Part shown: positions 1 through 64,000 of the stretch, in pieces | How the letters are laid out: each line of letters starts with the position of its first letter | How positions within the stretch are numbered: position 1 is the first letter of the stretch | Source of the DNA: Heliobacteriaceae bacterium | GTDB lineage: Bacteria > Bacillota > Desulfitobacteriia > Heliobacteriales > Heliobacteriaceae | Direction of reading: 5' to 3' | NCBI GenBank assembly: GCA_028707535.1 | Contig: JAQWAU010000003.1 | Location: 1-64,000, forward strand | Length of the DNA: 64,000 nt | Notes under the pieces: generated by a model | Database searches by the model: none | What the model saw: the letters and a program-made list of their open reading frames with translations, nothing else | What the model was told of the DNA's origin: nothing | Translations under genes and position numbers: made by a program

Positions 1-61
1 ACAAGGTTTGCGCCGTTAAGGTCGAGCCGGTTACCGGGTAGAATTTTTTCCTAATAAGTAG

Positions 62-122
62 TCCACAAACAAAAGGAGCTGTCTCAAAATCAGGTAAGAA
101 CCTGACGAGAGGCAGCTCCTTT
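62..122 (-). terminator. Intrinsic terminator, end of hupD-hypC-hypD
   Basis: An inverted repeat (72-85 against 107-122, core GGAGCTG/CAGCTCC) encloses a smaller one (91-104). Read on the minus strand it is followed by a T-rich tail, TTTTGTTTG. It lies about 170 bases downstream of hypD and could end that transcript. No gene is seen in 1-292. Confidence 0.6.
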
Positions 123-138
123 AGTTGTGGCTCCGATC

Positions 139-199
139 AGAGCGTAGCGAAGAATCTCGTCCGGTTCGTTTAAGATTCCTCACTGCGCTCGGAATGACA
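139..199. repeat. Dispersed palindromic repeat (GAGCGTAGCGAAGAATC type)
   Basis: Left arm 139-156 (AGCGTAGCGAAGAATCT) and right arm 173-199 (AGATTCCTCACTGCGCTC, then GGAATGACA) form an imperfect inverted repeat matching at about 15 of 18 positions. A single arm of the same family occurs at 40615-40640. Repeats of this kind are scattered through many unrelated bacterial genomes, and their function is not established. Confidence 0.6.
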
Positions 200-292
200 A
201 CAACCCCGTTATCTGGCAGCCAACGCGGGAAACTACCCCTGAGTAAAAACGTCCAGTTGCAGTGGGGGTGTATTCATAACAATGACACGCGC

Positions 293-1408
293 TCAACGGT
301 GGTAACGGTAATAGGCGGCACAAGCGCCTTCCGAAGAAACCATGCACGGACCGACCGGGTTTGCGGGATGGCAGGCCTGCTTAAAGAGGGCGCATTCCCG
401 GGGAATGATTTTGCCTTTAAGCACATCCCCACACCGGCAAGCAGTGATCGACCGCGGGGCCGGCACTGCCGGGGCAAACCGGCAGGTGGCATCCCAAGCC
501 TGCCATTTGGCCTGCAGGGCCAGACCACTTTTGGGCACCAGGTCGAAACCACGCCAATAGGCATCGGCATCCCGGAAAGTCCGGGCTAAAAGGGTTTGGG
601 CGACCGGGTTTCCTTCCTCCCGGACGGCGCGTTGGTAGCTGTTGACGACCGCCGGCCGGCCGGTGGCCAACAGCTCGAGTACCGCCATAATGGCCGTTAA
701 AATGTCGACCGGCTCAAATCCGGCGATGGCGGCGGGAATGCCGTGTTCGGCAGCCATAAAGTCATAGGCTTGCCGCCCCAAAATGGTCGATACATGACCA
801 GGCAACAAAAACCCGTCAATTGCCAGGTCCGGATCGGTCAATAGGGCCCGTAAAATGGGCAATACTTTTTTGTGGGCGGGAAAGACGCTAAAATTCCGGA
901 CATCTTTACCGGCTGCTTCCTGAATTGCCAGGGCAATTACCGGGGCGGTGGTTTCAAACCCGACACCGAGGAAGACGTACTGTCTTTCCGGATGCCGAAT
1001 GGCTTTTTCCACCGCATCTGCCGGTGAATAAAAGACTTCCACTTTTGCTCCATCGGCCTGGGCCTGTTCCAGCGAACCGTTACTCCCCGGCACCCGGATC
1101 ATGTCTCCGAAAGTAGCGACCGTAACGCCCGGCAAAGCGGCTAAGGCGATCATTTGGTCAATATCTCGTTGGTGAGTAACACAAACCGGGCACCCTGGAC
1201 CTGACCGCAGGTCCAGGTAATCACTCAGCATATCCCGCAGCCCGGTGCGGGATATGGCGAAGGTGTGGGTGCCGCAGACTTCCATCAGCAAAATTTTGCG
1301 GCCTTTTTTGGCGGCTAGTTCTCCAGCCATTTTGTTGACCCTTTGGATGAGGAACCGGCCGAGCTCCGGGTCCCGGAATTTGGCGGTCGGATCGCTTAGT
1401 TTACTCAT
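293..1408 (-). CDS. hypD: Hydrogenase maturation protein HypD
   Basis: HypD is the iron-sulfur scaffold that, with HypC, assembles the Fe(CN)2CO moiety of the NiFe site before transfer to the large-subunit precursor. The 371-residue product carries the family signatures CGTHTFAISRTGL near residue 45, GPGCPVCVT near residue 70, and a C-terminal cysteine cluster (CRCGDVLKG, NPVGPCMVSSEGAC) for the [4Fe-4S] centre. Length is normal. The ATG at 1408 was chosen because homology begins there; it overlaps the hypC stop by 8 bases, indicating translational coupling. hypE, hypF, hypA and hypB are not in this window. Confidence 0.95.
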   Translation of the reverse strand: MSKLSDPTAKFRDPELGRFLIQRVNKMAGELAAKKGRKILLMEVCGTHTFAISRTGLRDMLSDYLDLRSGPGCPVCVTHQRDIDQMIALAALPGVTVATFGDMIRVPGSNGSLEQAQADGAKVEVFYSPADAVEKAIRHPERQYVFLGVGFETTAPVIALAIQEAAGKDVRNFSVFPAHKKVLPILRALLTDPDLAIDGFLLPGHVSTILGRQAYDFMAAEHGIPAAIAGFEPVDILTAIMAVLELLATGRPAVVNSYQRAVREEGNPVAQTLLARTFRDADAYWRGFDLVPKSGLALQAKWQAWDATCRFAPAVPAPRSITACRCGDVLKGKIIPRECALFKQACHPANPVGPCMVSSEGACAAYYRYHR

Positions 1409-1661
1409 TTGGGCTCCCGCTTTCCGTGCGGGCTCCTCTTTCCGCGGCGAGCAGTTCTTCCCAGAGCCGGAGGCGTTCCTGGGCTTCCTCCAGGTCCAGC
1501 TTTTCAATGGCAAAGCCGGCATGGACGATCAGGTAGTCCCCGATTTCGACGTGATCGATCAGTTGGGTGCCGACTTTCCGCGAAAAGCCGAAGGATTCCA
1601 GTTCTGCCCATTGTTGTTTTGCATCCAGGGCAATCACCTTGCCCGGTACGGCCAGGCACAT
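1401..1661 (-). CDS. hypC: Hydrogenase assembly chaperone HypC/HybG
   Basis: A small chaperone (86 aa) that partners HypD and carries the Fe(CN)2CO unit to the hydrogenase large subunit. The N-terminus MCLAVPGKV with the essential Cys2 is visible, and the start was fixed on it because that cysteine must follow the initiator methionine. The rest (LIDHVEIGDYLIVHAGFAI) is typical OB-fold HypC sequence; the C-terminus is charged. It lies 32 bases after hupD and overlaps hypD. Confidence 0.95.
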   Translation of the reverse strand: MCLAVPGKVIALDAKQQWAELESFGFSRKVGTQLIDHVEIGDYLIVHAGFAIEKLDLEEAQERLRLWEELLAAERGARTESGSPNE

Positions 1662-1693
1662 ATTGCTCACACCTCCATTGGTCCGGCTGAAGT

Positions 1694-2191
1694 TCAACCG
1701 GTTGGGTGGTTTAACCACTGTTGGACCTGTCTTTGGCAGGCGGCTACCAGTTTGGGCAGGGCCAGGGTTCCGGCAGGGGATAATTCAATGCCCCATTTTA
1801 GTTCGGCGGGTTGGAGACCAAGCAACACCATTTCGCCGGGCAAAGATTCCCGCCAAGCCGCTAAGGCTAAGACCTCGCTAAAACCCAACTGGTGGATGGA
1901 AAGCTTCTGGGCAAAATAGCGCGGGATCGCGTCATTTTCCAGCCAGATGATGGAGCCTGGCGGCTGACCGGCCTGCACGCAGTCGATGATCAGCAGCTTT
2001 TCGGCCCTTTCTACCACCGCAAGCAGATTAAGACCCAGGGTAGCGCCGTCGACGATTTCCACTGCCGCCGGCAAACCACCTTCATTGTTTAACCGCTCCA
2101 CCACGTGAATGCCGATCCCCTCGTCACCATATAAATAATTGCCCAAGCCCATGACGATAATCGGGGCCGGGACAACATCAGCCTGGGTCAT
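1694..2191 (-). CDS. hupD: NiFe hydrogenase maturation endopeptidase (HyaD/HupD family)
   Basis: This protease removes the C-terminal extension of the NiFe large subunit after nickel insertion. The 165-residue product starts its domain with IIVMGLGNYLYGDEGIGIHV, including the conserved Glu/Asp that sense nickel, followed by VEIVDGATLGLNLL. The start at 2191 has a good ribosome site (AAAGGAGC). It is separated from the structural genes by a hairpin at 2211-2243. It is probably able to process both large subunits in the window, since both end in a DPCxxCxxH motif plus 16 residues; the second operon has no protease gene. That sharing is inference. Confidence 0.9.
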   Translation of the reverse strand: MTQADVVPAPIIVMGLGNYLYGDEGIGIHVVERLNNEGGLPAAVEIVDGATLGLNLLAVVERAEKLLIIDCVQAGQPPGSIIWLENDAIPRYFAQKLSIHQLGFSEVLALAAWRESLPGEMVLLGLQPAELKWGIELSPAGTLALPKLVAACQRQVQQWLNHPTG

Positions 2192-2210
2192 TGCTTCGCT
2201 CCTTTGGTCA

Positions 2211-2243
2211 AGGTAAAAACCCCGGAGGTAAGTTCCGGGGCTT
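2211..2243 (-). terminator. Hairpin between hydrogenase structural and maturation genes
   Basis: CCCCGGA (2220-2226) pairs with TCCGGGG (2234-2240); on the minus strand a TTTTT run follows. It lies between the cytochrome b gene and hupD, so it may partially terminate transcription and lower maturation-gene expression relative to structural genes. Confidence 0.6.
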
Positions 2244-2303
2244 TCCATTGCTGTTTTCACCCAGTTTTCCCTATTTTGGGTGAAATTATCATACCTGGTG
2301 AGA

Positions 2304-2981
2304 TTAGTCGTGGTCAGCTGATTTAAATTTCCACCCGTTGACAATCGAGGACATCGTGCCATCTTTTTCCAAGGCATCATGCCGGATGCACAAGTAAAAG
2401 TGGACACAGAAGAAAACGATAAACGCCCAAGCCATCAGGTGGTGGAAAAACCGGGTGTAAGCGATGCCGCCCAAAAGGGAGGACGCCCAGGTAAACCAAG
2501 TAAACAAAATGGAACCGGGATTAATCGACGCGTAAAGCACAAAACCGGTGATAATCATGAAGACACTGGCGAAGGCCAGAAACACAAAGTACGATAGTTC
2601 GGCCAAGGGGTTATGGCCCAAATACGGTTCTTCTTCTTTCTCAAAAAATAGATAGAACTTTACCGTATGCCAAAGTGATACCCAGTATTGTTTGGTCCAA
2701 GGCCGGAACCGGAAACGGGAATAAGCATTGCCGGCAATCCACCAGTAAATCCGGAACAAAAAGTTGAAAATAAAGATATAGGCAGCCACCATGTGCGTAT
2801 AAACTACATAACCCATCAGGAAGGATACGGTGCCGTCACCGGCGGTGTTTAGCGGGGAGGCAAACGGCCGGCCGATAAAGATCCCGGTGAGGAACAACAC
2901 GACAATACAGGCGGCATTAATCCAGTGGAAAAACCGGATGGGCAATTGCCAGACATAAGCCGGTGTGTGGGTTGTTTTCAT
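2304..2981 (-). CDS. hyaC: NiFe hydrogenase b-type cytochrome subunit (operon 1)
   Basis: Integral membrane dihaem cytochrome b that passes electrons from the periplasm-facing hydrogenase dimer to the quinone pool. It has 225 residues and four hydrophobic helices. Histidines suitable as haem ligands lie in IRFFHWINAACIVVL, near YTHMVAAYIFIFN, in FFHHLMAWAFIVFF and VHFYLCIRHD. It starts 12 bases after the large-subunit gene with a GGGGAG ribosome site. The paralogue at 15619-16296 has exactly the same length and aligns from the first residue. Confidence 0.92.
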   Translation of the reverse strand: MKTTHTPAYVWQLPIRFFHWINAACIVVLFLTGIFIGRPFASPLNTAGDGTVSFLMGYVVYTHMVAAYIFIFNFLFRIYWWIAGNAYSRFRFRPWTKQYWVSLWHTVKFYLFFEKEEEPYLGHNPLAELSYFVFLAFASVFMIITGFVLYASINPGSILFTWFTWASSLLGGIAYTRFFHHLMAWAFIVFFCVHFYLCIRHDALEKDGTMSSIVNGWKFKSADHD

Positions 2982-2993
2982 TGCCAGCTCCCC

Positions 2994-4709
2994 CTAACTC
3001 ATCACTTTGACCACGGCAACTTCTTGGTCTTGGGTGTCCATTAGGTGGACGGCACAGGCCATGCACGGGTCGAAGGAGTGGATGGTCCGCAGGATTTCCA
3101 ATGGTTGATTGGGATCAACCATTGGGGTGCCGGTCAGGCAAGCCTCATAAGGTCCTTGTTGGCCCTTGTGGTCATTGGGTGAAGCGTTCCAGGTCGTCGG
3201 AACAATGGCCGAGTAGTTGAAGGTTTTCTTGTTTTTAATGTGGATCCAATGACCAAGAGCACCACGGGGGGCTTCACAGATGCCGGCCCCTTTGGCCTCA
3301 GCCGGCCAAGTAGCGGGATCCCATTTCGATTGGTTAAAGGTTGCCTGGTCGCCGGATTTAATATTGGCAATCAGATCATTAAAGAACCGTTTGAGGTATT
3401 GGCCGGTGATCTTGGTTTCGATCCCCCGGGCGGCTGTGCGGCCAAGGGTGGAGAACAGAGCGGTTGCCGGCAGGTCCAGTTTTTTCAGCACCTGGTCAAC
3501 CCCATCTTTCCACTCCGGCTGATTTTTGGCGTAGCCGAGCAGGCAGCGGGCCAAGGGACCGACTTCCATGGAATGTCCCCGCCACCGGGGTGCTTTTGAC
3601 CAGGAGTATTTTTGATTGGTGTCCAGCTCCTGATATTCGCCCTTGGGACCGGTGTACTTAAATTTGGTTTGGCCTTCAGATGGGTGGAGGCCTTGCTGGC
3701 CGCCTTCATATTCGTACCAGGAGTGGTCGACAAATTCCAGGATTTGTTCGGGGTCTTTCGGATCACACTCCAGAACCTCTTGCAGGTTCTGGTTGAGGAT
3801 TACCCCGCGGGGGAACAGGAAGCTGTCCGGATTGCGGATATCGTCGGTCGGTAAGTCGCCGAAGGACAGGAAATTGCCCATTCCGCCGCCATAAGTGACA
3901 TCCTTGTAGAACGAAGCAATGGTCAACAGGTCCGGGATATAGACTTGTTCCACAAAATCGACAGCTTGGTCAATCAAACCGCTGATCAGGTTCAACCGTT
4001 CAATATTGATCGCATTATCGCCATCCATGACCAGGGAAGCGGGCACACCGCCAACCACGAAATTGGGGTGCGGGTTTTTCCCCCCGAAAATGGTGTGGAT
4101 TTTTACCACTTCTTTTTGCCAGCTTAGGGCCTCCAGATAATGGGCAACAGCCATTAAGTTGCCTTCCGGCGGCAGTTTATAGCCGGGGTGGCCCCAGTAA
4201 CCGTTGGCGAAAATGCCGAGCTGGCCTGATTCGACAAAAGTCTTCAGCCTAGCCTGGGTGTCTTTAAAGTAACCCGGGCTGGATTTGGGCCACCGCGGAG
4301 AGATGGTTTGGGCCAGTTCGGCGGTTGCTTGGGGATCTGCTTTTAGCGCACTGACCACATCTACCCAGTCGAGGGCATGCAGGTGGTAAAAATGCACCGT
4401 GTGGTCCTGTAAATACTGGGCACATAACATAATGTTCCGGATGAGGTTGGCGTTTTTGGGAATCCGGATATTCAAGGCGTCCTCTACCGCCCGGATACTG
4501 GCAAGCGCGTGGGTGGTAGTACAAACACCGCAAATCCGCTGGACAAAGGCCCAGACATCCCGGGGATCCCGGTCTTTAACAATTAACTCCAACCCCCGGA
4601 CCATGGTTCCGCTGCTCCAGGCGTTAATGATTTGGTTGTTCTCGACTTGGGCCTCAACCCGCAGGTGGCCTTCAATCCGGGTGATGGGATCAATGACGAT
4701 TTTTGGCAT
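2994..4709 (-). CDS. hyaB: NiFe uptake hydrogenase large subunit (operon 1)
   Basis: Catalytic subunit of a group 1 membrane-bound uptake hydrogenase (571 aa). The nickel ligands are present: L1 motif RICGVCTTTHALASI near residue 62 and C-terminal L2 motif DPCMACAVH, followed by a 16-residue extension that the maturation protease should remove. The N-terminus MPKIVIDPITRIEGHLR is typical. Its start overlaps the small-subunit stop by one base (TAATG), so translation is coupled and 1:1 expression is expected. It oxidises H2, or evolves it depending on redox partners. The paralogue at 16311-18026 is the same length. Confidence 0.96.
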   Translation of the reverse strand: MPKIVIDPITRIEGHLRVEAQVENNQIINAWSSGTMVRGLELIVKDRDPRDVWAFVQRICGVCTTTHALASIRAVEDALNIRIPKNANLIRNIMLCAQYLQDHTVHFYHLHALDWVDVVSALKADPQATAELAQTISPRWPKSSPGYFKDTQARLKTFVESGQLGIFANGYWGHPGYKLPPEGNLMAVAHYLEALSWQKEVVKIHTIFGGKNPHPNFVVGGVPASLVMDGDNAINIERLNLISGLIDQAVDFVEQVYIPDLLTIASFYKDVTYGGGMGNFLSFGDLPTDDIRNPDSFLFPRGVILNQNLQEVLECDPKDPEQILEFVDHSWYEYEGGQQGLHPSEGQTKFKYTGPKGEYQELDTNQKYSWSKAPRWRGHSMEVGPLARCLLGYAKNQPEWKDGVDQVLKKLDLPATALFSTLGRTAARGIETKITGQYLKRFFNDLIANIKSGDQATFNQSKWDPATWPAEAKGAGICEAPRGALGHWIHIKNKKTFNYSAIVPTTWNASPNDHKGQQGPYEACLTGTPMVDPNQPLEILRTIHSFDPCMACAVHLMDTQDQEVAVVKVMS

Positions 4710-5803
4710 TATCCGTTACCTCCTTTCTGTTCCGATTTTTTCTCTTTGCCTTTAATGACGGTGGTAGCGGCTGTGTGAACAGCGATACCACCCACGGTAA
4801 CGGCGGTGGCGGCCAAGCCGATCTGATCGGCGTTCCACCCGATCTTCATGCCGGGCATGTCGGCCAAGTGGGTATAAAAGGGACCATTATCCCAAAAGTT
4901 TTCTTCGGAACAGCCAATACAGGGGTGGCCGGACTGAATGGGATAGGATGTGCCATTGTTCCACCGGATGGTTGAACAGGAGTTGAAAGTGGTAGGTCCT
5001 TTGCAGCCGAGTTTATAGAGGCACCAGCCTTGTTTGGCCCCTTCGTCGTCGAATTTCTCGGCAAACATGCCGGCATCATAGTAGGCCCGGCGGTTACATT
5101 TGTCGTGGATCCGGTGGTCGTAAAAGGCTTTGGGCCGGCCGGCAAAATCAAGTTCAGGCAGCTTATCGAAAGTTAGATAATGAACAATCACGCCGGCCAT
5201 AACCTCGGCGATGGGCGGGCAACCGGGAACATTAATTACCGGCTTGCCTTTGACGAGTTGGTCAACCGTCTTGGCTCCGGTGGGGTTGGGGTTGGCGGCG
5301 GGTAAACCGCCATTGGCGGCACAGCTTCCCCAGGCGATCACTGCAGCACAGTCTTTGGCGGCTTCGGCTAAAAGTTTGGTTGCCGGTTTGCCACCGATGG
5401 TGCAATACTGACCGTTTTCCCCGGCGGGGATGGAGCCCTCGACACAAAGGATATATTTGCCTTTGTTTTCGGTCATCGCTTTGAGTTTGGCTTCCTCCGC
5501 CTGCAATCCGGCGGCGGCCTGCAATGTCTCGTGATAATCCAGGGAAATCAGGTCAAAAATAACATCTGCTAAAATGGGGTGGCTGGTGCGCAAGAAAGAT
5601 TCGCTGCAGCCGGTGCATTCTTGGAAATGAAGCCAGATGACCGGTGGACGGGGCTTCGTTTCCAAAGCGGCAGCGATTTGGGGGACTGCCGTGGACTCAA
5701 GACCAATCGCGGCGGCCATAAAGGCGCAGAATTGGAGAAAGTCCCGGCGACTCACTTTCCGGCGGTTAAACAGGTCTAGAACTGTTTTTTCCTGTTGGCG
5801 CAT
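4709..5803 (-). CDS. hyaA: NiFe uptake hydrogenase small subunit (operon 1), Tat-exported
   Basis: Electron-transfer subunit with three iron-sulfur clusters (364 aa). It has a twin-arginine leader (SRRDFLQFCAFMAAA, residues 18-32) and a C-terminal membrane anchor (LAATAVTVGGIAVHTAATT), so the mature dimer should face outside. The proximal-cluster motif is ECTGCSESF: a glycine occupies the position that is a supernumerary cysteine in oxygen-tolerant enzymes, predicting a standard oxygen-sensitive [4Fe-4S] cluster. First gene of the operon; ribosome site AAGGAGGGAG. An extended -10 (TGTTATAAT) lies about 80 bases upstream. Confidence 0.95.
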   Translation of the reverse strand: MRQQEKTVLDLFNRRKVSRRDFLQFCAFMAAAIGLESTAVPQIAAALETKPRPPVIWLHFQECTGCSESFLRTSHPILADVIFDLISLDYHETLQAAAGLQAEEAKLKAMTENKGKYILCVEGSIPAGENGQYCTIGGKPATKLLAEAAKDCAAVIAWGSCAANGGLPAANPNPTGAKTVDQLVKGKPVINVPGCPPIAEVMAGVIVHYLTFDKLPELDFAGRPKAFYDHRIHDKCNRRAYYDAGMFAEKFDDEGAKQGWCLYKLGCKGPTTFNSCSTIRWNNGTSYPIQSGHPCIGCSEENFWDNGPFYTHLADMPGMKIGWNADQIGLAATAVTVGGIAVHTAATTVIKGKEKKSEQKGGNG

Positions 5804-5879
5804 GCTCGCTCCCTCCTTTTTCCTACCTATTCACCCCAAGTCAGCAGATATGCTTAGGATGACATCTTTAATTGCCATA

Positions 5880-5888
5880 ATTATAACA
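5880..5888 (-). promoter_or_regulatory. Extended -10 promoter element, hydrogenase operon 1
   Basis: On the minus strand the sequence reads TGTTATAAT, an extended -10 box, about 77 bases ahead of hyaA. No convincing -35 box is present, as is common for extended -10 promoters. The region 5889-6010 between the divergent units is AT-rich and holds no supported gene. Confidence 0.45.
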
Positions 5889-6017
5889 TGGTATAAATAG
5901 TTTAAAGGGTTTTCGAACAATTTAGATAAATACAAAGGTCTTTCCGCTGACAAGTTTTCATTTTACAAAAAGGATTCTGACAAGTAACGTCGAATTTTAA
6001 ACTATAACAAATAAATT

Positions 6018-6127
6018 GCTCCGAGCCTTGTTTCCTAAAGGGGTATCCCAAGGGAATTTGGCCACCATCACCTAGATGGTCACGGTTTGGTTGGAAACGG
6101 CTAAGCCGCCCGTATTTGGAAAGGAGC
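6018..6127 (+). promoter_or_regulatory. Moco/Tuco riboswitch A
   Basis: The sequence shows the ordered conserved blocks of the molybdenum-cofactor RNA motif: CTCCGAGCC at 6019, TTCCTAAAG, GGCCACC, GGTTGGAAACGG, AAGCCGCCC, and TTTGGAAAGGAG closing at 6126. GCTCC (6018-6022) pairs with GGAGC (6123-6127) as the P1 stem. Three further copies sit on the other strand nearby. A strong terminator follows at 6180-6225, so ligand binding probably ends transcription before the substrate-binding-protein gene. Recognition is by motif; a covariance search was not run. Whether Mo- or W-cofactor is sensed cannot be decided here. Confidence 0.8.
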
Positions 6128-6179
6128 CTTTCTGTTGTGGAAACACAAACGTGTGGTCTTTGTAGCATATTTACTTAAC

Positions 6180-6225
6180 AAAGCCTGCGGAAAGGGTGAT
6201 CTTTTCCGGAGGCTTTTTATTTTTG
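6180..6225 (+). terminator. Riboswitch-linked terminator ahead of the substrate-binding protein
   Basis: A long stem, AAGCCTGCGGAAA pairing with TTTTCCGGAGGCTT, is followed by TTTTTATTTTT. It lies between riboswitch A and the gene at 6303, with no gene between. This is the expected expression platform for transcription attenuation. Confidence 0.85.
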
Positions 6226-6302
6226 GCAAGGGGGTGAAGCATCCGGGTAAAACCTGAATAGTCTAAATGTATTGCTAATTTATAGAAAGGATGACTTGAA
6301 CA

Positions 6303-7403
6303 GTGCGGACAAAGCAATATTTCAAACGTTATGGCCGGCAAAGTGTGGGTTTGTTGCTGGCGGTGACGGTCTTCATGCTGTTTGCGGCGGGGTGTGGTCA
6401 GCAACCAGCGGCTACCCCGCCGGCGGATTCGGGGGTGCAAACCGTAACCGATATGGCCGGCCGGCAAGTAACCCTCCCGGCGAAGATTACCAAGGCTTAC
6501 GGAACCAGTCCCATTCAGACGATCCTGATTTATTGCCTGGCGCCGGAGAAATTAGCCGGTTTGAACAGTGCCCCAACGGATTTGGAGAAACGGATTATGT
6601 TGCCGCAATGTCAAAACCTGCCGGTTTTGGGGGGCTGGTTCGGCCAAGGGAATACCGGGAACATGGAAGAGATCCTGAGGGTCAAACCGGATGTGATTGT
6701 TTGCGGACATACCGGTCAGGAGATGGCTGACCAATTGCAGCAGCAGTTGAATATTCCCGTTGTTTGGGTGGATGACACCATCGAAAAAAATGAAGAAGTT
6801 GTAAACTTCGTGGGGAAAGTTCTGGGGGCGGAGCAACAGGCCGGCAAAATGAACGCTTATTTCCAGAAAACCCAAGAGCGCATTAAGGCCAATTTGCCCC
6901 GGATTGCGGAAGGGAAAAAGGTGAGCGTGTATTATGCCGAAGGACCACAGGGGCTACAAACAGATCCCAAGGGCTCTAAACATGCCGAGTTGCTGGAGAT
7001 CTTAGGGGCGGAGAACATAGCCGAAGTAGCGATCAAGCCCGGATTCGGCCGGAGCGAAGTTTCCATGGAACAGGTCCTTAAGTGGAATCCGGAGGTGATC
7101 ATCGCCGGGGAATTGGAATTTTACCAACAGATCTTAAATGATCAAAAGTGGAAAAACATCAAGGCTGTCCAGGATAACCGGGTTTACTTAGTCCCCCGGG
7201 CACCCTTTAACTGGTTTGACCGGCCGCCGGGAGTAAACCGGATTATCGGCTTAGCTTGGACGGGGCAGATCCTATATCCCAACATTTATTCCTTCGATAT
7301 TAACCAGGAAACTAAGGAATTTTACAAAATTTATTACCACTATGACTTGAAGGATAATGAAGTCACGGAGGTCTTAACCTGTGGCGGGGTCGCAAAAATG
7401 TAG
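6303..7403 (+). CDS. ABC transporter substrate-binding lipoprotein (BtuF/MolA-like, probable molybdate/tungstate)
   Basis: A 366-residue secreted lipoprotein with signal VGLLLAVTVFMLFAAGC (lipobox FAAGC near residue 31) and a periplasmic-binding domain of the vitamin B12/siderophore/MolA class (VQTVTDMAGRQVTLP, then GNMEEILRVKPDVIV). It is the binding partner expected for the FecCD permease and ATPase encoded on the opposite strand at 12827-14637. The leader carries a Moco riboswitch and terminator, which points to molybdate or tungstate rather than iron or cobalamin; in Haemophilus, MolA of the same fold binds molybdate. Start is GTG with AAAGG upstream. Substrate is inferred from regulation only. 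Confidence 0.82.
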   Translation: MRTKQYFKRYGRQSVGLLLAVTVFMLFAAGCGQQPAATPPADSGVQTVTDMAGRQVTLPAKITKAYGTSPIQTILIYCLAPEKLAGLNSAPTDLEKRIMLPQCQNLPVLGGWFGQGNTGNMEEILRVKPDVIVCGHTGQEMADQLQQQLNIPVVWVDDTIEKNEEVVNFVGKVLGAEQQAGKMNAYFQKTQERIKANLPRIAEGKKVSVYYAEGPQGLQTDPKGSKHAELLEILGAENIAEVAIKPGFGRSEVSMEQVLKWNPEVIIAGELEFYQQILNDQKWKNIKAVQDNRVYLVPRAPFNWFDRPPGVNRIIGLAWTGQILYPNIYSFDINQETKEFYKIYYHYDLKDNEVTEVLTCGGVAKM

Positions 7404-7411
7404 CTGACGCC

Positions 7412-7466
7412 GAAAAAAGAGGTCCTCTTCCTACCATAATTAGGTAGGAAGAGGACCTTTTCCCTT
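7412..7466. terminator. Bidirectional terminator between convergent genes
   Basis: A perfect 16-bp stem (7420-7435, AGGTCCTCTTCCTACC, with 7443-7458) is flanked by A-rich and T-rich tracts on both sides. It ends the lipoprotein gene from the left and the DUF2325-like gene from the right. Confidence 0.9.
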
Positions 7467-8990
7467 TTAAGCCAACAGGTCTTTCCGGCGGTAAACGGTT
7501 TTGCCCCCGGAAAGACTGGTTGCTACCGTTTGCAGGATTGTGGGCAGGTGGATGTGCCGGGAAAAGAAAACCGGCTTTTCTTCGGTAATGGCATGTTCTT
7601 TAATTAGCCACATGGCGGTATGGGAAATGTGTTGCGTCAAGATGACCAAAACGTCACACCGGTTAAGCATTCTCGCCCATTCCGGTTTACGGGCATCACT
7701 GCAGAGCAACCGGCAAGGGTATGTTTTGGGGTCGGCAGGATTGTTTCGCACCCCGCCAAAGATGCCTACCGTCAAGCCGTGCAGGGTGGTGAGGGCTACT
7801 TCCCGGTCGGAGGTTGCCGGTAGCCGACTACCGGCGGTGGCGACTTCCTGTAACACTGCCGGTGGTGGGGGAGCAGGTTGCAGTTCTTTGATTTGGCTCC
7901 TTAGTTCACGATTTAAAGCTTTTAGGTCGCGAATTTTCTGGGCTTGGTCTGACGGAGGAGTAACCGCTGGGAACCGCCGGTCTTTCTGCAGACGCCGGTT
8001 TTCTTGGTTGGCCTGGGAGAGTTGGCGCCCCAGGCCGGTCAGGTGGTCTTGTTGCCGGGCAATGGTTTTTTGCAACCGGGTGATGGTGTTCCGGGTTTCG
8101 GCCAATTCGGTTTTCAAGCGGCGGGAATAGGCCATAAACCGGGAGCCGGTATCGAATGGGGAGATCAGGTTAAAAAGTGCTCTATTGCGGATGGGTTCAA
8201 GATTTGGTACCACGGGAAAACCGAGCAGAACAAAGCTCAACATTGTCCGGCCGAGCATTCTTTCCAGTTTGGCCACATTTAATTTTTGATAATAAAGACC
8301 TGGAATCAGCAGTAACTGCACCGTGAAAGAGACGATAGCATGGAAAAGAAGCTCCAGTTTTGACGGCGGAAAGGTGGCAATGAAGCAATCCCGGACCTTG
8401 GCGATTAGTTTCAAGTATCGCTTTTTGGCTTTGCCCGCAGTGCCTGAACCGACTTTGGCCGTGGGGGAAGGAAGGTCCTGGGGGAGCATGTTCAGTACCT
8501 TAAGCACCTCGAGGAATTCCCCGAGATCCATTTCCGTGATGATTTGGGGCCAGTGAATGCTGAAATAGGCTCGACACCGGGACAAGAAGGCTTGTTGACT
8601 GCTCGCCCATAAGGCTTCTTGCCGGTGCCACTGGGCGGTGAATTCCTGTTGTTGGGCCCAGGTGCGGGTTATTGGAAACACTCCGGGATGGCCGACTACC
8701 GGTACCTCCGAAAAACCAATCTGGTAGCTCCGGGTTTCCCGGGGTGTACCGTTGTCGTCGGTGAACTTTAATTTGACGTGTGTAGCCGGCCGGGTAACCG
8801 CACAGCAGCTAATGGCCGGGATCGGATACAGTATTTTGCCAATTAACATCCGGGGGTCGTTTGGCGCCATCTCCCGGGCCGGTGGCGACGGCAGGGTTAA
8901 CTGCTGATTTTTTTGACAATAAGGACATTGCCGGGATACCACCGGTACTAACCGGAAATCCGGCATAAAGGCCAGTTGGGTTATTTCCAC
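7467..8990 (-). CDS. Coiled-coil protein with C-terminal DUF2325-like domain, under Moco riboswitch
   Basis: No experimentally characterised family was recognised for the whole 507-residue protein. Near residue 20 is a CPYCQKNQ zinc-binding pair; ISCCAVTRP follows near residue 58. Residues about 280-380 form a long charged coiled coil (ELAETRNTITRLQKTIARQQ and on). The last 90 residues resemble DUF2325: VGIFGGVRNNP, then CDVLVILTQHISHTAMWLIK. No signal peptide; probably cytoplasmic. The GTG start is 8 bases from a Shine-Dalgarno that is the 3' strand of Moco riboswitch B, so translation should fall when cofactor is plentiful. This suggests a role in Mo/W acquisition, handling or cofactor use, but the biochemical activity is unknown. 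Confidence 0.75.
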   Translation of the reverse strand: MEITQLAFMPDFRLVPVVSRQCPYCQKNQQLTLPSPPAREMAPNDPRMLIGKILYPIPAISCCAVTRPATHVKLKFTDDNGTPRETRSYQIGFSEVPVVGHPGVFPITRTWAQQQEFTAQWHRQEALWASSQQAFLSRCRAYFSIHWPQIITEMDLGEFLEVLKVLNMLPQDLPSPTAKVGSGTAGKAKKRYLKLIAKVRDCFIATFPPSKLELLFHAIVSFTVQLLLIPGLYYQKLNVAKLERMLGRTMLSFVLLGFPVVPNLEPIRNRALFNLISPFDTGSRFMAYSRRLKTELAETRNTITRLQKTIARQQDHLTGLGRQLSQANQENRRLQKDRRFPAVTPPSDQAQKIRDLKALNRELRSQIKELQPAPPPPAVLQEVATAGSRLPATSDREVALTTLHGLTVGIFGGVRNNPADPKTYPCRLLCSDARKPEWARMLNRCDVLVILTQHISHTAMWLIKEHAITEEKPVFFSRHIHLPTILQTVATSLSGGKTVYRRKDLLA

Positions 8991-8998
8991 TGGATGAC

Positions 8999-9109
8999 TC
9001 TCCTTTCCAAAAACGGGGGGCTGAACCGTTTCCCGTCCAACCCTGACCTGGCTTAAGCAGGTGGCCCAGACTTCATAGATGGTCTTCCTTAGAAGTAAGG
9101 GCTCGGAGA
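8999..9109 (-). promoter_or_regulatory. Moco/Tuco riboswitch B (internal, translational)
   Basis: On the minus strand: CTCCGAGCCC, TCTAAGG, GGGCCACC, GGTTGGACGGGAAACGG, CAGCCCCCCGT, TTTTGGAAAGGAG. It begins 16 bases after the fmdE-type gene and ends 8 bases before the GTG of the DUF2325-like gene. The closing strand GGAAAGGAG is also the ribosome site of that gene, so P1 formation should hide it. No terminator hairpin lies between aptamer and gene, unlike the other three copies. Confidence 0.78.
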
Positions 9110-9125
9110 TTGCTTATATTTAAAG

Positions 9126-10121
9126 TTAACTATGGGGACTGGTTTTCGGCAAGTCTGCCAGATAGGCAGCGGTCATGCCACAAACGTGGTCACAGAACCG
9201 GCGCCGTTCCGGTGATTCCCGGTTACCCAAGGTGGTGGTCAGTGTCCGGCAGTTCGTGGACCCGAAAAGCATTAGGAAGCTGCGCTTGAAAACTTCAACC
9301 GCTGATTCCGGATTGGTTTTCAGGAGGCCTAAGACTAATTCCCCGGCGGCAAAGGCAGCACAGGTTCCGCCACCGGTGGTGCCTCCCCGCCAAGCCGCCA
9401 ACATGGGGATTAGGCCCGGCAGGTTGGGAATAACCTTAAAGTCGGTCAAGGCCTGGATGACGGCTTGGCCGGCGTTTAGTCCCGCTTGGTGGTATGTTTG
9501 GGCTTTTTCACGGGCCAGAACCGAAATATCTTCCGGGTTTTGGTCTTCTGCTTTTCCGGCCGGCCGGTAATAGTCAGGTCCTACACAGCCCCGGCATAAA
9601 CAACGGTCACCGATCATTACTTCCCGTGCGTCGTTGATCCCCTCACCACAAACGGAACACATTACCCGGCGCACCGGCTTGCCTGGTAGATCTTCAGGGG
9701 CAATTGTCACCACTACTTCTTCCAGGCGAAGCAACTCTTCATCAGGAATAATCCGGTAAGCGTCGAGGTACGGGTTGGCGGAATCGGGACAATACTGCTT
9801 GGCCAGTTCCCGGGTGCCTTCCGGTACCCATACCCGGACTGCTTTCCGGGTGTTCAGGTCGACAAACGTAGCCGCCATTTTGCCGTAGTCAACGTGTTTC
9901 AAGGTGCGCCGGCCTAACTTACAACCGGTGACCGAGTGAATCGCATCGGTGGCACAGCGGTCAATTTCCACGTAGACAATCAGGTTGCGGTATTTTTTCG
10001 GTTCGGTAATCCCGAGCCAGCGCAAGGCGGCCATACTAATCCTGACCCCCAGGATTTGGCCGGCACAGAGATGGCCGTGGTAAGCGACCGCTTCCTCCAG
10101 CAAAACCTCAAAACTTTTCAT
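9126..10121 (-). CDS. FmdE-family protein fused to a C_GCAxxG_C_C-like redox domain
   Basis: The N-terminal half (331 aa total) is FmdE: AYHGHLCAGQILGVR near residue 13, with the conserved His and Cys, then a zinc-finger pair VMCSVCGEGI and CLCRGCVGP near residues 178-205. FmdE is known as an accessory protein encoded with molybdenum formylmethanofuran dehydrogenase and is common in anaerobes without that enzyme. The C-terminal 110 residues resemble the putative redox-active C_GCAxxG_C_C family: GGTTGGGTCAAF, FGSTNCRTL, and CDHVCG. The usual first cysteine of that domain (NCxxA) is replaced by alanine (NAGQA). The second ATG (10121) has better spacing from GGAGG than the first (10124). Last gene before riboswitch B. 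Confidence 0.8.
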   Translation of the reverse strand: MKSFEVLLEEAVAYHGHLCAGQILGVRISMAALRWLGITEPKKYRNLIVYVEIDRCATDAIHSVTGCKLGRRTLKHVDYGKMAATFVDLNTRKAVRVWVPEGTRELAKQYCPDSANPYLDAYRIIPDEELLRLEEVVVTIAPEDLPGKPVRRVMCSVCGEGINDAREVMIGDRCLCRGCVGPDYYRPAGKAEDQNPEDISVLAREKAQTYHQAGLNAGQAVIQALTDFKVIPNLPGLIPMLAAWRGGTTGGGTCAAFAAGELVLGLLKTNPESAVEVFKRSFLMLFGSTNCRTLTTTLGNRESPERRRFCDHVCGMTAAYLADLPKTSPHS

Positions 10122-10135
10122 CATCAATCCTCCAG

Positions 10136-10885
10136 TTAAAGTGTCAGGCCTTTTCTGGCAATATTGACACAGCGGGCTGCCGGGCGAAAACTGCGGAACC
10201 CGCCGCCTTCGGCGAGGCAACGCCAAACAAGTTCGGGATTCTCGACAACCAATCCCCCCAGGATATCCACCCCGAAATCAAACATTACCGGGCTTAGGGG
10301 GGTGCTGGGACCGAGCAAGACGGTCACAGCCTTGCGCGATAATTCCAAGAGCCGGGGCATCGTTTTATTGATTAGGGTCGAAGCGGTAATGAGCACGACA
10401 TCTTGTTCCGGTAATAAGTATTCCAGGGCGGTGTCCGGCAGGTCACCATCGTGCGGTTGCCGCTCAAAAACGGTGAGGATGGTATTTTGCCGCAGTTGTT
10501 CCATGTGGGGGAAATGACCGATTATCCCCACTTTTTTCCCCCGGGAAAGGTCCAGGATAAAATCGAAGGCACTGATATCCGGTAGTTGGGTCAGTCCTTT
10601 GCCGCTTAACTGTTCGACTGCCTTGGGGGTGTTTAAGCAGGAGTTGATTGCCGCCAGGCCGATGGCCGCCTCGGTGAAGTTCCAAGACTTGATGAGGCCG
10701 GCAAGGTCTCTAAGTTCTCGCCCCTGCAGGGCGCCGGCCAATGTTGTTTCCTTTCCCGAACGGGGAACCGAAAGGGCCAGACCCAAGGTTTCCCCTTGCA
10801 CGGCGGTCCACCATAAGCCGGCCAGCACCCTTTGGGCTTTGCCCGGGGTGGTGGTTTCCAGCAGATGATCATACAAGTCCCACAA
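10136..10885 (-). CDS. DUF364 (putative heavy-metal-chelation) protein, copy 2
   Basis: A 249-residue DUF364 protein. The C-terminal Rossmann-like domain is clear: KVGIIGHFPHMEQL near residue 117, DVVLITASTLINKTM, TVLLGPSTPLSP, and the end motif GGLVVENPELVWRCLAEGGG. The N-terminal part is a shorter DUF4213-like region. A structure of a family member led to the suggestion of heavy-metal chelation, but no reaction is proven. TTG start with AAGGAG nine bases upstream. It is paired with a second, longer DUF364 gene 13 bases upstream; the two are diverged, so they may form a heterodimer or act on different intermediates (inference). Confidence 0.85.
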   Translation of the reverse strand: MWDLYDHLLETTTPGKAQRVLAGLWWTAVQGETLGLALSVPRSGKETTLAGALQGRELRDLAGLIKSWNFTEAAIGLAAINSCLNTPKAVEQLSGKGLTQLPDISAFDFILDLSRGKKVGIIGHFPHMEQLRQNTILTVFERQPHDGDLPDTALEYLLPEQDVVLITASTLINKTMPRLLELSRKAVTVLLGPSTPLSPVMFDFGVDILGGLVVENPELVWRCLAEGGGFRSFRPAARCVNIARKGLTL

Positions 10886-10898
10886 GTGCGTTCACTCC

Positions 10899-11735
10899 TT
10901 AATATGCCGGTTCGATTACGGTGCGTTCTACTGATTTGCCGAACAAGTGGTAACCTGATCCCCCTTCGCTTAGTACCGCCAAGGTCTCATCCGGTTTGGT
11001 TACTTCGATGCCTCCCAAACGCGTTACTCCCCGCTGAAACAAGGGTCCCGGCAACATACCGGCGGTTGGGCCGACGACCACCGCACCGGCCTCCGGCTTT
11101 TTCATCGCGAGAATTGTTTCCAGGGAGTCATTGAGCAGGGTAGTGCCGGTAATAATCAGCAGATCGGTGGCGCCGACAACCTCTGCCGCTTGTTCCGGCG
11201 GAACATAATACGGCAGCTCGTCAGGCTTTAAGGTCCGGGGATCCAATTCGAGGATCGCGAAAGGCTTACCCCGCTTTTTTAAAAGGCGGATGTAGGGAAC
11301 CAAAGCACCGACTACCGTGACTTGCGCTTGTTCCGGGATGGGAAAGTCATCCAGGGGGTCGCGGCCGTACCGGATTATGTAGTCCGGCGGACTAATCTGC
11401 CGGCAAGTCGTGGATAAGGCGTTAATTACGGCAATGGCCAAGGCTTTCTTGATCGGGGAACCTTGGCCTGATTCCGCCAGCAAACTGGCGACACTTTTGC
11501 CCCGTAAGGCCCCGGGATTGGGCATTACCCGGGCTGAGCTAGGGCAGCATACTGCTTCCGGGATTGACTTAATCGGGGTAAAACACATGCCGCCGGTTTG
11601 GTTGCTGAGCTTAACCCCGGTAAAAAACAAACCGATTACGGCCTGTTCCAGCCGCAAATCCGCGTAATCTTTGCCCAGCGATTCCTGCAGACCGGCAAGT
11701 ACTGCCGCAATAATGCCCGGTTTTACATCACCCAC
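10899..11735 (-). CDS. DUF364 (putative heavy-metal-chelation) protein, copy 1
   Basis: A 278-residue protein with DUF4213-like N-terminus and DUF364 C-terminus (VTVVGALVPYIRLLKKRG near 135, DLLIITGTTLLNDSL, VVVGPTAGMLPGPLFQRG, GGIEVTKPDETLAVLSEGG). Unlike copy 2 it carries a cysteine group at GGMCFTPIK and EAVCCPSS, which could bind metal. GTG start with AGGTGGTG upstream. It sits in the riboswitch-controlled operon between a methyltransferase and copy 2. Its placement after a metal-type ABC transporter supports a role in handling the imported oxyanion or metal, but this is inference. Confidence 0.87.
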   Translation of the reverse strand: MGDVKPGIIAAVLAGLQESLGKDYADLRLEQAVIGLFFTGVKLSNQTGGMCFTPIKSIPEAVCCPSSARVMPNPGALRGKSVASLLAESGQGSPIKKALAIAVINALSTTCRQISPPDYIIRYGRDPLDDFPIPEQAQVTVVGALVPYIRLLKKRGKPFAILELDPRTLKPDELPYYVPPEQAAEVVGATDLLIITGTTLLNDSLETILAMKKPEAGAVVVGPTAGMLPGPLFQRGVTRLGGIEVTKPDETLAVLSEGGSGYHLFGKSVERTVIEPAY

Positions 11736-11756
11736 AATAAAACACCACCTGTAGAA

Positions 11757-12791
11757 TTAACAGCAGCGCCGGGTAAGGTCTGCCGCCGTTTTTTTCGTTG
11801 CCAGACAAAGCTTGGAGACGCCAAAGATGCTGGGGATATCCGTAATCACCGGCGGGGTAAACCCGGCTTGTTGCAGCAAGCCGGCAAACCGGTCGGGGTG
11901 GCAAAGCGGGTGGCCCAAACTTTGCAAGGATTTAGTCAGCTCGTTTAAACCATTAGTCATTATACAACCGGGGCTGCAAAACCAGTGGTTTAAAACCAGC
12001 AATCCACCCGGTCGCAGTGCCTGGTAGAACCGGGCAAAAATACCGGGTAAGTCCTTACGGAATTGATATAAAACATGGGAAGCAAGCAAAAGATCGGCGC
12101 CTTGTCCCCAATCAGCAGTCTTTAAGTCTCCGGCGACGGTATGTAAACGGGAAGTTAACCCAAATTCCGCGATGTTTTGCCGGGTAAAGGGGATGAATCC
12201 GGGTTGGTCGAAAATTCTGCCGGTAAGCTCCGGGTGGACTTCACAAAGGGCAATCGCGTACAACCCGTGGCCACCGCTTAAGTCCAGCAACGATTTGGCT
12301 TTGGCAAAGCCCGGCCAAGCAATGACCGCATTGGTTACCGCCTGGACTTCACCCCGCAGGGCCTGCTGGTTCAAGGCCCGGAAGTTCTCCTGGTTTGGAC
12401 CGGGCGATAAACCGGCAAACTGGTCTTGGGTTAAGATTTCCCCTAATTGCCGCCACGACGGGTCTTCACCCAGGTTTTTCAGATAGTCTCCTTGATAGGA
12501 CGGGTTGCTGCGGACGAAAAAAGTGGCGGCTAATTGGGTATTCGCAAATAAACCTTCGTTACTGTCGAGCAGACCCAATTCAACTAATGCTCGCAGATAG
12601 CTGCGGATCAACATGCCGTTTATTTTCAGGCCGGTCGTGATTGTGTCCAATGAACTTGGTCCATTGCTGGCCAACCAATCAAACAGGTTAAGGTCAACGG
12701 CGGATTTTACGACCTGAAAGGCTTTAAAGCCTTCTAAAATCCGGTCGATCATCACCACACTGCCCGGAACTTGCCGGTTCATGAGAAACAT
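11757..12791 (-). CDS. SAM-dependent methyltransferase (O-methyltransferase-like) in Mo/W operon
   Basis: A 344-residue class I methyltransferase with an N-terminal winged-helix dimerisation region (FDWLASNGPSSLDTITTGL) and the SAM motif SLLDLSGGHGLYAIALCEV near residue 178, followed by GRIFDQPGFI and ASHVLYQFRKDLP. The layout resembles the acetylserotonin/CrtF O-methyltransferase group, though the substrate is unknown. The extreme C-terminus is RRCC, an unusual vicinal-cysteine tail that could bind metal. ATG start with GGGAGGAG upstream. Its position between the ABC transporter ATPase and DUF364 genes suggests modification of a metal-binding or cofactor molecule (inference). Confidence 0.82.
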   Translation of the reverse strand: MFLMNRQVPGSVVMIDRILEGFKAFQVVKSAVDLNLFDWLASNGPSSLDTITTGLKINGMLIRSYLRALVELGLLDSNEGLFANTQLAATFFVRSNPSYQGDYLKNLGEDPSWRQLGEILTQDQFAGLSPGPNQENFRALNQQALRGEVQAVTNAVIAWPGFAKAKSLLDLSGGHGLYAIALCEVHPELTGRIFDQPGFIPFTRQNIAEFGLTSRLHTVAGDLKTADWGQGADLLLASHVLYQFRKDLPGIFARFYQALRPGGLLVLNHWFCSPGCIMTNGLNELTKSLQSLGHPLCHPDRFAGLLQQAGFTPPVITDIPSIFGVSKLCLATKKTAADLTRRCC

Positions 12792-12826
12792 TTAAACTCC
12801 TCCCAAGTTATCGTGTATATAATCGG

Positions 12827-13618
12827 TTAAGCAAGTAAGGGGACACAGACCTTGATTTCCTGCCGGGGTTTTTCCCTGATCTGGGCGGAAACCACCTTGA
12901 TCCTGGCGGCATAAAGGTCGCTGAGGCTGGTGTCGGTAACGATTTCGTCCGGGTTGCCGATGGCGAGAATTTTACCTCCTTTCATGATGGCCACTTTGTT
13001 GCAGGCTAGGAAAGCATGGTTGGGAAAATGGGAAGTCATAATAATGGCGAATTCGGCCCGGGCAAGCTCGTTGATAATCTTCAGGATGCGGGTCTGGTTG
13101 CCGTAGTCCAGGCTGGCGGTTGGTTCGTCCATAATCAGCCAGGCTGACTGTTGGGCCAAGGCCCGGGCGATCAACACCAGTTGCCGCTCACCACCGCTGA
13201 TCTCGCTAAACGGCTTTTTGGCTAAGTGGGAGATGCCGACATCGGCCAGGGCGGCCTGGGCAATCTCCTTGTCCCGGGGTGTTGGGGTGGCGATGGCCTT
13301 TAAGTGGGGGTTGCGGCCCATCAAGACCATATCCAGGACTTCATAGGGAAAAACCGAGGTGGTGGCCTGGGGCACATAAGCGACCGCTCTGGCCAATTCT
13401 TTGGGGGTCAAGCTGGTACTGTCCCGGCCACCGATCCGGATCTTGCCTTGTTTCATTTTGTTGATCCCCAGCAGACAGCGTAATAAAGTAGTTTTCCCGG
13501 TGCCGTTAGGGCCCAAAAGGCACAAAACATCCCCTTTAGCCACGGAAAAAGAGATCCCGTTTAAGAGGTTGGGCTGACCGGGATAATTAAAACACAAACT
13601 TTCGACGACGAAACTCAT
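12827..13618 (-). CDS. ABC transporter ATP-binding protein (FepC/BtuD-type; probable molybdate/tungstate)
   Basis: A 263-residue ATPase with Walker A GPNGTGKTTLLRC, Q-loop YVPQATT, signature ISGGERQLV, Walker B WLIMDEPTA and the switch histidine (TSHFPNH). It energises the FecCD permease whose stop overlaps its ATG (ATGA). Start at 13618 was preferred over the ATG six bases upstream because the ribosome site GAAGGG abuts the latter. Family members import haem, siderophores, B12 or molybdate; the shared Moco riboswitches favour Mo/W. Confidence 0.9.
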   Translation of the reverse strand: MSFVVESLCFNYPGQPNLLNGISFSVAKGDVLCLLGPNGTGKTTLLRCLLGINKMKQGKIRIGGRDSTSLTPKELARAVAYVPQATTSVFPYEVLDMVLMGRNPHLKAIATPTPRDKEIAQAALADVGISHLAKKPFSEISGGERQLVLIARALAQQSAWLIMDEPTASLDYGNQTRILKIINELARAEFAIIMTSHFPNHAFLACNKVAIMKGGKILAIGNPDEIVTDTSLSDLYAARIKVVSAQIREKPRQEIKVCVPLLA

Positions 13619-14637
13619 GTCCATCCCTTCTTTACTTTTGATAACAAAAAGATAAAAAACGGGGCGCCGATGATGGCGGTAAGAATCCCTAAGGGAATCT
13701 CTACACTGCTGGCGTTGCGGCAAATGTTGTCAACGAGCAGTAAATATCCGCTACCCAATAAAAGCGAGGCCGGCAGCAGCACCTGGAAGTTGGGACCGAC
13801 CAACATGCGGGCCATATGGGGCACCAAAAGGCCGACCCACCCGATGATCCCGCTGATACTGACCGCCGCCGCCGTCATCAGGGTGGCACAAAGGACAATG
13901 ATTGCCCGGATCCGGGTGATGTTGACCCCGAGGGCGATTGCTTCCTCTTCACCGATGGACATAATATTAACTTGCCAGCGAATGAGGGACAAGACGATGA
14001 TGGAAAGGACAATCGGGACCAAGACGAACTGGACATCGGTGGTACCGACTTTGTTTAAACCGCCCATCAACCAGAAGGTAATAGCCGGCAAGGTATCCAA
14101 GGGATCAGCCAGGTATTTGACGATGGATAGCAAAGCTTGAAAAAGCGCGGAAATGACCATCCCGCCCAAGACCAGGACAATAATGGAGTTGCGAGCAAAA
14201 AGCCGGCTGATCAGATAAGAGGCGCCGACTGCCACTAAGGCGAAAATGAAGGCCATTAACTGGACCGCCAACCAGGGATAATGCAGGAGCATTCCTAAGG
14301 CGGCGCCAAAGCCGGCCCCGGCCGAGACACCCAAAATGGCGGGGGAGACCAGGGGATTTTTAAACAAACTTTGGTAGGCGGCCCCGGATACGGACAAGGC
14401 GCCACCGACCAAGATCGCCGCAATAATCCGGGGAAACCGCACTTGTAACACAACGGTCTCCATGGTATCGGTCCAGGTTTTCGGCACCGCAAAAAACTTG
14501 GCGGCCAAGATGGCAATTACCGTTTGAGGTGAAATCGGGTAACGCCCCAGGAGAAAAGACACGAAGAAAATTACAATCAAAATCACCAGAAGCACGAATA
14601 TTTTGAAATGGACTCCGGTAATTCGAGATAGGAACAT
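13615..14637 (-). CDS. ABC transporter permease, FecCD/BtuC family (probable molybdate/tungstate)
   Basis: A 340-residue membrane permease with about ten helices and typical FecCD motifs: FPRIIAAILVGGALSVSGAA near residue 75, NPLVSPAILGVSAGAGFGAA, a cytoplasmic coupling region IGEEEAIALGV, and GWVGLLVPHMARMLVG. The ATG at 14637 follows GGGAG. It is the first gene of the riboswitch-controlled operon, preceded by two tandem Moco riboswitches and two terminators. The cognate binding protein is encoded apart, on the plus strand at 6303. Confidence 0.92.
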   Translation of the reverse strand: MFLSRITGVHFKIFVLLVILIVIFFVSFLLGRYPISPQTVIAILAAKFFAVPKTWTDTMETVVLQVRFPRIIAAILVGGALSVSGAAYQSLFKNPLVSPAILGVSAGAGFGAALGMLLHYPWLAVQLMAFIFALVAVGASYLISRLFARNSIIVLVLGGMVISALFQALLSIVKYLADPLDTLPAITFWLMGGLNKVGTTDVQFVLVPIVLSIIVLSLIRWQVNIMSIGEEEAIALGVNITRIRAIIVLCATLMTAAAVSISGIIGWVGLLVPHMARMLVGPNFQVLLPASLLLGSGYLLLVDNICRNASSVEIPLGILTAIIGAPFFIFLLSKVKKGWT

Positions 14638-14668
14638 TTTTTTTACTCCCTGTTGAAATCGCCTGTTC

Positions 14669-14706
14669 ACGAAAAGAAAAACCCAAGAAGGGATACCTTC
14701 TCGGGT
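14669..14706 (-). terminator. Terminator after Moco riboswitch C
   Basis: On the minus strand ACCCGAGAAGG pairs with CCTTCTTGGGT, followed by TTTTTCTTTT. It lies between riboswitch C and the permease start, so it is the expected off-switch of that aptamer. Confidence 0.85.
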
Positions 14707-14730
14707 CAACAGACCGAAAAATTGCGGTAT

Positions 14731-14845
14731 CCTCCTTTCCAAACACGGGGGGCTAGCTGGTTTCCCGGCCAACCGGACCGGCGGATAAAGCCGGTGGCCC
14801 CAGTTTCATAAAAACTAAGTTTCCTTAGAAACAGGGGCTCGGAGG
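14731..14845 (-). promoter_or_regulatory. Moco/Tuco riboswitch C (promoter-distal of a tandem pair)
   Basis: Minus-strand blocks in order: CTCCGAGCCCC, TTTCTAAGGAAAC, GGGGCCACC, a GGCTTTATCCGCC hairpin, GGTTGGCCGGGAAACC, TAGCCCCCCGT, TTTGGAAAGGAG. The conserved blocks match copies A, B and D while the variable stems differ, showing compensatory variation. A terminator follows at 14669-14706. Confidence 0.8.
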
Positions 14846-14860
14846 GAATATGCGGTTTAA

Positions 14861-14910
14861 AAACAAAAATGGTTTTGAAAAGGTGATCGTTACCCTTCGC
14901 AAAACCATTA
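14861..14910 (-). terminator. Terminator between the tandem Moco riboswitches
   Basis: Minus strand: AATGGTTTTG with following AGGG pairs with CCTTTTCAAAACCATT, then TTTTTGTTTTT. Upstream bases GATCGTT (in 14921-14930) can pair with AACGATC (14884-14890) inside this stem, giving a plausible antiterminator. This makes riboswitch D an independent attenuator ahead of C. Confidence 0.8.
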
Positions 14911-14929
14911 GTTAACCATGGAACGATCA

Positions 14930-15046
14930 TCTCCTTTCCAAAGTGGGGGGCTTGCCGGTTTCCCGGGCAAACCCAGACCTGCCGCGACGGCAGGTGGCCT
15001 GACCGTCATAAGGTGAAACACCTTTTAGACGAGAAAGGCTCGGAGA
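14930..15046 (-). promoter_or_regulatory. Moco/Tuco riboswitch D (promoter-proximal of a tandem pair)
   Basis: Minus-strand blocks: CTCCGAGCC, TCTAAAAGG, GGCCACC, hairpin CTGCCGTCGCGGCAG, GGGTTTGCCCGGGAAACCGG, AAGCCCCCC, CTTTGGAAAGGAG. Its own terminator lies at 14861-14910 before riboswitch C begins. Two complete aptamer-terminator units in series should give tighter or more digital repression of the transporter operon. Confidence 0.8.
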
Positions 15047-15068
15047 TTTATGTAAACATCTTGCCTAT

Positions 15069-15097
15069 AGCTTAAAGGGTCCGGACAATTTCGTCAA
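15069..15097 (-). promoter_or_regulatory. Possible promoter of the Mo/W transporter operon
   Basis: On the minus strand TTGACG (15097-15092) and TAAGCT (15074-15069) are 17 bases apart. The -35 is good and the -10 weak. A transcript from here would begin about 15 bases before riboswitch D. Confidence 0.35.
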
Positions 15098-15111
15098 GGA
15101 CAAGTTTGAGC

Positions 15112-15504
15112 TTACTTTTCTCCGGCTATCCGGTCTTGTTCAAGCCGGATCAGCAGGCCGGTAAAGTGTTTATCAAAAGTATCATCCACATGGAGAAGGG
15201 CGTCTTGGTGGAAAAGCTGAAATTGACGCAGCATTTCCCGGCCTTCGGGGGTGAGGTTGGTGCCCCGTTCCCGGCTCCCCGGGTGACGTTCCACCAAAGG
15301 TATTTTGAGCCGTTTTTCGGTAGCCGTAATTTTGCCCCAAGCGGCCCGGTAGGACATCCCGAGAACCGCAGCCGCCTGGTTGATCGAACCGGTCTGGTCG
15401 ATCGCCATGAACAGCCGGGCCCGACCTAGACCGAAAACTACTTCCCCATCGGCTTCGAGCCAGATTTTTGATTTTACTTTTAATTGTGGCAAACCGGAGG
15501 CCAT
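15112..15504 (-). CDS. ModE-type DNA-binding regulator lacking the molybdate-binding domain
   Basis: A 130-residue winged-helix protein matching the N-terminal domain of ModE: WLEADGEVVFGLGRARLF, DQTGSINQAAAVLGMSYRAA, AWGKITATEKRL, HPGSRERGTNLTPEG. Full-length ModE carries two Mop domains that bind molybdate; here the protein ends after the helical dimerisation segment. It may sense nothing itself, may bind metal differently, or may need a partner. The ATG at 15504 has AAAGGGG upstream. It lies just ahead of the riboswitch-controlled operon, so that operon is its most likely target. It has its own promoter at 15589-15617. Confidence 0.85.
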   Translation of the reverse strand: MASGLPQLKVKSKIWLEADGEVVFGLGRARLFMAIDQTGSINQAAAVLGMSYRAAWGKITATEKRLKIPLVERHPGSRERGTNLTPEGREMLRQFQLFHQDALLHVDDTFDKHFTGLLIRLEQDRIAGEK

Positions 15505-15532
15505 GGAATTCCCCTTTCCCGATGCAAACGGC

Positions 15533-15578
15533 AAAAAAATGCGGGCGGGTGTACCGCCGGGGTGAACCGGCGGGCCGC
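15533..15578 (-). terminator. Leader hairpin with T-run ahead of the ModE-like gene
   Basis: On the minus strand CCGCCGG (15573-15567) pairs with CCGGCGG (15560-15554), with outer GCGG/CCGC pairing, and a TTTTTTT run follows at 15539-15533. Lying between the promoter and the gene, it looks like an attenuator or partial terminator. No known aptamer was recognised around it. Confidence 0.45.
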
Positions 15579-15588
15579 ACGTAATTCT

Positions 15589-15617
15589 ATTATACCACAT
15601 CGTTTCGATTCGTCATC
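15589..15617 (-). promoter_or_regulatory. Promoter of the ModE-like gene
   Basis: On the minus strand a perfect TATAAT (15594-15589) is preceded, after 17 bases, by GATGAC. It starts immediately after the stop of the cytochrome gene at 15619, so the regulator need not rely on the hydrogenase transcript. Confidence 0.55.
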
Positions 15618-15618
15618 T

Positions 15619-16296
15619 TCAGGTCCTGTTTAAGTCCTTATACTTCCAGCCGGTAATGATCGAGGACATGGTACCATCTTTGGTGAGCAGGTCGTGGCGG
15701 ATGCACAAGTAAAGGTGAATGGTGACGAAAACAACAAAAGCCCAAGCAAACAGGTGGTGAAAGTAGCGGGCATAGGGCATGCCGCCTAAGGCGGTAATTA
15801 CCCAGGTGAACGAGGCGAACAGGGCGCCGTCGGGGACGATGGCGGCGTAAAGGGCAAAACCGGTGACAATCATGAACAGGGTGGCGAACCAGAGAAAAAA
15901 GAAATAGGAGAGTTCCGCGAGGGGATTGTGGCCGGGAAAGTCCTCTTCTTCTTTTTCCAGCAGCAGGTAGAAACGGACGGTACGCCAAAGTGAGGCCCAA
16001 AATTGCCGGGTCCAAGGCTGGTACCGGAACCGGGAGTAAGCATTACCGGCAATCCACCAGTAAATACGGAACAGAAAGTTGAAGATAAAAATGTAGGCGG
16101 CAACCATATGGATATACACCATGTTGCCCATGACAAAGGAGAATGTGGCATCCCCGGCGGTGTTGACCGGGCCGAAGAAAGGCCGGGCGATATAAATGCC
16201 GGTGAAAAACAGTACCCCGATTGCCAAGGCGTTTACCCAGTGGTAGAGGCGGATCGGCAATTGCCAGATATAGACCATTTCGTGGGTAACTTTCAC
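15619..16296 (-). CDS. hyaC: NiFe hydrogenase b-type cytochrome subunit (operon 2)
   Basis: A 225-residue membrane cytochrome b, paralogous to the one at 2304-2981 (IWQLPIRLYHWVNALAIGVL, FFTGIYIARPFFG, YARYFHHLFAWAFVVFVTIH, YLCIRHDLLTKDGTMSSI). It anchors hydrogenase 2 and passes electrons to quinone. The GTG at 16296 was chosen over the GTG nine bases upstream: AGGAGG overlaps the upstream codon, spacing to 16296 is eight, and the resulting product aligns with its paralogue from residue 1 and has the same length. Confidence 0.92.
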   Translation of the reverse strand: MKVTHEMVYIWQLPIRLYHWVNALAIGVLFFTGIYIARPFFGPVNTAGDATFSFVMGNMVYIHMVAAYIFIFNFLFRIYWWIAGNAYSRFRYQPWTRQFWASLWRTVRFYLLLEKEEEDFPGHNPLAELSYFFFLWFATLFMIVTGFALYAAIVPDGALFASFTWVITALGGMPYARYFHHLFAWAFVVFVTIHLYLCIRHDLLTKDGTMSSIITGWKYKDLNRT

Positions 16297-16310
16297 GGTG
16301 GCCACCTCCT

Positions 16311-18026
16311 TTAATTCAGTACGGTTACCCGGGTGATTTCTTTCTTTTCACAATCGAGCAGGTGGATGCCACAAGCCAAACAAGGGTCAAAAGAATGAAT
16401 GGTGCGCAAAATTTCCACGGGCTGGTCGGGATTGGCCAAGGGGGTTCCGATCAGGGAAGCCTCGTAAGCACCACGCTGGCCTTTTTCGTCGCGGGGTGAT
16501 GCGTTCCAGGTGGTGGGGACGACCGCCTGGTAGTTGAAAGTCTTGCCGTTTTTAATGTGGATCCAGTGTCCCAAGGCCCCCCGCGGGGCTTCACAGATCC
16601 CTACCCCTTTACAATCGGCCGACCAGGTTCCCGGATCCCATTTGGCCGGATTGAAGGTGGCAATATCCCCTTGTTGGATATTGGCGATCAGTTCATCGTA
16701 GAATCGCCGCAGGTAGTGGACGGTCAGTTTGGTTTCAATCCCCCGGGCGGCGGTCCGGCCAAGGGTGGAGAAAAGGGCGGAAACCGGTAGTCCCAGTTTG
16801 GTCAAGACCAGGTCAATGGTGTCCTTCCATTCCGGCATCCCTTTGGCGTACGCAACGACACAGCGGGCCAAGGGTCCGACTTCCATGGGGTGGTCCCGCC
16901 ACCGGGGCGCTTTGAGCCAGGAGTATTTACCGTTCAGGTCCAGTTCCTGGTATTCACCTTTGGGACCGGTGTACTTGAGCGTGGTTTCCCCTTCCCAGGG
17001 GTGGCGTCCCGGCGAATCACCGCTGTATTCGTACCAGGAGTGGTCAATATATTCTTTGATTTGCTCGGGGTCTGTCGGATCACACTCGAGGACTTCGCTT
17101 AAATTCCGGTTCAGGATGACACCCCGGGGGAAAAGGTAGCTGTCCGGGTTGCTGATGTCATCGGTGGGCAGGTCGCCGAAGCACAGGTAATTGGGCAGAC
17201 CGCCGCCGTAAGTGACATCCTTATAAAAGGAAGCAATCGCCAAGAGGTCGGGAACGTAGACCTGTTCCACAAAGGCGGCGGCTAGTTCAATCATTTGGTT
17301 AACCAGGTTTAACCGTTCGATATTGATGTTGTCGTCACTGTTCGGGTCGAGGGAGCAAGGGACACCACCGACCAGGAAGTTGGGGTGGGGGTTCCGGCCG
17401 CCGAAAACGGTGTGGATTTTCACAATGTCTTTTTGCCAGGTAAGGGCCTCCAAATAGTGGGCCACAGCCAGTAAATTAGCTTCCGGAGGCAGCTTATACG
17501 CGGGATGGCCCCAGTAACCGTTGGTAAAGATGCCGAGCTGGCCGGAATCAACGAGGGCTTTCAAACGGTCCTGGGTATCCTTGAAATAACCGGCGGAAGA
17601 CCGGGGATTCCCGGGGGATACTGTTTGGGCGAGGGCGGCGGTAGCTTTCGGGTCGGCTTTGAGGGCATTAACGACGTCAACCCAGTCCAGGGCATGCAGG
17701 TGGTAAAAGTGGACGACATGGTCGTGGATAAGTTGGGTACAAAACATGATGTTCCGGATCAGGTTGGCGTTTTTGGGGATCCGGACTTTGACGGCATCTT
17801 CCACCGCCCGGACGCTGGCCATGGCGTGGACTAAAGTGCAGACCCCGCAGATCCGCTCGACAAAAATCCAAACATCCCGGGGGTCCCGGTTTTGGACGAT
17901 CACTTCCAAGCCGCGAATCATCGTGCCGGCACTCCAGGCATCGACGACCCGGTTGTTTTCCACCTGGGCCTCGATCCGCAGGTGGCCTTCAATTCGGGTG
18001 ACCGGATCGATCACGATTTTCGGCAT
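16311..18026 (-). CDS. hyaB: NiFe uptake hydrogenase large subunit (operon 2)
   Basis: A 571-residue catalytic subunit, paralogue of the large subunit at 2994-4709 with no length change. L1 is RICGVCTLVHAMASV and L2 is DPCLACGIH followed by a 16-residue cleavable tail containing an extra cysteine (LLDCEKKE). All four nickel cysteines are present. No maturation gene accompanies this operon, so the hupD and hypCD products of operon 1 probably serve it. Start is four bases after the small-subunit stop. Confidence 0.96.
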   Translation of the reverse strand: MPKIVIDPVTRIEGHLRIEAQVENNRVVDAWSAGTMIRGLEVIVQNRDPRDVWIFVERICGVCTLVHAMASVRAVEDAVKVRIPKNANLIRNIMFCTQLIHDHVVHFYHLHALDWVDVVNALKADPKATAALAQTVSPGNPRSSAGYFKDTQDRLKALVDSGQLGIFTNGYWGHPAYKLPPEANLLAVAHYLEALTWQKDIVKIHTVFGGRNPHPNFLVGGVPCSLDPNSDDNINIERLNLVNQMIELAAAFVEQVYVPDLLAIASFYKDVTYGGGLPNYLCFGDLPTDDISNPDSYLFPRGVILNRNLSEVLECDPTDPEQIKEYIDHSWYEYSGDSPGRHPWEGETTLKYTGPKGEYQELDLNGKYSWLKAPRWRDHPMEVGPLARCVVAYAKGMPEWKDTIDLVLTKLGLPVSALFSTLGRTAARGIETKLTVHYLRRFYDELIANIQQGDIATFNPAKWDPGTWSADCKGVGICEAPRGALGHWIHIKNGKTFNYQAVVPTTWNASPRDEKGQRGAYEASLIGTPLANPDQPVEILRTIHSFDPCLACGIHLLDCEKKEITRVTVLN

Positions 18027-18029
18027 ACT

Positions 18030-19115
18030 TTATTCCTCCTTCTTGCCTTTGGCCTGCCGGGCTTTGCTTACCGCCGTAGCGCCGGCGTGAATAGCCACAC
18101 CCCCGACGGTAATCGCCGCCAGGGCGCCACCGAAGCGGTCGGCGTTCAGCCCGACCGGCATGCCGGGCAGGCTGGCCAAATGGGTATAGAACGGGCCATT
18201 GTCCCAGAAGTTTTCTTCCGAACATCCGAAGCAAGGATGGCCGGACCGGATGGGGTAAGAAACCCCTTCGTTCCACTGCATGGTGGCACAAGCATTAAAG
18301 GTGGTCGGTCCCTTGCAACCCAGTTTGTATAAACACCACCCTTTACGGGCCCCTTCGTCATCAAATTTTTCGACAAACAGGCCGGCATCGAAAAATGCCC
18401 GCCGGTTACACTTGTCGTGGATCCGGTGCAGGTAGAAGGATTTGGGCCGACCGGCAAAATCAAGCTCGGGAAACTTGCCGTAGGTCAGGTAATGGGTAAC
18501 TACCCCGCTCATGACGTCAGGGATCGGGGGGCAGCCCGGAACATTGACGATCGGCTTGTTTTTGATCAAGGCATTTACCGGCTTGGCGCCGGTGGGGTTG
18601 GGGGAAGCGGCGGCGATTCCGCCCCAGGAAGCGCAACTGCCCATAGCGATGATCCCGGCACAATCTTTGGCGGTTTCTTCTAAGATTTTGAGGGCGGATT
18701 TACCGCCGATGGTGCAGTACTGGCCGTTTTCACCCAAGGGGGTCCCCCCTTCTACCGCCAGCAGGTATTTACCCTTGTATTCACTGATGGTTTTTAGCCG
18801 CACTTCTTCGGCCTGGTGACCGGCGGCAGCTTGCAGCAGCTCATGGTAATCTAAGGAAATTAGATCCAAAATAATATCGGAAATTAACGGGTGGCCGGAA
18901 CGAATAAATGATTCGGTACAGGCCGTACACTCCTGAAAGTCCAACCAGATGAGGGGCGGTCGCGGCTTGGTTTCCAGGGCTTCGGCAATCTTCGGTACGG
19001 CGGAGGCTTCCAGACCAAGGGCCGCCGCCATCAGGGTGCAAAACTGCAAAAAGTCCCGGCGGCTGACGCCACGGTGACGTAACCGGTCAAAAACCGTTTC
19101 TCCGGGCTTGTTCAA
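18030..19115 (-). CDS. hyaA: NiFe uptake hydrogenase small subunit (operon 2), Tat-exported
   Basis: A 361-residue iron-sulfur subunit with Tat leader VSRRDFLQFCTLMAAALG, proximal-cluster motif ECTACTESF and C-terminal anchor LAAITVGGVAIHAGATAV. As in operon 1, no supernumerary proximal cysteine is present (alanine at that place), predicting oxygen sensitivity. A TTG at 19115 is preferred to the ATG at 19124: AGGAGG directly abuts the ATG but is nine bases from the TTG, and the distance from TTG to SRRDF equals that in the paralogue (22 residues). Confidence 0.93.
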   Translation of the reverse strand: MNKPGETVFDRLRHRGVSRRDFLQFCTLMAAALGLEASAVPKIAEALETKPRPPLIWLDFQECTACTESFIRSGHPLISDIILDLISLDYHELLQAAAGHQAEEVRLKTISEYKGKYLLAVEGGTPLGENGQYCTIGGKSALKILEETAKDCAGIIAMGSCASWGGIAAASPNPTGAKPVNALIKNKPIVNVPGCPPIPDVMSGVVTHYLTYGKFPELDFAGRPKSFYLHRIHDKCNRRAFFDAGLFVEKFDDEGARKGWCLYKLGCKGPTTFNACATMQWNEGVSYPIRSGHPCFGCSEENFWDNGPFYTHLASLPGMPVGLNADRFGGALAAITVGGVAIHAGATAVSKARQAKGKKEE

Positions 19116-19190
19116 ACAGACCATCCTCCTTTACCAATCTTTTGTGGTTATGTTTGCCGCAAACCGGCTTTTTTACACAGTGAGAACACC

Positions 19191-19219
19191 TTGTTCCCGA
19201 GCGGAAACCAAGATACAAT
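19191..19219 (+). promoter_or_regulatory. Promoter of DUF3842-cooT-nadE
   Basis: TTGTTC at 19191 and TACAAT at 19214 are separated by 17 bases, about 40 bases before the DUF3842 start. It diverges from hydrogenase operon 2. Confidence 0.5.
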
Positions 19220-19257
19220 ACGGGTAGACTAAGACACATGAACGAGAAGGGGCCTTT

Positions 19258-19686
19258 ATGCGAATTGCGGTTATCGACGGTCAAGGCGGCGGTATTGGGC
19301 GATACATCGTGGAGAGGATCCGGAAAGAGCTGCCGGAAAATTTGGAAATACTGGGGTTAGGCACTAATGCCACCGCCACCGCGATTATGCTCAAAGCCGG
19401 GGCAAATGAAGGGGCGACCGGGGAAAACGCCATGGTGCAAAATCTGCCTGAGGTCGATGTAATCGCCGGTTCGGTGGCAATTGTGTTGGCCCATAGCTTT
19501 CTAGGGGAATTGACGCCGGCGATGGCGGAAGCCGTTGCCAAGGCTAAGGCCCGTAAATTGTTGCTTCCTTTAAACCGTAACCGGGTGGAGATCGCGGGGG
19601 TAAAGCAGGAACCGCTGCCACACCAGGTGAATGCCCTGATCCGCCGGTTGCAGGAGATTGTGAAGGGGGATGTAAAGCATGTGTGA
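19258..19686 (+). CDS. DUF3842 family protein
   Basis: A 142-residue conserved protein of clostridia with a nucleotide-binding-like start, MRIAVIDGQGGGIGRYIVER, and the segments LGLGTNATATAIMLKAGAN, VDVIAGSVAIVLAHSF and LLPLNRNRVEIAG. Function is unknown. It overlaps the nickel protein gene cooT by eight bases, and such DUF3842-cooT pairing suggests a link to nickel enzymes. Ribosome site GAAGGGG. Confidence 0.85.
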   Translation: MRIAVIDGQGGGIGRYIVERIRKELPENLEILGLGTNATATAIMLKAGANEGATGENAMVQNLPEVDVIAGSVAIVLAHSFLGELTPAMAEAVAKAKARKLLLPLNRNRVEIAGVKQEPLPHQVNALIRRLQEIVKGDVKHV

Positions 19687-19873
19687 AGCGAATGCTTATT
19701 TACGCCGGGGCAACCGGGAAGAACTGGTCCTGGAAGCGGTGGATAAGCTGATTCCCGGTCCGGGGCAAATTACGATGATCAATATCTTTGGTGAGCAAAA
19801 AATCTTAAAAGCCAAGATTTTGGAATTATCGTTGGTTGACCATAAAATAATTTTGGGTGAAAACAATGATTAA
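19679..19873 (+). CDS. cooT: CooT-family nickel-binding protein
   Basis: A 64-residue protein starting MCEANAYL, the CooT hallmark; Cys2 is the nickel ligand in the characterised Rhodospirillum homologue, where CooT supports carbon monoxide dehydrogenase maturation. Further matches are ITMINIFGEQK and HKIILGEN. Here it lies next to a NiFe hydrogenase operon and between DUF3842 and nadE, so delivery of nickel to hydrogenase is a reasonable but unproven reading. Start codon overlaps the end of the DUF3842 gene. Confidence 0.85.
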   Translation: MCEANAYLRRGNREELVLEAVDKLIPGPGQITMINIFGEQKILKAKILELSLVDHKIILGENND

Positions 19874-20654
19874 AGCCGGCCGGGATCTGGCCGCCGTTGT
19901 TGCGGCTTACCGCCAAAACGTAGCGGCAGATGCGGAAAAACGGCGCCGGTTTATTCAAGAACAGGTGGCCGCAGCCGGCAGTAACGGTGTGGTTGTCGGG
20001 ATTAGCGGCGGTATTGACAGTGCCGTAACTGCCGCCTTATGTGGGCAAGCACTGGGGAGTGACCGGGTCTTAGGGGTCTGGATCGGGGCGCAAAGTGCGG
20101 CAGTTCACCTCCAGGATTCCCGGGAGCTGGCCGCCAAAATCGGCTTTAAGCTGGTGGAAATCAACCTGGATCAGGTTACCGGCATGTTATTGGTTGCGAT
20201 CCGGTCCGGACTGGTTGCTGCTGGTTTGCCGGCAGCGCCATTCAGCCAAAAGATGGCCGGCAACACGAAAGCCCGGGAACGCATGGCAGTCTTATATGCT
20301 TTAGGTAACGAGCTGGGTTATTTGGTTGCCGGCACCTCTAATTACACGGAGATTTATTTGGGGTATGAGACCAAGGGCGGTGACCAGGTTTGTGATTTTA
20401 ATCCGATCTACAGTCTGGTGAAGGCTCAGGTTCAGGTTTTGGCGACGTACCTCGGGGTACCGGAGGCAATTTTGACCAAAGCGCCGTCGGCGGATCTTTG
20501 GGAAGGGCAGACGGATGAAGGGGAAATGGGCTTTACGTACGCCGCTGCCGATACGTTTATCTTGACTGGGCAAGGTGATCCGGCAGTTGTGGCCGCAGTA
20601 ACCAGACTGCACCGGGCTTCCGCACATAAACGCCGGTTGGCCCAGGGGATTTAG
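19866..20654 (+). CDS. nadE: NAD+ synthase (ammonia- or glutamine-dependent, NadE-like)
   Basis: Makes NAD from deamido-NAD and ATP. The 262-residue product has the PP-loop VVGISGGIDSAVTAALCGQ near residue 45, then NTKARERMAVLYALGNELG and AGTSNYTEIYLGYETKGGD, and the C-terminal KAPSADLWEGQTDE. There is no glutaminase domain, so ammonia is probably the amide donor. The ATG at 19866 overlaps the cooT stop; GGTGA lies five bases upstream. A GTG at 19857 is an alternative start. Confidence 0.9.
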   Translation: MIKAGRDLAAVVAAYRQNVAADAEKRRRFIQEQVAAAGSNGVVVGISGGIDSAVTAALCGQALGSDRVLGVWIGAQSAAVHLQDSRELAAKIGFKLVEINLDQVTGMLLVAIRSGLVAAGLPAAPFSQKMAGNTKARERMAVLYALGNELGYLVAGTSNYTEIYLGYETKGGDQVCDFNPIYSLVKAQVQVLATYLGVPEAILTKAPSADLWEGQTDEGEMGFTYAAADTFILTGQGDPAVVAAVTRLHRASAHKRRLAQGI

Positions 20655-20688
20655 GTTTTTTCAGTTGACATAAAGGGGGAAGGGGTTA

Positions 20689-21444
20689 ATGGCCGGACAT
20701 TCCAAGTGGGCCAATATCAAGCACCGCAAAGCGAGAGTTGATGCCCAAAAAGGCAAGCTTTTTACTAAATACGCCCGGGAGATCATGATGGCCGCCCGCC
20801 AAGGCGGTGGTGATCCCAACGCCAATTTCCAGTTGAAACTGGCGATCCAGAAAGCCCGGGAGGCAAACCTGCCGAACGAAAATATCCAGCGGGCGATTCA
20901 AAAAGGGAGTGGCGGTACCGAAGGGGCTAACTTTGAAGAACTGGTGTATGAGGGTTATGGTCCTGGCGGGGTGGCCGTACTGCTTGAATTGGTGACTGAT
21001 AACCGTAACCGCACGGCCGGGGAAATCCGGCATCTTTTTACCAAATACGGGGGTAACCTGGGTGAGAGCGGCTGTGTGGCCTGGATGTTTGCCCCAAAGG
21101 GACTGGTCCGGATCGAAGCGGCAGCCCCTTTGGATGAAGAAGCCCTGATTCTGGCTGCCCTGGAGGCCGGGGCCCTGGATGTCAACCTGGAAGACGAAAC
21201 CGCGGCGGTGGTTTTTACCGCTCCGGCGGATCTGGAGACGGTTAAAGCAAGTTTGCTGGGGACCAATTACCAGGTAGTGGCCGCCGAAGTGACGTTAGTG
21301 CCGCAAAATACGGTGGAAGTGACCGACCAGGAACAGGCCGGCAAGGTTTTAAAACTGCTGGAAGCCTTGGATGACCATGACGATGTCCAAGGGGTGTATG
21401 CCAATTTCGAAGTGGATGATGCTTTAATGGAACAGATTGTGTAA
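20689..21444 (+). CDS. yebC: YebC/PmpR family protein (TACO1-like)
   Basis: A 251-residue member of the YebC/TACO1 family, which helps ribosomes through polyproline tracts and has been described as a transcription regulator. The start [20 protein letters not shown] is diagnostic, followed by [20 protein letters not shown] and [19 protein letters not shown]. Length is normal. Ribosome site AAGGGG at 20678-20683. In many Firmicutes it lies just upstream of ruvC, as here, with bofC and a regulator intervening. Confidence 0.95.
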
Positions 21445-21445
21445 A

Positions 21446-21481
21446 AAAAAACAACCCCCGGTCGCAGTTGACCGGGGGTTA
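21446..21481. terminator. Terminator between yebC and the Lrp-type regulator
   Basis: AACCCCCGGTC pairs with GACCGGGGGTT (21452-21480). An A-run precedes it, giving a long T-run on the minus strand, so it is a strong terminator for the regulator gene and can also serve yebC. Confidence 0.85.
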
Positions 21482-21505
21482 GTAATTTATGTAAAGAAGT
21501 CACGC

Positions 21506-21976
21506 TTAAGCGGTTAGATCTTGAACGGGCAAGGGTAACGCCGATTCTTCCTTTGGGGTGGCCAAGGCAATGTGGGTCCGGGTGTTGCTTACTCCCGGGA
21601 TTATCAGGATGTATCTGGTTAACAACTGTTCGAGTTCGCCGGTGTCTTTCACCCGGATTTTCAGCAAGAAACCGTCTTGACCGGTGATTCGGTGACATTC
21701 CAGGACATTCGGGCTTTGGGTGATTTGCTCGACAAACCGGGTGTAATAGTCCGGATGGTCCAATTGTAAGGAGATAAAAGCGGTTAATCCTAGATTTAAG
21801 GCGTTTGGATTTAGGCGGGCTTGAAAACCTTGAATTATTCCTTTTTCCTCCAGCTTTTTTATGCGTTCGGCAACCGCTGGTGATGACAGGCCTACCAGGG
21901 ATGCCAGTTCTGTTTGCGTTACCCGGCCATTTTGTTGGAGCAATTGTAAAATACGGCAGTCTACAGGATCAAACAT
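21506..21976 (-). CDS. Lrp/AsnC family transcriptional regulator
   Basis: A 156-residue regulator with an N-terminal helix-turn-helix (DPVDCRILQLLQQNGRVTQT, LVGLSSPAVAERIKKLEE) and a C-terminal RAM/AsnC effector domain (GLTAFISLQLDHP, ECHRITGQDGFLLKI, SNTRTHIAL). Such proteins usually sense amino acids. The ATG at 21976 has AAGGAGG seven bases upstream. It stands alone between yebC and bofC; targets cannot be told from context. The 22025-22185 stretch upstream is AT-rich and without a recognised element. Confidence 0.92.
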   Translation of the reverse strand: MFDPVDCRILQLLQQNGRVTQTELASLVGLSSPAVAERIKKLEEKGIIQGFQARLNPNALNLGLTAFISLQLDHPDYYTRFVEQITQSPNVLECHRITGQDGFLLKIRVKDTGELEQLLTRYILIIPGVSNTRTHIALATPKEESALPLPVQDLTA

Positions 21977-22185
21977 TTTTTGGGCCTCCTTACGTGATTC
22001 CTCCCTCCGATGTTTCACAATCAAGCCTTTTTACTCAAATATATATAAATAATGAGGAAAAGTCAAGGATAACCGTAATTCACCAAAAAACGCCAGCCCT
22101 AAGTCTCATTTTTTTCTGGTTTGGTAAGGCTAGATCCAGGGGACGGTTGTCAGCCAAAATCAGCCAGGAAAAGGTGGGGATAAAC

Positions 22186-22812
22186 ATGGCTTGTTGGCGG
22201 GGGGTATTGCCCCTGTTGGCCTTGGTGTTTGCTTTTTGTTTTTTGGGTACTTATACGCTGGTGATATTTGCTGGTAATGTCGTGGCTACCGGCAGCCAAG
22301 CGGTCAGCCGGTCTGCCGGTGGGGAGTGGCCGGAAGGCCGGATTGCCCCTGGGGTGGCAATTACTACGGAAACAAGCTATACGTTGTGCCGGCATACGGC
22401 GTATACCACGTTGGAACGTCCTGAAGACTGGACTGGCCGCCCTTTTCGCCAATTGCGCCAGCGGTTTCCGGAGCGGGAAGGTTGGCAGGCGGAGCTGCGG
22501 CCGGGGCAGATTATCCTGCGCCGGATGGTGGAGGGTCTTTGTCCGGTGGATGCCGCCCGCCGCCACTTGGGGATTGTGGATGGGGTGGTTGCGGTAATTG
22601 TCGGTCCACCCGGGATCAATGGTGGTATCGACCGGATGACCCGGATTCCTGCTGCGCAACTGCCGGCGGTATTGCAGGAGTTGGCCGCAGTAGATGGGGT
22701 GGACTCAGACGGAAATGGGAACTTTTGGGCCGCGTTGGCCAGGTTTGATGATCGCTTGGGCAGGGGGGAAAAGGAATCCCCGGCCGGCGTGTCGAAGATA
22801 ACAACAGAATAA
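22186..22812 (+). CDS. BofC-like protein
   Basis: A 208-residue protein with an N-terminal membrane-spanning or signal segment (LPLLALVFAFCFLGTYTLVI) and a C-terminal region resembling the BofC domain: FRQLRQRFPEREGWQAEL, IILRRMVEGLCPVDAARRHL, GIVDGVVAVIVGPPG. In Bacillus subtilis BofC inhibits SpoIVB signalling between forespore and mother cell, and bofC is near ruvAB, as here. Similarity is modest and the assignment leans on synteny. Start ATG at 22186 follows AAGGTGG. Confidence 0.7.
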   Translation: MACWRGVLPLLALVFAFCFLGTYTLVIFAGNVVATGSQAVSRSAGGEWPEGRIAPGVAITTETSYTLCRHTAYTTLERPEDWTGRPFRQLRQRFPEREGWQAELRPGQIILRRMVEGLCPVDAARRHLGIVDGVVAVIVGPPGINGGIDRMTRIPAAQLPAVLQELAAVDGVDSDGNGNFWAALARFDDRLGRGEKESPAGVSKITTE

Positions 22813-22835
22813 GCTTGATTTTTCAGCGCCTGGGA

Positions 22836-23333
22836 GTGGTTAATCTGGTTATTTTAGGGATCGACCCGGGAACGGCCCGTTGCGGCTATGGCTTGGTCCG
22901 GATTGAAGGGAACCGTTTGACGGTAATTGCCCAGGGTTTAATTTCAACAACACCCCAACAGCCTTTATCTTCCCGGCTGTTGCTTATTTTTGACCGTCTC
23001 GAAGGGTTGATTGCCACTTACCGGCCCCAAAGGGTGGCAATCGAGGAATTGTTTTTCAGCCGCAATACCGCAACGGCCATGGCGGTTGGCCAGGCCAGGG
23101 GGGTCATCCTATTGGCCGCCGCTCGGGCGGGGTTGCCGGTTAGTGAATATAAACCGACTGAGGTTAAACAAGCGGTCACCGGTTACGGGCGGGCGGAGAA
23201 AAGTCAGGTCCAGGCAATGGTGCGGGTGCTCCTGGCCTTACCGGAATTGCCCCGGCCGGACGATGTAGCGGATGCCTTGGCGGTGGCGATTTGTTGTGCC
23301 CATAGCCGGCCTTGGGGGGTGGCAAGCGGGTGA
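22836..23333 (+). CDS. ruvC: Holliday junction resolvase RuvC
   Basis: Endonuclease that cuts Holliday junctions moved by RuvAB. The four acidic active-site residues are visible: LGIDPGTARCGYG, VAIEELFF, and DDVADALAVAI near the end. Product is 165 residues from the GTG at 22836. The start is uncertain: a TTG at 22815 and a CTG at 22845 are in frame, and GGGAG (22832-22836) overlaps the GTG. Its stop overlaps the ruvA start (GTGA). Confidence 0.92.
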   Translation: MVNLVILGIDPGTARCGYGLVRIEGNRLTVIAQGLISTTPQQPLSSRLLLIFDRLEGLIATYRPQRVAIEELFFSRNTATAMAVGQARGVILLAAARAGLPVSEYKPTEVKQAVTGYGRAEKSQVQAMVRVLLALPELPRPDDVADALAVAICCAHSRPWGVASG

Positions 23334-23995
23334 TTGCTTTTTTGTGCGGCCGGATTGCCGGTTTTGGCGAAGATTGCCTGTTGCTTGACGTTGGTGGGGT
23401 GGGTTATCGTGTTTATATACCTGCCGGGGTGTTTGCCGCGTTACCCGCAGCCGGCGAAAAAATCATGGTACACACTTATTTCCACTTGCGGGAGGATCAG
23501 GCGCAACTTTATGGTTTCCTTTCGGCAGAAGAACTGGAGTTATTTCGGCTTTTGTTGGCGGTCAGCGGCATTGGGCCAAAAGTAGGCTTGGCGATTTTAT
23601 CTACTTATTCGGCGGCTGAAACGCAACGGGCAATTGTTACCGAAGATGTGCTGATGCTCACCGGTATTCCGGGGATCGGTCGCAAAACGGCGCAGCGGCT
23701 GGTTATCGAATTGCGGGACAAGCTGCTCAAAAAAGGTTTACATCCGGTTAAGTTGCATCAGATGCCGGTTGATACCGGCGACTGTCCGACCGGTTGGTCG
23801 GAAACAGGGTCCCGGCTGGAGTTGCCAGCGGTTAAACCGGCCGGACGGGATGAAGCTTTTACTGCCCTGCAGGCCTTGGGCTTTACGGCAAACGAAGCCA
23901 GAGATGCTTTGGGGGCATTGGTTGCAACGGTCGAACCGGCTGCCGGGGCCGAAGAATGGCTGAAAGCAGCCTTGAAATATTTGGCGGCGAAGTAA
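23330..23995 (+). CDS. ruvA: Holliday junction DNA-binding protein RuvA
   Basis: Tetramer that holds the Holliday junction for RuvB. The 221 residues start with IAFLCGRIAGFGEDCLLLDV, followed by the helix-hairpin-helix motifs (AVSGIGPKVGLAIL, LTGIPGIGRKTAQRLVIEL) and a C-terminal RuvB-binding domain (EAFTALQALGFTANEARDAL). GTG start overlapping the ruvC stop, with GGGGGG upstream. Confidence 0.95.
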   Translation: MIAFLCGRIAGFGEDCLLLDVGGVGYRVYIPAGVFAALPAAGEKIMVHTYFHLREDQAQLYGFLSAEELELFRLLLAVSGIGPKVGLAILSTYSAAETQRAIVTEDVLMLTGIPGIGRKTAQRLVIELRDKLLKKGLHPVKLHQMPVDTGDCPTGWSETGSRLELPAVKPAGRDEAFTALQALGFTANEARDALGALVATVEPAAGAEEWLKAALKYLAAK

Positions 23996-24016
23996 GAGAA
24001 AGATGGGGGTTCCCAG

Positions 24017-25084
24017 GTGGAGGAACGGTTGGTTTCACCGGTGTTGCGTAGCGGCGATACTGAGGCGGAGGGGAGCCTGCGCCCACGGAGCCTGGCGGAA
24101 TATATCGGCCAGGAAAAAGTTAAAGCGAATTTGACTGTATTTATTCGGGCCGCGCTGGGCCGGGGTGAGCCGTTGGACCATGTATTGCTCTACGGCCCCC
24201 CCGGTTTGGGCAAGACCACATTGGCCCAAATTATCGCCAATGAGCTAGGGGTCCAGTTGCGGGTGACTTCTGGTCCGGCGATTGATCGCCCGGGGGATTT
24301 GGCGGCCATTTTGACTAATTTGCAGCCGGGGGAAGTCCTGTTTATTGATGAGATCCACCGTCTGAACCGGGCGGTGGAGGAAGTGCTTTACCCGGCAATG
24401 GAGGATTTTTGTCTGGACATTGTTATCGGCAAAGGGCCTTCAGCCCGGTCGGTCCGGATTGATTTACCCCAATTTACGCTGGCTGGGGCCACTACTAGGG
24501 CCGGAATGCTTACCTCGCCCTTGCGGGACCGGTTTGGGGTGATCCACCGTTTGGAATACTACCAGCCCCGGGAACTGGAGATCATTGTTACCCGGGCGGC
24601 CGCTATTTTGCAGGTGACGATTGAGCCGGCCGGAGCGAAGGAAATAGCCCGTCGCTCCCGGGGGACACCCCGGATTGCCACGCGTTTATTGAAACGGGTG
24701 CGTGATTATGCCCAGGTGTTGGCCGGTGGGGTAATTACCCGGGAAGTGGCGGCCGAAGCCTTGCTCCGTTTGGAGGTAGACTCCTTGGGATTGGATGCTA
24801 CCGACCAAAGAATGCTTTGCACTTTGATTGAAAAGTTTGCCGGTGGCCCGGTGGGGGTGGAGACCTTGGGGGCGGCTTTGGGGGAATCGGTTGATACCTT
24901 GGAGGATGTCGTCGAACCTTATTTGCTGCAACTTGGTTTGTTACAGCGAACACCCCGCGGCCGCTTGGCGACGGTGGCGGCCTGCCGGCATTTAAACCTG
25001 CCGGCGCCGGCAGGGTTGGCCCCCGGAGTGGAAAGCCAGCCGGAAGAAACCGGCAATGGCGGCCAGGGCAGGTTGCTTTTTTAG
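24017..25084 (+). CDS. ruvB: Holliday junction helicase ATPase RuvB
   Basis: AAA+ motor for branch migration (355 aa): Walker [17 protein letters not shown], Walker [17 protein letters not shown], sensor region [20 protein letters not shown], and the C-terminal winged helix ([15 protein letters not shown]). GTG start, 21 bases after ruvA. The C-terminus has a short non-conserved tail. Confidence 0.96.
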
Positions 25085-25092
25085 GAGGAATT

Positions 25093-25644
25093 ATGTCGCT
25101 TTTACTGCATACCTGTTGTGCCCCTTGTGCCATTTATCCCCTTAAGTTGCTGCGGGATGAAGGCCGGCAGGTTACTGCTTATTTTTTTAATCCCAACATT
25201 CACCCGTACACCGAGTTTCGCCGGCGGCGGGAAACCTTGGCCACCTATGCGGCCGCGAACGGGTTGCCCTTGCTGGTGGAAGAGGAGTACGGGCTGGAGG
25301 AATTTTTACGGCTGGTGGCTTTTGATCCGGCCGGACGCTGTCCGGTTTGCTACCGGCTCCGGCTGGAAAGAACGGCGGCGAAGGCCCGGGAGCTGGGCAT
25401 GGCGGGGTTTACCACCACTTTGCTGGTTAGTCCGTACCAGGACCATGCCTTACTTCGGGAGACCGGGGAAACGGTGGCCGCGGCGGCCGGGATTCCTTTT
25501 GTCTACCGGGATTTTCGCCCGGGTTTCCGGGAAGCACAAGGGCAAGCCCGGGAAATGGGCTTGTACCGTCAGCCATATTGTGGTTGCATTTATAGTGAAA
25601 AGGACCGCTATTACCGGGTGAAACGGAGGGCCAAGCTTGATTGA
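25093..25644 (+). CDS. queH: Epoxyqueuosine reductase QueH
   Basis: Last step of queuosine synthesis, reducing epoxyqueuosine in tRNA. QueH (formerly DUF208) replaces the cobalamin-dependent QueG. The 183-residue product has the metal and cluster cysteines LHTCCAPCAIYP near residue 6, GRCPVCYRLR near residue 80, and PYCGCIYSE near the end. Ribosome site TTAGGAGG. It belongs with queA and tgt further downstream, so the tRNA-queuosine pathway clusters with the ruv genes here. Confidence 0.92.
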   Translation: MSLLLHTCCAPCAIYPLKLLRDEGRQVTAYFFNPNIHPYTEFRRRRETLATYAAANGLPLLVEEEYGLEEFLRLVAFDPAGRCPVCYRLRLERTAAKARELGMAGFTTTLLVSPYQDHALLRETGETVAAAAGIPFVYRDFRPGFREAQGQAREMGLYRQPYCGCIYSEKDRYYRVKRRAKLD

Positions 25645-25861
25645 CGGCAGCTCATTGGGCAAATGGATCATGCTGTTAGGTCTGGGCCTCGTGGCTCTTG
25701 GGGGGCTGGTTTGGTTTCTGGGGCAGTTTATTTCCCTGGGACGGTTGCCCGGGGATTTTAGCTGGCAAAAAGGAAATGTTTCGTTCTATTTTCCGCTCGC
25801 CACTTGTATTTTCTTGAGCTTGCTGCTGACCTTTTTATTAAACTTGTTTTGGCGGCGGTAG
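25637..25861 (+). CDS. DUF2905 small membrane protein
   Basis: A 74-residue protein with two transmembrane helices (WIMLLGLGLVALGGLVWFLG and FPLATCIFLSLLLTFLL) separated by the conserved LGRLPGDFSWQKGN, the DUF2905 signature. Function unknown. TTG start inside the end of queH, with GGAGGG six bases upstream; translation is likely coupled. Confidence 0.88.
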   Translation: MIDGSSLGKWIMLLGLGLVALGGLVWFLGQFISLGRLPGDFSWQKGNVSFYFPLATCIFLSLLLTFLLNLFWRR

Positions 25862-25950
25862 CCACATACCCTAACAAGGCCACTCTGGGTTCCGAATAGT
25901 TATTGTAAAGAGGGTGAATTGTTTTGGGCTTTGTACCCCGGAGTTCTGTC

Positions 25951-26676
25951 ATGATGAGTAAACGCCAAGAGCCCGGCATCCTTCTTGTTCGTGCCCAGGA
26001 AGGGGATGAAAGGGCCAGAAATCTCTTAATCGAAAAGTTTACCCCATTTATTCTCCGGGTGACGGCGGCCGCCAGTGGCCGGTATGTCCGTTTAGGGAAC
26101 GATGACGAGGTCAGCATCGCCCTGATGGCATTTAATGAAGCAATTAGTGATTACCGCGAAGAAAAAGGCGTATCATTTTTGAGTTTTGCGGAAACAGTAA
26201 TCCGGCGACGGTTAATCGATTTTTTCCGCAAGGAAGCAAGAGCACAGAAGGTGATACCGCTTTCGGCATTTGCCGAAAGCGAAGCGGAGGATGGTAATGA
26301 GCCGACCAACCGGTTCGAGGTTCGCCAGGCTACAGAGTCGTACCGGGAAGCGGTGGAAAATACCGACCGGCGGACCGAAATCATTCAATACAGCAAGCTG
26401 CTGCTTGAATACGGGATCACCTTTGCAGAACTGGTGGAATTGTCGCCGAAACATGAAGACGCCCGGGTGCGGGCGATCGAGGTCGCCCGGTTGATTGCCG
26501 AAAATCCCGCCTACCGGGATCACCTGAAGCTTAAGGGTTCTTTGCCGTTAAAGGCCCTGGAAAAAGAAGTGACAATCAGCCGGAAAACCTTGGAGCGACA
26601 ACGCAAGTACATTATTGCCGTGACGATAATTTTTATAGAAAACCTGCAGTTTTTGAAAGAATATATCAAAAAGTGA
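25951..26676 (+). CDS. sigI: RNA polymerase sigma factor SigI
   Basis: A 241-residue sigma-70-like factor of the SigI class: ILLVRAQEGDERARNLLIEK, DDEVSIALMAFNEAISDY, RRRLIDFFRKEAR, then a SigI-type C-terminus (SRKTLERQRKYIIAVTIIF). SigI is controlled by the membrane anti-sigma factor encoded next to it; in cellulolytic clostridia such pairs sense extracellular polysaccharide, and in Bacillus heat stress. ATG at 25951 has CGGAG upstream; an in-frame TTG at 25924 after GAGGGTG is possible. Confidence 0.92.
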   Translation: MMSKRQEPGILLVRAQEGDERARNLLIEKFTPFILRVTAAASGRYVRLGNDDEVSIALMAFNEAISDYREEKGVSFLSFAETVIRRRLIDFFRKEARAQKVIPLSAFAESEAEDGNEPTNRFEVRQATESYREAVENTDRRTEIIQYSKLLLEYGITFAELVELSPKHEDARVRAIEVARLIAENPAYRDHLKLKGSLPLKALEKEVTISRKTLERQRKYIIAVTIIFIENLQFLKEYIKK

Positions 26677-26710
26677 TTGGACGAAAACCTGCCGGGGAGG
26701 GGGGTTGTTT

Positions 26711-27757
26711 GTGGAACAACGCGGTATAGTGGTGGAGGTCACCGATCGAGAAGTGATCGTTTTGACTCCATCCGGGGAATTCCGGCGGCAACCGGTTGCC
26801 GGGCCGGCGCCGGGTTTGGGAGAGGAAATCCACCTGGCGGACGTGATTCCCTCCTTACGACCTTGGTGGAAACTTTGGCATTGGTCGGCCCCGGCGGCGA
26901 TGGCCTTAGTATTATTGCTGGTTTTGATTGTGGGTGTTTTCCAAGGTCCGGAAACAGATGTTGTGGCCACAGACACCCCCACCGGGGAGAAAGTTTTGGT
27001 AGCGGATCGGGGCCTGGCAGCACCGGTCAAGTATATTACGGTTGATATCAACCCTTCCGTTGAATTGGGTCTTGACGGGCAAGACCTGGTGGTTACCGTC
27101 CGGCCGTTGAATGAAGATGGCGGCAAGCTACTGGCCGGCCAGGAGCTTACCGGGTTGACGGCGGAAGAGGCGGTCAAGAACATTACCACTGCCGCAGTGC
27201 GTCAAGGATATCTGGCTCCGGCCAAAGAAAACGCGGTGGTGATTGCGGTCTCCGGGGAAAACCGGGAATCGGTCGAGGATAAAAACTTGGAGCAGAAGCT
27301 GAAGGTTTCAACGCAAAAGGTATTAAAAAATGATAACCTGCCGACTGACCGGATTCAGACGGTGCGGGTTCCGCGGGAATCCCGGCAGAGAGCCGAGGAG
27401 TTGGGCCTGTCGGTCGGGAAGTTTGCTATTTTTCTGGAGGCCCTGGACAACGGGTTGCGGGTAGATGCCCAAGACCTCCGGCAGGAGCCGATCACCAAGG
27501 TAATTGTCGCGGCGGGCGGCAATCCGGCTGAGGTGATTACCAAAGCAGCCAATGAAGCGAACTTACAGGCTAAAGCGGAAAAGTACCGGGACCGGATTGA
27601 TGCCGAAATTGCCCAGGCGAATGCCGGGGGTGAGCCTACTCCGCCGGGCCGCGATAACGGTAAGCAGAATGACAAAAAGCAGGAAAAAAAGGAAGGGCCG
27701 GAAAAGGGAAATCCGGGGGTGAACCCGGCGGGTAAAGTTGTGCCGGCAAAAGAATAA
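26711..27757 (+). CDS. rsgI: Anti-sigma-I factor RsgI-like membrane protein
   Basis: A 348-residue single-pass protein. The cytoplasmic RsgI N-terminal domain (GIVVEVTDREVIVLTPSGEF) is followed by a transmembrane helix (APAAMALVLLLVLIVGVF, about residues 60-78) and an extracellular domain with the RsgI hallmark KYITVDINPSVELGLD, where regulated cleavage occurs in homologues. The tail is disordered and lysine-rich (GKQNDKKQEKKEGPEKG), with no carbohydrate-binding module, so the inducing signal is unclear. Start GTG 26711 or TTG 26705. Confidence 0.9.
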   Translation: MEQRGIVVEVTDREVIVLTPSGEFRRQPVAGPAPGLGEEIHLADVIPSLRPWWKLWHWSAPAAMALVLLLVLIVGVFQGPETDVVATDTPTGEKVLVADRGLAAPVKYITVDINPSVELGLDGQDLVVTVRPLNEDGGKLLAGQELTGLTAEEAVKNITTAAVRQGYLAPAKENAVVIAVSGENRESVEDKNLEQKLKVSTQKVLKNDNLPTDRIQTVRVPRESRQRAEELGLSVGKFAIFLEALDNGLRVDAQDLRQEPITKVIVAAGGNPAEVITKAANEANLQAKAEKYRDRIDAEIAQANAGGEPTPPGRDNGKQNDKKQEKKEGPEKGNPGVNPAGKVVPAKE

Positions 27758-27780
27758 ACCGTCCCGGGTGGTTTAGTTAG

Positions 27781-27818
27781 TCCGGAGAATGCGGGGCATC
27801 TCTCCGGATTTTGCTTTT
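27781..27818 (+). terminator. Terminator after rsgI
   Basis: TCCGGAGA pairs with TCTCCGGA, followed by TTTTGCTTTT, 24 bases after the rsgI stop. Confidence 0.85.
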
Positions 27819-27892
27819 GCTGACAGGAAAGTGGCGGGGTTGCGTCGAATTATATAAATTTGGAAAGGGATGAAACGAGGAGGAGCCGGCAA

Positions 27893-29314
27893 GTGATTCA
27901 GGATTTAATCGTTCGGGCGGTCAGGCAAGTGGGATTGATCTTACTTGCTGGTTTGGCCGGTTTTTGTTGTTGCGGTTGGTGGAATCCGGCGCCGGTTGCC
28001 GGTGCTGAACCACCGGAAGCGCGGGTGCTGTTGGCCCGGGAAGCCACCGCTGAGGTGACGGCAATTGCCGGAGGCTATCAGTTGATTGATGAAGCCAAGG
28101 GTACGGTGGTGGCCAAGGTTGCCCCGAATGAAGGGTGGCGGGTGACGGCAACCGGCCGGGAAATTAAGGTGACCCGGAACGGGCAGGTCTTAACGGGTAC
28201 ATATGCCGGTTCTTTGTGCTTCCAGGCCGACCAGCCGGAGAATATCTTCGGGCTAAACGGTAAAAAATACCGGGGAAGTCTCCGGGTTGATCCTTCCCCT
28301 ACTTCCGGGGAGAACAAATTGCTGCTGATTAACCAGCTTGATCTGGAAAGCTATCTGGCCGGGGTCGTGGGCATGGAAATGGGCTTCAAAGCACCCGCCG
28401 AAGCGTTGAAGGCCCAGGTCGTGGCTTCCCGGAGCTATGCCTTGTATCAACGGGAAAACAACCGGCTGCTCGGCCAGGATTATGACCTGCGGTGTGACCA
28501 GTACAGCCAGGTTTATACCGGCGTGGCGGGTGAACAGCCCCAGATTTGGCAGGCGGTACAGGCTACCCGGGGCGAAGTGGCCGTATGGGACGGGGAGGTT
28601 ATTAACGCGGTGTTTCATTCCAATGCCGGGGGCCGGACGGAAGACAGCGAGTATGTTTGGACGGCGAATCTGCCTTACCTGCGGGGGGTGGCCAGCCCGG
28701 AAGACCAGGTGGCCGCGGAACAGAAGGGGACGGCGACGGCTTACCACTGGCAGAAAACCCTTGCCCCGGCCGGGCTGGCGGAGCGGGTACGGTCCTTGAC
28801 GGGCAAAGATCCAGGTACGGTGACCGGTTTGCGGGTTACGGAAACCAGTCCTTCCGGCCGGGTTACCGGATTGGCGGTAGTGGGGACCAAGGGGGTTATT
28901 ACGGTTGGGAAACTGCAGGTCGGCCCATTGGTAAGCACCCCGTCGACAAAGTTTGTCCTGGGTGGGGGAACGGCCCTGGTCGCGGTAGGCCGGGGTACGG
29001 CAACCGGGGCTTCAGCCCCGGTGCCGGTGGTGGCAGGCTATGTTGTGACTGCCGGCGGGGTTAAGGCCCAGGTTCCGGTAACCGGTCAACTGTACCTCGA
29101 AGGTGCCGGGGGTACCAGGGTAACCGGGGCGGCTGCCGCGGGTGAAGGGCTTACCTTGACCGGCTATGGTTTTGGCCACGGTGTGGGGATGAGTCAGTGG
29201 GGGGCTATGGGTATGGCTAAGGCGGGCAAAACCTACCAGGAGATTATCCGGCATTATTACAACGGCGGTGAGCAGGATGGCCGTCTGCGCCTTGCCGGCA
29301 ATTGGGGCCGGTAG
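27893..29314 (+). CDS. spoIID: SpoIID/LytB-domain protein
   Basis: A secreted or membrane-tethered 473-residue protein with a signal segment (VGLILLAGLAGFCCCGWW). SpoIID is the lytic transglycosylase that thins septal peptidoglycan during engulfment; LytB relatives act in vegetative cells. The domain is complete: MEMGFKAPAEALKAQVVA, SRSYALYQREN, VFHSNAGGRTEDSEYVW, and GYGFGHGVGMSQWGAMGMAK near the end. A long insert (residues about 310-400) rich in Gly/Ala/Val precedes the last motif. GTG at 27893 has GAGGAGGAG upstream, better than the TTG at 27860. The stop abuts queA. The specific sporulation role is inferred. Confidence 0.85.
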   Translation: MIQDLIVRAVRQVGLILLAGLAGFCCCGWWNPAPVAGAEPPEARVLLAREATAEVTAIAGGYQLIDEAKGTVVAKVAPNEGWRVTATGREIKVTRNGQVLTGTYAGSLCFQADQPENIFGLNGKKYRGSLRVDPSPTSGENKLLLINQLDLESYLAGVVGMEMGFKAPAEALKAQVVASRSYALYQRENNRLLGQDYDLRCDQYSQVYTGVAGEQPQIWQAVQATRGEVAVWDGEVINAVFHSNAGGRTEDSEYVWTANLPYLRGVASPEDQVAAEQKGTATAYHWQKTLAPAGLAERVRSLTGKDPGTVTGLRVTETSPSGRVTGLAVVGTKGVITVGKLQVGPLVSTPSTKFVLGGGTALVAVGRGTATGASAPVPVVAGYVVTAGGVKAQVPVTGQLYLEGAGGTRVTGAAAAGEGLTLTGYGFGHGVGMSQWGAMGMAKAGKTYQEIIRHYYNGGEQDGRLRLAGNWGR

Positions 29315-31487
<2,173 letters not shown>

Positions 31488-31532
31488 AGCCCGAAAATAG
31501 TTAGCACAAAATTGGAAAGGGAGGTTTTTCTA

Positions 31533-31799
31533 TTGCCACAGGGCTGGGAAAGTTTAATTTCTTTGGGGTTACTGCTGGCGGTACTTTATTTCATCATGAT
31601 CCGGCCGCAACTGAAGGCCCAGAAGGCGCACCACGAGTTATTAGCCAAATTGGAGGCTAACGACAAGGTGATGACCGCCGGGGGTTTATATGGTACCTTG
31701 ACCAAGATTGATGGGGATAAAGTGACCATGAAGATTGCCGACGATGTTAAGGTGGTATTTGCCAAGAGTGCCATAAAGAGGGTAATAATGGACGATTAA
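31533..31799 (+). CDS. yajC: Preprotein translocase subunit YajC
   Basis: A small accessory subunit of the SecDF-YajC complex (88 aa) with one N-terminal membrane helix (LISLGLLLAVLYFIMI) followed by RPQLKAQKAHHELLAKLEAN and the soluble KVMTAGGLYGTLTKI region. TTG start eight bases after GGGAGG. It lies between tgt and secDF as in many bacteria. Confidence 0.93.
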   Translation: MPQGWESLISLGLLLAVLYFIMIRPQLKAQKAHHELLAKLEANDKVMTAGGLYGTLTKIDGDKVTMKIADDVKVVFAKSAIKRVIMDD

Positions 31800-31922
31800 T
31801 TGTTATATAATCCCCTTGAATACAGAAAAAACTACAAAAAGATGAATTAACCAGCAGGAAAATGCAAAAAATGGTCGAACATGATCCGTGATTAAGCTGA
31901 TCGCGGATGGGGGAAAAACAAG

Positions 31923-32132
31923 GTGGATTGCCGATTGTTGTTGCGCCAGATCCGGCGCAAACGCAAGGAGTTGGAAAGGCTGGTAAGCCAAAACAAAGGG
32001 GGCTCGCTAACCAGCGGCAAGATCTACCGTAAGTCTTGTGAGCTTGACGGTTTGATTGTGCGTTATATGCGGGTAAACCGGCAGATGGAATTGGATTTTC
32101 CGGATTTTCAACCTTGGTCGCCGCTGCGTTAG
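31923..32132 (+). CDS. Spo0E-like small protein
   Basis: A 69-residue helical protein. The stretch YRKSCELDGLIVRYMR resembles the Spo0E aspartyl-phosphatase signature SxxLDxxI; an N-terminal helix (LLLRQIRRKRKELERLV) would complete the two-helix hairpin. Spo0E proteins dephosphorylate Spo0A and delay sporulation. GTG start after GGGGG. The loop between helices (SQNKGGSLTSG) is longer than usual, so the call is tentative. The 31800-31922 stretch before it holds no other recognised element. Confidence 0.6.
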   Translation: MDCRLLLRQIRRKRKELERLVSQNKGGSLTSGKIYRKSCELDGLIVRYMRVNRQMELDFPDFQPWSPLR

Positions 32133-32152
32133 GCCGGCGGCTTTTTTATTTT
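32120..32152 (+). terminator. Terminator after the Spo0E-like gene
   Basis: GCCGC (32120-32124) pairs with GCGGC (32137-32141), followed by TTTTTTATTTT. The short stem overlaps the end of the coding sequence. Confidence 0.6.
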
Positions 32153-32185
32153 GCGGGTTCCAGCGGTGTCGAAGCGGCGAATTCA

Positions 32186-32215
32186 TTGACAATATTCGCA
32201 TTCGGGGGTTATAAT
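32186..32215 (+). promoter_or_regulatory. Sigma-A promoter of secDF
   Basis: TTGACA at 32186 and TATAAT at 32210, 18 bases apart: both boxes are perfect consensus. The leader to secD is about 70 bases and shows no recognised riboswitch. Confidence 0.85.
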
Positions 32216-32294
32216 TCTTGAGATGTTATGCACTAGATTTGGACGTATTAGCAACTTACGCTTTTGAAAACCGGCGAGGAGGCAAACGGGCGCG

Positions 32295-33500
32295 ATGAAT
32301 GTAGGAAAAACGGTCCAACTGACGGCACTCGTCTTACTGGTGGCAATTGTTGCCGCAGTCGGGTTTACGCCGATTGGTCAAGCGATTAAGCTGGGCTTGG
32401 ACCTCCAGGGCGGGCTGCATGTGGTATTGCAGGCCGACGAAGAGGACCGCAAGGTTTCCCCGGATGAAATGAAAAAGGTGCAGGCGATTATGGAGCACCG
32501 GATCAACGGGCTTGGTGTCGAGGAGCCCTTAATCCAGATCCAGGGGACTAACCGGTTAATCATTGAGTTGGCTGGGGTACAGGATCCGGACAAGGCCATT
32601 GACCTGATCGGGAAAACGGCCATGTTAAGTTTTCGCACCGCTGATGGTAAGGTGATCGTGGAAGGGCGGGACCTCAAAGAAGCGAAAGAATCCCTTGAGG
32701 CAGGCTCCAACCAGCCGGTGGTTCACCTCAGCTTGAACCCCGACGGGGCCAAAAAATTTGCCGAAGCGACCAGGGCCAACCTGGGAAAACAGATTGGTAT
32801 TTACCTGGATGAAGAACAATTACAGAATCCAACCGTTCAGGATGTCATTACGACCGGAGAAGCCCGGATTACCGGGTATAATTCTTTGGAAGATGCCCGT
32901 CAGATTGCTTTATTGTTAAATTCCGGGGCTCTGCCGGTGAAGATGGAGATGGTGGAGAAGCGCACCGTGGGGCCGACCTTGGGTGTGGACAGCCTGGAAA
33001 AGAGTAAAGTAGCCGGGATTATCGGGATTGCCTTGGTTTTTGCTTTTATGTTTCTGTATTACCGGGTGCCCGGTTGTGTGGCAATTATTTCCCTGGTGCT
33101 TTATTCGGTGATTGTTTTAGGCATTCTTGCGCTATTAAAGGCCACCCTTACCTTGCCGGGGATTGCTGGTTTCCTCCTGTCGATCGGGATGGCGGTGGAT
33201 GCCAATATCATTATTTACGAGCGGCTTAAAGAGGAACTGCGGGACGGCAAGTCCCTGCGCACAGCCATTGAATCCGGGTTTACCCGGGCGTTTGCCGCAA
33301 TTATTGACGCCAATGTGACAACTTTGATTGCAGTGGGTGTTTTGTATTACCTGGGATCCGGTCCCATCCGTGGCTTTGCCATTACTCTGGGTCTGGGTAT
33401 TTTAAGCAGCATGTTTACAGCGATTACCTTTACCCGCTGGATGTTGCGTTTGACCGCGAGCAGCGGCATAGTTAAAAGCCGGAAACTATTCGGAGCCTAA
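32295..33500 (+). CDS. secD: Protein translocase subunit SecD
   Basis: Proton-motive-force-driven membrane component that helps pull secreted proteins through SecYEG. 401 residues with N-terminal helix (VQLTALVLLVAIVAAVGF), the periplasmic motif LGLDLQGGLHVVLQAD, and a C-terminal bundle with SIGMAVDANIIIYERLKEEL. Ribosome site GAGGAGG. Directly followed by secF. Confidence 0.95.
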   Translation: MNVGKTVQLTALVLLVAIVAAVGFTPIGQAIKLGLDLQGGLHVVLQADEEDRKVSPDEMKKVQAIMEHRINGLGVEEPLIQIQGTNRLIIELAGVQDPDKAIDLIGKTAMLSFRTADGKVIVEGRDLKEAKESLEAGSNQPVVHLSLNPDGAKKFAEATRANLGKQIGIYLDEEQLQNPTVQDVITTGEARITGYNSLEDARQIALLLNSGALPVKMEMVEKRTVGPTLGVDSLEKSKVAGIIGIALVFAFMFLYYRVPGCVAIISLVLYSVIVLGILALLKATLTLPGIAGFLLSIGMAVDANIIIYERLKEELRDGKSLRTAIESGFTRAFAAIIDANVTTLIAVGVLYYLGSGPIRGFAITLGLGILSSMFTAITFTRWMLRLTASSGIVKSRKLFGA

Positions 33501-33516
33501 GGAGGGAGACCGGGTA

Positions 33517-34416
33517 ATGAAAATACCGTACATGAACATTATTGGCCGCCGGAAAATCTGGTTTACACTTTCCCTGATTTTGCTCATCCCGGGGATCATC
33601 TCCTTGGCATTCCAAGGGCTGAACTTGGGGATTGATTTTACCGGTGGTTCGCTGATCCATTTTCAAACCGAACAACCCGCCGGCGTTGACCAGGTCCGGG
33701 GGGTTCTAGACCAGTTCGGCCTGGGTTCCTCGGTGGTCCAGCCATCGGAGAACAATAATATGTTGATTCGAACCAAAGCCTTGGATAAGGTGGAACGGGA
33801 TCAGCTGGTCGGGGCCTTGGAGGCTGATCTAGGTAAAATAACCGTGCAGCGGGACGAGAATGTCGGGCCGGTGATTGGTAAGGAACTGAGTTATAAGGCC
33901 TTTTTGGCTTTGGGGATTGCGGCGGTATTGATGATCCTTTACATCACCTTGCGGTTTGAGTTTAAGTTCGGCTTGGCGGCAGTCCTGGCCCTTTTGCACG
34001 ATATAGTTATTTTGGTCGGGATCTTTTCGATCTTTCAAATTGAGGTTGATGGCACCTTTGTAGCGGCGGTTTTGACGGTTCTCGGATATTCAATTAACGA
34101 TACAATCGTCATTTTTGACCGGATCCGGGAGAATATGGGGCCGAAAAAGCGGAAGGGCGAGAGTCTGGAAGCCATGGCCAACCGGTCTGTCTTGGAAACG
34201 ATGACCCGTTCGATCAATACTGTCCTTACCGTCATTTTCATGCTGGCCGCCTTGATTTTCTGGGGTGGTGAAACAACCCGGGTTTTCAGTATGGCGATCT
34301 TGATCGGGGTGGTTATTGGTGCCTATGCTTCGATATTTAACGCTGCCCCGTTGTGGGTTGTATTTAAAAATTGGGAAAAAGCCCAGCGGCAGAAACCAAA
34401 AGTTAGGGTAGCTTAA
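33517..34416 (+). CDS. secF: Protein translocase subunit SecF
   Basis: Partner of SecD (299 aa). Motifs GLNLGIDFTGGSLIHFQT near residue 40 and GYSINDTIVIFDRIRENMG near residue 190 are typical. Six helices expected. Sixteen bases after secD with AAGGAGGG. Confidence 0.95.
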   Translation: MKIPYMNIIGRRKIWFTLSLILLIPGIISLAFQGLNLGIDFTGGSLIHFQTEQPAGVDQVRGVLDQFGLGSSVVQPSENNNMLIRTKALDKVERDQLVGALEADLGKITVQRDENVGPVIGKELSYKAFLALGIAAVLMILYITLRFEFKFGLAAVLALLHDIVILVGIFSIFQIEVDGTFVAAVLTVLGYSINDTIVIFDRIRENMGPKKRKGESLEAMANRSVLETMTRSINTVLTVIFMLAALIFWGGETTRVFSMAILIGVVIGAYASIFNAAPLWVVFKNWEKAQRQKPKVRVA

Positions 34417-34502
34417 AACAAGCCCTGGGGATTCGCGACCGGAACCAGAAACTGGGTAAGCTGTTTGCTTGGAGGTTCAGGGCGTTATTCAAAAAATCTT
34501 TT

Positions 34503-34530
34503 GAGCACTCCGGTAAGCCGGGGTGCTTTT
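34503..34530 (+). terminator. Terminator after secDF
   Basis: GCACTCCGG pairs with CCGGGGTGC around a TAAG loop, followed by TTTT. It lies about 90 bases after secF. Confidence 0.75.
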
Positions 34531-34583
34531 GGTTCCGCCGGAATATGATAAAATCAACTATGGGTTAATAAGGGGTAATCCTA

Positions 34584-35525
34584 ATGAAAGAACAGCTGCA
34601 GGTAGCCAGGTTGTCGGTGGTTTCCAATACGTTTTTAGTCGTCGGGAAGCTTGTTGCCGGTTTGGTTACCGGTTCGGTTAGTGTGCTTTCCGAAGGAATT
34701 CATTCCGGCTTAGACCTGGTGGCGGCTTTGGTTGCATTTTTCAGTGTCCGGGAGGCGGCCCGGCCGGCAGATGAAAAGCATAACTTCGGCCACGGCAAGT
34801 TTGAAAATGTGGCCGGTACCGTTGAAGCCCTGCTGATTTTCATTGCCGCCCTCTGGATTATATGGGAAGCCGGCCACAAGCTTGCCGGGGGTGGGGGGCC
34901 ACCGGATGTCGGCTGGGGGATTGTGGTGATGGGTTTATCGGCGGTGGTCAACCTGTATGTCTCCTCACGGCTGTTCCGGGTTGCCCGGAAAACGGACTCA
35001 GTGGCCCTGGAGGCGGATGGTCTGCATTTGCGGACTGATGTCTACACCTCGTTGGGTGTGATGACCGGCTTGGTTTTAATCAGAGTGACCGGTTGGTGGG
35101 TGGTCGACCCGTTAATTGCCCTCGCTGTCGCGTTATTAATTCTTAAAGCGGCCTGGAAACTGCTGCGGGAGGCCTTTTTTCCGTTGCTGGACCAAAGTCT
35201 GCCGTTTGAGGAAGGGCACCAAATCAACGAACGGATCAAGCGGCATGCCGGGCAGTATATCGGGGTGCACGCCGTGCGGACCCGGCGGGCCGGCGCCGAA
35301 CGCCACATTGATATGCACGTGGTTTTCTGCCGGCGGTGTTCGTTGGGACAGTCCCACAAAGTAGCCCATGAGATTACGGCGGAGATTGAAGCCTTGTATC
35401 CGAAGGCCCGGGTACTGGTTCACCAGGAACCATGTGAGGAGGAAAAGTGCCGGGGGTGTGAAAATGAAACCGGGGGAAGTGATCCGGTGGCAGCAATACG
35501 GCAGCCAGGTTCCCGCAGAAATTAG
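34584..35525 (+). CDS. Cation diffusion facilitator family transporter
   Basis: A 313-residue CDF metal/proton antiporter: SVLSEGIHSGLDLVAALVAF carries the first metal site, HNFGHGKFENVAGTVEALLI the second, and EADGLHLRTDVYTSLGVMTG the third. The cytoplasmic domain ends with a cysteine-rich tail (EPCEEEKCRGCENE) that could bind metal. Usual substrates are Zn, Fe, Mn, Co or Ni; not decidable here. The last 62 bases overlap recJ in another frame. Confidence 0.92.
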   Translation: MKEQLQVARLSVVSNTFLVVGKLVAGLVTGSVSVLSEGIHSGLDLVAALVAFFSVREAARPADEKHNFGHGKFENVAGTVEALLIFIAALWIIWEAGHKLAGGGGPPDVGWGIVVMGLSAVVNLYVSSRLFRVARKTDSVALEADGLHLRTDVYTSLGVMTGLVLIRVTGWWVVDPLIALAVALLILKAAWKLLREAFFPLLDQSLPFEEGHQINERIKRHAGQYIGVHAVRTRRAGAERHIDMHVVFCRRCSLGQSHKVAHEITAEIEALYPKARVLVHQEPCEEEKCRGCENETGGSDPVAAIRQPGSRRN

Positions 35526-37173
35526 CCGCTGGCTGGCGGCAAACCGGATGCCGGTGCTGTTTGCACCGGCCTTGTATGGCCGGGGGGTGCAAACGGTTGC
35601 GGATTTGGCGGCATTTTTTTCTTGTAGTCTGGCCACCAGCTCATCACCGTTATTGTTTGGCGAAAATTTGCACCGGGCGGTGGCCCGACTTCGGCAGGCG
35701 ATGGAAGGCCGGGAGAAGATCGTGGTTTTTAGCGATTATGATGCCGACGGTACCACCGGGGCGGCTTTAATCGCGGGTATTCTAGGGTCCTTACAGCATC
35801 ATTACGGATTTGAGCTGGCGGTGGCCTTAGGGGACCGGTTTTCGGACGGCTACGGGTTAAACCAGCATAATATCGGGCGGGTATGCCAAATGAACCCGGA
35901 TCTGGTGGTTACGGTTGACTGTGGCATCGGCAGTCACCAAGAAATTGTCGCGTTAAAACAAGCCGGGGCAGATACGATTGTTACCGACCATCACGAACCA
36001 AAGGGGAGCCTGCCGGCGGCGGCAGCGGCGATATTGCATCCGGGTTATTGCCGGTATTCTTTTGCTGCTCTATCCGGTTGTGGGGTGGCCTACCAATTGA
36101 TGAAAGGTTTATGGATCGCCCACGGGAAAAAATGTCCCGGGTGGGTGGTTGAGGATCCGCTCGACCTAGTGGCGATCGGGGCGGTTTGTGACGTGATGCC
36201 CCTTAATCTGCCGGATAACCGGGTTTACGTTAAAGAAGGGATCAACCGGATTCGCCGGGGGAGCCGCCTGGCCTTTCAGCTGATGGGCCAACAGCTGAAA
36301 TGGAAGAAGGTGGACGCACATACGCTTGGTTTTTTGATTGGTCCCCGGATTAATGCGGCCGGGCGCATGGGGAATGCCGATATCGTCGTGGATTTATTGC
36401 TTTCCCGGGCCCCGGAGGTTTGCCGGCCTTTGCTGGCAGAACTGGAAAGGCGGAACAATGAACGCCGGACCCAGCAAAAAAGGGTAGTTGACGATGGCTC
36501 TAAGCAACTGGCGGCAAATCCCTATAAACACCTTACCTTGGTCCATGGTGATTTCCACGCCGGGGTCGTGGGGATTGCGGCAGCAAAGTTTGTTAGCGAA
36601 AACTACCGGCCGGCTTTTGTTTTCTCGACCGGCGGGGATCAGCTAAAAGGCAGTGCCCGGAGCATTCCCGGCGTAAATTTGTTCAAACTGATCGAAAAAA
36701 ACCAGCAATACTTGACCGCTTGGGGTGGACACGCCATGGCGGCCGGTTTAACCATACCGGCAGCAAATGTGTCGGCCTTTTTTCAGGCCTTGGATCAGGA
36801 ATTAGCGATGTATCCGGCGGAAACTTGGGAGCAGGTCCGGTGTTTTGACGGGGTGTTGACGGAAGCGGACCTGACGGAGGAATTCTTCCGGACCTTGGTG
36901 GCCTTGGAGCCTTTTGGCGAGCAGTTTCCTGCTTTAACTTGGCAGGTTGACGGGGTCTTGTCCGGAAAGGAACTGGATGCGGAACGCAAGATCGGCCGCA
37001 TCCGGATCGGGAAACGGGAGTTTCCGTTTGTCATGTGGGAAGGGGCGGGTAAAGCTACCTTTGGGGAACAGGGGTCTTTTTTTGGCCGTTGGGAGTGGAG
37101 TGACTATCACCAGGCCATGCAGTTCCGGATTCTTGATGTCGGCGGCAGGGGAACCAGGGTGCAGACCGCCTGA
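35464..37173 (+). CDS. recJ: Single-stranded-DNA-specific exonuclease RecJ
   Basis: 5'-3' exonuclease of the DHH family for recombination and repair. 569 residues with FSDYDADGTTGAALIAGI (motif I), VVTVDCGIGSHQEI, the DHH signature TDHHEP, HGDFHAGVVGIAAAKFV and GGHAMAAGL (DHHA1). C-terminal OB-like domain present. The ATG at 35464 lies within the end of the upstream transporter gene, after GGGGGTG; homology starts shortly after. Confidence 0.93.
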   Translation: MKPGEVIRWQQYGSQVPAEISRWLAANRMPVLFAPALYGRGVQTVADLAAFFSCSLATSSSPLLFGENLHRAVARLRQAMEGREKIVVFSDYDADGTTGAALIAGILGSLQHHYGFELAVALGDRFSDGYGLNQHNIGRVCQMNPDLVVTVDCGIGSHQEIVALKQAGADTIVTDHHEPKGSLPAAAAAILHPGYCRYSFAALSGCGVAYQLMKGLWIAHGKKCPGWVVEDPLDLVAIGAVCDVMPLNLPDNRVYVKEGINRIRRGSRLAFQLMGQQLKWKKVDAHTLGFLIGPRINAAGRMGNADIVVDLLLSRAPEVCRPLLAELERRNNERRTQQKRVVDDGSKQLAANPYKHLTLVHGDFHAGVVGIAAAKFVSENYRPAFVFSTGGDQLKGSARSIPGVNLFKLIEKNQQYLTAWGGHAMAAGLTIPAANVSAFFQALDQELAMYPAETWEQVRCFDGVLTEADLTEEFFRTLVALEPFGEQFPALTWQVDGVLSGKELDAERKIGRIRIGKREFPFVMWEGAGKATFGEQGSFFGRWEWSDYHQAMQFRILDVGGRGTRVQTA

Positions 37174-37253
37174 AAAATACCGCATACCGGTTAGAACAAA
37201 TTCAAACAATGGTTAATAGACTTTTTTGAAGCCATATTTAATTAGGGGGTGAG

Positions 37254-39467
37254 ATGATGCAGGTGACCTTGGGCCAATTATTGAAGCGGGTGCAAAGTTA
37301 TACGCAAAACGAAGCTGATTTGGGCTGTGTCCGGCGGGCTTATCAGTACGCAAAAGAGGCACATGCCGGTCAATTGCGCATGTCCGGGGATCCCTACATT
37401 TATCATCCCTTGGCGGTGGCCTATACTTTGGCTGATTTGGAACTGGACATGGCTACCATTGCCGCCGGCCTGCTGCATGATGTTATTGAGGATACACCTC
37501 TGCGGGTCGAGCATTTGGAAAGGGATTTTGGCCCGGAAGTGGCCTTGTTGGTTGATGGGGTCACCAAATTGAGCCGGTTGGAGTTTCGTTCGAAAGAAGA
37601 ACAACAAGTGGAAAGCTGGCGGAAAATGTTCTTGGCGATGGCCAAGGATATCCGTGTAATCCTGATTAAACTGGCTGACCGGGTCCATAACATGCAGACC
37701 CTTTGTCACCAGACGGCGGAAAAACAGCGGGAAATTGCCGTTGAGACGATCGAATTGTATGCGCCACTGGCTAACCGGCTGGGAATTTTCCGGATGAAGT
37801 GGGAGCTGGAGGACTTGGCCCTCCGGTATTTAGAGCCGGAAGTGTATAACGACTTGGTCAAACGGATTGCCGGCAAACGCCAGGAGCGGCAGGACTTGAT
37901 CGATAAAATTATTGCCGTTTTGGCCGATAAACTGGCGGCGGTAGGGATCAAAGCCGAGATCTTCGGCCGGCCGAAACACTTTTATTCGATTTACCGCAAG
38001 ATGACCGCCCAGCAAAAAGACCTTTCGGAAATTTACGACTTGATTGCCGTCCGGGTGATTGTGGATTCGGTGCGGGATTGTTACGGCGCTTTGGGGATTA
38101 TCCATACCGTCTGGAAACCGATTCCTTTGCGGTTCAAAGATTATATCGCCACCCCGAAAAGCAATATGTACCAGTCCTTGCACACCACCTTGGTCGGGCC
38201 TCAGGGAGAGCCTTTCGAGGTGCAGATCCGGACTTGGGAGATGCACCGGACTGCCGAATATGGGATTGCCGCCCACTGGAAGTACAAAGAAGGCAGCCAG
38301 ATAGCCGGCAAGCAGTTTGAAGAGAAGCTGGCCTGGCTACGCCGGTTGTTGGAGTGGCAGTCTGACCAGCGGGACACCCAGAATTTCATGGAATCCTTAA
38401 AAATCGAGTTTTTTTCTGACGCTGTGTTTGTGTTTAGCCCGAAAGGTGATGTTGTGGAGTTACCGGCCGGTTCGTCACCGATTGATTTTGCCTACCGGAT
38501 TCATTCTAATGTCGGGCACCGGTGTATGGGGGCGAAGATTAACGGGCGGATTGTGCCTTTGGACTATAAATTGGGCAATGGCGAGATCGTGGAGATTTTG
38601 ACCAAGTCGGTTCCGGCCCCGTCCCGGGACTGGCTTAATATCGTGAAGACCTCTAACGCCCGCAACCGGATCCGGCAGTGGTTTAAAAAGGAACAGCGGG
38701 AAGAATTGGTGGAGCGGGGCCGGGAAATCCTGGAGCGGGAATTACGCCGGCAACAGTTAGATCCGGGGGAAGTTCTCAAGCCCGAAAGGGTGGCGGAAGT
38801 CTGTAAACGGTATAATTTTCTTAGTGGTGACGATCTGTTTTTGGGCCTGGGTGATGGGGCGATTACGGTTAACCCGGTCATTATGCGGCTAAAAGAGGAG
38901 CTCAAAAAAGAGAACAAATTGGAGGATGTTTTCGTTCAGCCACCGGAGCTGACCCCGTTTTCAGGGTTCGGTAAGCCTTTCCAAGGGGTGCGGGTCCGGG
39001 GGGTGGACAATGTAGCGATCCGTTTTGCCCGCTGCTGTAATCCTTTGCCGGGTGACGATATTGTCGGTTATATTACCAAAGGGCGGGGGGTATCAATCCA
39101 CCGGCGGGACTGCAGCAATTTAGTCGAGCTGTCTTCGGAGGAGCAGGACCGGATGGTTGAAGTCACCTGGGATAACAAGTCCCGGACGACATATCAGGTA
39201 GAGATCGAGGTTTCCGCAATGGACCGGGAACGGTTGACCACTGATGTGATGATTGCGATCGCGGATTTGAAGACACCAATTAACTCGGTACATGCCCGGG
39301 CTACCCGGAACAAAATGGCTTTGATCAATCTGGTCGTGGAGATCCGGGATTTGAACCACTTGCGCTACGTGATGGAAAAAATCCGCCGGGTTAAAGATGT
39401 GCTTGATGTCCGGCGGATTATCCCGAACGTGAAAACAGATAAAGAAAGGGACTTGCTTTCCAGTTAG
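37254..39467 (+). CDS. relA: Bifunctional (p)ppGpp synthetase/hydrolase RelA/SpoT
   Basis: Makes and degrades (p)ppGpp in the stringent response. 737 residues in the standard long form: HD hydrolase domain (GLLHDVIEDTPL), synthetase domain (GRPKHFYSIYRKMT, YIATPKSNMYQSLHTT), TGS domain (VFSPKGDVVELPAGSSPIDF), zinc-finger region (RCCNPLPGDDIVGYITKG) and C-terminal ACT. Both catalytic halves look intact. ATG preceded by GGGGGTGAG. Confidence 0.96.
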   Translation: MMQVTLGQLLKRVQSYTQNEADLGCVRRAYQYAKEAHAGQLRMSGDPYIYHPLAVAYTLADLELDMATIAAGLLHDVIEDTPLRVEHLERDFGPEVALLVDGVTKLSRLEFRSKEEQQVESWRKMFLAMAKDIRVILIKLADRVHNMQTLCHQTAEKQREIAVETIELYAPLANRLGIFRMKWELEDLALRYLEPEVYNDLVKRIAGKRQERQDLIDKIIAVLADKLAAVGIKAEIFGRPKHFYSIYRKMTAQQKDLSEIYDLIAVRVIVDSVRDCYGALGIIHTVWKPIPLRFKDYIATPKSNMYQSLHTTLVGPQGEPFEVQIRTWEMHRTAEYGIAAHWKYKEGSQIAGKQFEEKLAWLRRLLEWQSDQRDTQNFMESLKIEFFSDAVFVFSPKGDVVELPAGSSPIDFAYRIHSNVGHRCMGAKINGRIVPLDYKLGNGEIVEILTKSVPAPSRDWLNIVKTSNARNRIRQWFKKEQREELVERGREILERELRRQQLDPGEVLKPERVAEVCKRYNFLSGDDLFLGLGDGAITVNPVIMRLKEELKKENKLEDVFVQPPELTPFSGFGKPFQGVRVRGVDNVAIRFARCCNPLPGDDIVGYITKGRGVSIHRRDCSNLVELSSEEQDRMVEVTWDNKSRTTYQVEIEVSAMDRERLTTDVMIAIADLKTPINSVHARATRNKMALINLVVEIRDLNHLRYVMEKIRRVKDVLDVRRIIPNVKTDKERDLLSS

Positions 39468-39510
39468 CCGGAAGATGGGTGCGATTATACCGGATGGGGA
39501 TGGAGTTTAG

Positions 39511-39960
39511 ATGCGGGCAGTTGTCCAAAGGGTGCAGCGGGGCCGGGTGACGGTTGCCGGCCGGATAACGGGTGAGATCGGCCCGGGGTTAGTGGTTTTG
39601 ATTGGGGCCGGGCAAGGGGACACCCGGGATGATGCCCGGTATATTGCGGATAAAGTAGCCAATTTGCGGATATTTGAAGATGACCAAGGGAAAATGAACC
39701 GATCGGTCCAGGAGGCTGGTGGTGCGGTTCTGGTGGTCAGTCAGTTTACTTTATATGGTGACTGCCGGAAGGGGCGGCGGCCGGGTTTTTCCACGGCGGC
39801 AAGGCCGGATACGGCTAGGGAACTGGTTGAAGCGGTTACCGAGAACTTGCGGGCGAGGGGTCTGGCGGTAGCAACCGGGCGGTTTCAAGAACACATGGTT
39901 GTGGAAATTATCAATGACGGGCCGGTAACCTTGCTGCTGGATTCGGCGCGGGTGTTTTAG
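39511..39960 (+). CDS. dtd: D-aminoacyl-tRNA deacylase
   Basis: Removes D-amino acids from mischarged tRNA. 149 residues with the active-site motifs [17 protein letters not shown] and the Gly-cisPro motif [12 protein letters not shown]. Commonly found after relA, as here. ATG preceded by GGGGATGGAG. Confidence 0.95.
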
Positions 39961-39991
39961 AATTGATAGAAAACGGTCAGGAGGCAGGATA

Positions 39992-40612
39992 ATGATTATC
40001 AGGTGGCTAGAAACAGGGATGATTGGGGCCAATTGTTATCTGGTGATGTGCCCGGAAACAAAAGAAGCGGCGATTATCGACCCCGGTGATGAAGGCGGGC
40101 GGATTATGCGCCTGGTAACCAAAGAACAGGCTAAAGTGGTGGTAATTATCAACACTCATGGGCACGCGGACCATATCGGGGCTAACCGGGAGGTCAAGGA
40201 AGCGACCCAAGCCCCGCTCCTTTGTCATGAAGATGATGCCCCGATGTTGCTCTCACCGGCCAAAAATTTGTCGCTGTTTACCGGGCACGCCATTCAAGGG
40301 CCTGCTGCCGACCGGCTTTTGCGGGAAGGGGATACGGTTAAAATCGGCAAAACCATTACCCTGGAAGTGCTGCATACCCCAGGACATACCCCGGGCGGGA
40401 TTTCGCTGAAGGCACCTGGTGTTGTGTTTACCGGGGATACGCTTTTTTGCGGTTCGATTGGCCGGACCGATTTCCCCGGGGGTTCGTTTACGAATTTGAT
40501 CCAATCAATCAAAGACAAGTTGCTGGTTTTACCGGATGATACGATGGTTTATTCCGGGCACGGCCCGGAGTCTACGATTGGGCAGGAGCGCCGGACCAAC
40601 CCGTTTCTTTAA
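39992..40612 (+). CDS. Metallo-beta-lactamase-fold hydrolase (glyoxalase II-like)
   Basis: A 206-residue hydrolase with the metal-binding motif NTHGHADHIGA, downstream ligands LHTPGHTPGG, FTGDTLFCGSIGRTD, and the terminal SGHGPES. Related to YcbL/hydroxyacylglutathione hydrolase; substrate unknown. It follows dtd by 31 bases with GGAGG upstream, the usual relA-dtd-MBL order of clostridia. Confidence 0.9.
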   Translation: MIIRWLETGMIGANCYLVMCPETKEAAIIDPGDEGGRIMRLVTKEQAKVVVIINTHGHADHIGANREVKEATQAPLLCHEDDAPMLLSPAKNLSLFTGHAIQGPAADRLLREGDTVKIGKTITLEVLHTPGHTPGGISLKAPGVVFTGDTLFCGSIGRTDFPGGSFTNLIQSIKDKLLVLPDDTMVYSGHGPESTIGQERRTNPFL

Positions 40613-40614
40613 AC

Positions 40615-40640
40615 GGTCATTCTGAACGTAGTGAAGAATC
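40615..40640 (+). repeat. Single arm of the dispersed GAATGACC-type repeat
   Basis: GGTCATTCTGAACGTAGTGA followed by AGAATC matches the repeat at 139-199, with two substitutions in the core. It lies three bases after the hydrolase stop. Confidence 0.55.
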
Positions 40641-40651
40641 CATAATCAACA

Positions 40652-40697
40652 ATGGCCCTGCCTCCGGTTGAATTATCCGGGGGGAGGGCCGTGTCTT
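40652..40697 (+). terminator. Probable terminator before hemZ
   Basis: GGCCCTGCCTCCGG pairs with CCGGGGGGAGGGCC around a TTGAATTAT loop; only a weak T-rich tail follows (GTGTCTTTAT). Confidence 0.55.
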
Positions 40698-40779
40698 TAT
40701 GTGTATTGGCGAAGGTTGCCGGGCTGGGGGCAAAAGTGATAAAATACTAAGATAATCATGTTTTGTGGAGGTTGGCGGC

Positions 40780-42264
40780 ATGCAAATAGCCTTGCGGGGG
40801 GTTCCACCGGAATATGGGGTCACCCTCCAAGAGGTTTTGTGGCTTTTTTTCCCTACTGCCCAGGTTGGGGGAACCGGTGGGGAGCCGGCAGCGGTGCTAA
40901 ACTTTTGTTTTCACCAAAGGCCGGGTGAGCCGTTAACCGTTACAGCCAGCTTTATTCGGGGGGACCGGGAAGGTTGGGGTGAGGCTGCGGCCAGGGAATT
41001 TACCGGAAACGATCCGGAAAATCTGCGGCGGCGGCTGTGTAAGCTGGCTTTGTTGCGGGCCTTGGAGGATTTCAGCGGCCGGCCGGTGGATTCCTGGGGG
41101 ATCCTAACCGGGGTGCGGCCAACCAAAATTGCCCATCGTTTACTCGATCAGGGAGTGCCCCTGGCGGCGGTTTACCAGTACTTGTTAGCCGATTATGCCG
41201 TGCATCCGGCTAAGGCCGGCTTGTTGCTCGCTGTAGCCCAAAGTCAACGGTCTTTTTTTCTTAGTAAGGAACAGGTCCGGACCTTGGTTGGGGTTTACAT
41301 CGGGATCCCTTTTTGTCCGACCCGGTGTCTTTATTGTTCATTTCCTAGTTATGAATTGGCCCGGTATAAAGGTTGGGTGGTCCCTTTTCTAGGGGCTTTA
41401 CACCGGGAGATTGCGGCGGTCGGGACGGCAATCCGCCAGGCCGGTCAACAGGTCCAAAATATCTACATCGGCGGGGGTACCCCCACCGTTTTGAGCTTGT
41501 CCCAGTTGGCGGCGCTATTGGAATGGGTGCACGCGCATTTAGGCTCAGCGGCTACCGTGGAGTATACGGTGGAAGGTGGCCGGCCGGATACTTTGAATCG
41601 GGAAAAAATGGCTTTACTGCGCCGATATGGGGTTAACCGCTTGAGCATCAACCCCCAGTCGATGAATGACGCCACCTTGGCCCGGATCGGCCGGGGCCAC
41701 CGGATGGCGGATGTGGTGAACGGGGTCGGATTGGCCAGGGAAGCGGGGTTTCCCGTGATTAATATGGATGTAATCTTGGGGTTACCCGGTGAAACGGCCG
41801 AGATGGTGGGCGAAACCCTGGACCGGTTGGCAGAGTTGAGACCGGAAAATTTGACTAGTCATACCATGGCGATTAAACGGGCATCCCGGTTAACGGCGGA
41901 AAGGGAGCAATGGGTGCTGCCGGCGGCCCCGGAAGTGGCCGCGATGGTTGGGGCCGTACAGGAACGTACCCGCCGGTGGGGTATGGTTCCTTACTACCTG
42001 TACCGGCAGAAGCGCATTTTGGCCAATTTGGAAAACGTCGGTTACGCATTACCGGGCCGGGAATGCATTTACAATATTCAAATGATGGAGGAAAGGCAAA
42101 CGATCTGGGGTTTGGGGGCAGGGGCCGCGACGAAGATTTTTGGGGTGACCCAAGGTTGCCTGACCGAAACCTGGCATAACCCGAAGGAACCGAAAAATTA
42201 TGTGGACCGGATTGAAGAGATTATCCGGCGGAAGCTGGAAAAACTGGGGGATAGGGAATGTTGA
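40780..42264 (+). CDS. hemZ: Coproporphyrinogen dehydrogenase HemZ (radical SAM)
   Basis: Oxygen-independent coproporphyrinogen oxidase-like radical SAM enzyme of haem synthesis. 494 residues; the cluster motif [15 protein letters not shown] lies near residue 175 after a HemZ-type N-terminal domain, then [23 protein letters not shown] and [10 protein letters not shown]. The ATG at 40780 has GGAGG eight bases upstream. A haem supply is consistent with the cytochrome b subunits in the window. Some family members are not coproporphyrinogen oxidases, so activity is not certain. Confidence 0.88.
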
Positions 42265-43544
42265 CTGGGGCACCACGTGGCACCAAAGATATTTTGCCTG
42301 ATCAGGTAGGGCATTGGCAACGGATTGAGGCGGTTATTCGGCAGATTTGCCGGGAGTACGGGTACGCGGAAATCCGGACCCCGGTCTTCGAACACCGGGA
42401 GGTGTTTCACCGGGGGGTCGGGGAGACGACCGATATTGTCCAAAAAGAGACTTATGATTTTCACGACCGGGGCAACCGGGAATTGACCTTGCGTCCGGAG
42501 GGAACGGCCCCGGTAGTGCGGGCTTTGTTGGAGCATAAGCTTTACGCCGGGCCATTGCCGGTGAAAATGTATTATGTCGGCCCGATGTTTCGCTTCGGGC
42601 GGCCGCAAATGGGCCGGCAGCGCCAGTTTCACCAGTTTGGAATCGAGGTTTTCGGGGCGGCGGGGGCCGGGGCGGATGCGGAAGTAATCAGTTTGGCGAT
42701 GGATTTTTACCGGCGTTTGGGGTTACTTGACTTGACTTTGTTGGTCAATTCCATTGGGTGTCCGGTTTGTCGCCCGGCTCACCGTCAGGCGTTATGTGAT
42801 TTTTTCGGTCCCCGGGCCACAGAATTGTGTGAGGATTGCCGAAACCGGCTGGACAGGAACCCCTTGCGGGTATTGGACTGTAAACAAGAACGGTGTCAGG
42901 AGTTATCCCGGGGGGCGCCGGCGACGGTTGACCATCTGTGCCCGGCTTGTGCCGAACATTTTGCGGCTGTCCGGGAGTTGCTGGAAGCGGCCGGGGTTGC
43001 CTATACCGTGGATCCGGGTCTGGTGCGGGGGTTGGACTACTATACCCGGACAGCGTTTGAGATCATTTCCCGGGACATCGGGGCCCAAGCCTCGGTTGGG
43101 GGTGGTGGCCGTTATGACCACCTGGTGGAGACCCTAGGCGGCCCGCCGGTGCCGGGCATTGGTTTTGGCCTGGGATTGGAGCGCCTGGTTCTGGTGATGG
43201 AAAACCGGGGATTATTGGCCGTAACGGCGGAGCCGGCCCGGGATGTCTTTGTCGCTATGGCCGGTGACGGCACCGGTCCGGTTGCTTTCGGTTTGGTGCA
43301 GGCTTTACGGGCCCGGGGAATTGTGGTGGAAACCGATTGTTTGGCGCGGTCACTGAAGGCGCAAATGAAAACGGCCGACCGTTTTCAGGCGCCGGTGGTC
43401 GTGATTATCGGGGAAGCCGAGTTGGCCCGGGGGGTAGTAACGGTAAGGCTGATGCAAACCGGGGAACAGCAGGAGGTTCCCTTGGCCGGGGCCCTAGAAT
43501 ACGTAGGTGGTATTTTGAACGAAAGGAAGAAATGTGCGGGATGA
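42258..43544 (+). CDS. hisS: Histidyl-tRNA synthetase
   Basis: Class II synthetase charging tRNA-His. 428 residues, with [13 protein letters not shown], motif 2 [20 protein letters not shown], the histidine-A motif [15 protein letters not shown] and motif 3 [15 protein letters not shown]. Start overlaps the hemZ end by seven bases. Confidence 0.96.
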
Positions 43545-45346
43545 TGGCAGACGCGTTTACGGGGTTGAAACGGACTTATTATTGTGGGGAATTACGGCCG
43601 GAACACGCCGGGCAAGTAGTGATGGTGATGGGTTGGGTGCAGCGCCGGCGGGATCACGGCGGCCTGATTTTTATCGACTTGCGGGACCGTTCCGGGTTGC
43701 TGCAAATTGTTTTTAGTCCGGAAGTAGGGGCGGCCGCTTTTCACCTGGCTGAAGGGGTGCGGGGGGAATACGTGCTGGCCGCGTCCGGTGAAGTCCGGCG
43801 GCGGCCGGAGGGGACGGAAAATCCGGACCTGAAGACCGGTGATGTGGAAATTTACGTCCGGGAACTTAAGGTGTTGAACCAGGCGAAAACACCGCCTTTT
43901 TATATCGAAGACGGGGTGGATGTGGACGAAACCTTGCGGTTAAGGTACCGGTACTTAGATTTGCGCCGGCCGGAGATGCAAAAGAATTTGATTATGCGGC
44001 ATAAAACGGCCAAGGCGATGCGGGATTTCTTGGATCAACACGGTTTTTTGGAGATTGAGACCCCGATGTTGACCAGGTCGACACCGGAAGGGGCCCGGGA
44101 CTACCTGGTTCCCAGCCGGGTACACCCGGGGGAGTTTTTTGCTTTACCCCAGTCACCCCAGCTGTTCAAGCAGATTTTAATGGTTTCCGGCCTGGACCGT
44201 TATTTTCAGATTGTCCGTTGTTTCCGTGATGAGGACTTGCGGGCCGATCGGCAGCCGGAATTCACCCAATTGGATATCGAAATGTCTTTTACCGGGATGG
44301 ATGAAATTTTATCCTTGATGGAAACAATGGTTGCTTATATTTTCAAGGAAGTTTTAAACCGGGAGATTCCGGTTCCTTTCCGCCGCCTGCCTTATAGTGA
44401 GGCGATGGCCCGTTACGGGACGGACAAGCCGGACCTGCGTTTCGGGTTGGAGCTGGTGGATGTTGCCGATGTGGTTAAGGAAGCGGAATTTAAAGTTTTT
44501 GCCGCGGTCGTTAAAAGGGGCGGGCAGGTTAAAGGAATTAACGCTAAGGGTTGTGCCGACTTCACCCGCAAGGAAATTGACGATTTGACCAAGTTTGCCG
44601 CCGTGTACGGGGCAAAAGGGCTGGCTTATATCCAAATGACCCCGGAAGGGCCGAAGTCACCAATCAATAAATTCTTCACCCCGGCGCAATTACAGGCATT
44701 ACTTGACCGGATGCAAGCAGAGTCCGGGGATTTAATCTTGTTTGTGGCCGATGATCCGGTGGTAGTAGCGGCTGCCTTGGGCAACCTGCGGCTGGAACTG
44801 GCCCGGCGGCTTAACCTGATTGCTCCCGATCGGCTGGAGTTTACCTGGGTGTATGATTTTCCCCTCTTGGAGTACGATCCGGCCGAACGGCGCTATGTGG
44901 CGATGCACCACCCGTTTACCGCTCCCCAGGATGCGGACCTGCCGTTTTTGGCTAGTGATCCCGGGCGGGTACGGGCGAAGGCCTACGACTTGGTACTTAA
45001 CGGAGTGGAAATCGGTGGTGGCTCCTTGCGGATTTACCAACGGGATGTCCAGGAAAAAATGTTTGCTTTACTGGGGTTCAGCCAAGAGGAAGCGGTAGAA
45101 AAGTTCGGCTTTTTGCTGGAGGCTTTTGAGTACGGTACTCCCCCTCACGGTGGCATTGCCTTCGGGTTGGACCGGTTGGTGATGCTGCTTACCGGCCGGG
45201 AGACCATCCGGGATGTGATTGCTTTTCCCAAAACCCAGTCGGCGGCTGATTTGATGGTAGCGGCCCCGGCGCCGGTGGCGGCCCGCCAGTTGGCGGAACT
45301 GCATGTCCGGGTGGCTATGCCCGGCAAAAAAACAGGTCAAAGCTAA
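43532..45346 (+). CDS. aspS: Aspartyl-tRNA synthetase
   Basis: Class IIb synthetase, 604 residues, bacterial type with the inserted GAD domain: OB fold ([19 protein letters not shown]), motif 2 ([18 protein letters not shown]), and motif 3 ([20 protein letters not shown]). The ATG at 43532 lies five bases after AAAGGA and overlaps hisS by 13 bases. Whether it also charges tRNA-Asn cannot be read here. Confidence 0.96.
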
Positions 45347-45347
45347 A

Positions 45348-46064
45348 ATGGACCCGGGGGGGGAACTTTTTTCCCGGACCGCTCTTTTACTCGGGAAGTC
45401 CGGCCTGCAAGTACTGGCTGAGGCCAAAGTGGCGGTTTTCGGTTTAGGCGGGGTCGGCTCTTTTACGGTGGAAGCCTTGGCCCGCTCTGGTGTCGGCCAC
45501 CTGGTCCTGGTTGACCATGATCTAATCAGTCCTTCCAATATTAACCGTCAGGTGCATGCCCTGCATTCAACGGTAGGCCAGGCCAAAGCGGCGGTCATGG
45601 CTGGGCGGGTAAAGGATATCAATCCTCAGGTCAGGGTAACGTCGGTTCAGCGGTTTTACGGGGTTACGGCCGGGGAAGAGATAATCACGCCGGAATTAAG
45701 TTATGTTGTAGATGCAGTAGATACGGTAAAGGGCAAACTGGCGATTATTCTGCAGGCTAAACAAGCCGGGGTGCCGGTCGTTAGTGCTTTAGGGGCCGGA
45801 AACAAGCTTGACCCGACGCGGTTTGAGGTAACCGATATTTACGCCACGGCCGGGGACCCTTTAGCCAGAGTGATGCGGCGAGAATTACGGCGGCGGGGAG
45901 TGGATAATCTAAAAGTGGTCTATTCTGCCGAGCCGCCGGTAAAATTGGGAGCAACCGACGGGACAAAAATTTTAGGTAGTGTGGCCTTTGTACCACCGGT
46001 GGTTGGTTTAATCCTGGCGGCGGTGGTTGTCCGGGATTTGACCGGCCGTTTCCCGGGCAGGTAG
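45348..46064 (+). CDS. tcdA: tRNA threonylcarbamoyladenosine dehydratase TcdA (ThiF/E1 family)
   Basis: ATP-dependent cyclisation of t6A to ct6A in tRNA. 238 residues with the E1-like nucleotide-binding start VAVFGLGGVGSFTVEALARS, DHDLISPSNINRQVHAL and VDAVDTVKGKLAI. Starts one base after the aspS stop. ThiF relatives activate other proteins, but the order aspS-tcdA and the length fit TcdA. Confidence 0.88.
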   Translation: MDPGGELFSRTALLLGKSGLQVLAEAKVAVFGLGGVGSFTVEALARSGVGHLVLVDHDLISPSNINRQVHALHSTVGQAKAAVMAGRVKDINPQVRVTSVQRFYGVTAGEEIITPELSYVVDAVDTVKGKLAIILQAKQAGVPVVSALGAGNKLDPTRFEVTDIYATAGDPLARVMRRELRRRGVDNLKVVYSAEPPVKLGATDGTKILGSVAFVPPVVGLILAAVVVRDLTGRFPGR

Positions 46065-46087
46065 CCGGAAGGCAGAGGAAGCCCTCG

Positions 46088-46116
46088 TTGACACCGGGAA
46101 TCTGTGGCGCTATAAT
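46088..46116 (+). promoter_or_regulatory. Consensus sigma-A promoter of trxA
   Basis: TTGACA at 46088 and TATAAT at 46111 with exactly 17 bases between. This is the best promoter in the window. The leader is about 75 bases. Confidence 0.9.
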
Positions 46117-46197
46117 GGCGTTGATTATAGTTAATGTATACGGGGTTAACTGGGCGGGGTCTTTGCTATCCGGAGCAAGCAAAAGGGAGATGGGAGT

Positions 46198-46530
46198 ATG
46201 GCGAGCCAAAATGTAATTGAGTTGACTGATGCTAATTTTCGGGGCATGGTGTTGGAAGCGGAAAAACCAGTGGTGGTCGATTTTTGGGCTGATTGGTGTG
46301 GGCCTTGTAAGATGATCGGGCCGGTGATTGAGGAACTTGCTAATGATTATGTAGACAAAGCTTTGGTTTGCAAGTTGAATGTGGATGAAAATCGGCAGAT
46401 TTCCTCTGAGTATGGCATTATGTCCATTCCTACCATCGCAGTCTTCAAAAGTGGCCAAGTTGTTGAGCAAGTCATCGGTTATAAAATGAAGCCGGAACTG
46501 GCGAAGTTGTTGGACAAACATCTGGAATAA
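46198..46530 (+). CDS. trxA: Thioredoxin
   Basis: A 110-residue thioredoxin with active site FWADWCGPCKMIGP, the cis-proline IMSIPTIAVFKSG and normal length. Reduces protein disulfides with thioredoxin reductase, which is not in the window. Monocistronic: consensus promoter before it and a terminator after it. Ribosome site GGGAGATGGGAG. Confidence 0.96.
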   Translation: MASQNVIELTDANFRGMVLEAEKPVVVDFWADWCGPCKMIGPVIEELANDYVDKALVCKLNVDENRQISSEYGIMSIPTIAVFKSGQVVEQVIGYKMKPELAKLLDKHLE

Positions 46531-46556
46531 CGGATTTTTATTGTCTTATAGTCTTT

Positions 46557-46585
46557 AGCCGGGAGAATCCCGGCTTTTATTTTTT
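46557..46585 (+). terminator. Terminator after trxA
   Basis: AGCCGGGA pairs with TCCCGGCT around GAA, followed by TTTATTTTTT. Confidence 0.9.
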
Positions 46586-46597
46586 GGAGGGATATGG

Positions 46598-47926
46598 GTG
46601 GATCTGTTTTCCTTGGCAGCAGAAGGCCGGCGTCAAAAACAGTGGCCTTTAGCGGCCCGGATGCGGCCGCAAAACCTGGAAGAACTACTGGGGCAAGAGG
46701 CGATTTTAGGTCCGGGCCGGTTGTTACGCCGGGCGATAGAAACCGACCAGTTGGGCAGCTTGATTTTTTGGGGGCCGCCCGGAACAGGAAAAACAACCAT
46801 TGCGGCGATAATTGCCGGCACCACCCAAAGTCAGTTCGAACGTTTAAACGCCGTTACGGCCGGTGTTGGGGATCTGCGCCGGATTGTACAGGAAAGTGAA
46901 GACCGTTTGAATCATTATGACCAAAAAACGATCTTATTTATCGACGAGATTCACCGGTTTAATAAAGCCCAGCAGGATGCCCTTTTACCGGCGGTGGAGG
47001 AAGGAACTCTGGTGTTGATCGGGGCGACAACGGAGAATCCTTACTTTAGGGTTAATGCCGCTTTGCTATCCCGGAGCCGCATTTTCCGGTTGGAACCGTT
47101 GACCGAAGCCCAGGTCGGGGTGATGATTGACCGGGCTTTAGCCGATCCGGAACGGGGACTGGGCCGGTATAAGGTGAACCTTACTTCCGAAGCACGTTCC
47201 CATTTGGTTCGGGTAGCCGGTGGGGATGTGCGCCGGGCCTTGAATGCTCTGGAACTGGCCGTGCTGTCCACCCCTCCCGGCCCGGACGGCATCCGGCAAA
47301 TCACGGCGGCGGTGGCGGCAGAATCGGTTCAACGGCCGGTGCTCAGTTACGATCAGGATGGGGATGCCCATTACGATACCATTTCCGCTTTCATTAAGAG
47401 CATGCGTGGTTCCGACCCGGATGCCGCTTTGTACTGGTTGGCCCGGATGTTGCAAGCCGGTGAGGACCCCCTTTTCGTGGCCAGGCGGATTGTGATTTGC
47501 GCGGCCGAGGATGTGGGAATGGCTGATCCCCGGGCGTTAACCGTAGCGGTTTCGGCTTTTCAAGCGGTCCGGTTTGTCGGTCTGCCCGAAGGGCGGATCC
47601 CTTTGGCCCAGGCAGCGGTATATGTGGCTACGGCGCCGAAATCCAATGCCAGTTATCTGGGTATTGAACAGGCTTGGGAAGATGCGGCAAATATTGTTGT
47701 CAGCGGGGTACCCCCGCATTTACGGGACAGTTCCTACCGGGGAGCCCGCCAACTCGGGCATGGTAAAGGCTATCTTTATGCCCATGATTTTCCCGGTGGT
47801 TATGTCCCGCAACAATACCTGCCGCCGGAATTGGCCGGGGTAAAGTACTATAAACCGACTGACCGGGGTTACGAACAGGAGGTAAAAGACCGGCTGGCGG
47901 CGCTGACGGAAAAAAATAAGGAATAA
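46598..47926 (+). CDS. rarA: Replication-associated recombination protein A (RarA/MgsA)
   Basis: AAA+ ATPase at stalled replication forks. 442 residues: Walker A LIFWGPPGTGKTTIAAIIA, Walker B FIDEIHRFNKAQQDALLP, sensor IGATTENPYF, and the C-terminal tetramerisation part (GYLYAHDFPGGYVPQQYLP). GTG start after TGGAGGGAT. Confidence 0.95.
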   Translation: MDLFSLAAEGRRQKQWPLAARMRPQNLEELLGQEAILGPGRLLRRAIETDQLGSLIFWGPPGTGKTTIAAIIAGTTQSQFERLNAVTAGVGDLRRIVQESEDRLNHYDQKTILFIDEIHRFNKAQQDALLPAVEEGTLVLIGATTENPYFRVNAALLSRSRIFRLEPLTEAQVGVMIDRALADPERGLGRYKVNLTSEARSHLVRVAGGDVRRALNALELAVLSTPPGPDGIRQITAAVAAESVQRPVLSYDQDGDAHYDTISAFIKSMRGSDPDAALYWLARMLQAGEDPLFVARRIVICAAEDVGMADPRALTVAVSAFQAVRFVGLPEGRIPLAQAAVYVATAPKSNASYLGIEQAWEDAANIVVSGVPPHLRDSSYRGARQLGHGKGYLYAHDFPGGYVPQQYLPPELAGVKYYKPTDRGYEQEVKDRLAALTEKNKE

Positions 47927-47941
47927 TCCGGAGGAAAAAGC

Positions 47942-47971
47942 TTGACAAAAAAGAATTTATCTTTTTATTAT
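47942..47971 (+). promoter_or_regulatory. Promoter of the padR-type gene
   Basis: TTGACA at 47942 and TATTAT at 47966 with 18 bases between. The palindromic operator at 47973-47991 begins two bases after the -10 box, so a bound repressor would block the start site. Confidence 0.75.
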
Positions 47972-47972
47972 A

Positions 47973-47991
47973 TATGTGTAACTTACACATA
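47973..47991. promoter_or_regulatory. Palindromic operator ahead of padR
   Basis: TATGTGTAA-C-TTACACATA is a perfect 9-1-9 inverted repeat over the likely transcription start. A near-copy at 48469-48483 precedes the next operon, which suggests autoregulation by the PadR protein and control of the downstream genes. Confidence 0.75.
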
Positions 47992-48005
47992 TGGGGGTTG
48001 ATGAG

Positions 48006-48425
48006 ATGCCACGGGGAAAATGCTGTAACCGGGGAAACCGGCCCTGTTCCTGCGAAATGGGGAATTTGTACCGGTTTACTGAGCCCATCGTGTTGGCTTG
48101 CCTGGCCCGGTTGGGCATTTCGCACGGCTATCAGATTGCCCAGGCGGCGGAAAGCTTGGCGGTTACCCATGCCGGTTTGGATGTCCCGGCGGTTTACCGG
48201 GTACTCCGACGGTTGGAGAATAACGGGTATGTTCAGTCGACCTGGGATACTAGCCGCTCCGGACCGGCCCGCCGGGAATATGTCGTTACCTCCGCCGGTT
48301 TGGAACATTTAGACGAGTGGACGGTGGTCCTTGGTGATTACCTGGCGTCGTTAAACGGTGTTTTGGCGGAGTGCCGGCAAGTCTTGCAGGGACGCCTGTG
48401 CCCGGAGGAAACGGAAAACCGTTAG
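48006..48425 (+). CDS. PadR family regulator with cysteine-rich N-terminus
   Basis: A 139-residue winged-helix regulator: EPIVLACLARLGISHGYQIA, DVPAVYRVLRRLENNGYV, GPARREYVVTSAGLEHLDEW are PadR features. Before the domain lies MPRGKCCNRGNRPCSCEMG with four cysteines, unusual for PadR and possibly a metal or iron-sulfur sensor. The ATG at 48006 follows GGGGG; an ATG at 47991 would start inside the operator. It precedes an operon of NifX-like and iron-sulfur ATPase genes with a matching operator, so it is their likely regulator. Confidence 0.85.
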   Translation: MPRGKCCNRGNRPCSCEMGNLYRFTEPIVLACLARLGISHGYQIAQAAESLAVTHAGLDVPAVYRVLRRLENNGYVQSTWDTSRSGPARREYVVTSAGLEHLDEWTVVLGDYLASLNGVLAECRQVLQGRLCPEETENR

Positions 48426-48468
48426 GTTTTTTGCCTTAACTTGGTCAGAGGGCTAAATTTCCCCGTAT

Positions 48469-48483
48469 AGTGCAAGTTACACT
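48469..48483. promoter_or_regulatory. Second PadR-type operator
   Basis: AGTGCAA-G-TTACACT is an imperfect palindrome with one mismatch, and is nearly the same as the operator at 47973-47991 (shared GTGYAA-N-TTACAC). It lies 35 bases before the DUF5320 start. Confidence 0.65.
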
Positions 48484-48517
48484 TATGGGTATCCTTATAA
48501 AAAAGGAGGAGTCGCTT

Positions 48518-48739
48518 ATGCCGCGTTTTGACGGTACAGGACCCCAGGGTGAAGGAAAAATGACCGGTCGGGGCCGGGGCCTTTGCCGGCAACTGGTTGA
48601 TGGGGTCAAGTCAATGGTAGGTTCCGGCCTGGGTCAGGGGGGCCGTCCCCGGGGCGGCGGCCGGGGCCGGTGTTTTGGCGGCCGCGGCCAACAATTTAAC
48701 CCCGGCCGGCCGGTTGGACCACAAAAGCCGGAAGGTTGA
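48518..48739 (+). CDS. DUF5320 glycine/arginine-rich small protein
   Basis: A 73-residue protein beginning MPRFDGTGPQGEGKMTGRGR, the DUF5320 signature, then GLCRQL and a low-complexity glycine-arginine tail (GGRPRGGGRGRCFGGRG). Function unknown; in anaerobes it is regularly encoded with NifX-like and Mrp/NBP35 ATPases. ATG after AAAAAGGAGGAG. Confidence 0.85.
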   Translation: MPRFDGTGPQGEGKMTGRGRGLCRQLVDGVKSMVGSGLGQGGRPRGGGRGRCFGGRGQQFNPGRPVGPQKPEG

Positions 48740-48759
48740 GCAAACCAAGGAGGAGTTAC

Positions 48760-49092
48760 ATGCACATCGCTGTTACAGCTACCGGGCAGTCCTTGGACAG
48801 CCCGGTAGACGAACGCTTCGGCCGGGCCCGGTATATTTTAATTGTCGACCCGGAAAGCGGGTTGGTTGAAGCTGTTGATAACCAGGCTAATGTAAATGCG
48901 GCGCAAGGGGCAGGCCTGAATGCTGCCCAGATTGTCGTGGAATGGCAAGCGGAGTGGGTACTGACCGGCCGGGTCGGGCCAAAAGCCTTTGCCGTGTTAA
49001 AAGAGGCGGGGATTAAAATCGGTTTAGAGGCTGGTGGTCTGGTCCGGGAAACGGTGGAACGGTTCCAAGCCGGTGAGTTTAAAGCAAGTTAA
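48760..49092 (+). CDS. NifX/NifB-family dinitrogenase iron-molybdenum cofactor biosynthesis-like protein
   Basis: A 110-residue single-domain protein of the NifX/NafY/VnfX fold, which in diazotrophs binds the FeMo-cofactor precursor. Motifs HIAVTATGQSLDSPVDERFG, ARYILIVDPESG and GRVGPKAFAVLKEAGIKI are typical. No nitrogenase genes are in the window, and such stand-alone clusters are widespread in anaerobes with unknown cargo. ATG after AAGGAGGAG; the gene starts 20 bases after DUF5320. Confidence 0.9.
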   Translation: MHIAVTATGQSLDSPVDERFGRARYILIVDPESGLVEAVDNQANVNAAQGAGLNAAQIVVEWQAEWVLTGRVGPKAFAVLKEAGIKIGLEAGGLVRETVERFQAGEFKAS

Positions 49093-49110
49093 TACTGAGG
49101 AAGGGGTTGA

Positions 49111-49503
49111 ATGTTGATGACGAAAACGGAACAAAAGCAGTTCCGGCTGGCGATCCCCTCGATGGTGCCGGGGGGGCCGGAGGCGGCCCGTTCCGGTCAT
49201 TTTGGCCGGTGTGAATGCTTTACTTTGGTAGACTTTTGTGCCGGTAAGCCGGTAAAAATTGAAATATTGGGAAATCCGCCGCATGTTGACGGGGGCTGTC
49301 TGGTGCCGGTTAACCTGCTGGCGGCCAACAAAGTCAACGCGATTGCGGTTGACGGGATCGGGATGCGGCCTTTGTTGGGATTCCGGAGTGTCGGGATTGA
49401 GGTTTATGCCGGTACCGGGGCCAAGGTTGGTGCGGTAATTGAAGCGTATGCCAAGGGAGAATTGGCCGTTCTCGGCGAAGACGCCGTCTGTGGGGCGCAT
49501 TAG
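49111..49503 (+). CDS. NifX/NifB-family protein, second copy
   Basis: A 130-residue protein of the same fold as the preceding one, more diverged: RLAIPSMVPGGPEAARSGHF, GRCECFTLVDF, GGCLVPVNLLAANKVNAIAV, GMRPLLGFRSVGIEV. It has cysteines in the GRCEC and DGGC segments that the first copy lacks, which might bind a cluster. ATG after AAGGGG. Confidence 0.88.
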   Translation: MLMTKTEQKQFRLAIPSMVPGGPEAARSGHFGRCECFTLVDFCAGKPVKIEILGNPPHVDGGCLVPVNLLAANKVNAIAVDGIGMRPLLGFRSVGIEVYAGTGAKVGAVIEAYAKGELAVLGEDAVCGAH

Positions 49504-49513
49504 GAGGAGAAAC

Positions 49514-50416
49514 ATGCTCCAGGGGACCATCGCCATTGCTTCCGGCAAAGGGGGTACCGGAAAAACTACCCTCGCCGTAAACCTCGCTGTTGCTTGTGAA
49601 GAACCGGTTTCCCTGCTGGACTGCGATGTAGAAGCACCTAATGCGCATTTGTTTTTACGGCCGGTCTGGGAAAAAACCGTACCGGCAACGGTGCCTGTTC
49701 CGGTCTTTGACCCGGAAAAATGTACCGGCTGCGGCAAATGCCGGGTTCATTGCCGGTTCAATGCCGTTGTGCTCCTGAACAAACGGCCGGAGGTTTACCC
49801 GGAATTATGCCACTCCTGCGGGGCATGTTTGCAGGCTTGTCCCCATGCTGCCATCAAGGAAGTACCCCGGGAAACCGGGGTAGTCGCCATAGGTTATTCC
49901 GGCAAGGTCCGGGTAGTTCAGGGAAAGCTTAACGTCGGTGAAGCGCAGAGTCCTCCGGTGATCGAAGCAGTGCGCCAACAGGCGGGAAAAGAAAAACTGA
50001 CTTTGATTGATGCCCCGCCGGGAACCTCTTGTCCGGTAATGGCTGCGGTCAGGGGGGTAGATTACCTGGTGCTGGTTACCGAACCGACACCTTTCGGACT
50101 TAACGATTTGCAGCTGGCGGTGGAAATGGCGGCGGCGTTACAGATCCCTTGCGGGGTATTGATTAACCGGGCCGGTTTGGGGGATTCACCAGTACGGCAG
50201 TTCTGCCGGGCCCAAGGGTTACCGGTGCTGGGGGAGATCAAATACGATCCCCGGGTGGCCGCCATCTATTCAATTGGGGAACTGCCGGTCCGGACTTTAC
50301 CGGAGTTCCGGACCCAGCTCGCCGCGTTCTTGACCCGGTTAGCCAAGGAGGTGACCCTGTGCAGCAGATTGCCGTCGTTTCCGGAAAAGGGGGAACAGGC
50401 AAGACTTCGTTGGTAG
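49514..50416 (+). CDS. Iron-sulfur P-loop ATPase (Mrp/MinD type with inserted ferredoxin domain), copy 1
   Basis: A 300-residue ATPase with deviant Walker A ASGKGGTGKTTLAVNLA, CDVEAPNAHLF, and an inserted 2[4Fe-4S] ferredoxin domain (CTGCGKCRVHC, CHSCGACLQAC at residues about 74-115), then IDAPPGTSCPV. These ATPases are thought to carry or transfer iron-sulfur clusters. The last 58 bases overlap copy 2 in another frame, adding a tail (CSRLPSFPEKGEQARLRW) not seen in the family core. Start ATG after AGGAGGAG. Confidence 0.9.
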   Translation: MLQGTIAIASGKGGTGKTTLAVNLAVACEEPVSLLDCDVEAPNAHLFLRPVWEKTVPATVPVPVFDPEKCTGCGKCRVHCRFNAVVLLNKRPEVYPELCHSCGACLQACPHAAIKEVPRETGVVAIGYSGKVRVVQGKLNVGEAQSPPVIEAVRQQAGKEKLTLIDAPPGTSCPVMAAVRGVDYLVLVTEPTPFGLNDLQLAVEMAAALQIPCGVLINRAGLGDSPVRQFCRAQGLPVLGEIKYDPRVAAIYSIGELPVRTLPEFRTQLAAFLTRLAKEVTLCSRLPSFPEKGEQARLRW

Positions 50417-51243
50417 CCGCTTTTGCCGGTATTGCCGGATCAAGTGTAATCGCGGATTGCGATGTGGATGCGGCAAATTTACACCTGGTCCTTAGGCCTA
50501 CCAGGGAACGGGTTACACCGGAGCCTTTTACCAGCGGATTTTTAGCGGTTTTAGCTGAAGCCCGGTGTACCGGTTGCGGCCGGTGTGGGCCGGTGTGCCG
50601 GTTTGCGGCTGTTTTACCGGGGGATGGCGGGAAACCGGCCATTGACAGCCTGGCGTGTGAAGGGTGTGGTGCTTGTGGGGATGTTTGTCCGGAACAGGCT
50701 TTGGCCCTTACGGAAAAACAGGCCGGAATGTTGTTTGTCTCTGAGACCAAGTTTGGAACTCTGGTGCGGGGAAAACTAGGAATTGCCCAAGCCAGCAGTG
50801 GTAAGCTGGTAAACTTGGTTCGCTCGCGGGCTATGGAAGTTGCGGTTCAGGACCGGCGGGAAATCATCTTGATTGACGGCGCTCCCGGAATTGGCTGTCC
50901 GGTAATCGCGACTCTCTCCGGGGTGGATGCCGCTGTGGTGGTATCGGAACCTACGGTTTCCGGGCACCATGATTTAGAGCGGATTTTGGCCTTGTGCCGC
51001 CATTTTGGCCGGCAGGCTTTTGTGGTGATTAACAAGTGGAATATCAACCAGGAAATGGCCCAAGAAATGGAGCAGGTTGCTGTGGCCCAAGGGGCAAAGC
51101 TGCTCGGCCGGATTGAATTTGACCCGCTGTTTGCGCAAGCTGTCGCTGCCGGGAAAACTATTTTGGAACAGGATGCCGATAGTATTCCGGCCCGGCAAGT
51201 GAACCAGATCTGGGAAAAATTAACCGCCGGCTTAAAAAAATAA
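50359..51243 (+). CDS. Iron-sulfur P-loop ATPase with inserted ferredoxin domain, copy 2
   Basis: A 294-residue paralogue of copy 1: VVSGKGGTGKTSLVAAFA, DCDVDAANLHL, ferredoxin motifs CTGCGRCGPVC and CEGCGACGDVC, then IDGAPGIGCPV and EPTVSGHHDLERIL. GTG start with AAGGAGGTGA upstream, located inside the end of copy 1. The pair probably forms a heterodimer, as is common for these adjacent genes. Confidence 0.9.
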   Translation: MQQIAVVSGKGGTGKTSLVAAFAGIAGSSVIADCDVDAANLHLVLRPTRERVTPEPFTSGFLAVLAEARCTGCGRCGPVCRFAAVLPGDGGKPAIDSLACEGCGACGDVCPEQALALTEKQAGMLFVSETKFGTLVRGKLGIAQASSGKLVNLVRSRAMEVAVQDRREIILIDGAPGIGCPVIATLSGVDAAVVVSEPTVSGHHDLERILALCRHFGRQAFVVINKWNINQEMAQEMEQVAVAQGAKLLGRIEFDPLFAQAVAAGKTILEQDADSIPARQVNQIWEKLTAGLKK

Positions 51244-51258
51244 CACAGGAGCGAATAA

Positions 51259-52110
51259 ATGATGACCGAAAACGAACAAGCCGGGAAACAGGCAAAACCG
51301 GCCGGTGGCCGGCAGGAAAACAGGGGTATCGAGCTGGCCGTTCCTAATGAATTCAGCCGGATTGACCGGGTGGTTGCGGTTATGAGCGGAAAAGGCGGGG
51401 TCGGCAAGTCTTCGGTAACCGCTTTGGCGGCAGTGGAACTCCGGCGCCGGGGGTTAAAGGTGGGGATCTTGGATGGTGACATAACCGGACCAAGTATCCC
51501 CCGGTTGTTTGGTCTGAATAAAGACTCTCTTTCCCTAAAATTCGGGGTTTTGCCGGCAACGACCCAAACCGGGATCCGGTTGATGTCGATTAACCTGGTC
51601 TTAGAACAGGATACCGACCCGGTAATTTGGCGGGGTCCATTGGTCGGCGGTGCGATTAAACAGTTTTTCGAAGAGATCAATTGGGATCATTTGGATGTAC
51701 TGTTGATTGACTTACCGCCAGGTACTGGGGATGCTCCTCTTTCGACTTTGCAATCCTTGCCGGTAGACGGGGTTGTCATTGTCTCTTCTCCCCAGGATGT
51801 GGCGGTACTTGTGGTCAAAAAGGCGATCAAAATGGTCCGCCTTTTGGAGAAACCGATTATCGGCCTGGTAGAAAACATGGCTGGAATCATCTGTCCCCAT
51901 TGCCAACAGCGGATTGATGTCCTGGGGCCTAGTCAAGGTGAAGCCCTGGCGGCGGAAACCGGAGTTCCCTGGTTGGGCAGTCTGCCGCTGGATCCTGCCC
52001 TGGCCGGCACAGCCGGCAGTATTGAGGATTATCATTCTCCGGCCGGTGATGTGGTCGGCCGGCTGGCGGATGTGATCATGGCTGCCGGGGAAGGTGGTCC
52101 GACAAGTTAG
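51259..52110 (+). CDS. mrp: Mrp/NBP35/ApbC family iron-sulfur carrier ATPase
   Basis: A 283-residue carrier of iron-sulfur clusters: Walker A VMSGKGGVGKSSVTALAAVE, GDITGPSIPRLFG, DLPPGTGDAPLST, and the cluster-binding CPHC (residues about 213-216). The N-terminal 30 residues are polar and lack the DUF59 domain found in some Mrp proteins. Last gene of the PadR-controlled cluster; ribosome site AGGAGC. Confidence 0.93.
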   Translation: MMTENEQAGKQAKPAGGRQENRGIELAVPNEFSRIDRVVAVMSGKGGVGKSSVTALAAVELRRRGLKVGILDGDITGPSIPRLFGLNKDSLSLKFGVLPATTQTGIRLMSINLVLEQDTDPVIWRGPLVGGAIKQFFEEINWDHLDVLLIDLPPGTGDAPLSTLQSLPVDGVVIVSSPQDVAVLVVKKAIKMVRLLEKPIIGLVENMAGIICPHCQQRIDVLGPSQGEALAAETGVPWLGSLPLDPALAGTAGSIEDYHSPAGDVVGRLADVIMAAGEGGPTS

Positions 52111-52153
52111 GGGGGAAGCCGGGTTGTATTCATCGGAAGTTTTACGCCGCTTT

Positions 52154-53950
52154 CTATTGCCGACCGGATTGGGGATAGAGAAATTCATCCCGGATCAAGG
52201 GGGTGATCTCCTTTTTTATTTCCTGTAAAGTGGTCAATTCACGGTCCCAGGTGCTTTGGGCCGTTCTTTGCGTGGTCTCGTGATGTTCTTGAATATGGAT
52301 GGCTTGGTGCAGGGCCTCTTGCAGACTTTGACGGAGTGTGTCGGTTCGTCGGCGGAGATCCTTGGCCACAGCCTGCACATTTTCTTTCAATCCTTCCGTT
52401 AAGTCATAACGAACCCGGCCGCAATTCCGGTCCAACAATTCGGTTAGCTTGTTGCGGGCGGTTTTTTGTAGGTACCTTAACATTAGATTCCGGGGGATCA
52501 GGGAGGAACCCGGCAGTTCATTCAGGGACGGGATTAAACCGGCCCCTGTTTCAAAATGAAAATAGAATCTTTTGTTTTCAAGCACTAAATCCGGGATAGG
52601 GATCCGGGTGAAGGGTACTTCGAAAATTTCGGCAGAGATGGTCATCATCCGGGCGTTGATATCCTCAATCCGTTGAAAGAAACGGGTGGAGATCACGGTG
52701 AATTCTTCCTGAATTTTATACCATTCTTCCTTACGCCACTGTTGAAGCCCAGATTGAATCAAATCACAGATGAAAGTGTTTAAATTTTGGGCTAAGTCCC
52801 GGTTTGAAACCTGAGCCTGTTGCTGTTCCCGGACAAACTGTTCAAGGGCTGCCAAAAACTCCGGGAGGACTGCTTTTTGGAAAGCGGCAAGGTCTGTCGA
52901 GATCAAATTGTTTAAGCGGTCTACTTCCCGGTAAAGCAGGTGAAGGTGTTCTTCTCTTTCTTGGGTTAGTTGCTGTAATTCTGCCTGGAAGCGGGTGGTT
53001 TTCTCCTTTAGGCCGGCCAGATCGCTTTCCAGGGCATGCTGTAAGATATTAAGTCCTAGTTCCAGTTCGCTGATTATGCGCCAGGAACGCCGCGCGGCGG
53101 CTTCCAGGATTAGTTTTCCTTTAGTGGTAATCAAGAAATTATTAAGTTCCTGTTCGAAGTGATTAAGACCGCTTTGCGTTATTTTTCGGAAATCCCGGTG
53201 TAGTTTTCCCTGTAGCGCCTGTCGGGCGGCTAAAGGGAATAAAGCGATTTTTTGGCCGGGCAAGGTTTCCTGCAGAAGGTTATGGCTAAATTCAAGGGCC
53301 TCAGCCAGATCTGCCGGATCAACAAGGTCAATTTTATTTAGGATGAAAAAAACCCGATTGACATAGGAGTAGACGTCTTTTAAATAATCCAGCTCAGCCT
53401 TGCTTAGGGGTGCTTCCACAGAAGTAAGGAAAATGGCCGCATCAGCCAAAGGCAGGTAGCTGTAGGCGGTTTTCGTATTATGCGTGTAAGCGGAACCCAC
53501 GCCAGGGGTATCCACCAGGACTACTCCTTGGGCCAAAAAAGGGGAGGGACAAGTTAGGTATACCGCCTGCACCTGTTTTACATTACGGGGGTTGTGGCGT
53601 TCGGTGACGTAAAGAGCGATTTCCTTGATCTCTACCGTGCTTTCGGTATGATCTAAAAAAACCACCCGGGCAGTTGGCTTTCCGCCATGCTGAATTATCG
53701 TAGGGATAGCGGTCAAGGGAACAATGGCTGTTGGTAGCAGGTCACGGCCCAGTAAGGCATTAATCAAAGTGGATTTGCCCCGCTTAAACTCTCCCGCGAT
53801 TACCAGGGTAAAAGATTCTTGCTTTAGACGACGGATATTTTCGGTTAGTAGTTCAGCGGCGAATGAGTTATTTTTTTGAATGGCCAGGGTTTGCAGTTCC
53901 ACCGTTGCGTTAAGGAGCCGATCTCTTCGTGCGGAAAATGAATTTGCCAA
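52154..53950 (-). CDS. Dynamin-like GTPase under a fluoride riboswitch
   Basis: A 598-residue bacterial dynamin: G1 VIAGEFKRGKSTLINALLG, G2 threonines in VPLTAIPTI, G3 VLVDTPGVGSAYTHN, G4 FILNKIDLVD; then coiled-coil segments (LAGLKEKTTRFQAELQQLTQ). Bacterial dynamins remodel or repair membranes. There is no long hydrophobic paddle that I can identify. A TTG at 53950 is favoured: GGGAGGTG lies seven bases before it, whereas the TTG at 53983 has no ribosome site. It is preceded by a promoter, a probable fluoride aptamer and a terminator, an unusual regulator for this family. Confidence 0.88.
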   Translation of the reverse strand: MANSFSARRDRLLNATVELQTLAIQKNNSFAAELLTENIRRLKQESFTLVIAGEFKRGKSTLINALLGRDLLPTAIVPLTAIPTIIQHGGKPTARVVFLDHTESTVEIKEIALYVTERHNPRNVKQVQAVYLTCPSPFLAQGVVLVDTPGVGSAYTHNTKTAYSYLPLADAAIFLTSVEAPLSKAELDYLKDVYSYVNRVFFILNKIDLVDPADLAEALEFSHNLLQETLPGQKIALFPLAARQALQGKLHRDFRKITQSGLNHFEQELNNFLITTKGKLILEAAARRSWRIISELELGLNILQHALESDLAGLKEKTTRFQAELQQLTQEREEHLHLLYREVDRLNNLISTDLAAFQKAVLPEFLAALEQFVREQQQAQVSNRDLAQNLNTFICDLIQSGLQQWRKEEWYKIQEEFTVISTRFFQRIEDINARMMTISAEIFEVPFTRIPIPDLVLENKRFYFHFETGAGLIPSLNELPGSSLIPRNLMLRYLQKTARNKLTELLDRNCGRVRYDLTEGLKENVQAVAKDLRRRTDTLRQSLQEALHQAIHIQEHHETTQRTAQSTWDRELTTLQEIKKEITPLIRDEFLYPQSGRQ

Positions 53951-53981
53951 ATTAAACACCTCCCTGATCCAGCGATTAGAC

Positions 53982-54018
53982 AAAATAAAAACCTACCCAA
54001 AGATTACCGATGGGTAGG
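53982..54018 (-). terminator. Terminator of the fluoride riboswitch
   Basis: On the minus strand CCTACCC (54018-54012) pairs with GGGTAGG (53998-53992), followed by TTTTTATTTT. The 5' arm overlaps the aptamer's 3' pseudoknot region, giving the usual mutually exclusive on/off arrangement. Confidence 0.85.
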
Positions 54019-54058
54019 AGTCATCAGCCTTACGGCAGGTATGGCGAACTCCATCGCC
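54010..54058 (-). promoter_or_regulatory. Fluoride (crcB-type) riboswitch
   Basis: Minus strand reads GGCGATGGAGTTCGCC (54058-54043), then ATACCTGCCGTAAGGCTGAT, then GACTCCTACCC. This matches the fluoride aptamer: hairpin GGCGATGGAGTTCGCC, second stem GCC/GGC, TGATG-ACTCC with ACTCC able to form the pseudoknot with GGAGT. It lies between a sigma-A promoter and the dynamin gene. Fluoride normally switches such genes on. Recognition is by motif; no covariance search was run. Confidence 0.85.
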
Positions 54059-54079
54059 GAATTTGCTTTTTCAGGAAGA

Positions 54080-54108
54080 ATTGTAACTGTTTTTCGACTG
54101 CCCGTCAA
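54080..54108 (-). promoter_or_regulatory. Sigma-A promoter of the fluoride-riboswitch/dynamin transcript
   Basis: On the minus strand TTGACG (54108-54103) and TACAAT (54085-54080) with 17 bases between. Transcription would begin about 15 bases before the aptamer. The stretch 54109-54275 towards iscR holds a perfect hairpin (54124-54140) but nothing else recognised. Confidence 0.75.
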
Positions 54109-54275
54109 CAGGGACGGATTTAAAGTTGCCGGCGGCAACTAAGGCTGTAGTGTTCACCTTCCTATCGACCGTAGGATTTCCCGGTGATTGCCGAACAGGC
54201 AGGCCGGGGGAGAAAAAATGTAATTTGGGGTGATAAACGGGAAGACTAAGAGGAAAACGCCTTAATTTTTTGGGT

Positions 54276-54304
54276 TTGACAAATCCCGAGTGTTATGGTA
54301 CGAT
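54276..54304 (+). promoter_or_regulatory. Sigma-A promoter of iscR-iscS-iscU-mnmA
   Basis: TTGACA at 54276 and TACGAT at 54299, 17 bases apart, divergent from the dynamin promoter. Confidence 0.8.
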
Positions 54305-54316
54305 ATGCGAAAATGC

Positions 54317-54341
54317 AAATCCGATTGAATTACTAGGAATT
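54317..54341. promoter_or_regulatory. Probable IscR/Rrf2 operator
   Basis: AAATCCGATTGAATTACTAG with following GAATT is an imperfect inverted repeat (AATCC/GGAATT outer arms) just after the promoter. Similar ACTAGGAAT half-sites are known for Rrf2-type repressors in Firmicutes, so autoregulation by the adjacent iscR is likely. Confidence 0.55.
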
Positions 54342-54408
54342 GCAACCGGTAGGCGGGCGGGTGAATCACCGCAGCAATTTAGCCGGCAATGACACCGGAG
54401 GTGAGAGG

Positions 54409-54858
54409 ATGAAATTATCAACCAAAGGGCAGTATGGTGTCCGGGCGATGTATGAACTGGCCCACAGTTATGGCCAAGGGCCGGTCTCGCTGAAAACAGT
54501 GGCGGATCGCCAGGACATCTCGGTTTACTACCTGGAGCAGTTGATCGCGGTACTGCGTAAGGCGGGCTTGGTCAACAGCATTCGGGGTGCTACCGGTGGC
54601 TATGTTTTGGCCCGGGAGCCGGCTGCCATTACCGTGGGTGATATCATCCGGGTTTTGGAAGGGCCGGTGGCCCCGGTGGATTGCGTGAACGACGATTTAC
54701 CGGACTGTTGCGCCAGGGCAGCCCAGTGTATCACCAAGCAGATTTGGGCGCAGGTACGGGATGCGATCGAACAAGTGATTGATTCAATTACGCTGGCCGA
54801 TATGTGCCGGGAGGCCGCGAAAGCAAATTTCGGCGAAGGGAGAAGCGATCCCGAATGA
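54409..54858 (+). CDS. iscR: Rrf2 family iron-sulfur regulator IscR
   Basis: A 149-residue winged-helix regulator: MKLSTKGQYGVRAMYELAHS, SVYYLEQLIAVLRKAGLV, RGATGGYVLAREP. The cluster-binding cysteines are visible in VDCVNDDLPDCCARAAQC. It probably represses the operon when the cell is replete in clusters. ATG after GGAGGTGAGAGG; stop overlaps the iscS start. Confidence 0.93.
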   Translation: MKLSTKGQYGVRAMYELAHSYGQGPVSLKTVADRQDISVYYLEQLIAVLRKAGLVNSIRGATGGYVLAREPAAITVGDIIRVLEGPVAPVDCVNDDLPDCCARAAQCITKQIWAQVRDAIEQVIDSITLADMCREAAKANFGEGRSDPE

Positions 54859-56021
54859 AGCAGGTATATTTGGATCATGGCGCAACAACCCCGGTTAACC
54901 CCGATGTGGCGGCGGCGATGATAGCGTGTCTGCAGGACCACTTCGGTAATCCGTCAAGCTTGCACGGTTTTGGCCGGGACGCTAAACAGTTCTTGGATGA
55001 AGCCCGGACTAATGTCGCTGCTTTAATCGGGGCGCATCCGGAAGAGATTATTTTTACCAGTGGTGGTACGGAAGCCGACAACATGGCGATTCTCGGGGTG
55101 GCCCGGGCAATGCGGAAAAAGGGTAACCATGTGATCACGTCGGCGGTTGAGCACCATGCCGTATTGGATACCTGTCTGGCCTTGCAAAAAGAAGGCTTCG
55201 AAATCACCGTTTTGCCGGTTGATGCGTATGGACAGGTCCACATCGACGATTTTGAAAGGGCTTTGCGGGAAGAAACCGTTTTAGTGACGATTATGCACGC
55301 TAATAACGAGGTAGGCACGATTCAGCCGATAAAAGAGATTGCCCGGATGGCGAAAGCAAAAGGGATCATTGTCCACACCGATGCCGTCCAGTCGGTCGGG
55401 AAGATCCCGGTGGACGTGAACGAATTGGGGGTAGACCTTTTGTCGGTTTCCGCCCACAAGATTTACGGACCGAAGGGGATCGGCTGTCTATACGTGCGTA
55501 AGGGCACCAAGATGTTGCCGTTGATGTATGGCGGCGGCCAGGAGCGTCAACGCCGGCCGGGGACGGAAAATATGCCGGGAATCGTCGGCTTTGGGGTTGC
55601 CGCCGCGATCGCCGCCCGGGAGCTCCCGGCGGAAATGGACCGGCTGACCAAGTTGCGCGACCGGTTGATTGCCGGTTTGCTCGCTTTGCCCGCCGTCCGG
55701 TTAAACGGGCATCCGACCGAACGGGTTTCAATTAACGTTAACGCTTGTTTCCATTATATTGAAGGGGAAGCCTTGCTTTTGGCTTTGGATATGCGCGGGA
55801 TCGCCGCGTCTTCGGGTTCGGCTTGTTCTGCGGGTTCTATGGATCCATCCTATGTGTTGTTGGCGATGGGCATACCGCCGGAGATTGCCCGCGGTTCGTT
55901 GCGGTTAACCTTAGGCCGGGGTACGACGGCGGAGCAGATTGACTATGTACTTGGGGTTATCGCCGAAATAACCGAAAAACTGCGGGCGATGTCACCACTT
56001 TATAATCCCAACAAAGGATAA
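54855..56021 (+). CDS. iscS: Cysteine desulfurase (NifS/IscS)
   Basis: PLP enzyme that takes sulfur from cysteine for clusters and tRNA thiolation. 388 residues: YLDHGATTPVNPDV, FTSGGTEADNMAIL, TDAVQSVGKIPVDV, PLP lysine in SVSAHKIYGPKGIG, and the catalytic cysteine in ASSGSACSAGSMDPSYVL. ATG overlaps the iscR stop (ATGA). Serves IscU and MnmA encoded next. Confidence 0.95.
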   Translation: MKQVYLDHGATTPVNPDVAAAMIACLQDHFGNPSSLHGFGRDAKQFLDEARTNVAALIGAHPEEIIFTSGGTEADNMAILGVARAMRKKGNHVITSAVEHHAVLDTCLALQKEGFEITVLPVDAYGQVHIDDFERALREETVLVTIMHANNEVGTIQPIKEIARMAKAKGIIVHTDAVQSVGKIPVDVNELGVDLLSVSAHKIYGPKGIGCLYVRKGTKMLPLMYGGGQERQRRPGTENMPGIVGFGVAAAIAARELPAEMDRLTKLRDRLIAGLLALPAVRLNGHPTERVSINVNACFHYIEGEALLLALDMRGIAASSGSACSAGSMDPSYVLLAMGIPPEIARGSLRLTLGRGTTAEQIDYVLGVIAEITEKLRAMSPLYNPNKG

Positions 56022-56038
56022 CCGGGGAGGCAAACATA

Positions 56039-56422
56039 ATGGAATATTCCGCAAAAGTGATTGAGCATTTTACCAATCCCCGCAATGTAGGGGAAATGGA
56101 CAACCCCAGCGGGGTTGGCGAGGTAGGCAGCCCGGTTTGTGGGGATGTCACCCGAATTCACATTACTGTCGAAAACAATCGGATTAAAGAGGCCAAGTTC
56201 CGGACCTTTGGCTGTGGGGCCGCGATTGCCAGTGGGTCGATGTGTACGGAAATGGTCAAGGGCAAAACGATCGACGAGGCCCTGGCTTTAACGGATGAAC
56301 TGGTGGCCGAGGCTTTGGGGGGACTGCCGGCGGTAAAGATGCACTGCAGCAATCTGGCCGCCGAAGCCTTGCATAAGGCAATCGAAGACTATCAGGCTAA
56401 ACAGGTGGCCGAGGAAGCATGA
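56039..56422 (+). CDS. iscU: Iron-sulfur cluster scaffold IscU/NifU-N
   Basis: Scaffold on which clusters are built (127 aa). The three ligand cysteines are in GSPVCGDV, FRTFGCGAAIASGS and VKMHCSNLAAEAL. The stop overlaps the mnmA start. GGGGAGG upstream. Confidence 0.95.
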   Translation: MEYSAKVIEHFTNPRNVGEMDNPSGVGEVGSPVCGDVTRIHITVENNRIKEAKFRTFGCGAAIASGSMCTEMVKGKTIDEALALTDELVAEALGGLPAVKMHCSNLAAEALHKAIEDYQAKQVAEEA

Positions 56423-57483
56423 AACCAACGGTGGTTGTGGCCTTAAGCGGTGGTGTGGATTCTTCCGTTACCGCCGCTCTTTTGTCGGAAAAAGGGTATC
56501 AGGTAATCGGGATGACCTTGGCTTTAGAACCGGTAACGGGTGCCGCGGCCGGCCGGGTGGTGACCGGTGCCCGGGAGGCGGCGGCAGCCTTGGGCATTCC
56601 CCATATTGTGGTGGATATGCAGGCGGAATTTGAACGGGAGGTTATCGGTTACTTTGGGCGGGAATACCTTGGTGGCCGAACACCAAACCCGTGTGTGCGT
56701 TGTAACCGGCTGATTAAATTTAAAGCCCTGGTGGACCAGGCCAGGGCATTGGGGGCGACCAAGATCGCCACCGGCCATTACGCCCGTACCGGGTATCTCC
56801 CGGAAACCGGGCGTTTTCGGTTGGGCCGGGGAGCTGACCTTAAAAAAGACCAAAGTTACGTGCTCTACAATTTAACCCAGGAACATTTGGCCCGGGCCGT
56901 GTTTCCCCTGGCCGGATACACTAAAACAGCGGTTAAAGAAAAGGCCCGGGTTTTAGGGCTGCCGGTGGTCGGTAAGCCAGAAAGCCAAGAAGTGTGTTTT
57001 GTTCCGGACAATGATTACCGGGGTTTTCTCCGGGACCGGTACCCGGTCGCCCGGTTTACTCCGGGGCCTTTTTTAAATACCCGGGGTGAAGTCGTCGGTA
57101 CTCATCAAGGGCTGGCCTTTTATACGGTCGGCCAACGGAAAGGCTTGGGTTTGGCTTTAGGTTCCCCGGTTTATGTGGTGGCGTTGGACCCCGGCCGTAA
57201 TGTGGTAGTGGTTGGCGAAGACCCGGAAACGTACAACCACCGGCTGTTTGCCGGTGGTCTCAACTGGGTCGATGTGCCGGATTTAACGGTCTCGCTGGCG
57301 GTGACGGCGAAAATTCGTTATGCGGCCAAGCCGGCCCCGGCGGTTGTTCATCCGGTGGCCGGGGGCAGGGAAGTGCTGGTGGAATTTACTACCCCCCAGC
57401 GGGCGATTACACCCGGCCAGGCCGTGGTCTTTTACAATGGGGATTGGGTGGTTGGCGGCGGTACGATCCTGCGGCGGGATTAA
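56419..57483 (+). CDS. mnmA: tRNA-specific 2-thiouridylase MnmA
   Basis: Thiolates U34 of tRNA-Lys, -Glu and -Gln. 354 residues with PP-loop VVALSGGVDSSVTAALL, the first catalytic cysteine in NPCVRCNRLIKFK, GHYAR, and the second in PESQEVCFVPDNDYRGFLRD. ATG overlaps the iscU stop (ATGA). The order iscR-iscS-iscU-mnmA is standard in Firmicutes, and the desulfurase supplies its sulfur. Confidence 0.95.
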   Translation: MKPTVVVALSGGVDSSVTAALLSEKGYQVIGMTLALEPVTGAAAGRVVTGAREAAAALGIPHIVVDMQAEFEREVIGYFGREYLGGRTPNPCVRCNRLIKFKALVDQARALGATKIATGHYARTGYLPETGRFRLGRGADLKKDQSYVLYNLTQEHLARAVFPLAGYTKTAVKEKARVLGLPVVGKPESQEVCFVPDNDYRGFLRDRYPVARFTPGPFLNTRGEVVGTHQGLAFYTVGQRKGLGLALGSPVYVVALDPGRNVVVVGEDPETYNHRLFAGGLNWVDVPDLTVSLAVTAKIRYAAKPAPAVVHPVAGGREVLVEFTTPQRAITPGQAVVFYNGDWVVGGGTILRRD

Positions 57484-57565
57484 CCTTTTTGCCAATAATC
57501 TGTATAGGACCGTCGCAAAACCGTAAAACTAGATGCTGGAGGGAAAACATAACTGGGGGATGTCG

Positions 57566-58054
57566 ATGCGCAAGGGAAGAGAGATTGTGCATTTGCCGGT
57601 GGTGAATCCGGCTACCGGAGAAACCTTGGGGCAGGCCGTCGACCTTGTAGTAGATCCCGGCCAAGGAAAAATTACCGCCTTGCTGATTCAGCCGCCGGGG
57701 GGGACGGAAAAAGCCCGGCTCCCCCTAGGTGAGGTAGAGCTCACCGGTGATATGGTTCGGGCACCGGGTGGGCTGCCGCCAGGTAAAGAGCCGGAAACAG
57801 ATTCGCCGGCCCAGGTGTGTATTTCACAGCTCACCGGGTTGCCGGTGGTGACCAGGAGCGGTAAAAAATTGGGTCAGATTGGAGACCTGGTCTTTAATTC
57901 TCAGGCAGGGGAGATCACCGGACTGGAAGTTTCCGATGGTTTGGTGCAGGATTTATTGACCGGCAGGGTGGAACTACCCTGGCCGGATGTGCTGAGCTGG
58001 GAGATGGAAACGGTGATTGTAGCCGACCATTGGCATGATGCCTGGCGGCGGTAA
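57566..58054 (+). CDS. PRC-barrel domain protein
   Basis: A 162-residue soluble protein with two PRC-barrel repeats: GREIVHLPVVNPATGETLGQ at the N-terminus and LTGLPVVTRSGKKLGQIGDL from about residue 90. PRC barrels mediate protein or RNA contacts; the specific role is unknown. The third in-frame ATG (57566) is six bases from GGGGG and was chosen over those at 57533 and 57560. Often found near mnmA/alaS in clostridia. Confidence 0.82.
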   Translation: MRKGREIVHLPVVNPATGETLGQAVDLVVDPGQGKITALLIQPPGGTEKARLPLGEVELTGDMVRAPGGLPPGKEPETDSPAQVCISQLTGLPVVTRSGKKLGQIGDLVFNSQAGEITGLEVSDGLVQDLLTGRVELPWPDVLSWEMETVIVADHWHDAWRR

Positions 58055-58069
58055 ACAGGAGGGGTTTTT

Positions 58070-58261
58070 GTGGGCTGTCCACTATGTGGCGGCAACCAGG
58101 TCGGCCGGGTCGGAGTCAGTCAGTACTATTGCTGGCGTTGTTATGTTGAGTTTAATGAACGCAATGAGGTCTTTACGGTAGGTGAGGACGGCAGTTTAGT
58201 TGCCTTAACTGCAGAGCCATCCCCGGTTGGGAACGAGGTGGCCCCACAGCCGACCGGTTAA
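58070..58261 (+). CDS. Small zinc-ribbon-like protein
   Basis: A 63-residue protein with two cysteine pairs, CPLCGG and YYCWRCYVEF, forming a probable zinc ribbon, and a disordered C-terminus. No family was recognised with certainty. GTG start with GGAGGGG upstream, 15 bases after the PRC-barrel gene, so they are probably co-transcribed. Confidence 0.75.
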   Translation: MGCPLCGGNQVGRVGVSQYYCWRCYVEFNERNEVFTVGEDGSLVALTAEPSPVGNEVAPQPTG

Positions 58262-58301
58262 TGCGGTTGGCGCCGGCGCTCGCTGCGCGGGCCGCGTTCT
58301 G

Positions 58302-58380
58302 AGGGGTGACAGGGGACGGTTCTATTGACACCTCCTGCCCGAATATTTTGGGTGTCAGCAGAACCGTCCCCGTGACACCT
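58302..58380. repeat. Inverted repeat of the GGGGACGGTTCT family
   Basis: GGGGACGGTTCT (58312-58323) is repeated inverted as AGAACCGTCCCC (58360-58371), flanked by GTGAC/GTGACACC and with a nested TGACACC/GGTGTCA pair. Short elements with this core are scattered in many Firmicutes genomes and are thought to be non-autonomous mobile or REP-like elements. Confidence 0.75.
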
Positions 58381-58416
58381 CGGGACAACGGGGTTGCTAC
58401 GTGCTTAGCCAATCTT

Positions 58417-58442
58417 ACCCGGCAAAAAAGCCGGGTTTTTTT
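58417..58442 (+). terminator. Terminator ahead of the AI-2E-type permease
   Basis: ACCCGGC pairs with GCCGGGT around AAAAAA and is followed by TTTTTT. It ends transcription from the PRC-barrel/zinc-ribbon genes. Confidence 0.85.
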
Positions 58443-58463
58443 ATCACCGGGGGTGTTCTGTCG

Positions 58464-59489
58464 ATGCGGGTTGATGGTCGGCGGCGATTGTTTCTGGTTA
58501 CCGGATTGGCGTTAAGTGTTTTGGTTTTTGCCTATCTGGCCCGGGGGGTGTTGGTGCCGTTTTTCCTGGCCGGAACCATCGCGTATGTATTACATCCGGC
58601 GGTGCTCTGGCTGGAACGGCGCGGTTTCTCCCGGGTTTGGGCGATCCTGGGTCTTTTCGGGTTAGTTTTCGGCGGTACGGCCGGGTTGATTGCTGTGGGG
58701 TTTCCCCGGATTGTCGGGGAACTGAACCGTTTTAGCGCCCAGTTACCGGTATATACCACCGAAATCCAAAACCTGATTGCCTGGCTTCAGCAAAGCATGG
58801 TTGAGGCCGGCTTTCCCCCTGGAGTGCAGCAGGTCTGGGGGGAGACCCTGGCCCGGGGGGAAGAGACCTTGCTGGCGATGGTGCGGTGGGTCCTAAACGG
58901 AGCGGTAAGCTTGGCGGCCAACGCGATAGATGTGGTTTTAATCCCGGTAATGACTTTTTATTTTCTCAAAGATTGGGAAATGATTGGTCAGGAGGCCGCG
59001 CGGCTTGCCCCGCACCGGTTCCGGCCGGATGTATTGGTGGTGGCCGGTGAAGTGGATAAGGTGCTCAAAGCGGTAATCCGGGGCCACTTGCTGATTTCGC
59101 TGATTGTCGGGGGCCTCACTACGCTGGGGATGTTGCTGATCGGTATGGACTACAGCCTGTTGATTGGGATTGTGGCCGGGATCGCCGATTTAATCCCTTA
59201 CTTTGGTCCGATTATCGGGATGTTCCCGGCGGTGGTACTCGGTTTGCTGGAGTCACCCCGGTTAGCTTTATGGGCGGTGGGGGTGATGATCCTGATCCAA
59301 CAGGTGGAGTCTAACCTGATTTCCCCGAAAATTATGGCTGATTCCGTTGGTTTGCACCCTTTAGCGGTGATTTTCGCCTTATTAACCGGTGGCCATTTTT
59401 TCGGGGTTTTAGGGTTATTGTTGGCCGTACCGGTGGTGGTTGTCGGCAAGGTAATCTGCCGCTATGTATTTTTAAAGGTATTGGTATAA
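58464..59489 (+). CDS. AI-2E family permease-like membrane protein
   Basis: A 341-residue membrane protein with about seven or eight helices. Family motifs: FFLAGTIAYVLHPAVLWLER near the start, VLIPVMTFYFLKDWE, GIVAGIADLIPYFGPIIGMF, and SNLISPKIMADSVGLHPLAV. The family includes exporters of autoinducer-2 and sodium/proton antiporters; the substrate is open. ATG after GGGGGTG. It converges on the MacB permease gene with one base between. Confidence 0.9.
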   Translation: MRVDGRRRLFLVTGLALSVLVFAYLARGVLVPFFLAGTIAYVLHPAVLWLERRGFSRVWAILGLFGLVFGGTAGLIAVGFPRIVGELNRFSAQLPVYTTEIQNLIAWLQQSMVEAGFPPGVQQVWGETLARGEETLLAMVRWVLNGAVSLAANAIDVVLIPVMTFYFLKDWEMIGQEAARLAPHRFRPDVLVVAGEVDKVLKAVIRGHLLISLIVGGLTTLGMLLIGMDYSLLIGIVAGIADLIPYFGPIIGMFPAVVLGLLESPRLALWAVGVMILIQQVESNLISPKIMADSVGLHPLAVIFALLTGGHFFGVLGLLLAVPVVVVGKVICRYVFLKVLV

Positions 59490-59490
59490 A

Positions 59491-60705
59491 TCAATTTTCA
59501 AACCGGAGAGCGGTGATCGGGTCAAGCGCCGCCGCCTTTTTGGCCGGATAATACCCGAAGAAGATGCCGATTCCCGCGGAAAAACCGGTGGCCAACAAGA
59601 CGGAACCGAGGCTTACTGCCGTTGGCCAGCCCGCCAGGGCGGAAATGATTTTCGCGCCGCCATAGCCCAGGCCAATACCCAAGATGCCGCCGGTCAGGCA
59701 AAGCACCAGGGCTTCGGTCAGGAACTGGTTGCGGATGTGCCGTTCTGTGGCGCCTACCGCCATGCGCAGGCCGATTTCCTTTGTTCGTTCGGTGACCGAT
59801 ACGAGCATGATGTTCATGATCCCGATCCCGCCCACCAGTAAGGAAACTGCGGCGACACTGGCTAAAAGCAGGGTCATGATCGCGGTGGTGGATTCCGCCA
59901 TCTCCAACAGGGAGGTCATATTCCGGACGGTAAAGTCGTTAGCGGCCTGTGCGCCCAGACGGTGTCGCTCATGCAGCAGGTTTTCGATACTGGTCTGGAC
60001 GAAAGCCATACTTTCCGGGCTGGTAGCCTGCACATTAAGTAACCGGACATACTTGACCCCAAGCAGTCTTTTTTGGGCTGTGGTTACCGGGATGTAGACG
60101 ATATTGTCCTGGTCCTGCCCGGAAAGAGCGGCTCCTTTCGGGGTAAGTACGCCGACAACCGTAAAAGCCAGCTTGTTTATCCGGATCTGGGCGCCGACCG
60201 GGTCCTGGCCGGGGGGAAAAAGGTTGTCGGCCGCAGTTTGGCCCAGTACGGCAACCGGGGCGCTGGTCTGCACATCATCAGGGGTAAAGAAAAGCCCGGT
60301 TGCCGGGGGCCAATCTTTGAGCAAGGTCATTTCCGGGGTTGTGCCGATCACTTGGGTAGTCCAGGTTTGGTTGGCAAAACTTAGGGTGGCATTTGTGCTT
60401 AGTTCCGGGGCTACCCGGGTGACCTGATCCAGTTCGGCGACGGCCAGTCCATCTTCCCAGGTGAGGGTATTGACATTGCCGCCTGCCCCCCGGACGGCAC
60501 CGGTTCCGGCCCCGGGAAACACGACCAATAAGTTGGCGCCCATGCCGGTGATTTGGCGGGAGATTTGGGCCTGGGCCCCTTGGCCGATGGCGATCATCAT
60601 GATTACCGCCGCAACGCCGATGATGATCCCGAGCATAGTCAGGGCGGCGCGCATTTTACTCGCCTTCAAACCATTGAAGGCGACCTGGAGATTATTCGAA
60701 ATCAA
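59491..60705 (-). CDS. MacB-type ABC transporter permease
   Basis: A 404-residue permease with an N-terminal helix (MLGIIIGVAAVIMMIAIGQG), a large extracytoplasmic domain, and three C-terminal helices (LLLASVAAVSLLVGGIGIMN, IMLVSVTERTKEIGLRMAVG). MacB-type mechanotransmission transporters expel peptides, antibiotics or lipoproteins. Its start overlaps the ATPase stop (ATGA). Forms a set with the ATPase and adaptor encoded upstream. Confidence 0.92.
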   Translation of the reverse strand: MISNNLQVAFNGLKASKMRAALTMLGIIIGVAAVIMMIAIGQGAQAQISRQITGMGANLLVVFPGAGTGAVRGAGGNVNTLTWEDGLAVAELDQVTRVAPELSTNATLSFANQTWTTQVIGTTPEMTLLKDWPPATGLFFTPDDVQTSAPVAVLGQTAADNLFPPGQDPVGAQIRINKLAFTVVGVLTPKGAALSGQDQDNIVYIPVTTAQKRLLGVKYVRLLNVQATSPESMAFVQTSIENLLHERHRLGAQAANDFTVRNMTSLLEMAESTTAIMTLLLASVAAVSLLVGGIGIMNIMLVSVTERTKEIGLRMAVGATERHIRNQFLTEALVLCLTGGILGIGLGYGGAKIISALAGWPTAVSLGSVLLATGFSAGIGIFFGYYPAKKAAALDPITALRFEN

Positions 60706-61460
60706 AGGGAGTTCACCTCCCCGGCGGCCGGATACCGGGCCAGATCAGCCAGGGCGTCTCCCGGCCGGTTCACCGGTTGGTCACTGATGATGCAGCCATC
60801 CTTGAGCCGGATCAACCGTTGGCAGTAGCCGGCAATTTCCGGCTCGTGGGTGACGATCACGATAGTGATGCCTCTTTCCCGGTGTAAACGTTGGATTACG
60901 GCCATGATTTCCAGGCTGGTCCGGGAGTCCAGGGCCCCTGTGGGTTCATCGGCCAGGATGAGGGTCGGATTATTGACTAAAGCGCGGGCAATCGCGACCC
61001 GTTGCTGTTGGCCGCCGGATAACTGGTTGGGCAAATGGTGGGAAAACCGGGTGAGACCGACCCAGCCCAGGGCTTCGGCGGCTCGCCGGGCCATTTCGCT
61101 TTTACCGGCGCCTGTGTAGATTAAAGGCAATTCGACATTATGCAAGGCGGTCATTTTCCCCAATAAGTTGAAGCCTTGAAAGACAAACCCGATTTCCCGG
61201 TTCCGGATCGCGGCCAATTGGGTCTTGGTCATCGCGGAAACGTTTTCCCCGGTAAGCCGGTAATTGCCTGTGGTCGGCCGGTCCAGGCAGCCGAGGAGGT
61301 TTAAAAGGGTACTCTTACCTGATCCGGAAGAACCCATGATTGCCACCATTTCTCCGGTTTCGACGGTCAGGTCGATGCCGGCCAAGGCGGTAACCCCGGA
61401 TGTTCCCATCGGGTAGATTTTTTTGATGTTTTCCAGTTCAATGGTAGGGTTGCCGGACAT
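60702..61460 (-). CDS. MacB/LolD-type ABC transporter ATP-binding protein
   Basis: A 252-residue ATPase: Walker A IMGSSGSGKSTLLNLLGCLD, FVFQGFNLL, signature LSGGQQQRVAIARAL, Walker B LILADEPTGALDS, switch VTHEPEIAGYC. The ATG at 61460 is where homology begins, though the best ribosome-like site (AAGGGGA) is rather far upstream; translation may depend on the overlapping adaptor gene, which ends at 61504. Confidence 0.93.
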   Translation of the reverse strand: MSGNPTIELENIKKIYPMGTSGVTALAGIDLTVETGEMVAIMGSSGSGKSTLLNLLGCLDRPTTGNYRLTGENVSAMTKTQLAAIRNREIGFVFQGFNLLGKMTALHNVELPLIYTGAGKSEMARRAAEALGWVGLTRFSHHLPNQLSGGQQQRVAIARALVNNPTLILADEPTGALDSRTSLEIMAVIQRLHRERGITIVIVTHEPEIAGYCQRLIRLKDGCIISDQPVNRPGDALADLARYPAAGEVNSL

Positions 61461-61503
61461 ATCAAAAACACCGTCCCCTTGAAAAATAATCGTGCTGTCC
61501 GAT

Positions 61504-62916
61504 TTACCGGCGGGGGCCGCCGGATTGCCGGGGTGCACCCATAAAGGGCAGGTTGCCTGAGGTGTTTGTGCTGGCTGCCGGCTGGCCTAAGGTACCGGTG
61601 ATGACGGTTTCTCCTTCGTTAAGACCTTTAAGGACTTCGTAATTGCGCACATCAGCCAAGCCGAGGCTGACCCGCCGGGGAACCGGCTGTCCGTCTTCAC
61701 CACGAACCAGAATGATACTCCGGGATTCCCGGTCGCTATTTGCGGCGGTTTCTTCCGGGGAGTCTCCTGTTCCTTGGCGGCGGGTATTCAGATAGGTGGT
61801 AGCGAAGGTGACACACCCTTTAGGAATGGTTAAAACATTTTCGCGCCGGTCGACGATGATGTTGATATTGGCCGGGAGGCCGGCTTTTAGTTCCGGGTAG
61901 TTTTCGTCCAACTGGACGATGATGTCGAAGATTTGGACGTTGGAGACGGTGTAAGCCTCCGGGGCAATTGCGCTGACCCGGCCGGTGAAGGTTTTGGCCG
62001 GGAAGGCGTTAACCGCAAATTCTACTTTTTGGCCCAGTTGGGTCCGGCCGATATCGGCTTCGTTAACCTGGGCCCGAAGTTGTAAGGTGGTGGAATTCAC
62101 CACAATAAACCCGTTGGCCCCACTGGTATTGTTGTTGTTAGCCGTGGCCCGCTGCCCTTCGGCGCCGTTCATGACACTGACGATCCCGTCGATCGGACTT
62201 ACCAGATTGGTGCCGGTCAGGTCTTTTTCCGCTGTCTGGATTTGGATCCGGCTATTTTCCACCTGGGTGGCGGCGATGGTGATTTCTTCCGGCCGACTGC
62301 CGGCCAGGAGCAAGTCCAGGGCCGCTTGGGCCTGGGCAAGTTTATTTTGGGCGTTGGCTAAATCAGTAGCGGCCTGGTCCCAATCAGCCTGGGGAACTGC
62401 CCCTGCTTCGAAAAGGGCCCTGGTTCTTGCCGCTTTCGTTTCGGCGAGATCCAAAGCTGCCTGGGCCATTTGGAATGTTGCTTGGGCCTGGATCAGTTCT
62501 TCCGGCCGGGCACCATTGGTCAATAGGGCCAGTCTGGCGGTGTTGCTTTCCAGGTTGGCGGTCGCCTGCCGGACTGTGGCCAGCAGGTTTTCATTGTCTT
62601 GTTCGGCCAACAATTGTCCTTTCGCTACCTGATCACCCACTTTAACGTGGATTTTTTTGACAATCTCCGCATTCTTAAAAGTTAAAGATACCGTGCTTAC
62701 GGGTTCCACCATGCCGCTGGCCGGAATCGTGCTGATCACGGCACCCCTTTTTACTGGGGTGGTCAAGTAGTTTATTTTGGCATTTTGGCTGCCGGCCCAC
62801 CAAGTGTAGCCGGCTACGGCGGTGACGCCGGCCAGCAGAAAAAGAATCAGCCACTTTTTGTGTTGCCTGATCCCGGTAAGGACCGGGTCTAGCCGGGAAA
62901 ATGGTGATCGGGTCAA
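61504..62916 (-). CDS. Efflux adaptor protein (HlyD/MacA family)
   Basis: A 470-residue membrane-fusion protein with one N-terminal helix (WLILFLLAGVTAVAGYTWWA), biotinyl-lipoyl halves (ISTIPASGMVEPVSTVSLTF and LVSPIDGIVSVMNGAEGQ), a long alanine-rich coiled coil between them, and a beta-barrel domain. In a Gram-positive cell it would couple the MacB-type transporter to substrate outside the membrane. TTG start with AAAGGAGGC eight bases upstream. Confidence 0.9.
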   Translation of the reverse strand: MTRSPFSRLDPVLTGIRQHKKWLILFLLAGVTAVAGYTWWAGSQNAKINYLTTPVKRGAVISTIPASGMVEPVSTVSLTFKNAEIVKKIHVKVGDQVAKGQLLAEQDNENLLATVRQATANLESNTARLALLTNGARPEELIQAQATFQMAQAALDLAETKAARTRALFEAGAVPQADWDQAATDLANAQNKLAQAQAALDLLLAGSRPEEITIAATQVENSRIQIQTAEKDLTGTNLVSPIDGIVSVMNGAEGQRATANNNNTSGANGFIVVNSTTLQLRAQVNEADIGRTQLGQKVEFAVNAFPAKTFTGRVSAIAPEAYTVSNVQIFDIIVQLDENYPELKAGLPANINIIVDRRENVLTIPKGCVTFATTYLNTRRQGTGDSPEETAANSDRESRSIILVRGEDGQPVPRRVSLGLADVRNYEVLKGLNEGETVITGTLGQPAASTNTSGNLPFMGAPRQSGGPRR

Positions 62917-63020
62917 TCTGGATGCCTCCTTTTGCCTTTAACACAATCGGCAAGAAGTCCCCTTCCTCAACACCCGCAGGTGTAGGGAGGTGAAGAATTG
63001 CCTGGGTTACCCTTTTCTCG

Positions 63021-63203
63021 TTGGAACAGGTGAAATCCGCAACAGACGCGCCCGGCAGAATCTACCGGTGCAAGTGCCGGTACGAGTTACACCGGGATAT
63101 ACACGGTGCCCGTAATATCCTGGCTAAAGCGAAATACGGCGAGATTATCGAGGGTGGGATCGCCATCCCGAAGCGGACCATGTATCTACGTCCGGCCGCC
63201 TAG
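63021..63203 (+). pseudogene. Remnant of a TnpB/OrfB-type transposase (C-terminal zinc ribbon)
   Basis: The 60-codon reading frame contains YRCKCRYELHRDIHGARNIL, which matches the C-terminal zinc ribbon and the RDxNxAxNIL end of IS605-family TnpB proteins. The N-terminal RuvC-like part is missing. Upstream, 62958-62992 has a hairpin-like stretch (CCCCTTCCTCAACACC, GGTGTAGGGAGGTG) that resembles IS605-type ends. A decayed insertion is the simplest reading. Confidence 0.6.
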
Positions 63204-63398
63204 CGGCCTAAGTAGCAGACTGCCTTGAACCGGGCCGATGGGAGGTTCACCTTTAATTATCCCTTAGTGAAGTGGCGGTTTTGTTTCAATCAGGTTACGG
63301 TTCTGTGACAGCGCCACAGGCTTTCGCTTGACCACGGCAGGAAATTACAACATTAAATCGAATCTAAAGAAATAACCGCAAGGAGGCATAGCGGGGGC

Positions 63399-63815
63399 AT
63401 GAATGCCAAGGAGATATGTTTATCGAGGCACTTAACCGGCCTGGTCATATTCGTCGGGGTATCAGCTATGATTACCGGTTTGACCTATATTGTTAACTTG
63501 CCGGGTCTAACCAGTGATGCCATTGGGTCTATGTTGCCATGGGGCTGGATTGTACTGTTCAACGGTGTGTTTACCCTTTGACCGGGCTTGAGGGACAACC
63601 AGGGTCTGAAGCACAAGAAAACGGGCCTCTCCGTAAGCCTTGGCGCTATGGTTCTACTGCAACTACCACCTATTCTGCTCTGGTTTTTCTTCAATGAACA
63701 GGTAATCGGCGACGGGCCGGTTGGACCTGTGGGTAACTGGTTATGGTCGGTGCCCCATATCGCTCTGGCTGCGGCAGCTACCTTCGCCCTCGGTCAGCGC
63801 GGTACGTCAACTTGA
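63399..63815 (+). pseudogene. Small membrane protein gene interrupted by an in-frame TGA
   Basis: Two reading frames of 60 and 75 codons lie in the same frame, separated by a single TGA at 63579-63581. Joined, they would encode about 138 residues with four hydrophobic helices (GLVIFVGVSAMITGLTYIV, MLPWGWIVLFNGVFTL, GAMVLLQLPPILLWFFF, WSVPHIALAAAATFALG). The ATG is preceded by AAGGAGG about 18 bases away. The family was not recognised; mobile-element or phage origin is possible. A nonsense mutation (for example TGG to TGA) is likelier than selenocysteine, as no SECIS hairpin was noticed. 63204-63398 holds no other recognised feature. Confidence 0.45.
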
Positions 63816-64000
63816 CATAGACGACCGGTAAACTGTATAGTATTCTTGACAGATTGTCCCAAGAACAGATGATCATATCATAAGCCAAAGTGGTGAAGAC
63901 AGGAATAGTCAATGGCTTAATTCCTTTCCAGAGAGGCCTTTCCCGGCTGGAAGAAGGCCAAGGAAGTTGTTGGCGGCCATCCTGGAGCTGTTGGGGACGA
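63816..64000. other. Unassigned sequence at the window edge
   Basis: No coding region, RNA or repeat could be supported. A TTGACA at 63848 may belong to a promoter, but no well-spaced -10 box follows. Confidence 0.3.

Follow-up and report, generated by a model that had tools for sequence, protein, structure and literature searches.

Regulons of the Moco riboswitch, the RNA class modelled in Rfam as RF01055 (Moco/tungsten-cofactor riboswitch), place transporter and cofactor genes downstream of the aptamer, occur with tandem copies in Syntrophomonas wolfei and Geobacter metallireducens, and include neither FmdE nor a methyltransferase among the genes mentioned in the text of their description (PMC2408646), in which Regulski et al. 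tied the P3 stem of the RNA to Moco rather than to the tungsten cofactor. The MolABC importer of Haemophilus influenzae (HI1470-1472) combines a FecCD permease and a BtuD-type ATPase with the binding protein MolA, which carries free molybdate (PMC4031551). For DUF364, represented by the structure of Dhaf4260 (3l5o), a link to metal uptake was drawn earlier from genome context, and in the accessible part of the structure paper the family is not tied to the Moco riboswitch (PMC2954201). A further point of comparison is HmdB, a protein of [Fe]-hydrogenase cofactor synthesis, which is resembled by a radical-SAM enzyme of operons related to the one analyzed here. The riboswitch, the importer type and the connection of DUF364 with metals are already known; the literature that was searched yielded no description of the present gene set as a Moco-riboswitch regulon, of its dedicated methyltransferase or of the HmdB-like link, and an earlier listing in RegPrecise or in the supplementary regulon tables of PMC3766115 is possible.

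In the window, a 64,000-nucleotide stretch of a Heliobacteriaceae genome (2.09 Mb, 87.6% complete, with 11 copies of RF01055), the four copies of the Moco RNA motif claimed in the preliminary description were all recovered with the RF01055 covariance model using cmscan, at 74.6-91.1 bits (E-values from 5e-21 to 3.5e-16) and thus well above the gathering score of 36. The model structure, including the P3 stem, is kept in all four aptamers. The first one, RS1 (6007-6142, plus strand, 91.1 bits), precedes the gene of a binding protein, RS2 (8984-9120, minus strand, 88.1 bits) is internal to an operon and begins 6 bases past the FmdE stop codon, and RS4 (14915-15057, minus strand, 74.6 bits) and RS3 (14716-14856, minus strand, 77.2 bits) are the first and the second aptamer, respectively, of a tandem pair occupying 14716-15057. 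We read the locus, with a probability of about 0.6, as a Mo/W acquisition operon which is turned off by the finished cofactor and whose enzymes handle a metal ligand or pass the metal on to the assembly of the cofactor.

The region had been described as one regulated island; its RNAs and its gene set were confirmed, while the single unit resolved into two convergent transcription units. On the plus strand, RS1 is followed by a lone gene of a MolA-like substrate-binding protein (Peripla_BP_2 by Pfam, 6303-7403), which is therefore separated from the permease and ATPase genes located in the opposite unit. The minus-strand unit comprises, in the order of transcription, RS4 and RS3, the FecCD permease (13615-14637), an ABC ATPase of the BtuD/FecE type (12827-13723, likely start near 13624), an O-methyltransferase (Methyltransf_2 with a dimerisation domain, 11757-12791), two DUF4213-DUF364 proteins (protein a, 10899-11735; protein b, 10136-10885), a fusion of FmdE with C_GCAxxG_C_C (9126-10226, likely start near 10124), RS2 and a DUF2325-like coiled-coil protein starting with GTG (7467-8990). 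The permease start was moved from the listed TTG at 14772 to ATG at 14637, since a GGGAG site is present there and RS3 is left untranslated. Between the convergent units the hairpin scan revealed a strong hairpin (7420-7458). Outside the two units, the region is bordered on either side, at 2304-5803 and 15619-19124, by two closely similar minus-strand operons for a [NiFe]-hydrogenase (small subunit, large subunit and cytochrome b), which suggests a duplication around it. Elsewhere in the window, a fluoride riboswitch (RF01734, 54008-54067, 54 bits) is located just upstream of a 609-aa dynamin-type-GTPase-like protein (52154-54067, minus strand), an unusual target for this RNA.

The general promoter and terminator scan performed overall at the level of shuffled sequences, and what is used here are the hairpins immediately 3' of the aptamers in combination with the antiterminator test. 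As computed, the 3' strand of P1 in RS1, RS4 and RS3 is able to pair alternatively with the sequence of a terminator hairpin followed by a U tract. Such hairpins are found after RS1 (6180-6225, plus strand; antiterminator pairing of -22.9 kcal/mol, equalled by 2 of 500 shuffles), between RS4 and RS3 (14859-14909, minus strand; -21.3 kcal/mol, 1 of 500) and after RS3 (14671-14707, minus strand; -18.5 kcal/mol, 19 of 500), the last antiterminator being the weakest of the three and only modestly ahead of shuffles. Judging from these predicted structures, the layout of RS1, RS4 and RS3 is that of a transcriptional off switch. In RS2, which lacks a terminator, P1 contains the Shine-Dalgarno sequence AGGAG, 9 bases ahead of the GTG at 8990; with the ribosome-binding site lying in P1, the predicted arrangement fits translational control of the DUF2325-like gene. 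When Moco is scarce, P1 of RS1, RS3 and RS4 would not be held and their 3' strands would pair with the terminators, after which read-through would enter the binding-protein gene and the operon of FecCD, the ATPase and the enzymes, both steps having in silico support. The RS4-RS3 tandem would act as two terminators in series, and RS2 would gate translation of the DUF2325-like protein separately, inside the operon. In comparison with the described Moco riboswitch regulons, the present locus is distinguished by the combination of tandem terminators and an internal translational aptamer on one operon.

The BtuCDF-like transporter of the preliminary description was borne out by Pfam, which matched the FecCD permease, the BtuD-type ATPase and a class III binding protein. 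The closest PDB matches of the latter, 4pag and 4ovk, are both named only periplasmic binding proteins; MolA (HI_1472), the nearest characterised relative, comes next (E 2.4e-24), far ahead of BtuF. The motifs YYAEG..GL, S.H and FNWFDRPP are conserved in the binding-protein subfamily and unshared with MolA in the alignment, and for this reason it is possible that the imported metal form differs from that of MolA. Along with these motifs, the location of the binding protein in a separate unit, the extra enzymes and the riboswitch control set the present system apart from MolABC. The best scores of the permease and the ATPase were obtained with corrinoid, heme and iron models, as could be expected of a corrinoid, heme or iron-chelate importer placed incidentally under Moco control; however, every such match is under its curated cutoff and the module tracks RF01055 across classes, which makes an importer of this kind extremely improbable.

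Just one further FecCD permease scored above the cutoff in the window's genome, and additional RF01055-associated binding proteins are encoded on its contigs C77 and C78, so that the permease of the window is likely, from these gene counts, to be shared by several binding proteins. On contig C78 of this genome (G000), a second tandem RF01055 pair is followed by a MoeA-like gene and another binding protein (L029, 856-3662). On contig C77, RF01055 is accompanied by a binding protein, a class I methyltransferase, a binding-protein fragment interrupted by N and FmdE, forming a second small cassette (L031, 5581-8925). As for the metal, formate-dehydrogenase-like proteins were noted by eye near RF01055 in this genome, which also encodes an aldehyde ferredoxin oxidoreductase, an enzyme that typically uses tungsten; in view of both, Mo and W may each be relevant for the organism.

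A simpler explanation would be a plain importer of the MolABC type, taking up molybdate or tungstate as free anions, with DUF364 and FmdE serving as cytoplasmic metal chaperones or cofactor-assembly factors, a pterin or protein inside the cell as the substrate of the methyltransferase, and no external chelator involved. It agrees with the binding of molybdate and tungstate by MolA, the relative of the binding protein (PMC4031551). However, the window's genome already encodes an RF01055-associated ModABC for free molybdate, and MolBC-A is a low-affinity system (PMC4031551), which would be odd to derepress in scarcity. Under the preferred reading of a cofactor-repressed acquisition operon, the MolA-like binding protein would hand Mo or W over to the importer formed by FecCD and the ATPase. 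The metal probably arrives as a sulfided or ligand-bound complex and not solely as free molybdate; its ligand would be made or processed by DUF364, the O-methyltransferase and FmdE, which would also free the metal for the assembly of the cofactor. A Mo complex is not required, as MolA itself carries the free anion; our leaning towards ligand handling comes from the importer type, known for large substrates, from the coverage of free molybdate by ModABC and from the tailoring-type companion enzymes. This ligand-handling step by DUF364, the O-methyltransferase and FmdE remains tentative, its odds being somewhat short of even.

The methyltransferase, the two DUF364 proteins and the FmdE fusion proposed from the sequence were all found by Pfam. 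The DUF4213-DUF364 proteins reach 133 and 143 bits against the cutoff of 23 (PF04016). Protein b is close to Dhaf4260 (3l5o; E 4e-42), with which it shares the metal-transport context and six of the nine placeable cleft residues (G37, N83, G129, E148, T174 and T182 are kept; G39, R42 and D180 are changed). The FmdE domain (109 bits against 22.9, PF02663) keeps HGHxCxG, DRCAxDA and two CxxC pairs. The FmdE-fusion query of the contigs of the window's genome yielded two loci only, and both FmdE genes and both DUF364 genes of the genome (2/2 and 2/2) belong to loci with RF01055. The authors of the DUF364 structure suggested a flavin or pterin derivative as the product (PMC2954201); together with a riboswitch that senses the cofactor and an importer type that takes large substrates, this would accord with pterin or molybdopterin salvage, i.e., import of a cofactor fragment and its remodelling by DUF364, the methyltransferase and FmdE. 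Yet the oxyanion genes ModA, ModB and ModC share operons of the relatives and no cofactor binder is as close to the binding protein as MolA is, so salvage appears quite improbable.

The likeness of the last protein of the operon to DUF2325 (PF10087), noted previously, was seen again, at 27.2 bits and thus under the Pfam cutoff of 33.6, which a relative from genome G007 passes with 41.6 bits. CPxC and CC are conserved in this family (C22, C25, C62 and C63 are invariant), and two of its members are located in a ModABC-ModD-nifX region. Two candidates were rejected, namely, the frame L102 4861-6453, picked by eye as DUF2325-like (BLAST E 0.15), and a supposed DUF364 beside the DUF2325-like gene in G002/G006, the sequence of which is a Sel1-repeat protein. 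Of the ModE-type regulator of the preliminary description, the HTH part was retained (15112-15600, minus strand; best match TIGR00637 HTH, 60.1 bits against the cutoff of 98.5), and no molybdate-binding (TOBE/Mop) domain was matched in this 162-aa protein. Its gene lies upstream of RS4-RS3 and hence is not controlled by the tandem aptamers; its membership in the operon is uncertain.

A role in metal acquisition is argued from the recurrence of the gene context. Within the class (83 genomes surveyed), at least 17 of the 50 DUF364 sites outside the window's genome, in 12 genomes, lie within 6 kb of RF01055, against 0.55 expected for uniform placement; the class genomes are related and hence not independent, so this count carries no p-value. 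All six close relatives of the methyltransferase are found within 10 kb of RF01055 (expected 0.14), in comparison with none of the seven remote O-methyltransferases; the methyltransferase subfamily is therefore specific to RF01055 neighbourhoods in the sampled class. The neighbourhood maps contain FecCD, the ATPase and the binding protein together with DUF364, the variable partners being FmdE, a TrmO-FmdE fusion, ModABC, ModD, MoeA, XdhC, other methyltransferases and an HmdB-like radical-SAM enzyme. When 16 operons led by RF01055 were counted by hand, FecCD, the ATPase and the binding protein were present in 15 and DUF364 in 13; this tally restates the maps and is no separate test. The window's arrangement of tandem RF01055, FecCD, ATPase and methyltransferase recurs in the class in L103 (genome G046).

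HmdB-like enzymes are situated within 10 kb of RF01055 in 13 of 16 cases in the class (expected 0.35). These radical-SAM proteins with the CX5CX2C motif occur beside binding proteins (L022 7329-8360, L026, L028, L103, L106 and L177 16409-17473). One of them, from a related operon, scores best with TIGR03957, at 147.7 bits and under the equivalog cutoff of 320.9, and is classified here as HmdB-like, not as HmdB; its gene context is also other than that of HmdB. No HmdB-like gene was found in the window's genome, where the best match (28% identity, 55 bits) was rejected as probably a BioB-type enzyme. Several other associations were observed in the relatives. Nitrogenase component-1-like proteins, scoring under the NifD/K/E/N cutoffs, lie in or adjoin Mo import cassettes (L094 6850-9329, L139 16419-19000, L146 and L147). 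A second DUF364 setting, mostly without RF01055 (L098, L099, L105, L110, L111 and L112), includes a HypB/UreG-like GTPase, an ABC-ATPase-like protein and often NTPase_1 beside FecCD, the ATPase and the binding protein. DUF364 proteins of a divergent subfamily, with scores of about 31-39 bits and a length near 250 aa (L026 13045-13788, L100 5784-6530, L101 5500 and L175 14207-14938), adjoin ATPases and permeases of ABC transporters, Mod-type in L175, near RF01055.

An independent replicate outside the class was obtained from a phylum sample of 250 genomes queried with the FmdE fusion alone, which gave seven hits, all outside the class. Six of these seven FmdE loci have DUF364 alongside, five of the six with FecCD, and in four of the seven (L172-L175) Rfam placed RF01055 upstream of FmdE, DUF364, FecCD, ATPase and binding-protein genes. 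A window-type methyltransferase and additional DUF364 genes are present in L174, where a c-di-GMP-I riboswitch (L174 7085-8207) was also observed, preceding by about 0.9 kb the RF01055 aptamer at the head of the FmdE-DUF364 operon. In L175, an XdhC-like frame stands between RF01055 and FmdE, and the operon runs on into MoaA and ModABC. The set is thus a module recurrent in the phylum, as seen in the class and in the FmdE-chosen loci, and no unique island. Since the gene context repeats across classes, a role in Mo/W acquisition is very probable. Control by Moco-type riboswitches and the attribution of the extra genes to Mo/W metabolism find strong support in the recurrence with RF01055 in many genomes, and the exact part of these genes may be in capture, storage or insertion.

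The same neighbourhoods bear on the plain importer of free anions. The Mod, ModD, MoeA, MoaA and XdhC genes, which share operons in the relatives, form a supporting context for Mo/W metabolism; at the same time, the presence of MoeA, MoaA and XdhC in operons with FmdE, DUF364 and the importer suits chaperones or assembly factors, as do two distant FmdE relatives from other phyla, which adjoin molybdoenzyme-like oxidoreductase genes (by eye) with no importer seen. On the other hand, a chaperone role leaves unexplained why the importer is accompanied by the methyltransferase subfamily and by the HmdB-like enzyme, and on balance we regard the plain importer as unlikely. As to what ligand handling might consist of within the preferred acquisition reading, sulfide converts molybdate to thiomolybdate and minerals (PMC10390477), and DUF364, the O-methyltransferase and, in the relatives, the HmdB-like and nitrogenase-like proteins could, in anaerobes, build or remodel a small chelator that captures Mo or W in competition with sulfide; FecCD would import the complex, FmdE would free the metal, and the Moco riboswitches would silence the whole set. 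No chelator exporter was seen within the window, and we consider this chelator pathway conceivable, if rather doubtful.

Several organisms that use Mo or W have no annotated Mod, Tup or Wtp importer (PMC9246946), and their metal supply is a question on which the module may bear. Its recurrence points to a poorly known route of Mo/W acquisition in anaerobic bacteria. As an RNA whose ligand class is known ties the module to the sensing of the Mo/W cofactor, culturable relatives allow a direct test of what DUF364, FmdE, the O-methyltransferase and the HmdB-like enzyme do.

Follow-up and report, generated by a model that had tools for sequence, protein, structure and literature searches.

What does a Moco riboswitch do between two genes of an operon, directly ahead of a reading frame for an uncharacterised protein, when two riboswitches of the same family already stand at the operon's start? 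Few clues to the functions of uncharacterised genes are as good as a riboswitch. The window (the whole 64-kb stretch of DNA that was analysed) contains four RF01055 aptamers, here called A, B, C and D, whose scores of 75-91 bits compare with a curated threshold of 36. Our answer is that B is probably a Moco-sensing translational OFF switch within the operon, and that its target probably belongs to a Mo/W accessory set. On the minus strand the order runs from C and D through the FecCD, ATPase, O-methyltransferase, two DUF364 and FmdE-fusion genes to B, the DUF2325-like gene and a terminator. The gaps between the operon genes are short, and B is placed after the sixth gene.

15112..15600, minus strand: ModE-like HTH gene directly upstream of C (Pfam HTH_1; TIGR00637 ModE below cut-off)
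14915..15057, minus strand: Moco riboswitch C, transcriptional, in tandem with D (RF01055, 74.6 bits)
14869..14908, minus strand: intrinsic terminator of riboswitch C, approximate coordinates (terminator scan)
14716..14856, minus strand: Moco riboswitch D, transcriptional (RF01055, 77.2 bits)
14680..14707, minus strand: intrinsic terminator of riboswitch D (terminator scan)
13615..14772, minus strand: FecCD-type ABC permease; true start probably inside the ORF
12827..13723, minus strand: ABC transporter ATPase; start codon uncertain
11757..12791, minus strand: O-methyltransferase-family gene
10899..11735, minus strand: DUF4213/DUF364 gene, second copy
10136..10885, minus strand: DUF4213/DUF364 (putative heavy-metal chelation) gene
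9126..10124, minus strand: FmdE + C_GCAxxG_C_C fusion gene (Pfam FmdE 109.4 bits, C_GCAxxG_C_C 28.2 bits)
8984..9120, minus strand: Moco riboswitch B (RF01055, P3-containing; cmscan 88.1 bits, E 3.7e-20)
7467..8990, minus strand: target gene, DUF2325-like, 507 aa
7420..7458, minus strand: 16-bp terminator hairpin between the convergent transcription units
6303..7403, plus strand: FecB-like substrate-binding protein (Peripla_BP_2)
6007..6142, plus strand: Moco riboswitch A, transcriptional, of the convergent FecB-like gene (RF01055, 91.1 bits), with its terminator at about 6180-6215

The initial annotation had placed a translation-type riboswitch inside an operon already controlled at transcription. 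C and D, both with terminators, stand at the operon start as that description demands, and by sequence B appears to be of the translational kind. The FmdE fusion named there is also real, with Pfam matches to both parts. Two similar NiFe-hydrogenase sets (small subunit, large subunit and cytochrome b) flank the locus at 2304-5803 and 15619-19124, and a fluoride riboswitch (RF01734, 54 bits) lies at 54067-54008 on the minus strand of the window.

Aptamer B fills the whole RF01055 model (1-135, all 135 positions), with 88.1 bits versus a gathering score of 36. Its cmscan alignment includes a P3 stem (ACCUG/CAGGU), and its P4 carries a GAAA tetraloop (GGGAAAC). Regulski et al. (2008, PMC2408646) associate P3 with Moco and not with Tuco. 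Across 32 aptamers the RF01055 stems have a covariation score of 0.632 versus 0.222 in shuffles, and the P1 core pairs hardly vary. The assembly (G000; 2.09 Mb in 100 contigs, 88% complete) holds 11 Moco RNAs, among which B has the second-best score; the 11 include two tandem pairs, C/D in the window and another on contig C78. No other aptamer in the comparison is more than 68% identical to B, which is thus not a fresh copy. A second operon-internal Moco-type RNA of this assembly (G000:C20:28052-28164; L009/L031) is P3-less, hence Tuco-type by Regulski's rule. It lies 6 nt past one [2Fe-2S]-type ORF and 39 nt before another, which leads into a formate-dehydrogenase-like gene, and no terminator was found after it.

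B follows its upstream neighbour closely. From the TAA stop of the FmdE fusion (9128-9126) it is 5 nt to the Rfam-defined aptamer and 16 bases (9125-9110) to the first P1 base, T9109, so the distance of 16 bases reported earlier is exact when counted to P1. The claim that B has no terminator agrees with the terminator scan, which found no intrinsic terminator downstream of the aptamer. A terminator-like match at 9043-9018 is the P4 stem followed by CCCGTTTTTG, and was rejected because its T run (GTTTTTG) begins four bases past that stem. A consensus-based scan, of a kind that misses some promoters, found no sigma-70-like site with at least 8 of 12 matches on the same strand between 9700 and 9100. 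The FmdE gene and B are 5 nt apart, and sequence scans detected neither a promoter-like site nor a terminator before B; B and the DUF2325-like gene are likely cotranscribed with the FmdE gene.

The expression platform of B is found in the closing stem of the aptamer itself.

9105..9109, minus strand: P1 5′ strand UCUCC (sequence; pair probabilities 0.85-0.97)
8999..9003, minus strand: P1 3′ strand GGAGA, core of the Shine-Dalgarno sequence AAAGGAG (sequence, fold, Shine-Dalgarno spacing)
8988..8990, minus strand: GTG start codon of the DUF2325-like gene, 9 nt past GGAG

The stem is formed by the pairs U9109-A8999, C9108-G9000, U9107-A9001, C9106-G9002 and C9105-G9003. In a plain RNA fold these pairs have probabilities of 0.85-0.97, opening of the Shine-Dalgarno strand costs about 4.3 kcal/mol, and P1 is predicted to be closed even without ligand. 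Between GGAG and the GTG at 8990 the spacing is 9 nt; measured from the last P1 base it is 8 nt, which matches the 8-base spacing of the initial annotation with P1 counted as GGAGA. As that annotation also proposed, the closing strand coincides with the ribosome-binding site: GGAGA at 9003-8999 holds the only Shine-Dalgarno sequence seen near this start codon, and AAGGAG at a spacing of 9 nt resembles those of other genes of the window. With the Shine-Dalgarno sequence of the next gene within P1 and no terminator found, the platform is translation-type. However, GGAAAGGAG is a conserved part of the aptamer, present also in the terminator-using A, C and D, so that an SD-like strand alone is expected and proves nothing. 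It is the start codon next to the P1 strand, unlike the SD-like strand, that is the unexpected feature of B. The GTG is also contained in a predicted 5-bp hairpin, CCAGU (8993-8989)/ACUGG (8976-8972) on the minus strand, which is independent of P1 and could by itself limit translation.

How rare this geometry is can be gauged from 147 Moco RNAs of same-class genomes, which were sorted by script. A terminator-like hairpin follows 115 of them. P1-RBS geometry, with a start codon and long ORF 5-13 nt past the P1 strand and without a terminator nearby, is present in 13, whereas 19 have neither. Outside the 13, such a start codon and ORF occur in only 2 of the 134 aptamers. The targets of the 13 are one 340-aa protein type in 11 cases, of which the one member checked against Pfam is MoCF_biosynth, a molybdopterin-binding domain, and DUF2325 in the other two (B, and L134 of genome G019, from another genus). 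Internal positions are commoner: 33 of the 147 follow a codirectional ORF at a distance below 60 nt, a count in which some ORFs may be spurious, and many of these lie between modC and modB and have a terminator. In genus g6 (L089, L096, L115, L161, L145, L163 and others), a Moco RNA and terminator come right after modC and before a modB-like gene. There the aptamers overlap the modC stop or lie within 40 nt of it, an arrangement that is repeated in many genomes and is a predicted operon-internal transcriptional Moco switch. Both properties, internal position and P1-RBS geometry, are combined in 3 of 147 cases, namely B and one copy each in G459 and G037. The position of B alone is therefore not novel; as judged from sequence, its arrangement is rare, with two precedents. 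Of the original interpretation as a whole, the translation-type B and the Mo/W candidacy of its target stand, and uniqueness does not, given E. coli moaA with its ribosome-binding site in P1 and the internal copies in G459 and G037.

The same observations bear on other accounts of B. It might control translation of a gene with a private promoter located within the FmdE gene, as an ordinary single-gene riboswitch would. The Moco RNAs of G017 and G019 do carry an 11-of-12 promoter-like site just upstream, but at B no site of at least 8 of 12 was found on this strand in 9700-9100, by a type of scan that misses some promoters, and merely 5 nt lie between the FmdE stop and the aptamer; we consider a private promoter unlikely. 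Action mainly on the RNA is a still less probable alternative, in which ligand would stabilise the 3′ operon mRNA, or Rho or RNases would shorten untranslated RNA, and the Shine-Dalgarno overlap would just reflect the conserved strand. The terminator-type aptamers A, C and D do indeed carry this same strand. Nonetheless, a start 5-13 nt past it, a long ORF and no nearby terminator come together in 13 of 147 RNAs, versus only 2 of 134 others with such a start and ORF, and no second Shine-Dalgarno sequence was seen for the DUF2325-like gene.

It is very hard to credit, finally, that B is a decaying or constitutively closed duplicate without regulatory effect. Copies do multiply in a genome with 11 Moco RNAs, and the predicted closure of P1 without ligand would suit a permanently shut switch; yet the score of B is second-highest of the 11 and its identity to the others compared is at most 68%, which indicates that the conserved core was kept while the rest diverged.

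We return to B as a probable translational OFF switch. In E. coli moaA, the ribosome-binding site lies within P1 and Moco represses, and both structure mutations and Moco supply alter expression as expected (Regulski et al. 2008, PMC2408646). By analogy with moaA, the direction of control at B is most likely OFF. When Moco is plentiful, aptamer B would fold, P1 would close and GGAG would be hidden, and the DUF2325-like protein would not be made. When Moco is scarce, P1 would open and the protein would be made, besides the transcriptional relief at C and D. B would then act as an OFF switch on the translation of a single gene inside the operon and, since the operon start is switched independently by C and D, the DUF2325-like gene would stand under two Moco gates in series. 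A single ligand would thereby be read out in several ways at this transport locus, through two terminator switches acting on the operon, a third on the binding-protein gene and a translational switch for one gene.

The pairing of Moco RNA and DUF2325 recurs outside the window. DUF2325 genes (51 hits) were compared with Moco RNAs across 82 genomes of the class, and four genomes, namely G000 (that of the window), G017, G019 and G025, have such a gene downstream of a Moco RNA at a distance of up to about 1.1 kb. Counted as starts within 1.2 kb downstream, there are four against 0.022 expected; the three without the window give a nominal P of about 2e-6 if counted as independent. Because G017 and G019 belong to one genus, with DUF2325 proteins that are 82% identical, a more cautious tally is two lineages in addition to the window (three with it), for which P is about 2e-4, calculated by hand with the same Poisson mean. 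In G019 (L134/L257), 11 nt separate the P1 strand GAAAAGGAG of the Moco RNA from the downstream ATG of a DUF2325 gene (101 aa), and the pair is downstream of DUF364, methyltransferase and NTPase genes, with a divergent FecBCD set nearby. In G017 the order is Moco RNA, cysteine-rich-domain gene, DUF2325, and a second DUF2325 copy lies between a molybdopterin oxidoreductase gene and a NifH-like gene. In G025 it is Moco RNA, MoeA_N gene, DUF2325, Moco RNA, FmdE, FecB, FecCD, ATPase. The G017 and G019 RNAs are directly preceded by 11-of-12 promoter-like sites, so these two loci speak for the target but not for control from within an operon. Taken together, the links in these three genomes uphold the DUF2325-like protein as a good candidate for the Mo/W regulon.

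The Moco-linked proteins share more than the domain name. In their alignment H-x-x-M-W-x-x-K is invariant, and the [S/A]HxxMWxxK subfamily that we define by it scores 109-134 bits in profile A4, with ordinary DUF2325 proteins far lower, a gap that is partly built in because most subfamily members are rows of A4; the window protein (125.5 bits) is itself one of the nine rows. A Moco RNA lies within about 1.1 kb of 4 of 9 [S/A]HxxMW members in the class versus 0 of 26 ordinary DUF2325 loci, which were scanned with 1.5-kb flanks (Fisher P about 0.002, by hand; the caveat on the relatedness of G017 and G019 applies here as well). Neighbours of the FecBCD, FmdE or DUF364 type are common to the subfamily in two other lineages, and three further members adjoin molybdopterin or nitrogenase genes. 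The domain either stands alone or is joined to a Cys-rich, coiled-coil N-terminus.

In the target, which has the fused form, a CxxC...CC N-terminus is followed by a helical middle part, a coiled coil and, at the C-terminus, the DUF2325-like domain with [S/A]HxxMW. Its match to DUF2325 (PF10087) reaches 27.2 bits versus a gathering cut-off of 33.6 (E 4.5e-6), hence the label 'DUF2325-like'; short relatives clear the cut-off at 57-73 bits. With a long helix or coiled coil at about 282-339, the earlier description as a DUF2325-like coiled-coil protein was a fair one. C22, C25, C62 and C63 are invariant and are the only hint at a metal site. Full-length relatives, at 30-36% identity, come from Heliobacterium chlorum, H. 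mobile, two more genomes of the family and Anaerobacillus arseniciselenatis, and no Moco RNA was found near them. The closest are those of the two Heliobacterium species (G007, G008; 32-33% identity), whose genomes yielded no Moco RNA anywhere, so that the pairing of RNA and DUF2325 is not universal. In both species the gene lies amid modABC-like genes, a QRPTase-type (ModD-like) gene, a molybdopterin oxidoreductase gene and nifH. Adjacent to it, in divergent orientation, is a glycine riboswitch (L026 8913-9013, L027 8619-8718) that apparently serves a sodium:alanine symporter-like gene. Other relatives lack the DUF2325 domain (about 303 aa) or lie beside recombinase-like genes (L018 and L019 in G005 and G001; L022 and L023 in G040; L055 in G172), which suggests a wider, partly mobile family. 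A defence or phage origin of the target was rejected, with no PADLOC or PHROG match and no relative in viral contigs.

Structure prediction and fold search did not identify the function of the target. For the full-length model (pLDDT 73, pTM 0.48), no PDB entry matched at E ≤ 0.001. The domain model (pLDDT 79.5, pTM 0.75) returned only generic alpha/beta rows (Rossmann- or PTS-IIB-like, Z 5.7-8.0), which were set aside as uninformative, and Foldseek gave nothing at E ≤ 0.001. No sequence relative with a solved structure was found for the DUF2325 domain, and the whole protein had three weak coiled-coil-type matches.

We infer a Mo/W role for the target from its company only: FecBCD transport, FmdE, DUF364, molybdoenzymes and nitrogenase. 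It would belong to a group of accessory proteins under Moco regulation (FecBCD-type transporter, FmdE, DUF364, methyltransferase) that supplies or handles Mo/W, and it is probably a cytoplasmic chaperone, sensor or adaptor. More broadly, there is perhaps an even chance that the [S/A]HxxMWxxK subfamily is a dedicated Moco-regulon effector that works with FecBCD, FmdE and DUF364 in Mo/W acquisition or delivery and has its own translational switch in at least two genera. A known sensor here points at an uncharacterised family in three lineages, twice via its stem as the gene's ribosome-binding site, and the function of the subfamily becomes directly testable under Mo/W limitation. The new part is this recurrent connection; hiding a ribosome-binding site in P1 is already known. 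In the part of the literature covered, we found neither a link between DUF2325 and Moco nor a published operon-internal Moco RNA.

Like the E. coli moaABCDE riboswitch (PMC2408646), B is a P3-containing aptamer with the ribosome-binding site in P1, and the OFF control of translation found there is proposed for B. The E. coli RNA, however, leads a biosynthesis operon and has moaA as its target, whereas B lies between two genes and has a DUF2325 target. Syntrophomonas wolfei has at least 15 Moco RNAs, the highest number at the time (Regulski et al. 2008, PMC2408646). Its serial Moco RNAs and the tandem Moco riboswitches (PMC9481103) resemble this locus in having several RNAs, some with terminators, and C/D is such a tandem. 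Those RNAs sit serially before the first gene without an ORF between them; in contrast, B is translation-type and comes after the sixth gene. Campylobacter jejuni Cj1384, in the katA cluster, shares with the target a DUF2325 domain of unknown function, but it is a 104-aa oxidative-stress gene product regulated by PerR and RacRS, with no Moco RNA reported (PMC9426514). Other counterparts come from the survey of the class. In G459 and G037, a Moco RNA lies 16-20 nt past a codirectional DUF1847 gene and its P1 strand is the ribosome-binding site 8-9 nt before an ATG, as at B, although the target is the 340-aa gene of the molybdopterin-binding-domain type. In G019, the DUF2325 gene is stand-alone (101 aa) and its RNA has its own promoter-like site, unlike B; as at B, the P1 strand serves as the ribosome-binding site of a DUF2325 gene with DUF364, methyltransferase and FecBCD neighbours.

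Follow-up and report, generated by a model that had tools for sequence, protein, structure and literature searches.

A family of dynamin-like GTPases encoded behind fluoride riboswitches, with a probable role at the cytoplasmic membrane

Known fluoride defences consist mainly of export and of the replacement of inhibited enzymes. The targets of fluoride riboswitches described in the literature include fluoride, K+ or Cl- transport, mutS, formate hydrogenlyase, pyrophosphatase and enolase (PMC2864571, PMC11139923, PMC7266159). Among bacterial dynamins, mycobacterial IniA performs GTP-dependent membrane fission and binds lipid through a loop at a place that matches a loop of the protein described below (PMC6715688), and DynA of Bacillus subtilis protects damaged or stressed membranes (PMC8844932). 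Here we describe a locus of a Heliobacteriaceae bacterium at which a fluoride riboswitch stands in front of a dynamin-like gene; the whole stretch of 64,000 nucleotides that was analysed is referred to as the window. Our literature search found no paper that links a fluoride riboswitch to a dynamin, the founding paper of Baker et al. 2012, which may mention such a pair, having fallen outside that search. Papers naming both a riboswitch and a dynamin appear, from their titles and abstracts, to be unrelated, and the main text of the 2010 motif paper does not mention dynamin.

The riboswitch leader and the protein behind it

The features of the locus, in the direction of transcription, are as follows.

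54080-54108, minus strand: sigma-70-type promoter, TTGACG (-35, 54108-54103), a 17-base spacer and TACAAT (-10, 54085-54080)
54008-54067, minus strand: fluoride riboswitch aptamer RF01734, a covariance-model match, GGCGATGGAGTTCGCC ... GGCTGATGACTCCTACC
53982-54018, minus strand: predicted intrinsic terminator, a 9-pair stem with a 9-base loop, then the T-tract TTTTTATTTT
53957-53964, minus strand: ribosome-binding site GGGAGGTG, with 6 bases between it and the TTG start codon
52154-53950, minus strand: dynamin-like GTPase gene, 598 aa plus stop, TTG start at 53950
53171-53812, minus strand: GTPase domain, residues 47-260, with P-loop GEFKRGKST (53-61), DTPG (147-150) and NKID (205-208)
52493-52624, minus strand: predicted inter-bundle loop, residues 443-486, with pLDDT <50 at 453-474

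A sequence-only reading had recognised a fluoride riboswitch here and proposed the Rfam model as a check. That model bears the identification out: RF01734 matches 54067-54008 over its full length (positions 1-64 of 64) with 54.0 bits against a gathering score of 34, at an E-value of 3.4e-12 for the window and 2.1e-14 for a 401-base stretch, and our own covariance model, R1, gives the aptamer 54.4 bits. Within the whole 2.09 Mb assembly this aptamer is the sole RF01734 match. The TTGACG-N17-TACAAT promoter that had been claimed is present, with 10 of 12 consensus positions matched, and the coordinates first given were correct within a few bases. The window also holds four molybdenum-cofactor riboswitches (RF01055), at 6007-6142 on the plus strand and at 8984-9120, 14716-14856 and 14915-15057 on the minus strand; the last two lie in tandem, with a ModE-like regulator gene just past the pair.

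An overlap between terminator and aptamer, likewise noted from the sequence, is borne out by the folding. The hairpin CCTACCCATCGGTAATCTTTGGGTAGG, with the arms CCTACCCA and TGGGTAGG, has a folding energy of -13.3 kcal/mol when folded separately, and its 5' arm reuses the conserved 3' element of the aptamer, GATGACTCCTACC (54025-54013). Since CCTACC is common to both, aptamer and terminator would be mutually exclusive. Thermodynamic and sequence evidence thus confirms an expression platform that could compete with the aptamer, the architecture of an ON switch. A generic terminator scan with a loop limit of 8 did not list this hairpin, probably because its 9-base loop exceeds that limit.

The dynamin had also been named as the target with no gene between, and indeed the same-strand gap holds no other gene and the encoded protein matches Dynamin_N (PF00350) at an E-value of 1.6e-28; the list of open reading frames gives the gene a longer start at 53983. 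Could the riboswitch control something else, such as a small protein, or be a relic? A 44-aa minus-strand open frame (54138-54004) does overlap the leader, but it begins upstream of the promoter and runs across the aptamer, whereas expression platform, ribosome-binding site and dynamin gene stand in the standard order, conserved in relatives, so that another target or a relic is barely credible.

An AlphaFold2 model from 55 aligned sequences, across which the residues of the P-loop, DTPG and NKxD motifs are invariant, has a mean pLDDT of 86 and a pTM of 0.74 and consists of a GTPase domain, two long helical bundles (neck and trunk) and a tip loop. Its best folds in the PDB are IniA (6j72, E 3.5e-23) and then BDLP (2j69, E 2.5e-21); the same two are top matches by sequence, there with BDLP best (2j68/2j69, 8.8e-48), and mitofusins are among the matches by both sequence and fold. 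The predicted fold is that of a stand-alone dynamin of the IniA/BDLP type. By analogy, the loop at residues 443-486 would sit where IniA has its lipid-interacting loop and BDLP its paddle, and we infer that it may bind lipid. The window's own assembly contains a second Dynamin_N region (G000:C76:2385-4110), two adjacent open frames that are apparently a dynamin gene pair, and no fluoride riboswitch was found in its fetched flanks.

Distribution and specificity of the pairing

A first pass, in which RF01734 was searched in 150 relatives and the neighbourhoods were read, found the riboswitch to be rare (about 100 matches in 151 genomes) and added to the pair in the window. In a Desulfosporosinus bin (G028), a riboswitch at C46:25622-25682 on the minus strand is followed by a dynamin 41% identical to that of the window, and another at C97:4310-4366 by one 29% identical; a fourth pair lies in G067. 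The Desulfosporosinus bin therefore has two diverged paralogs (L033:2473-4266 and L032:8676-10448), each with a switch of its own.

A single-sequence search of the genome contigs returned zero confirmed relatives, and an alignment-based search worked. For the survey, a five-sequence protein profile was run against 84,980 species genomes on protein similarity alone, the RNA being left unused, and the best 80 loci were taken, among them L058, which is the Desulfosporosinus contig G028:C46. Two loci end just before the gene, leaving 78 with testable upstream DNA. The Rfam scan places a same-strand fluoride riboswitch over the cut-off directly upstream of 49 genes, at a median of 141 bases from the matched protein, and 4 further switches at the head of operons that contain the dynamin. 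A sensitive covariance model built from 30 Rfam-found switches adds 7 direct cases below the Rfam cut-off and 2 operonic ones; L104, with its switch 1.6 kb away, was left out of the direct count. The survey of other genomes that had been suggested for this pair thus gives 62 linked genes (56 direct, 6 operonic) among 78 testable relatives, in a search biased towards the family because its seed proteins were nearly all switch-linked. In the other 16, mostly more distant, no riboswitch was detected by either Rfam or the sensitive model.

Genes with the link come from about ten bacterial phyla and from a single archaeal assembly (a Methanocella bin); individual placements may be wrong, because many of the genomes are metagenome bins. 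The bacterial taxa are Bacillota, Thermodesulfobacteriota, Myxococcota (an NCBI-rank label), Planctomycetota, Actinomycetota, Campylobacterota, Pseudomonadota, Chloroflexota, Caldisericota, Calditrichota and KSB1, and the riboswitch-link label needs 12 changes on a tree of 82 rows. Of 57 leaders, 36, among them that of the window, have a terminator overlapping the 3' element of the aptamer, and in 45 some terminator follows the aptamer, compared with 16% in shuffled leaders; as far as these features indicate, the switches of the relatives look functional. Seven loci (L069, L072, L075, L077, L081, L083 and L128) have back-to-back divergent fluoride riboswitch pairs, one switch before the dynamin and the other towards the opposite-strand side.

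How specific is the pairing? The 83 genomes of the window's class hold 5 genes of the family, few because the family is patchy, and 4 of these stand directly behind RF01734 (one in the window's assembly, two in G028, one in G067); the contig of the fifth (G040) carries other fluoride switches. These 83 genomes contain roughly 48 further strong Dynamin_N matches; checked by position and in fetched loci, none of them lies behind RF01734. Most members of the family thus have a fluoride riboswitch immediately before the gene or at the head of its operon, and the other dynamins of the class have none, a recurrence that argues for a conserved, fluoride-inducible dynamin family.

The same observations bear on the idea of a general stress or anti-phage dynamin captured by chance by a fluoride riboswitch in a few lineages. 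DynA does have an anti-phage role (PMC8844932), and the window protein shows weak similarity to the LeoA/LeoBC models of a defence library. Chance capture is disfavoured by the survey, and we hold it to be highly improbable, as the pairing turns up again and again across some ten phyla, occurs at both of the diverged paralogs of the Desulfosporosinus bin, and is missing from other dynamins of the same genomes. Filing the protein as anti-phage, with the LeoABC dynamins of defence or secretion, was considered and rejected: the similarity to the LeoA model is weak and at superfamily level only, and where LeoABC has paired dynamin genes in one operon, a single dynamin gene follows the switch here and in most relatives.

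Gene neighbourhoods and a model for the GTPase

Why place a dynamin under the control of fluoride? Most of the linked dynamins are single-gene units, so that neighbours tell little about function in most genomes. The operons that do occur contain known fluoride genes. Two of them (L052, L094) run riboswitch, Na+/H+ exchanger, UspA, dynamin, and another (L109) runs riboswitch, CrcB, DUF190, dynamin, with UspA, CrcB and DUF190 assigned by eye. In the Desulfosporosinus bin the dynamin gene has behind it a cyclopropane-fatty-acid synthase gene that a frame break divides into two parts (L032), and in G077 a fluoride riboswitch precedes an intact gene for this enzyme, a linkage suggesting that the membrane is among the targets of the fluoride response. 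Taken together, these neighbours favour protection of the cytoplasmic membrane, and the membrane-directed response that the sequence-only reading had offered as the reason for the pairing is the explanation that both fold and neighbourhood would favour. In the window's assembly, which is 87.6% complete, no CrcB, CLC or PF00999 Na+/H+ exchanger was detected.

Fluoride riboswitches also gather in islands, with 8 in the Desulfosporosinus bin (L031/L032, G028:C46) and 12 in a class relative (L034, G077:C10). The genes before or near these switches encode MutS-like pairs, H+-pyrophosphatase, enolase, MFS transporters, GGGtGRT proteins, Na+/H+ exchanger, CrcB, DUF190 and cyclopropane-fatty-acid synthase. 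A fluoride riboswitch in another genome of the window's family, one that consists of a single contig (L016, G004:C1:1203045-1203106), directly precedes genes for a TauE/SafE-family transporter, which is thereby another candidate fluoride exporter, and for an iron-sulfur scaffold-like protein.

The following model builds on what the sequence establishes: the switch with its expression platform, the gene, the fold predicted for its product, and a pairing that is widely conserved. Transcription would begin just upstream of the aptamer. When fluoride is absent, the terminator would form and RNA polymerase would halt before the GTPase gene; when fluoride is present, as a Mg-fluoride complex, the aptamer pseudoknot would be stabilised and hold the CTCCTACC element, blocking the terminator and allowing the GTPase to be made. 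We regard this regulatory half, whose fluoride-on sense follows the established mechanism of these riboswitches, as very likely. The GTPase would then assemble on the cytoplasmic membrane, at its inner face, and remodel or repair it upon entry of HF and fluoride. In doing so it would limit leakage, loss of the proton gradient or the damage that acidification causes, and it would act beside fluoride export or, in the window's genome, possibly in its place. This membrane-protection half is the likelier account of what the protein does, though well short of the regulatory half in firmness; we found no source establishing membrane damage by fluoride at physiological doses. For the explanation as a whole, a fluoride-inducible dynamin-like GTPase that protects the cytoplasmic membrane, we estimate a probability of about 60%.

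Fluoride might also act on the GTPase itself. A fluorometallate (MgF, AlF or BeF) bound along with GDP imitates the transition state and holds dynamin heads locked together, so that cellular fluoride would both induce the protein and switch it to a clustered, membrane-bound state. This would account for the recurrence behind the switch of dynamin and no other GTPase family, and GDP-BeF3 stabilises the trans interaction of mitofusins, relatives of the window protein's fold (PMC7136618). Such an effector role is nonetheless unlikely in our judgement, as it requires Al3+ or Be2+, or tight binding of Mg-fluoride, in cells, and no feature of the sequence sets this GTPase pocket apart from the pockets of other dynamins.

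Alternatively, metal fluoride might inhibit the GTPase and the cell might simply make more of it, as is assumed for enolase and pyrophosphatase. These two enzymes are known targets of fluoride riboswitches (PMC11139923), an H+-pyrophosphatase-like gene in the G028 island is led by a switch, and the G077 island has an enolase gene close to its switches, both genes being assigned by eye. However, enolase and pyrophosphatase serve housekeeping functions, whereas the dynamin has a patchy distribution (5 genes in 83 class genomes), which argues against an essential enzyme whose activity must be made good and leaves the supply of a sensitive enzyme an improbable reason for the pairing.

Protection of the cytoplasmic membrane remains our preferred reading. 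A bolder form of it would see a trans-phylum family of dynamins dedicated to fluoride resistance, acting through export-independent, riboswitch-induced membrane remodelling that is possibly triggered directly by GDP-metal-fluoride, with the dynamin as the sole fluoride-regulated gene of the window's organism; we offer this as a tentative extension, and the odds are against it in full.

Comparison with known systems

Fluoride riboswitches and bacterial dynamins are each known; their pairing suggests that one arm of the fluoride response, probably directed at the membrane, has gone unrecognised. If this is correct, a membrane-remodelling GTPase would constitute a third arm of fluoride defence, one shared by about ten phyla of bacteria and a single archaeal assembly, with relevance to the engineering of organofluorine-degrading bacteria, in which fluoride tolerance is limiting. 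A bacterial dynamin family would at the same time gain a defined inducer, making its function testable by the addition of fluoride.

Like other RF01734 riboswitches, the element in the window has a full aptamer, an overlapping terminator and the expected ON logic; it differs in its target, a dynamin-like GTPase. Mycobacterial IniA, the best fold match, resembles the window protein in size, domain order and its neck and trunk bundles with a tip loop. IniA is stress-inducible too, but by cell-wall drugs, whereas the window protein stands under a fluoride riboswitch, and the two share only about 18% identity. BDLP1 of Nostoc, the best PDB match by sequence and the second-best fold, is longer (695 aa) and has a defined hydrophobic paddle, and to our knowledge has no link to fluoride. 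DynA of Bacillus subtilis offers a precedent for the membrane protection under stress that we propose here, but it consists of two fused dynamin units, and the window protein scores 81.6 bits against the cut-off of 1600 of the DynA model NF052648 (NCBIfam).
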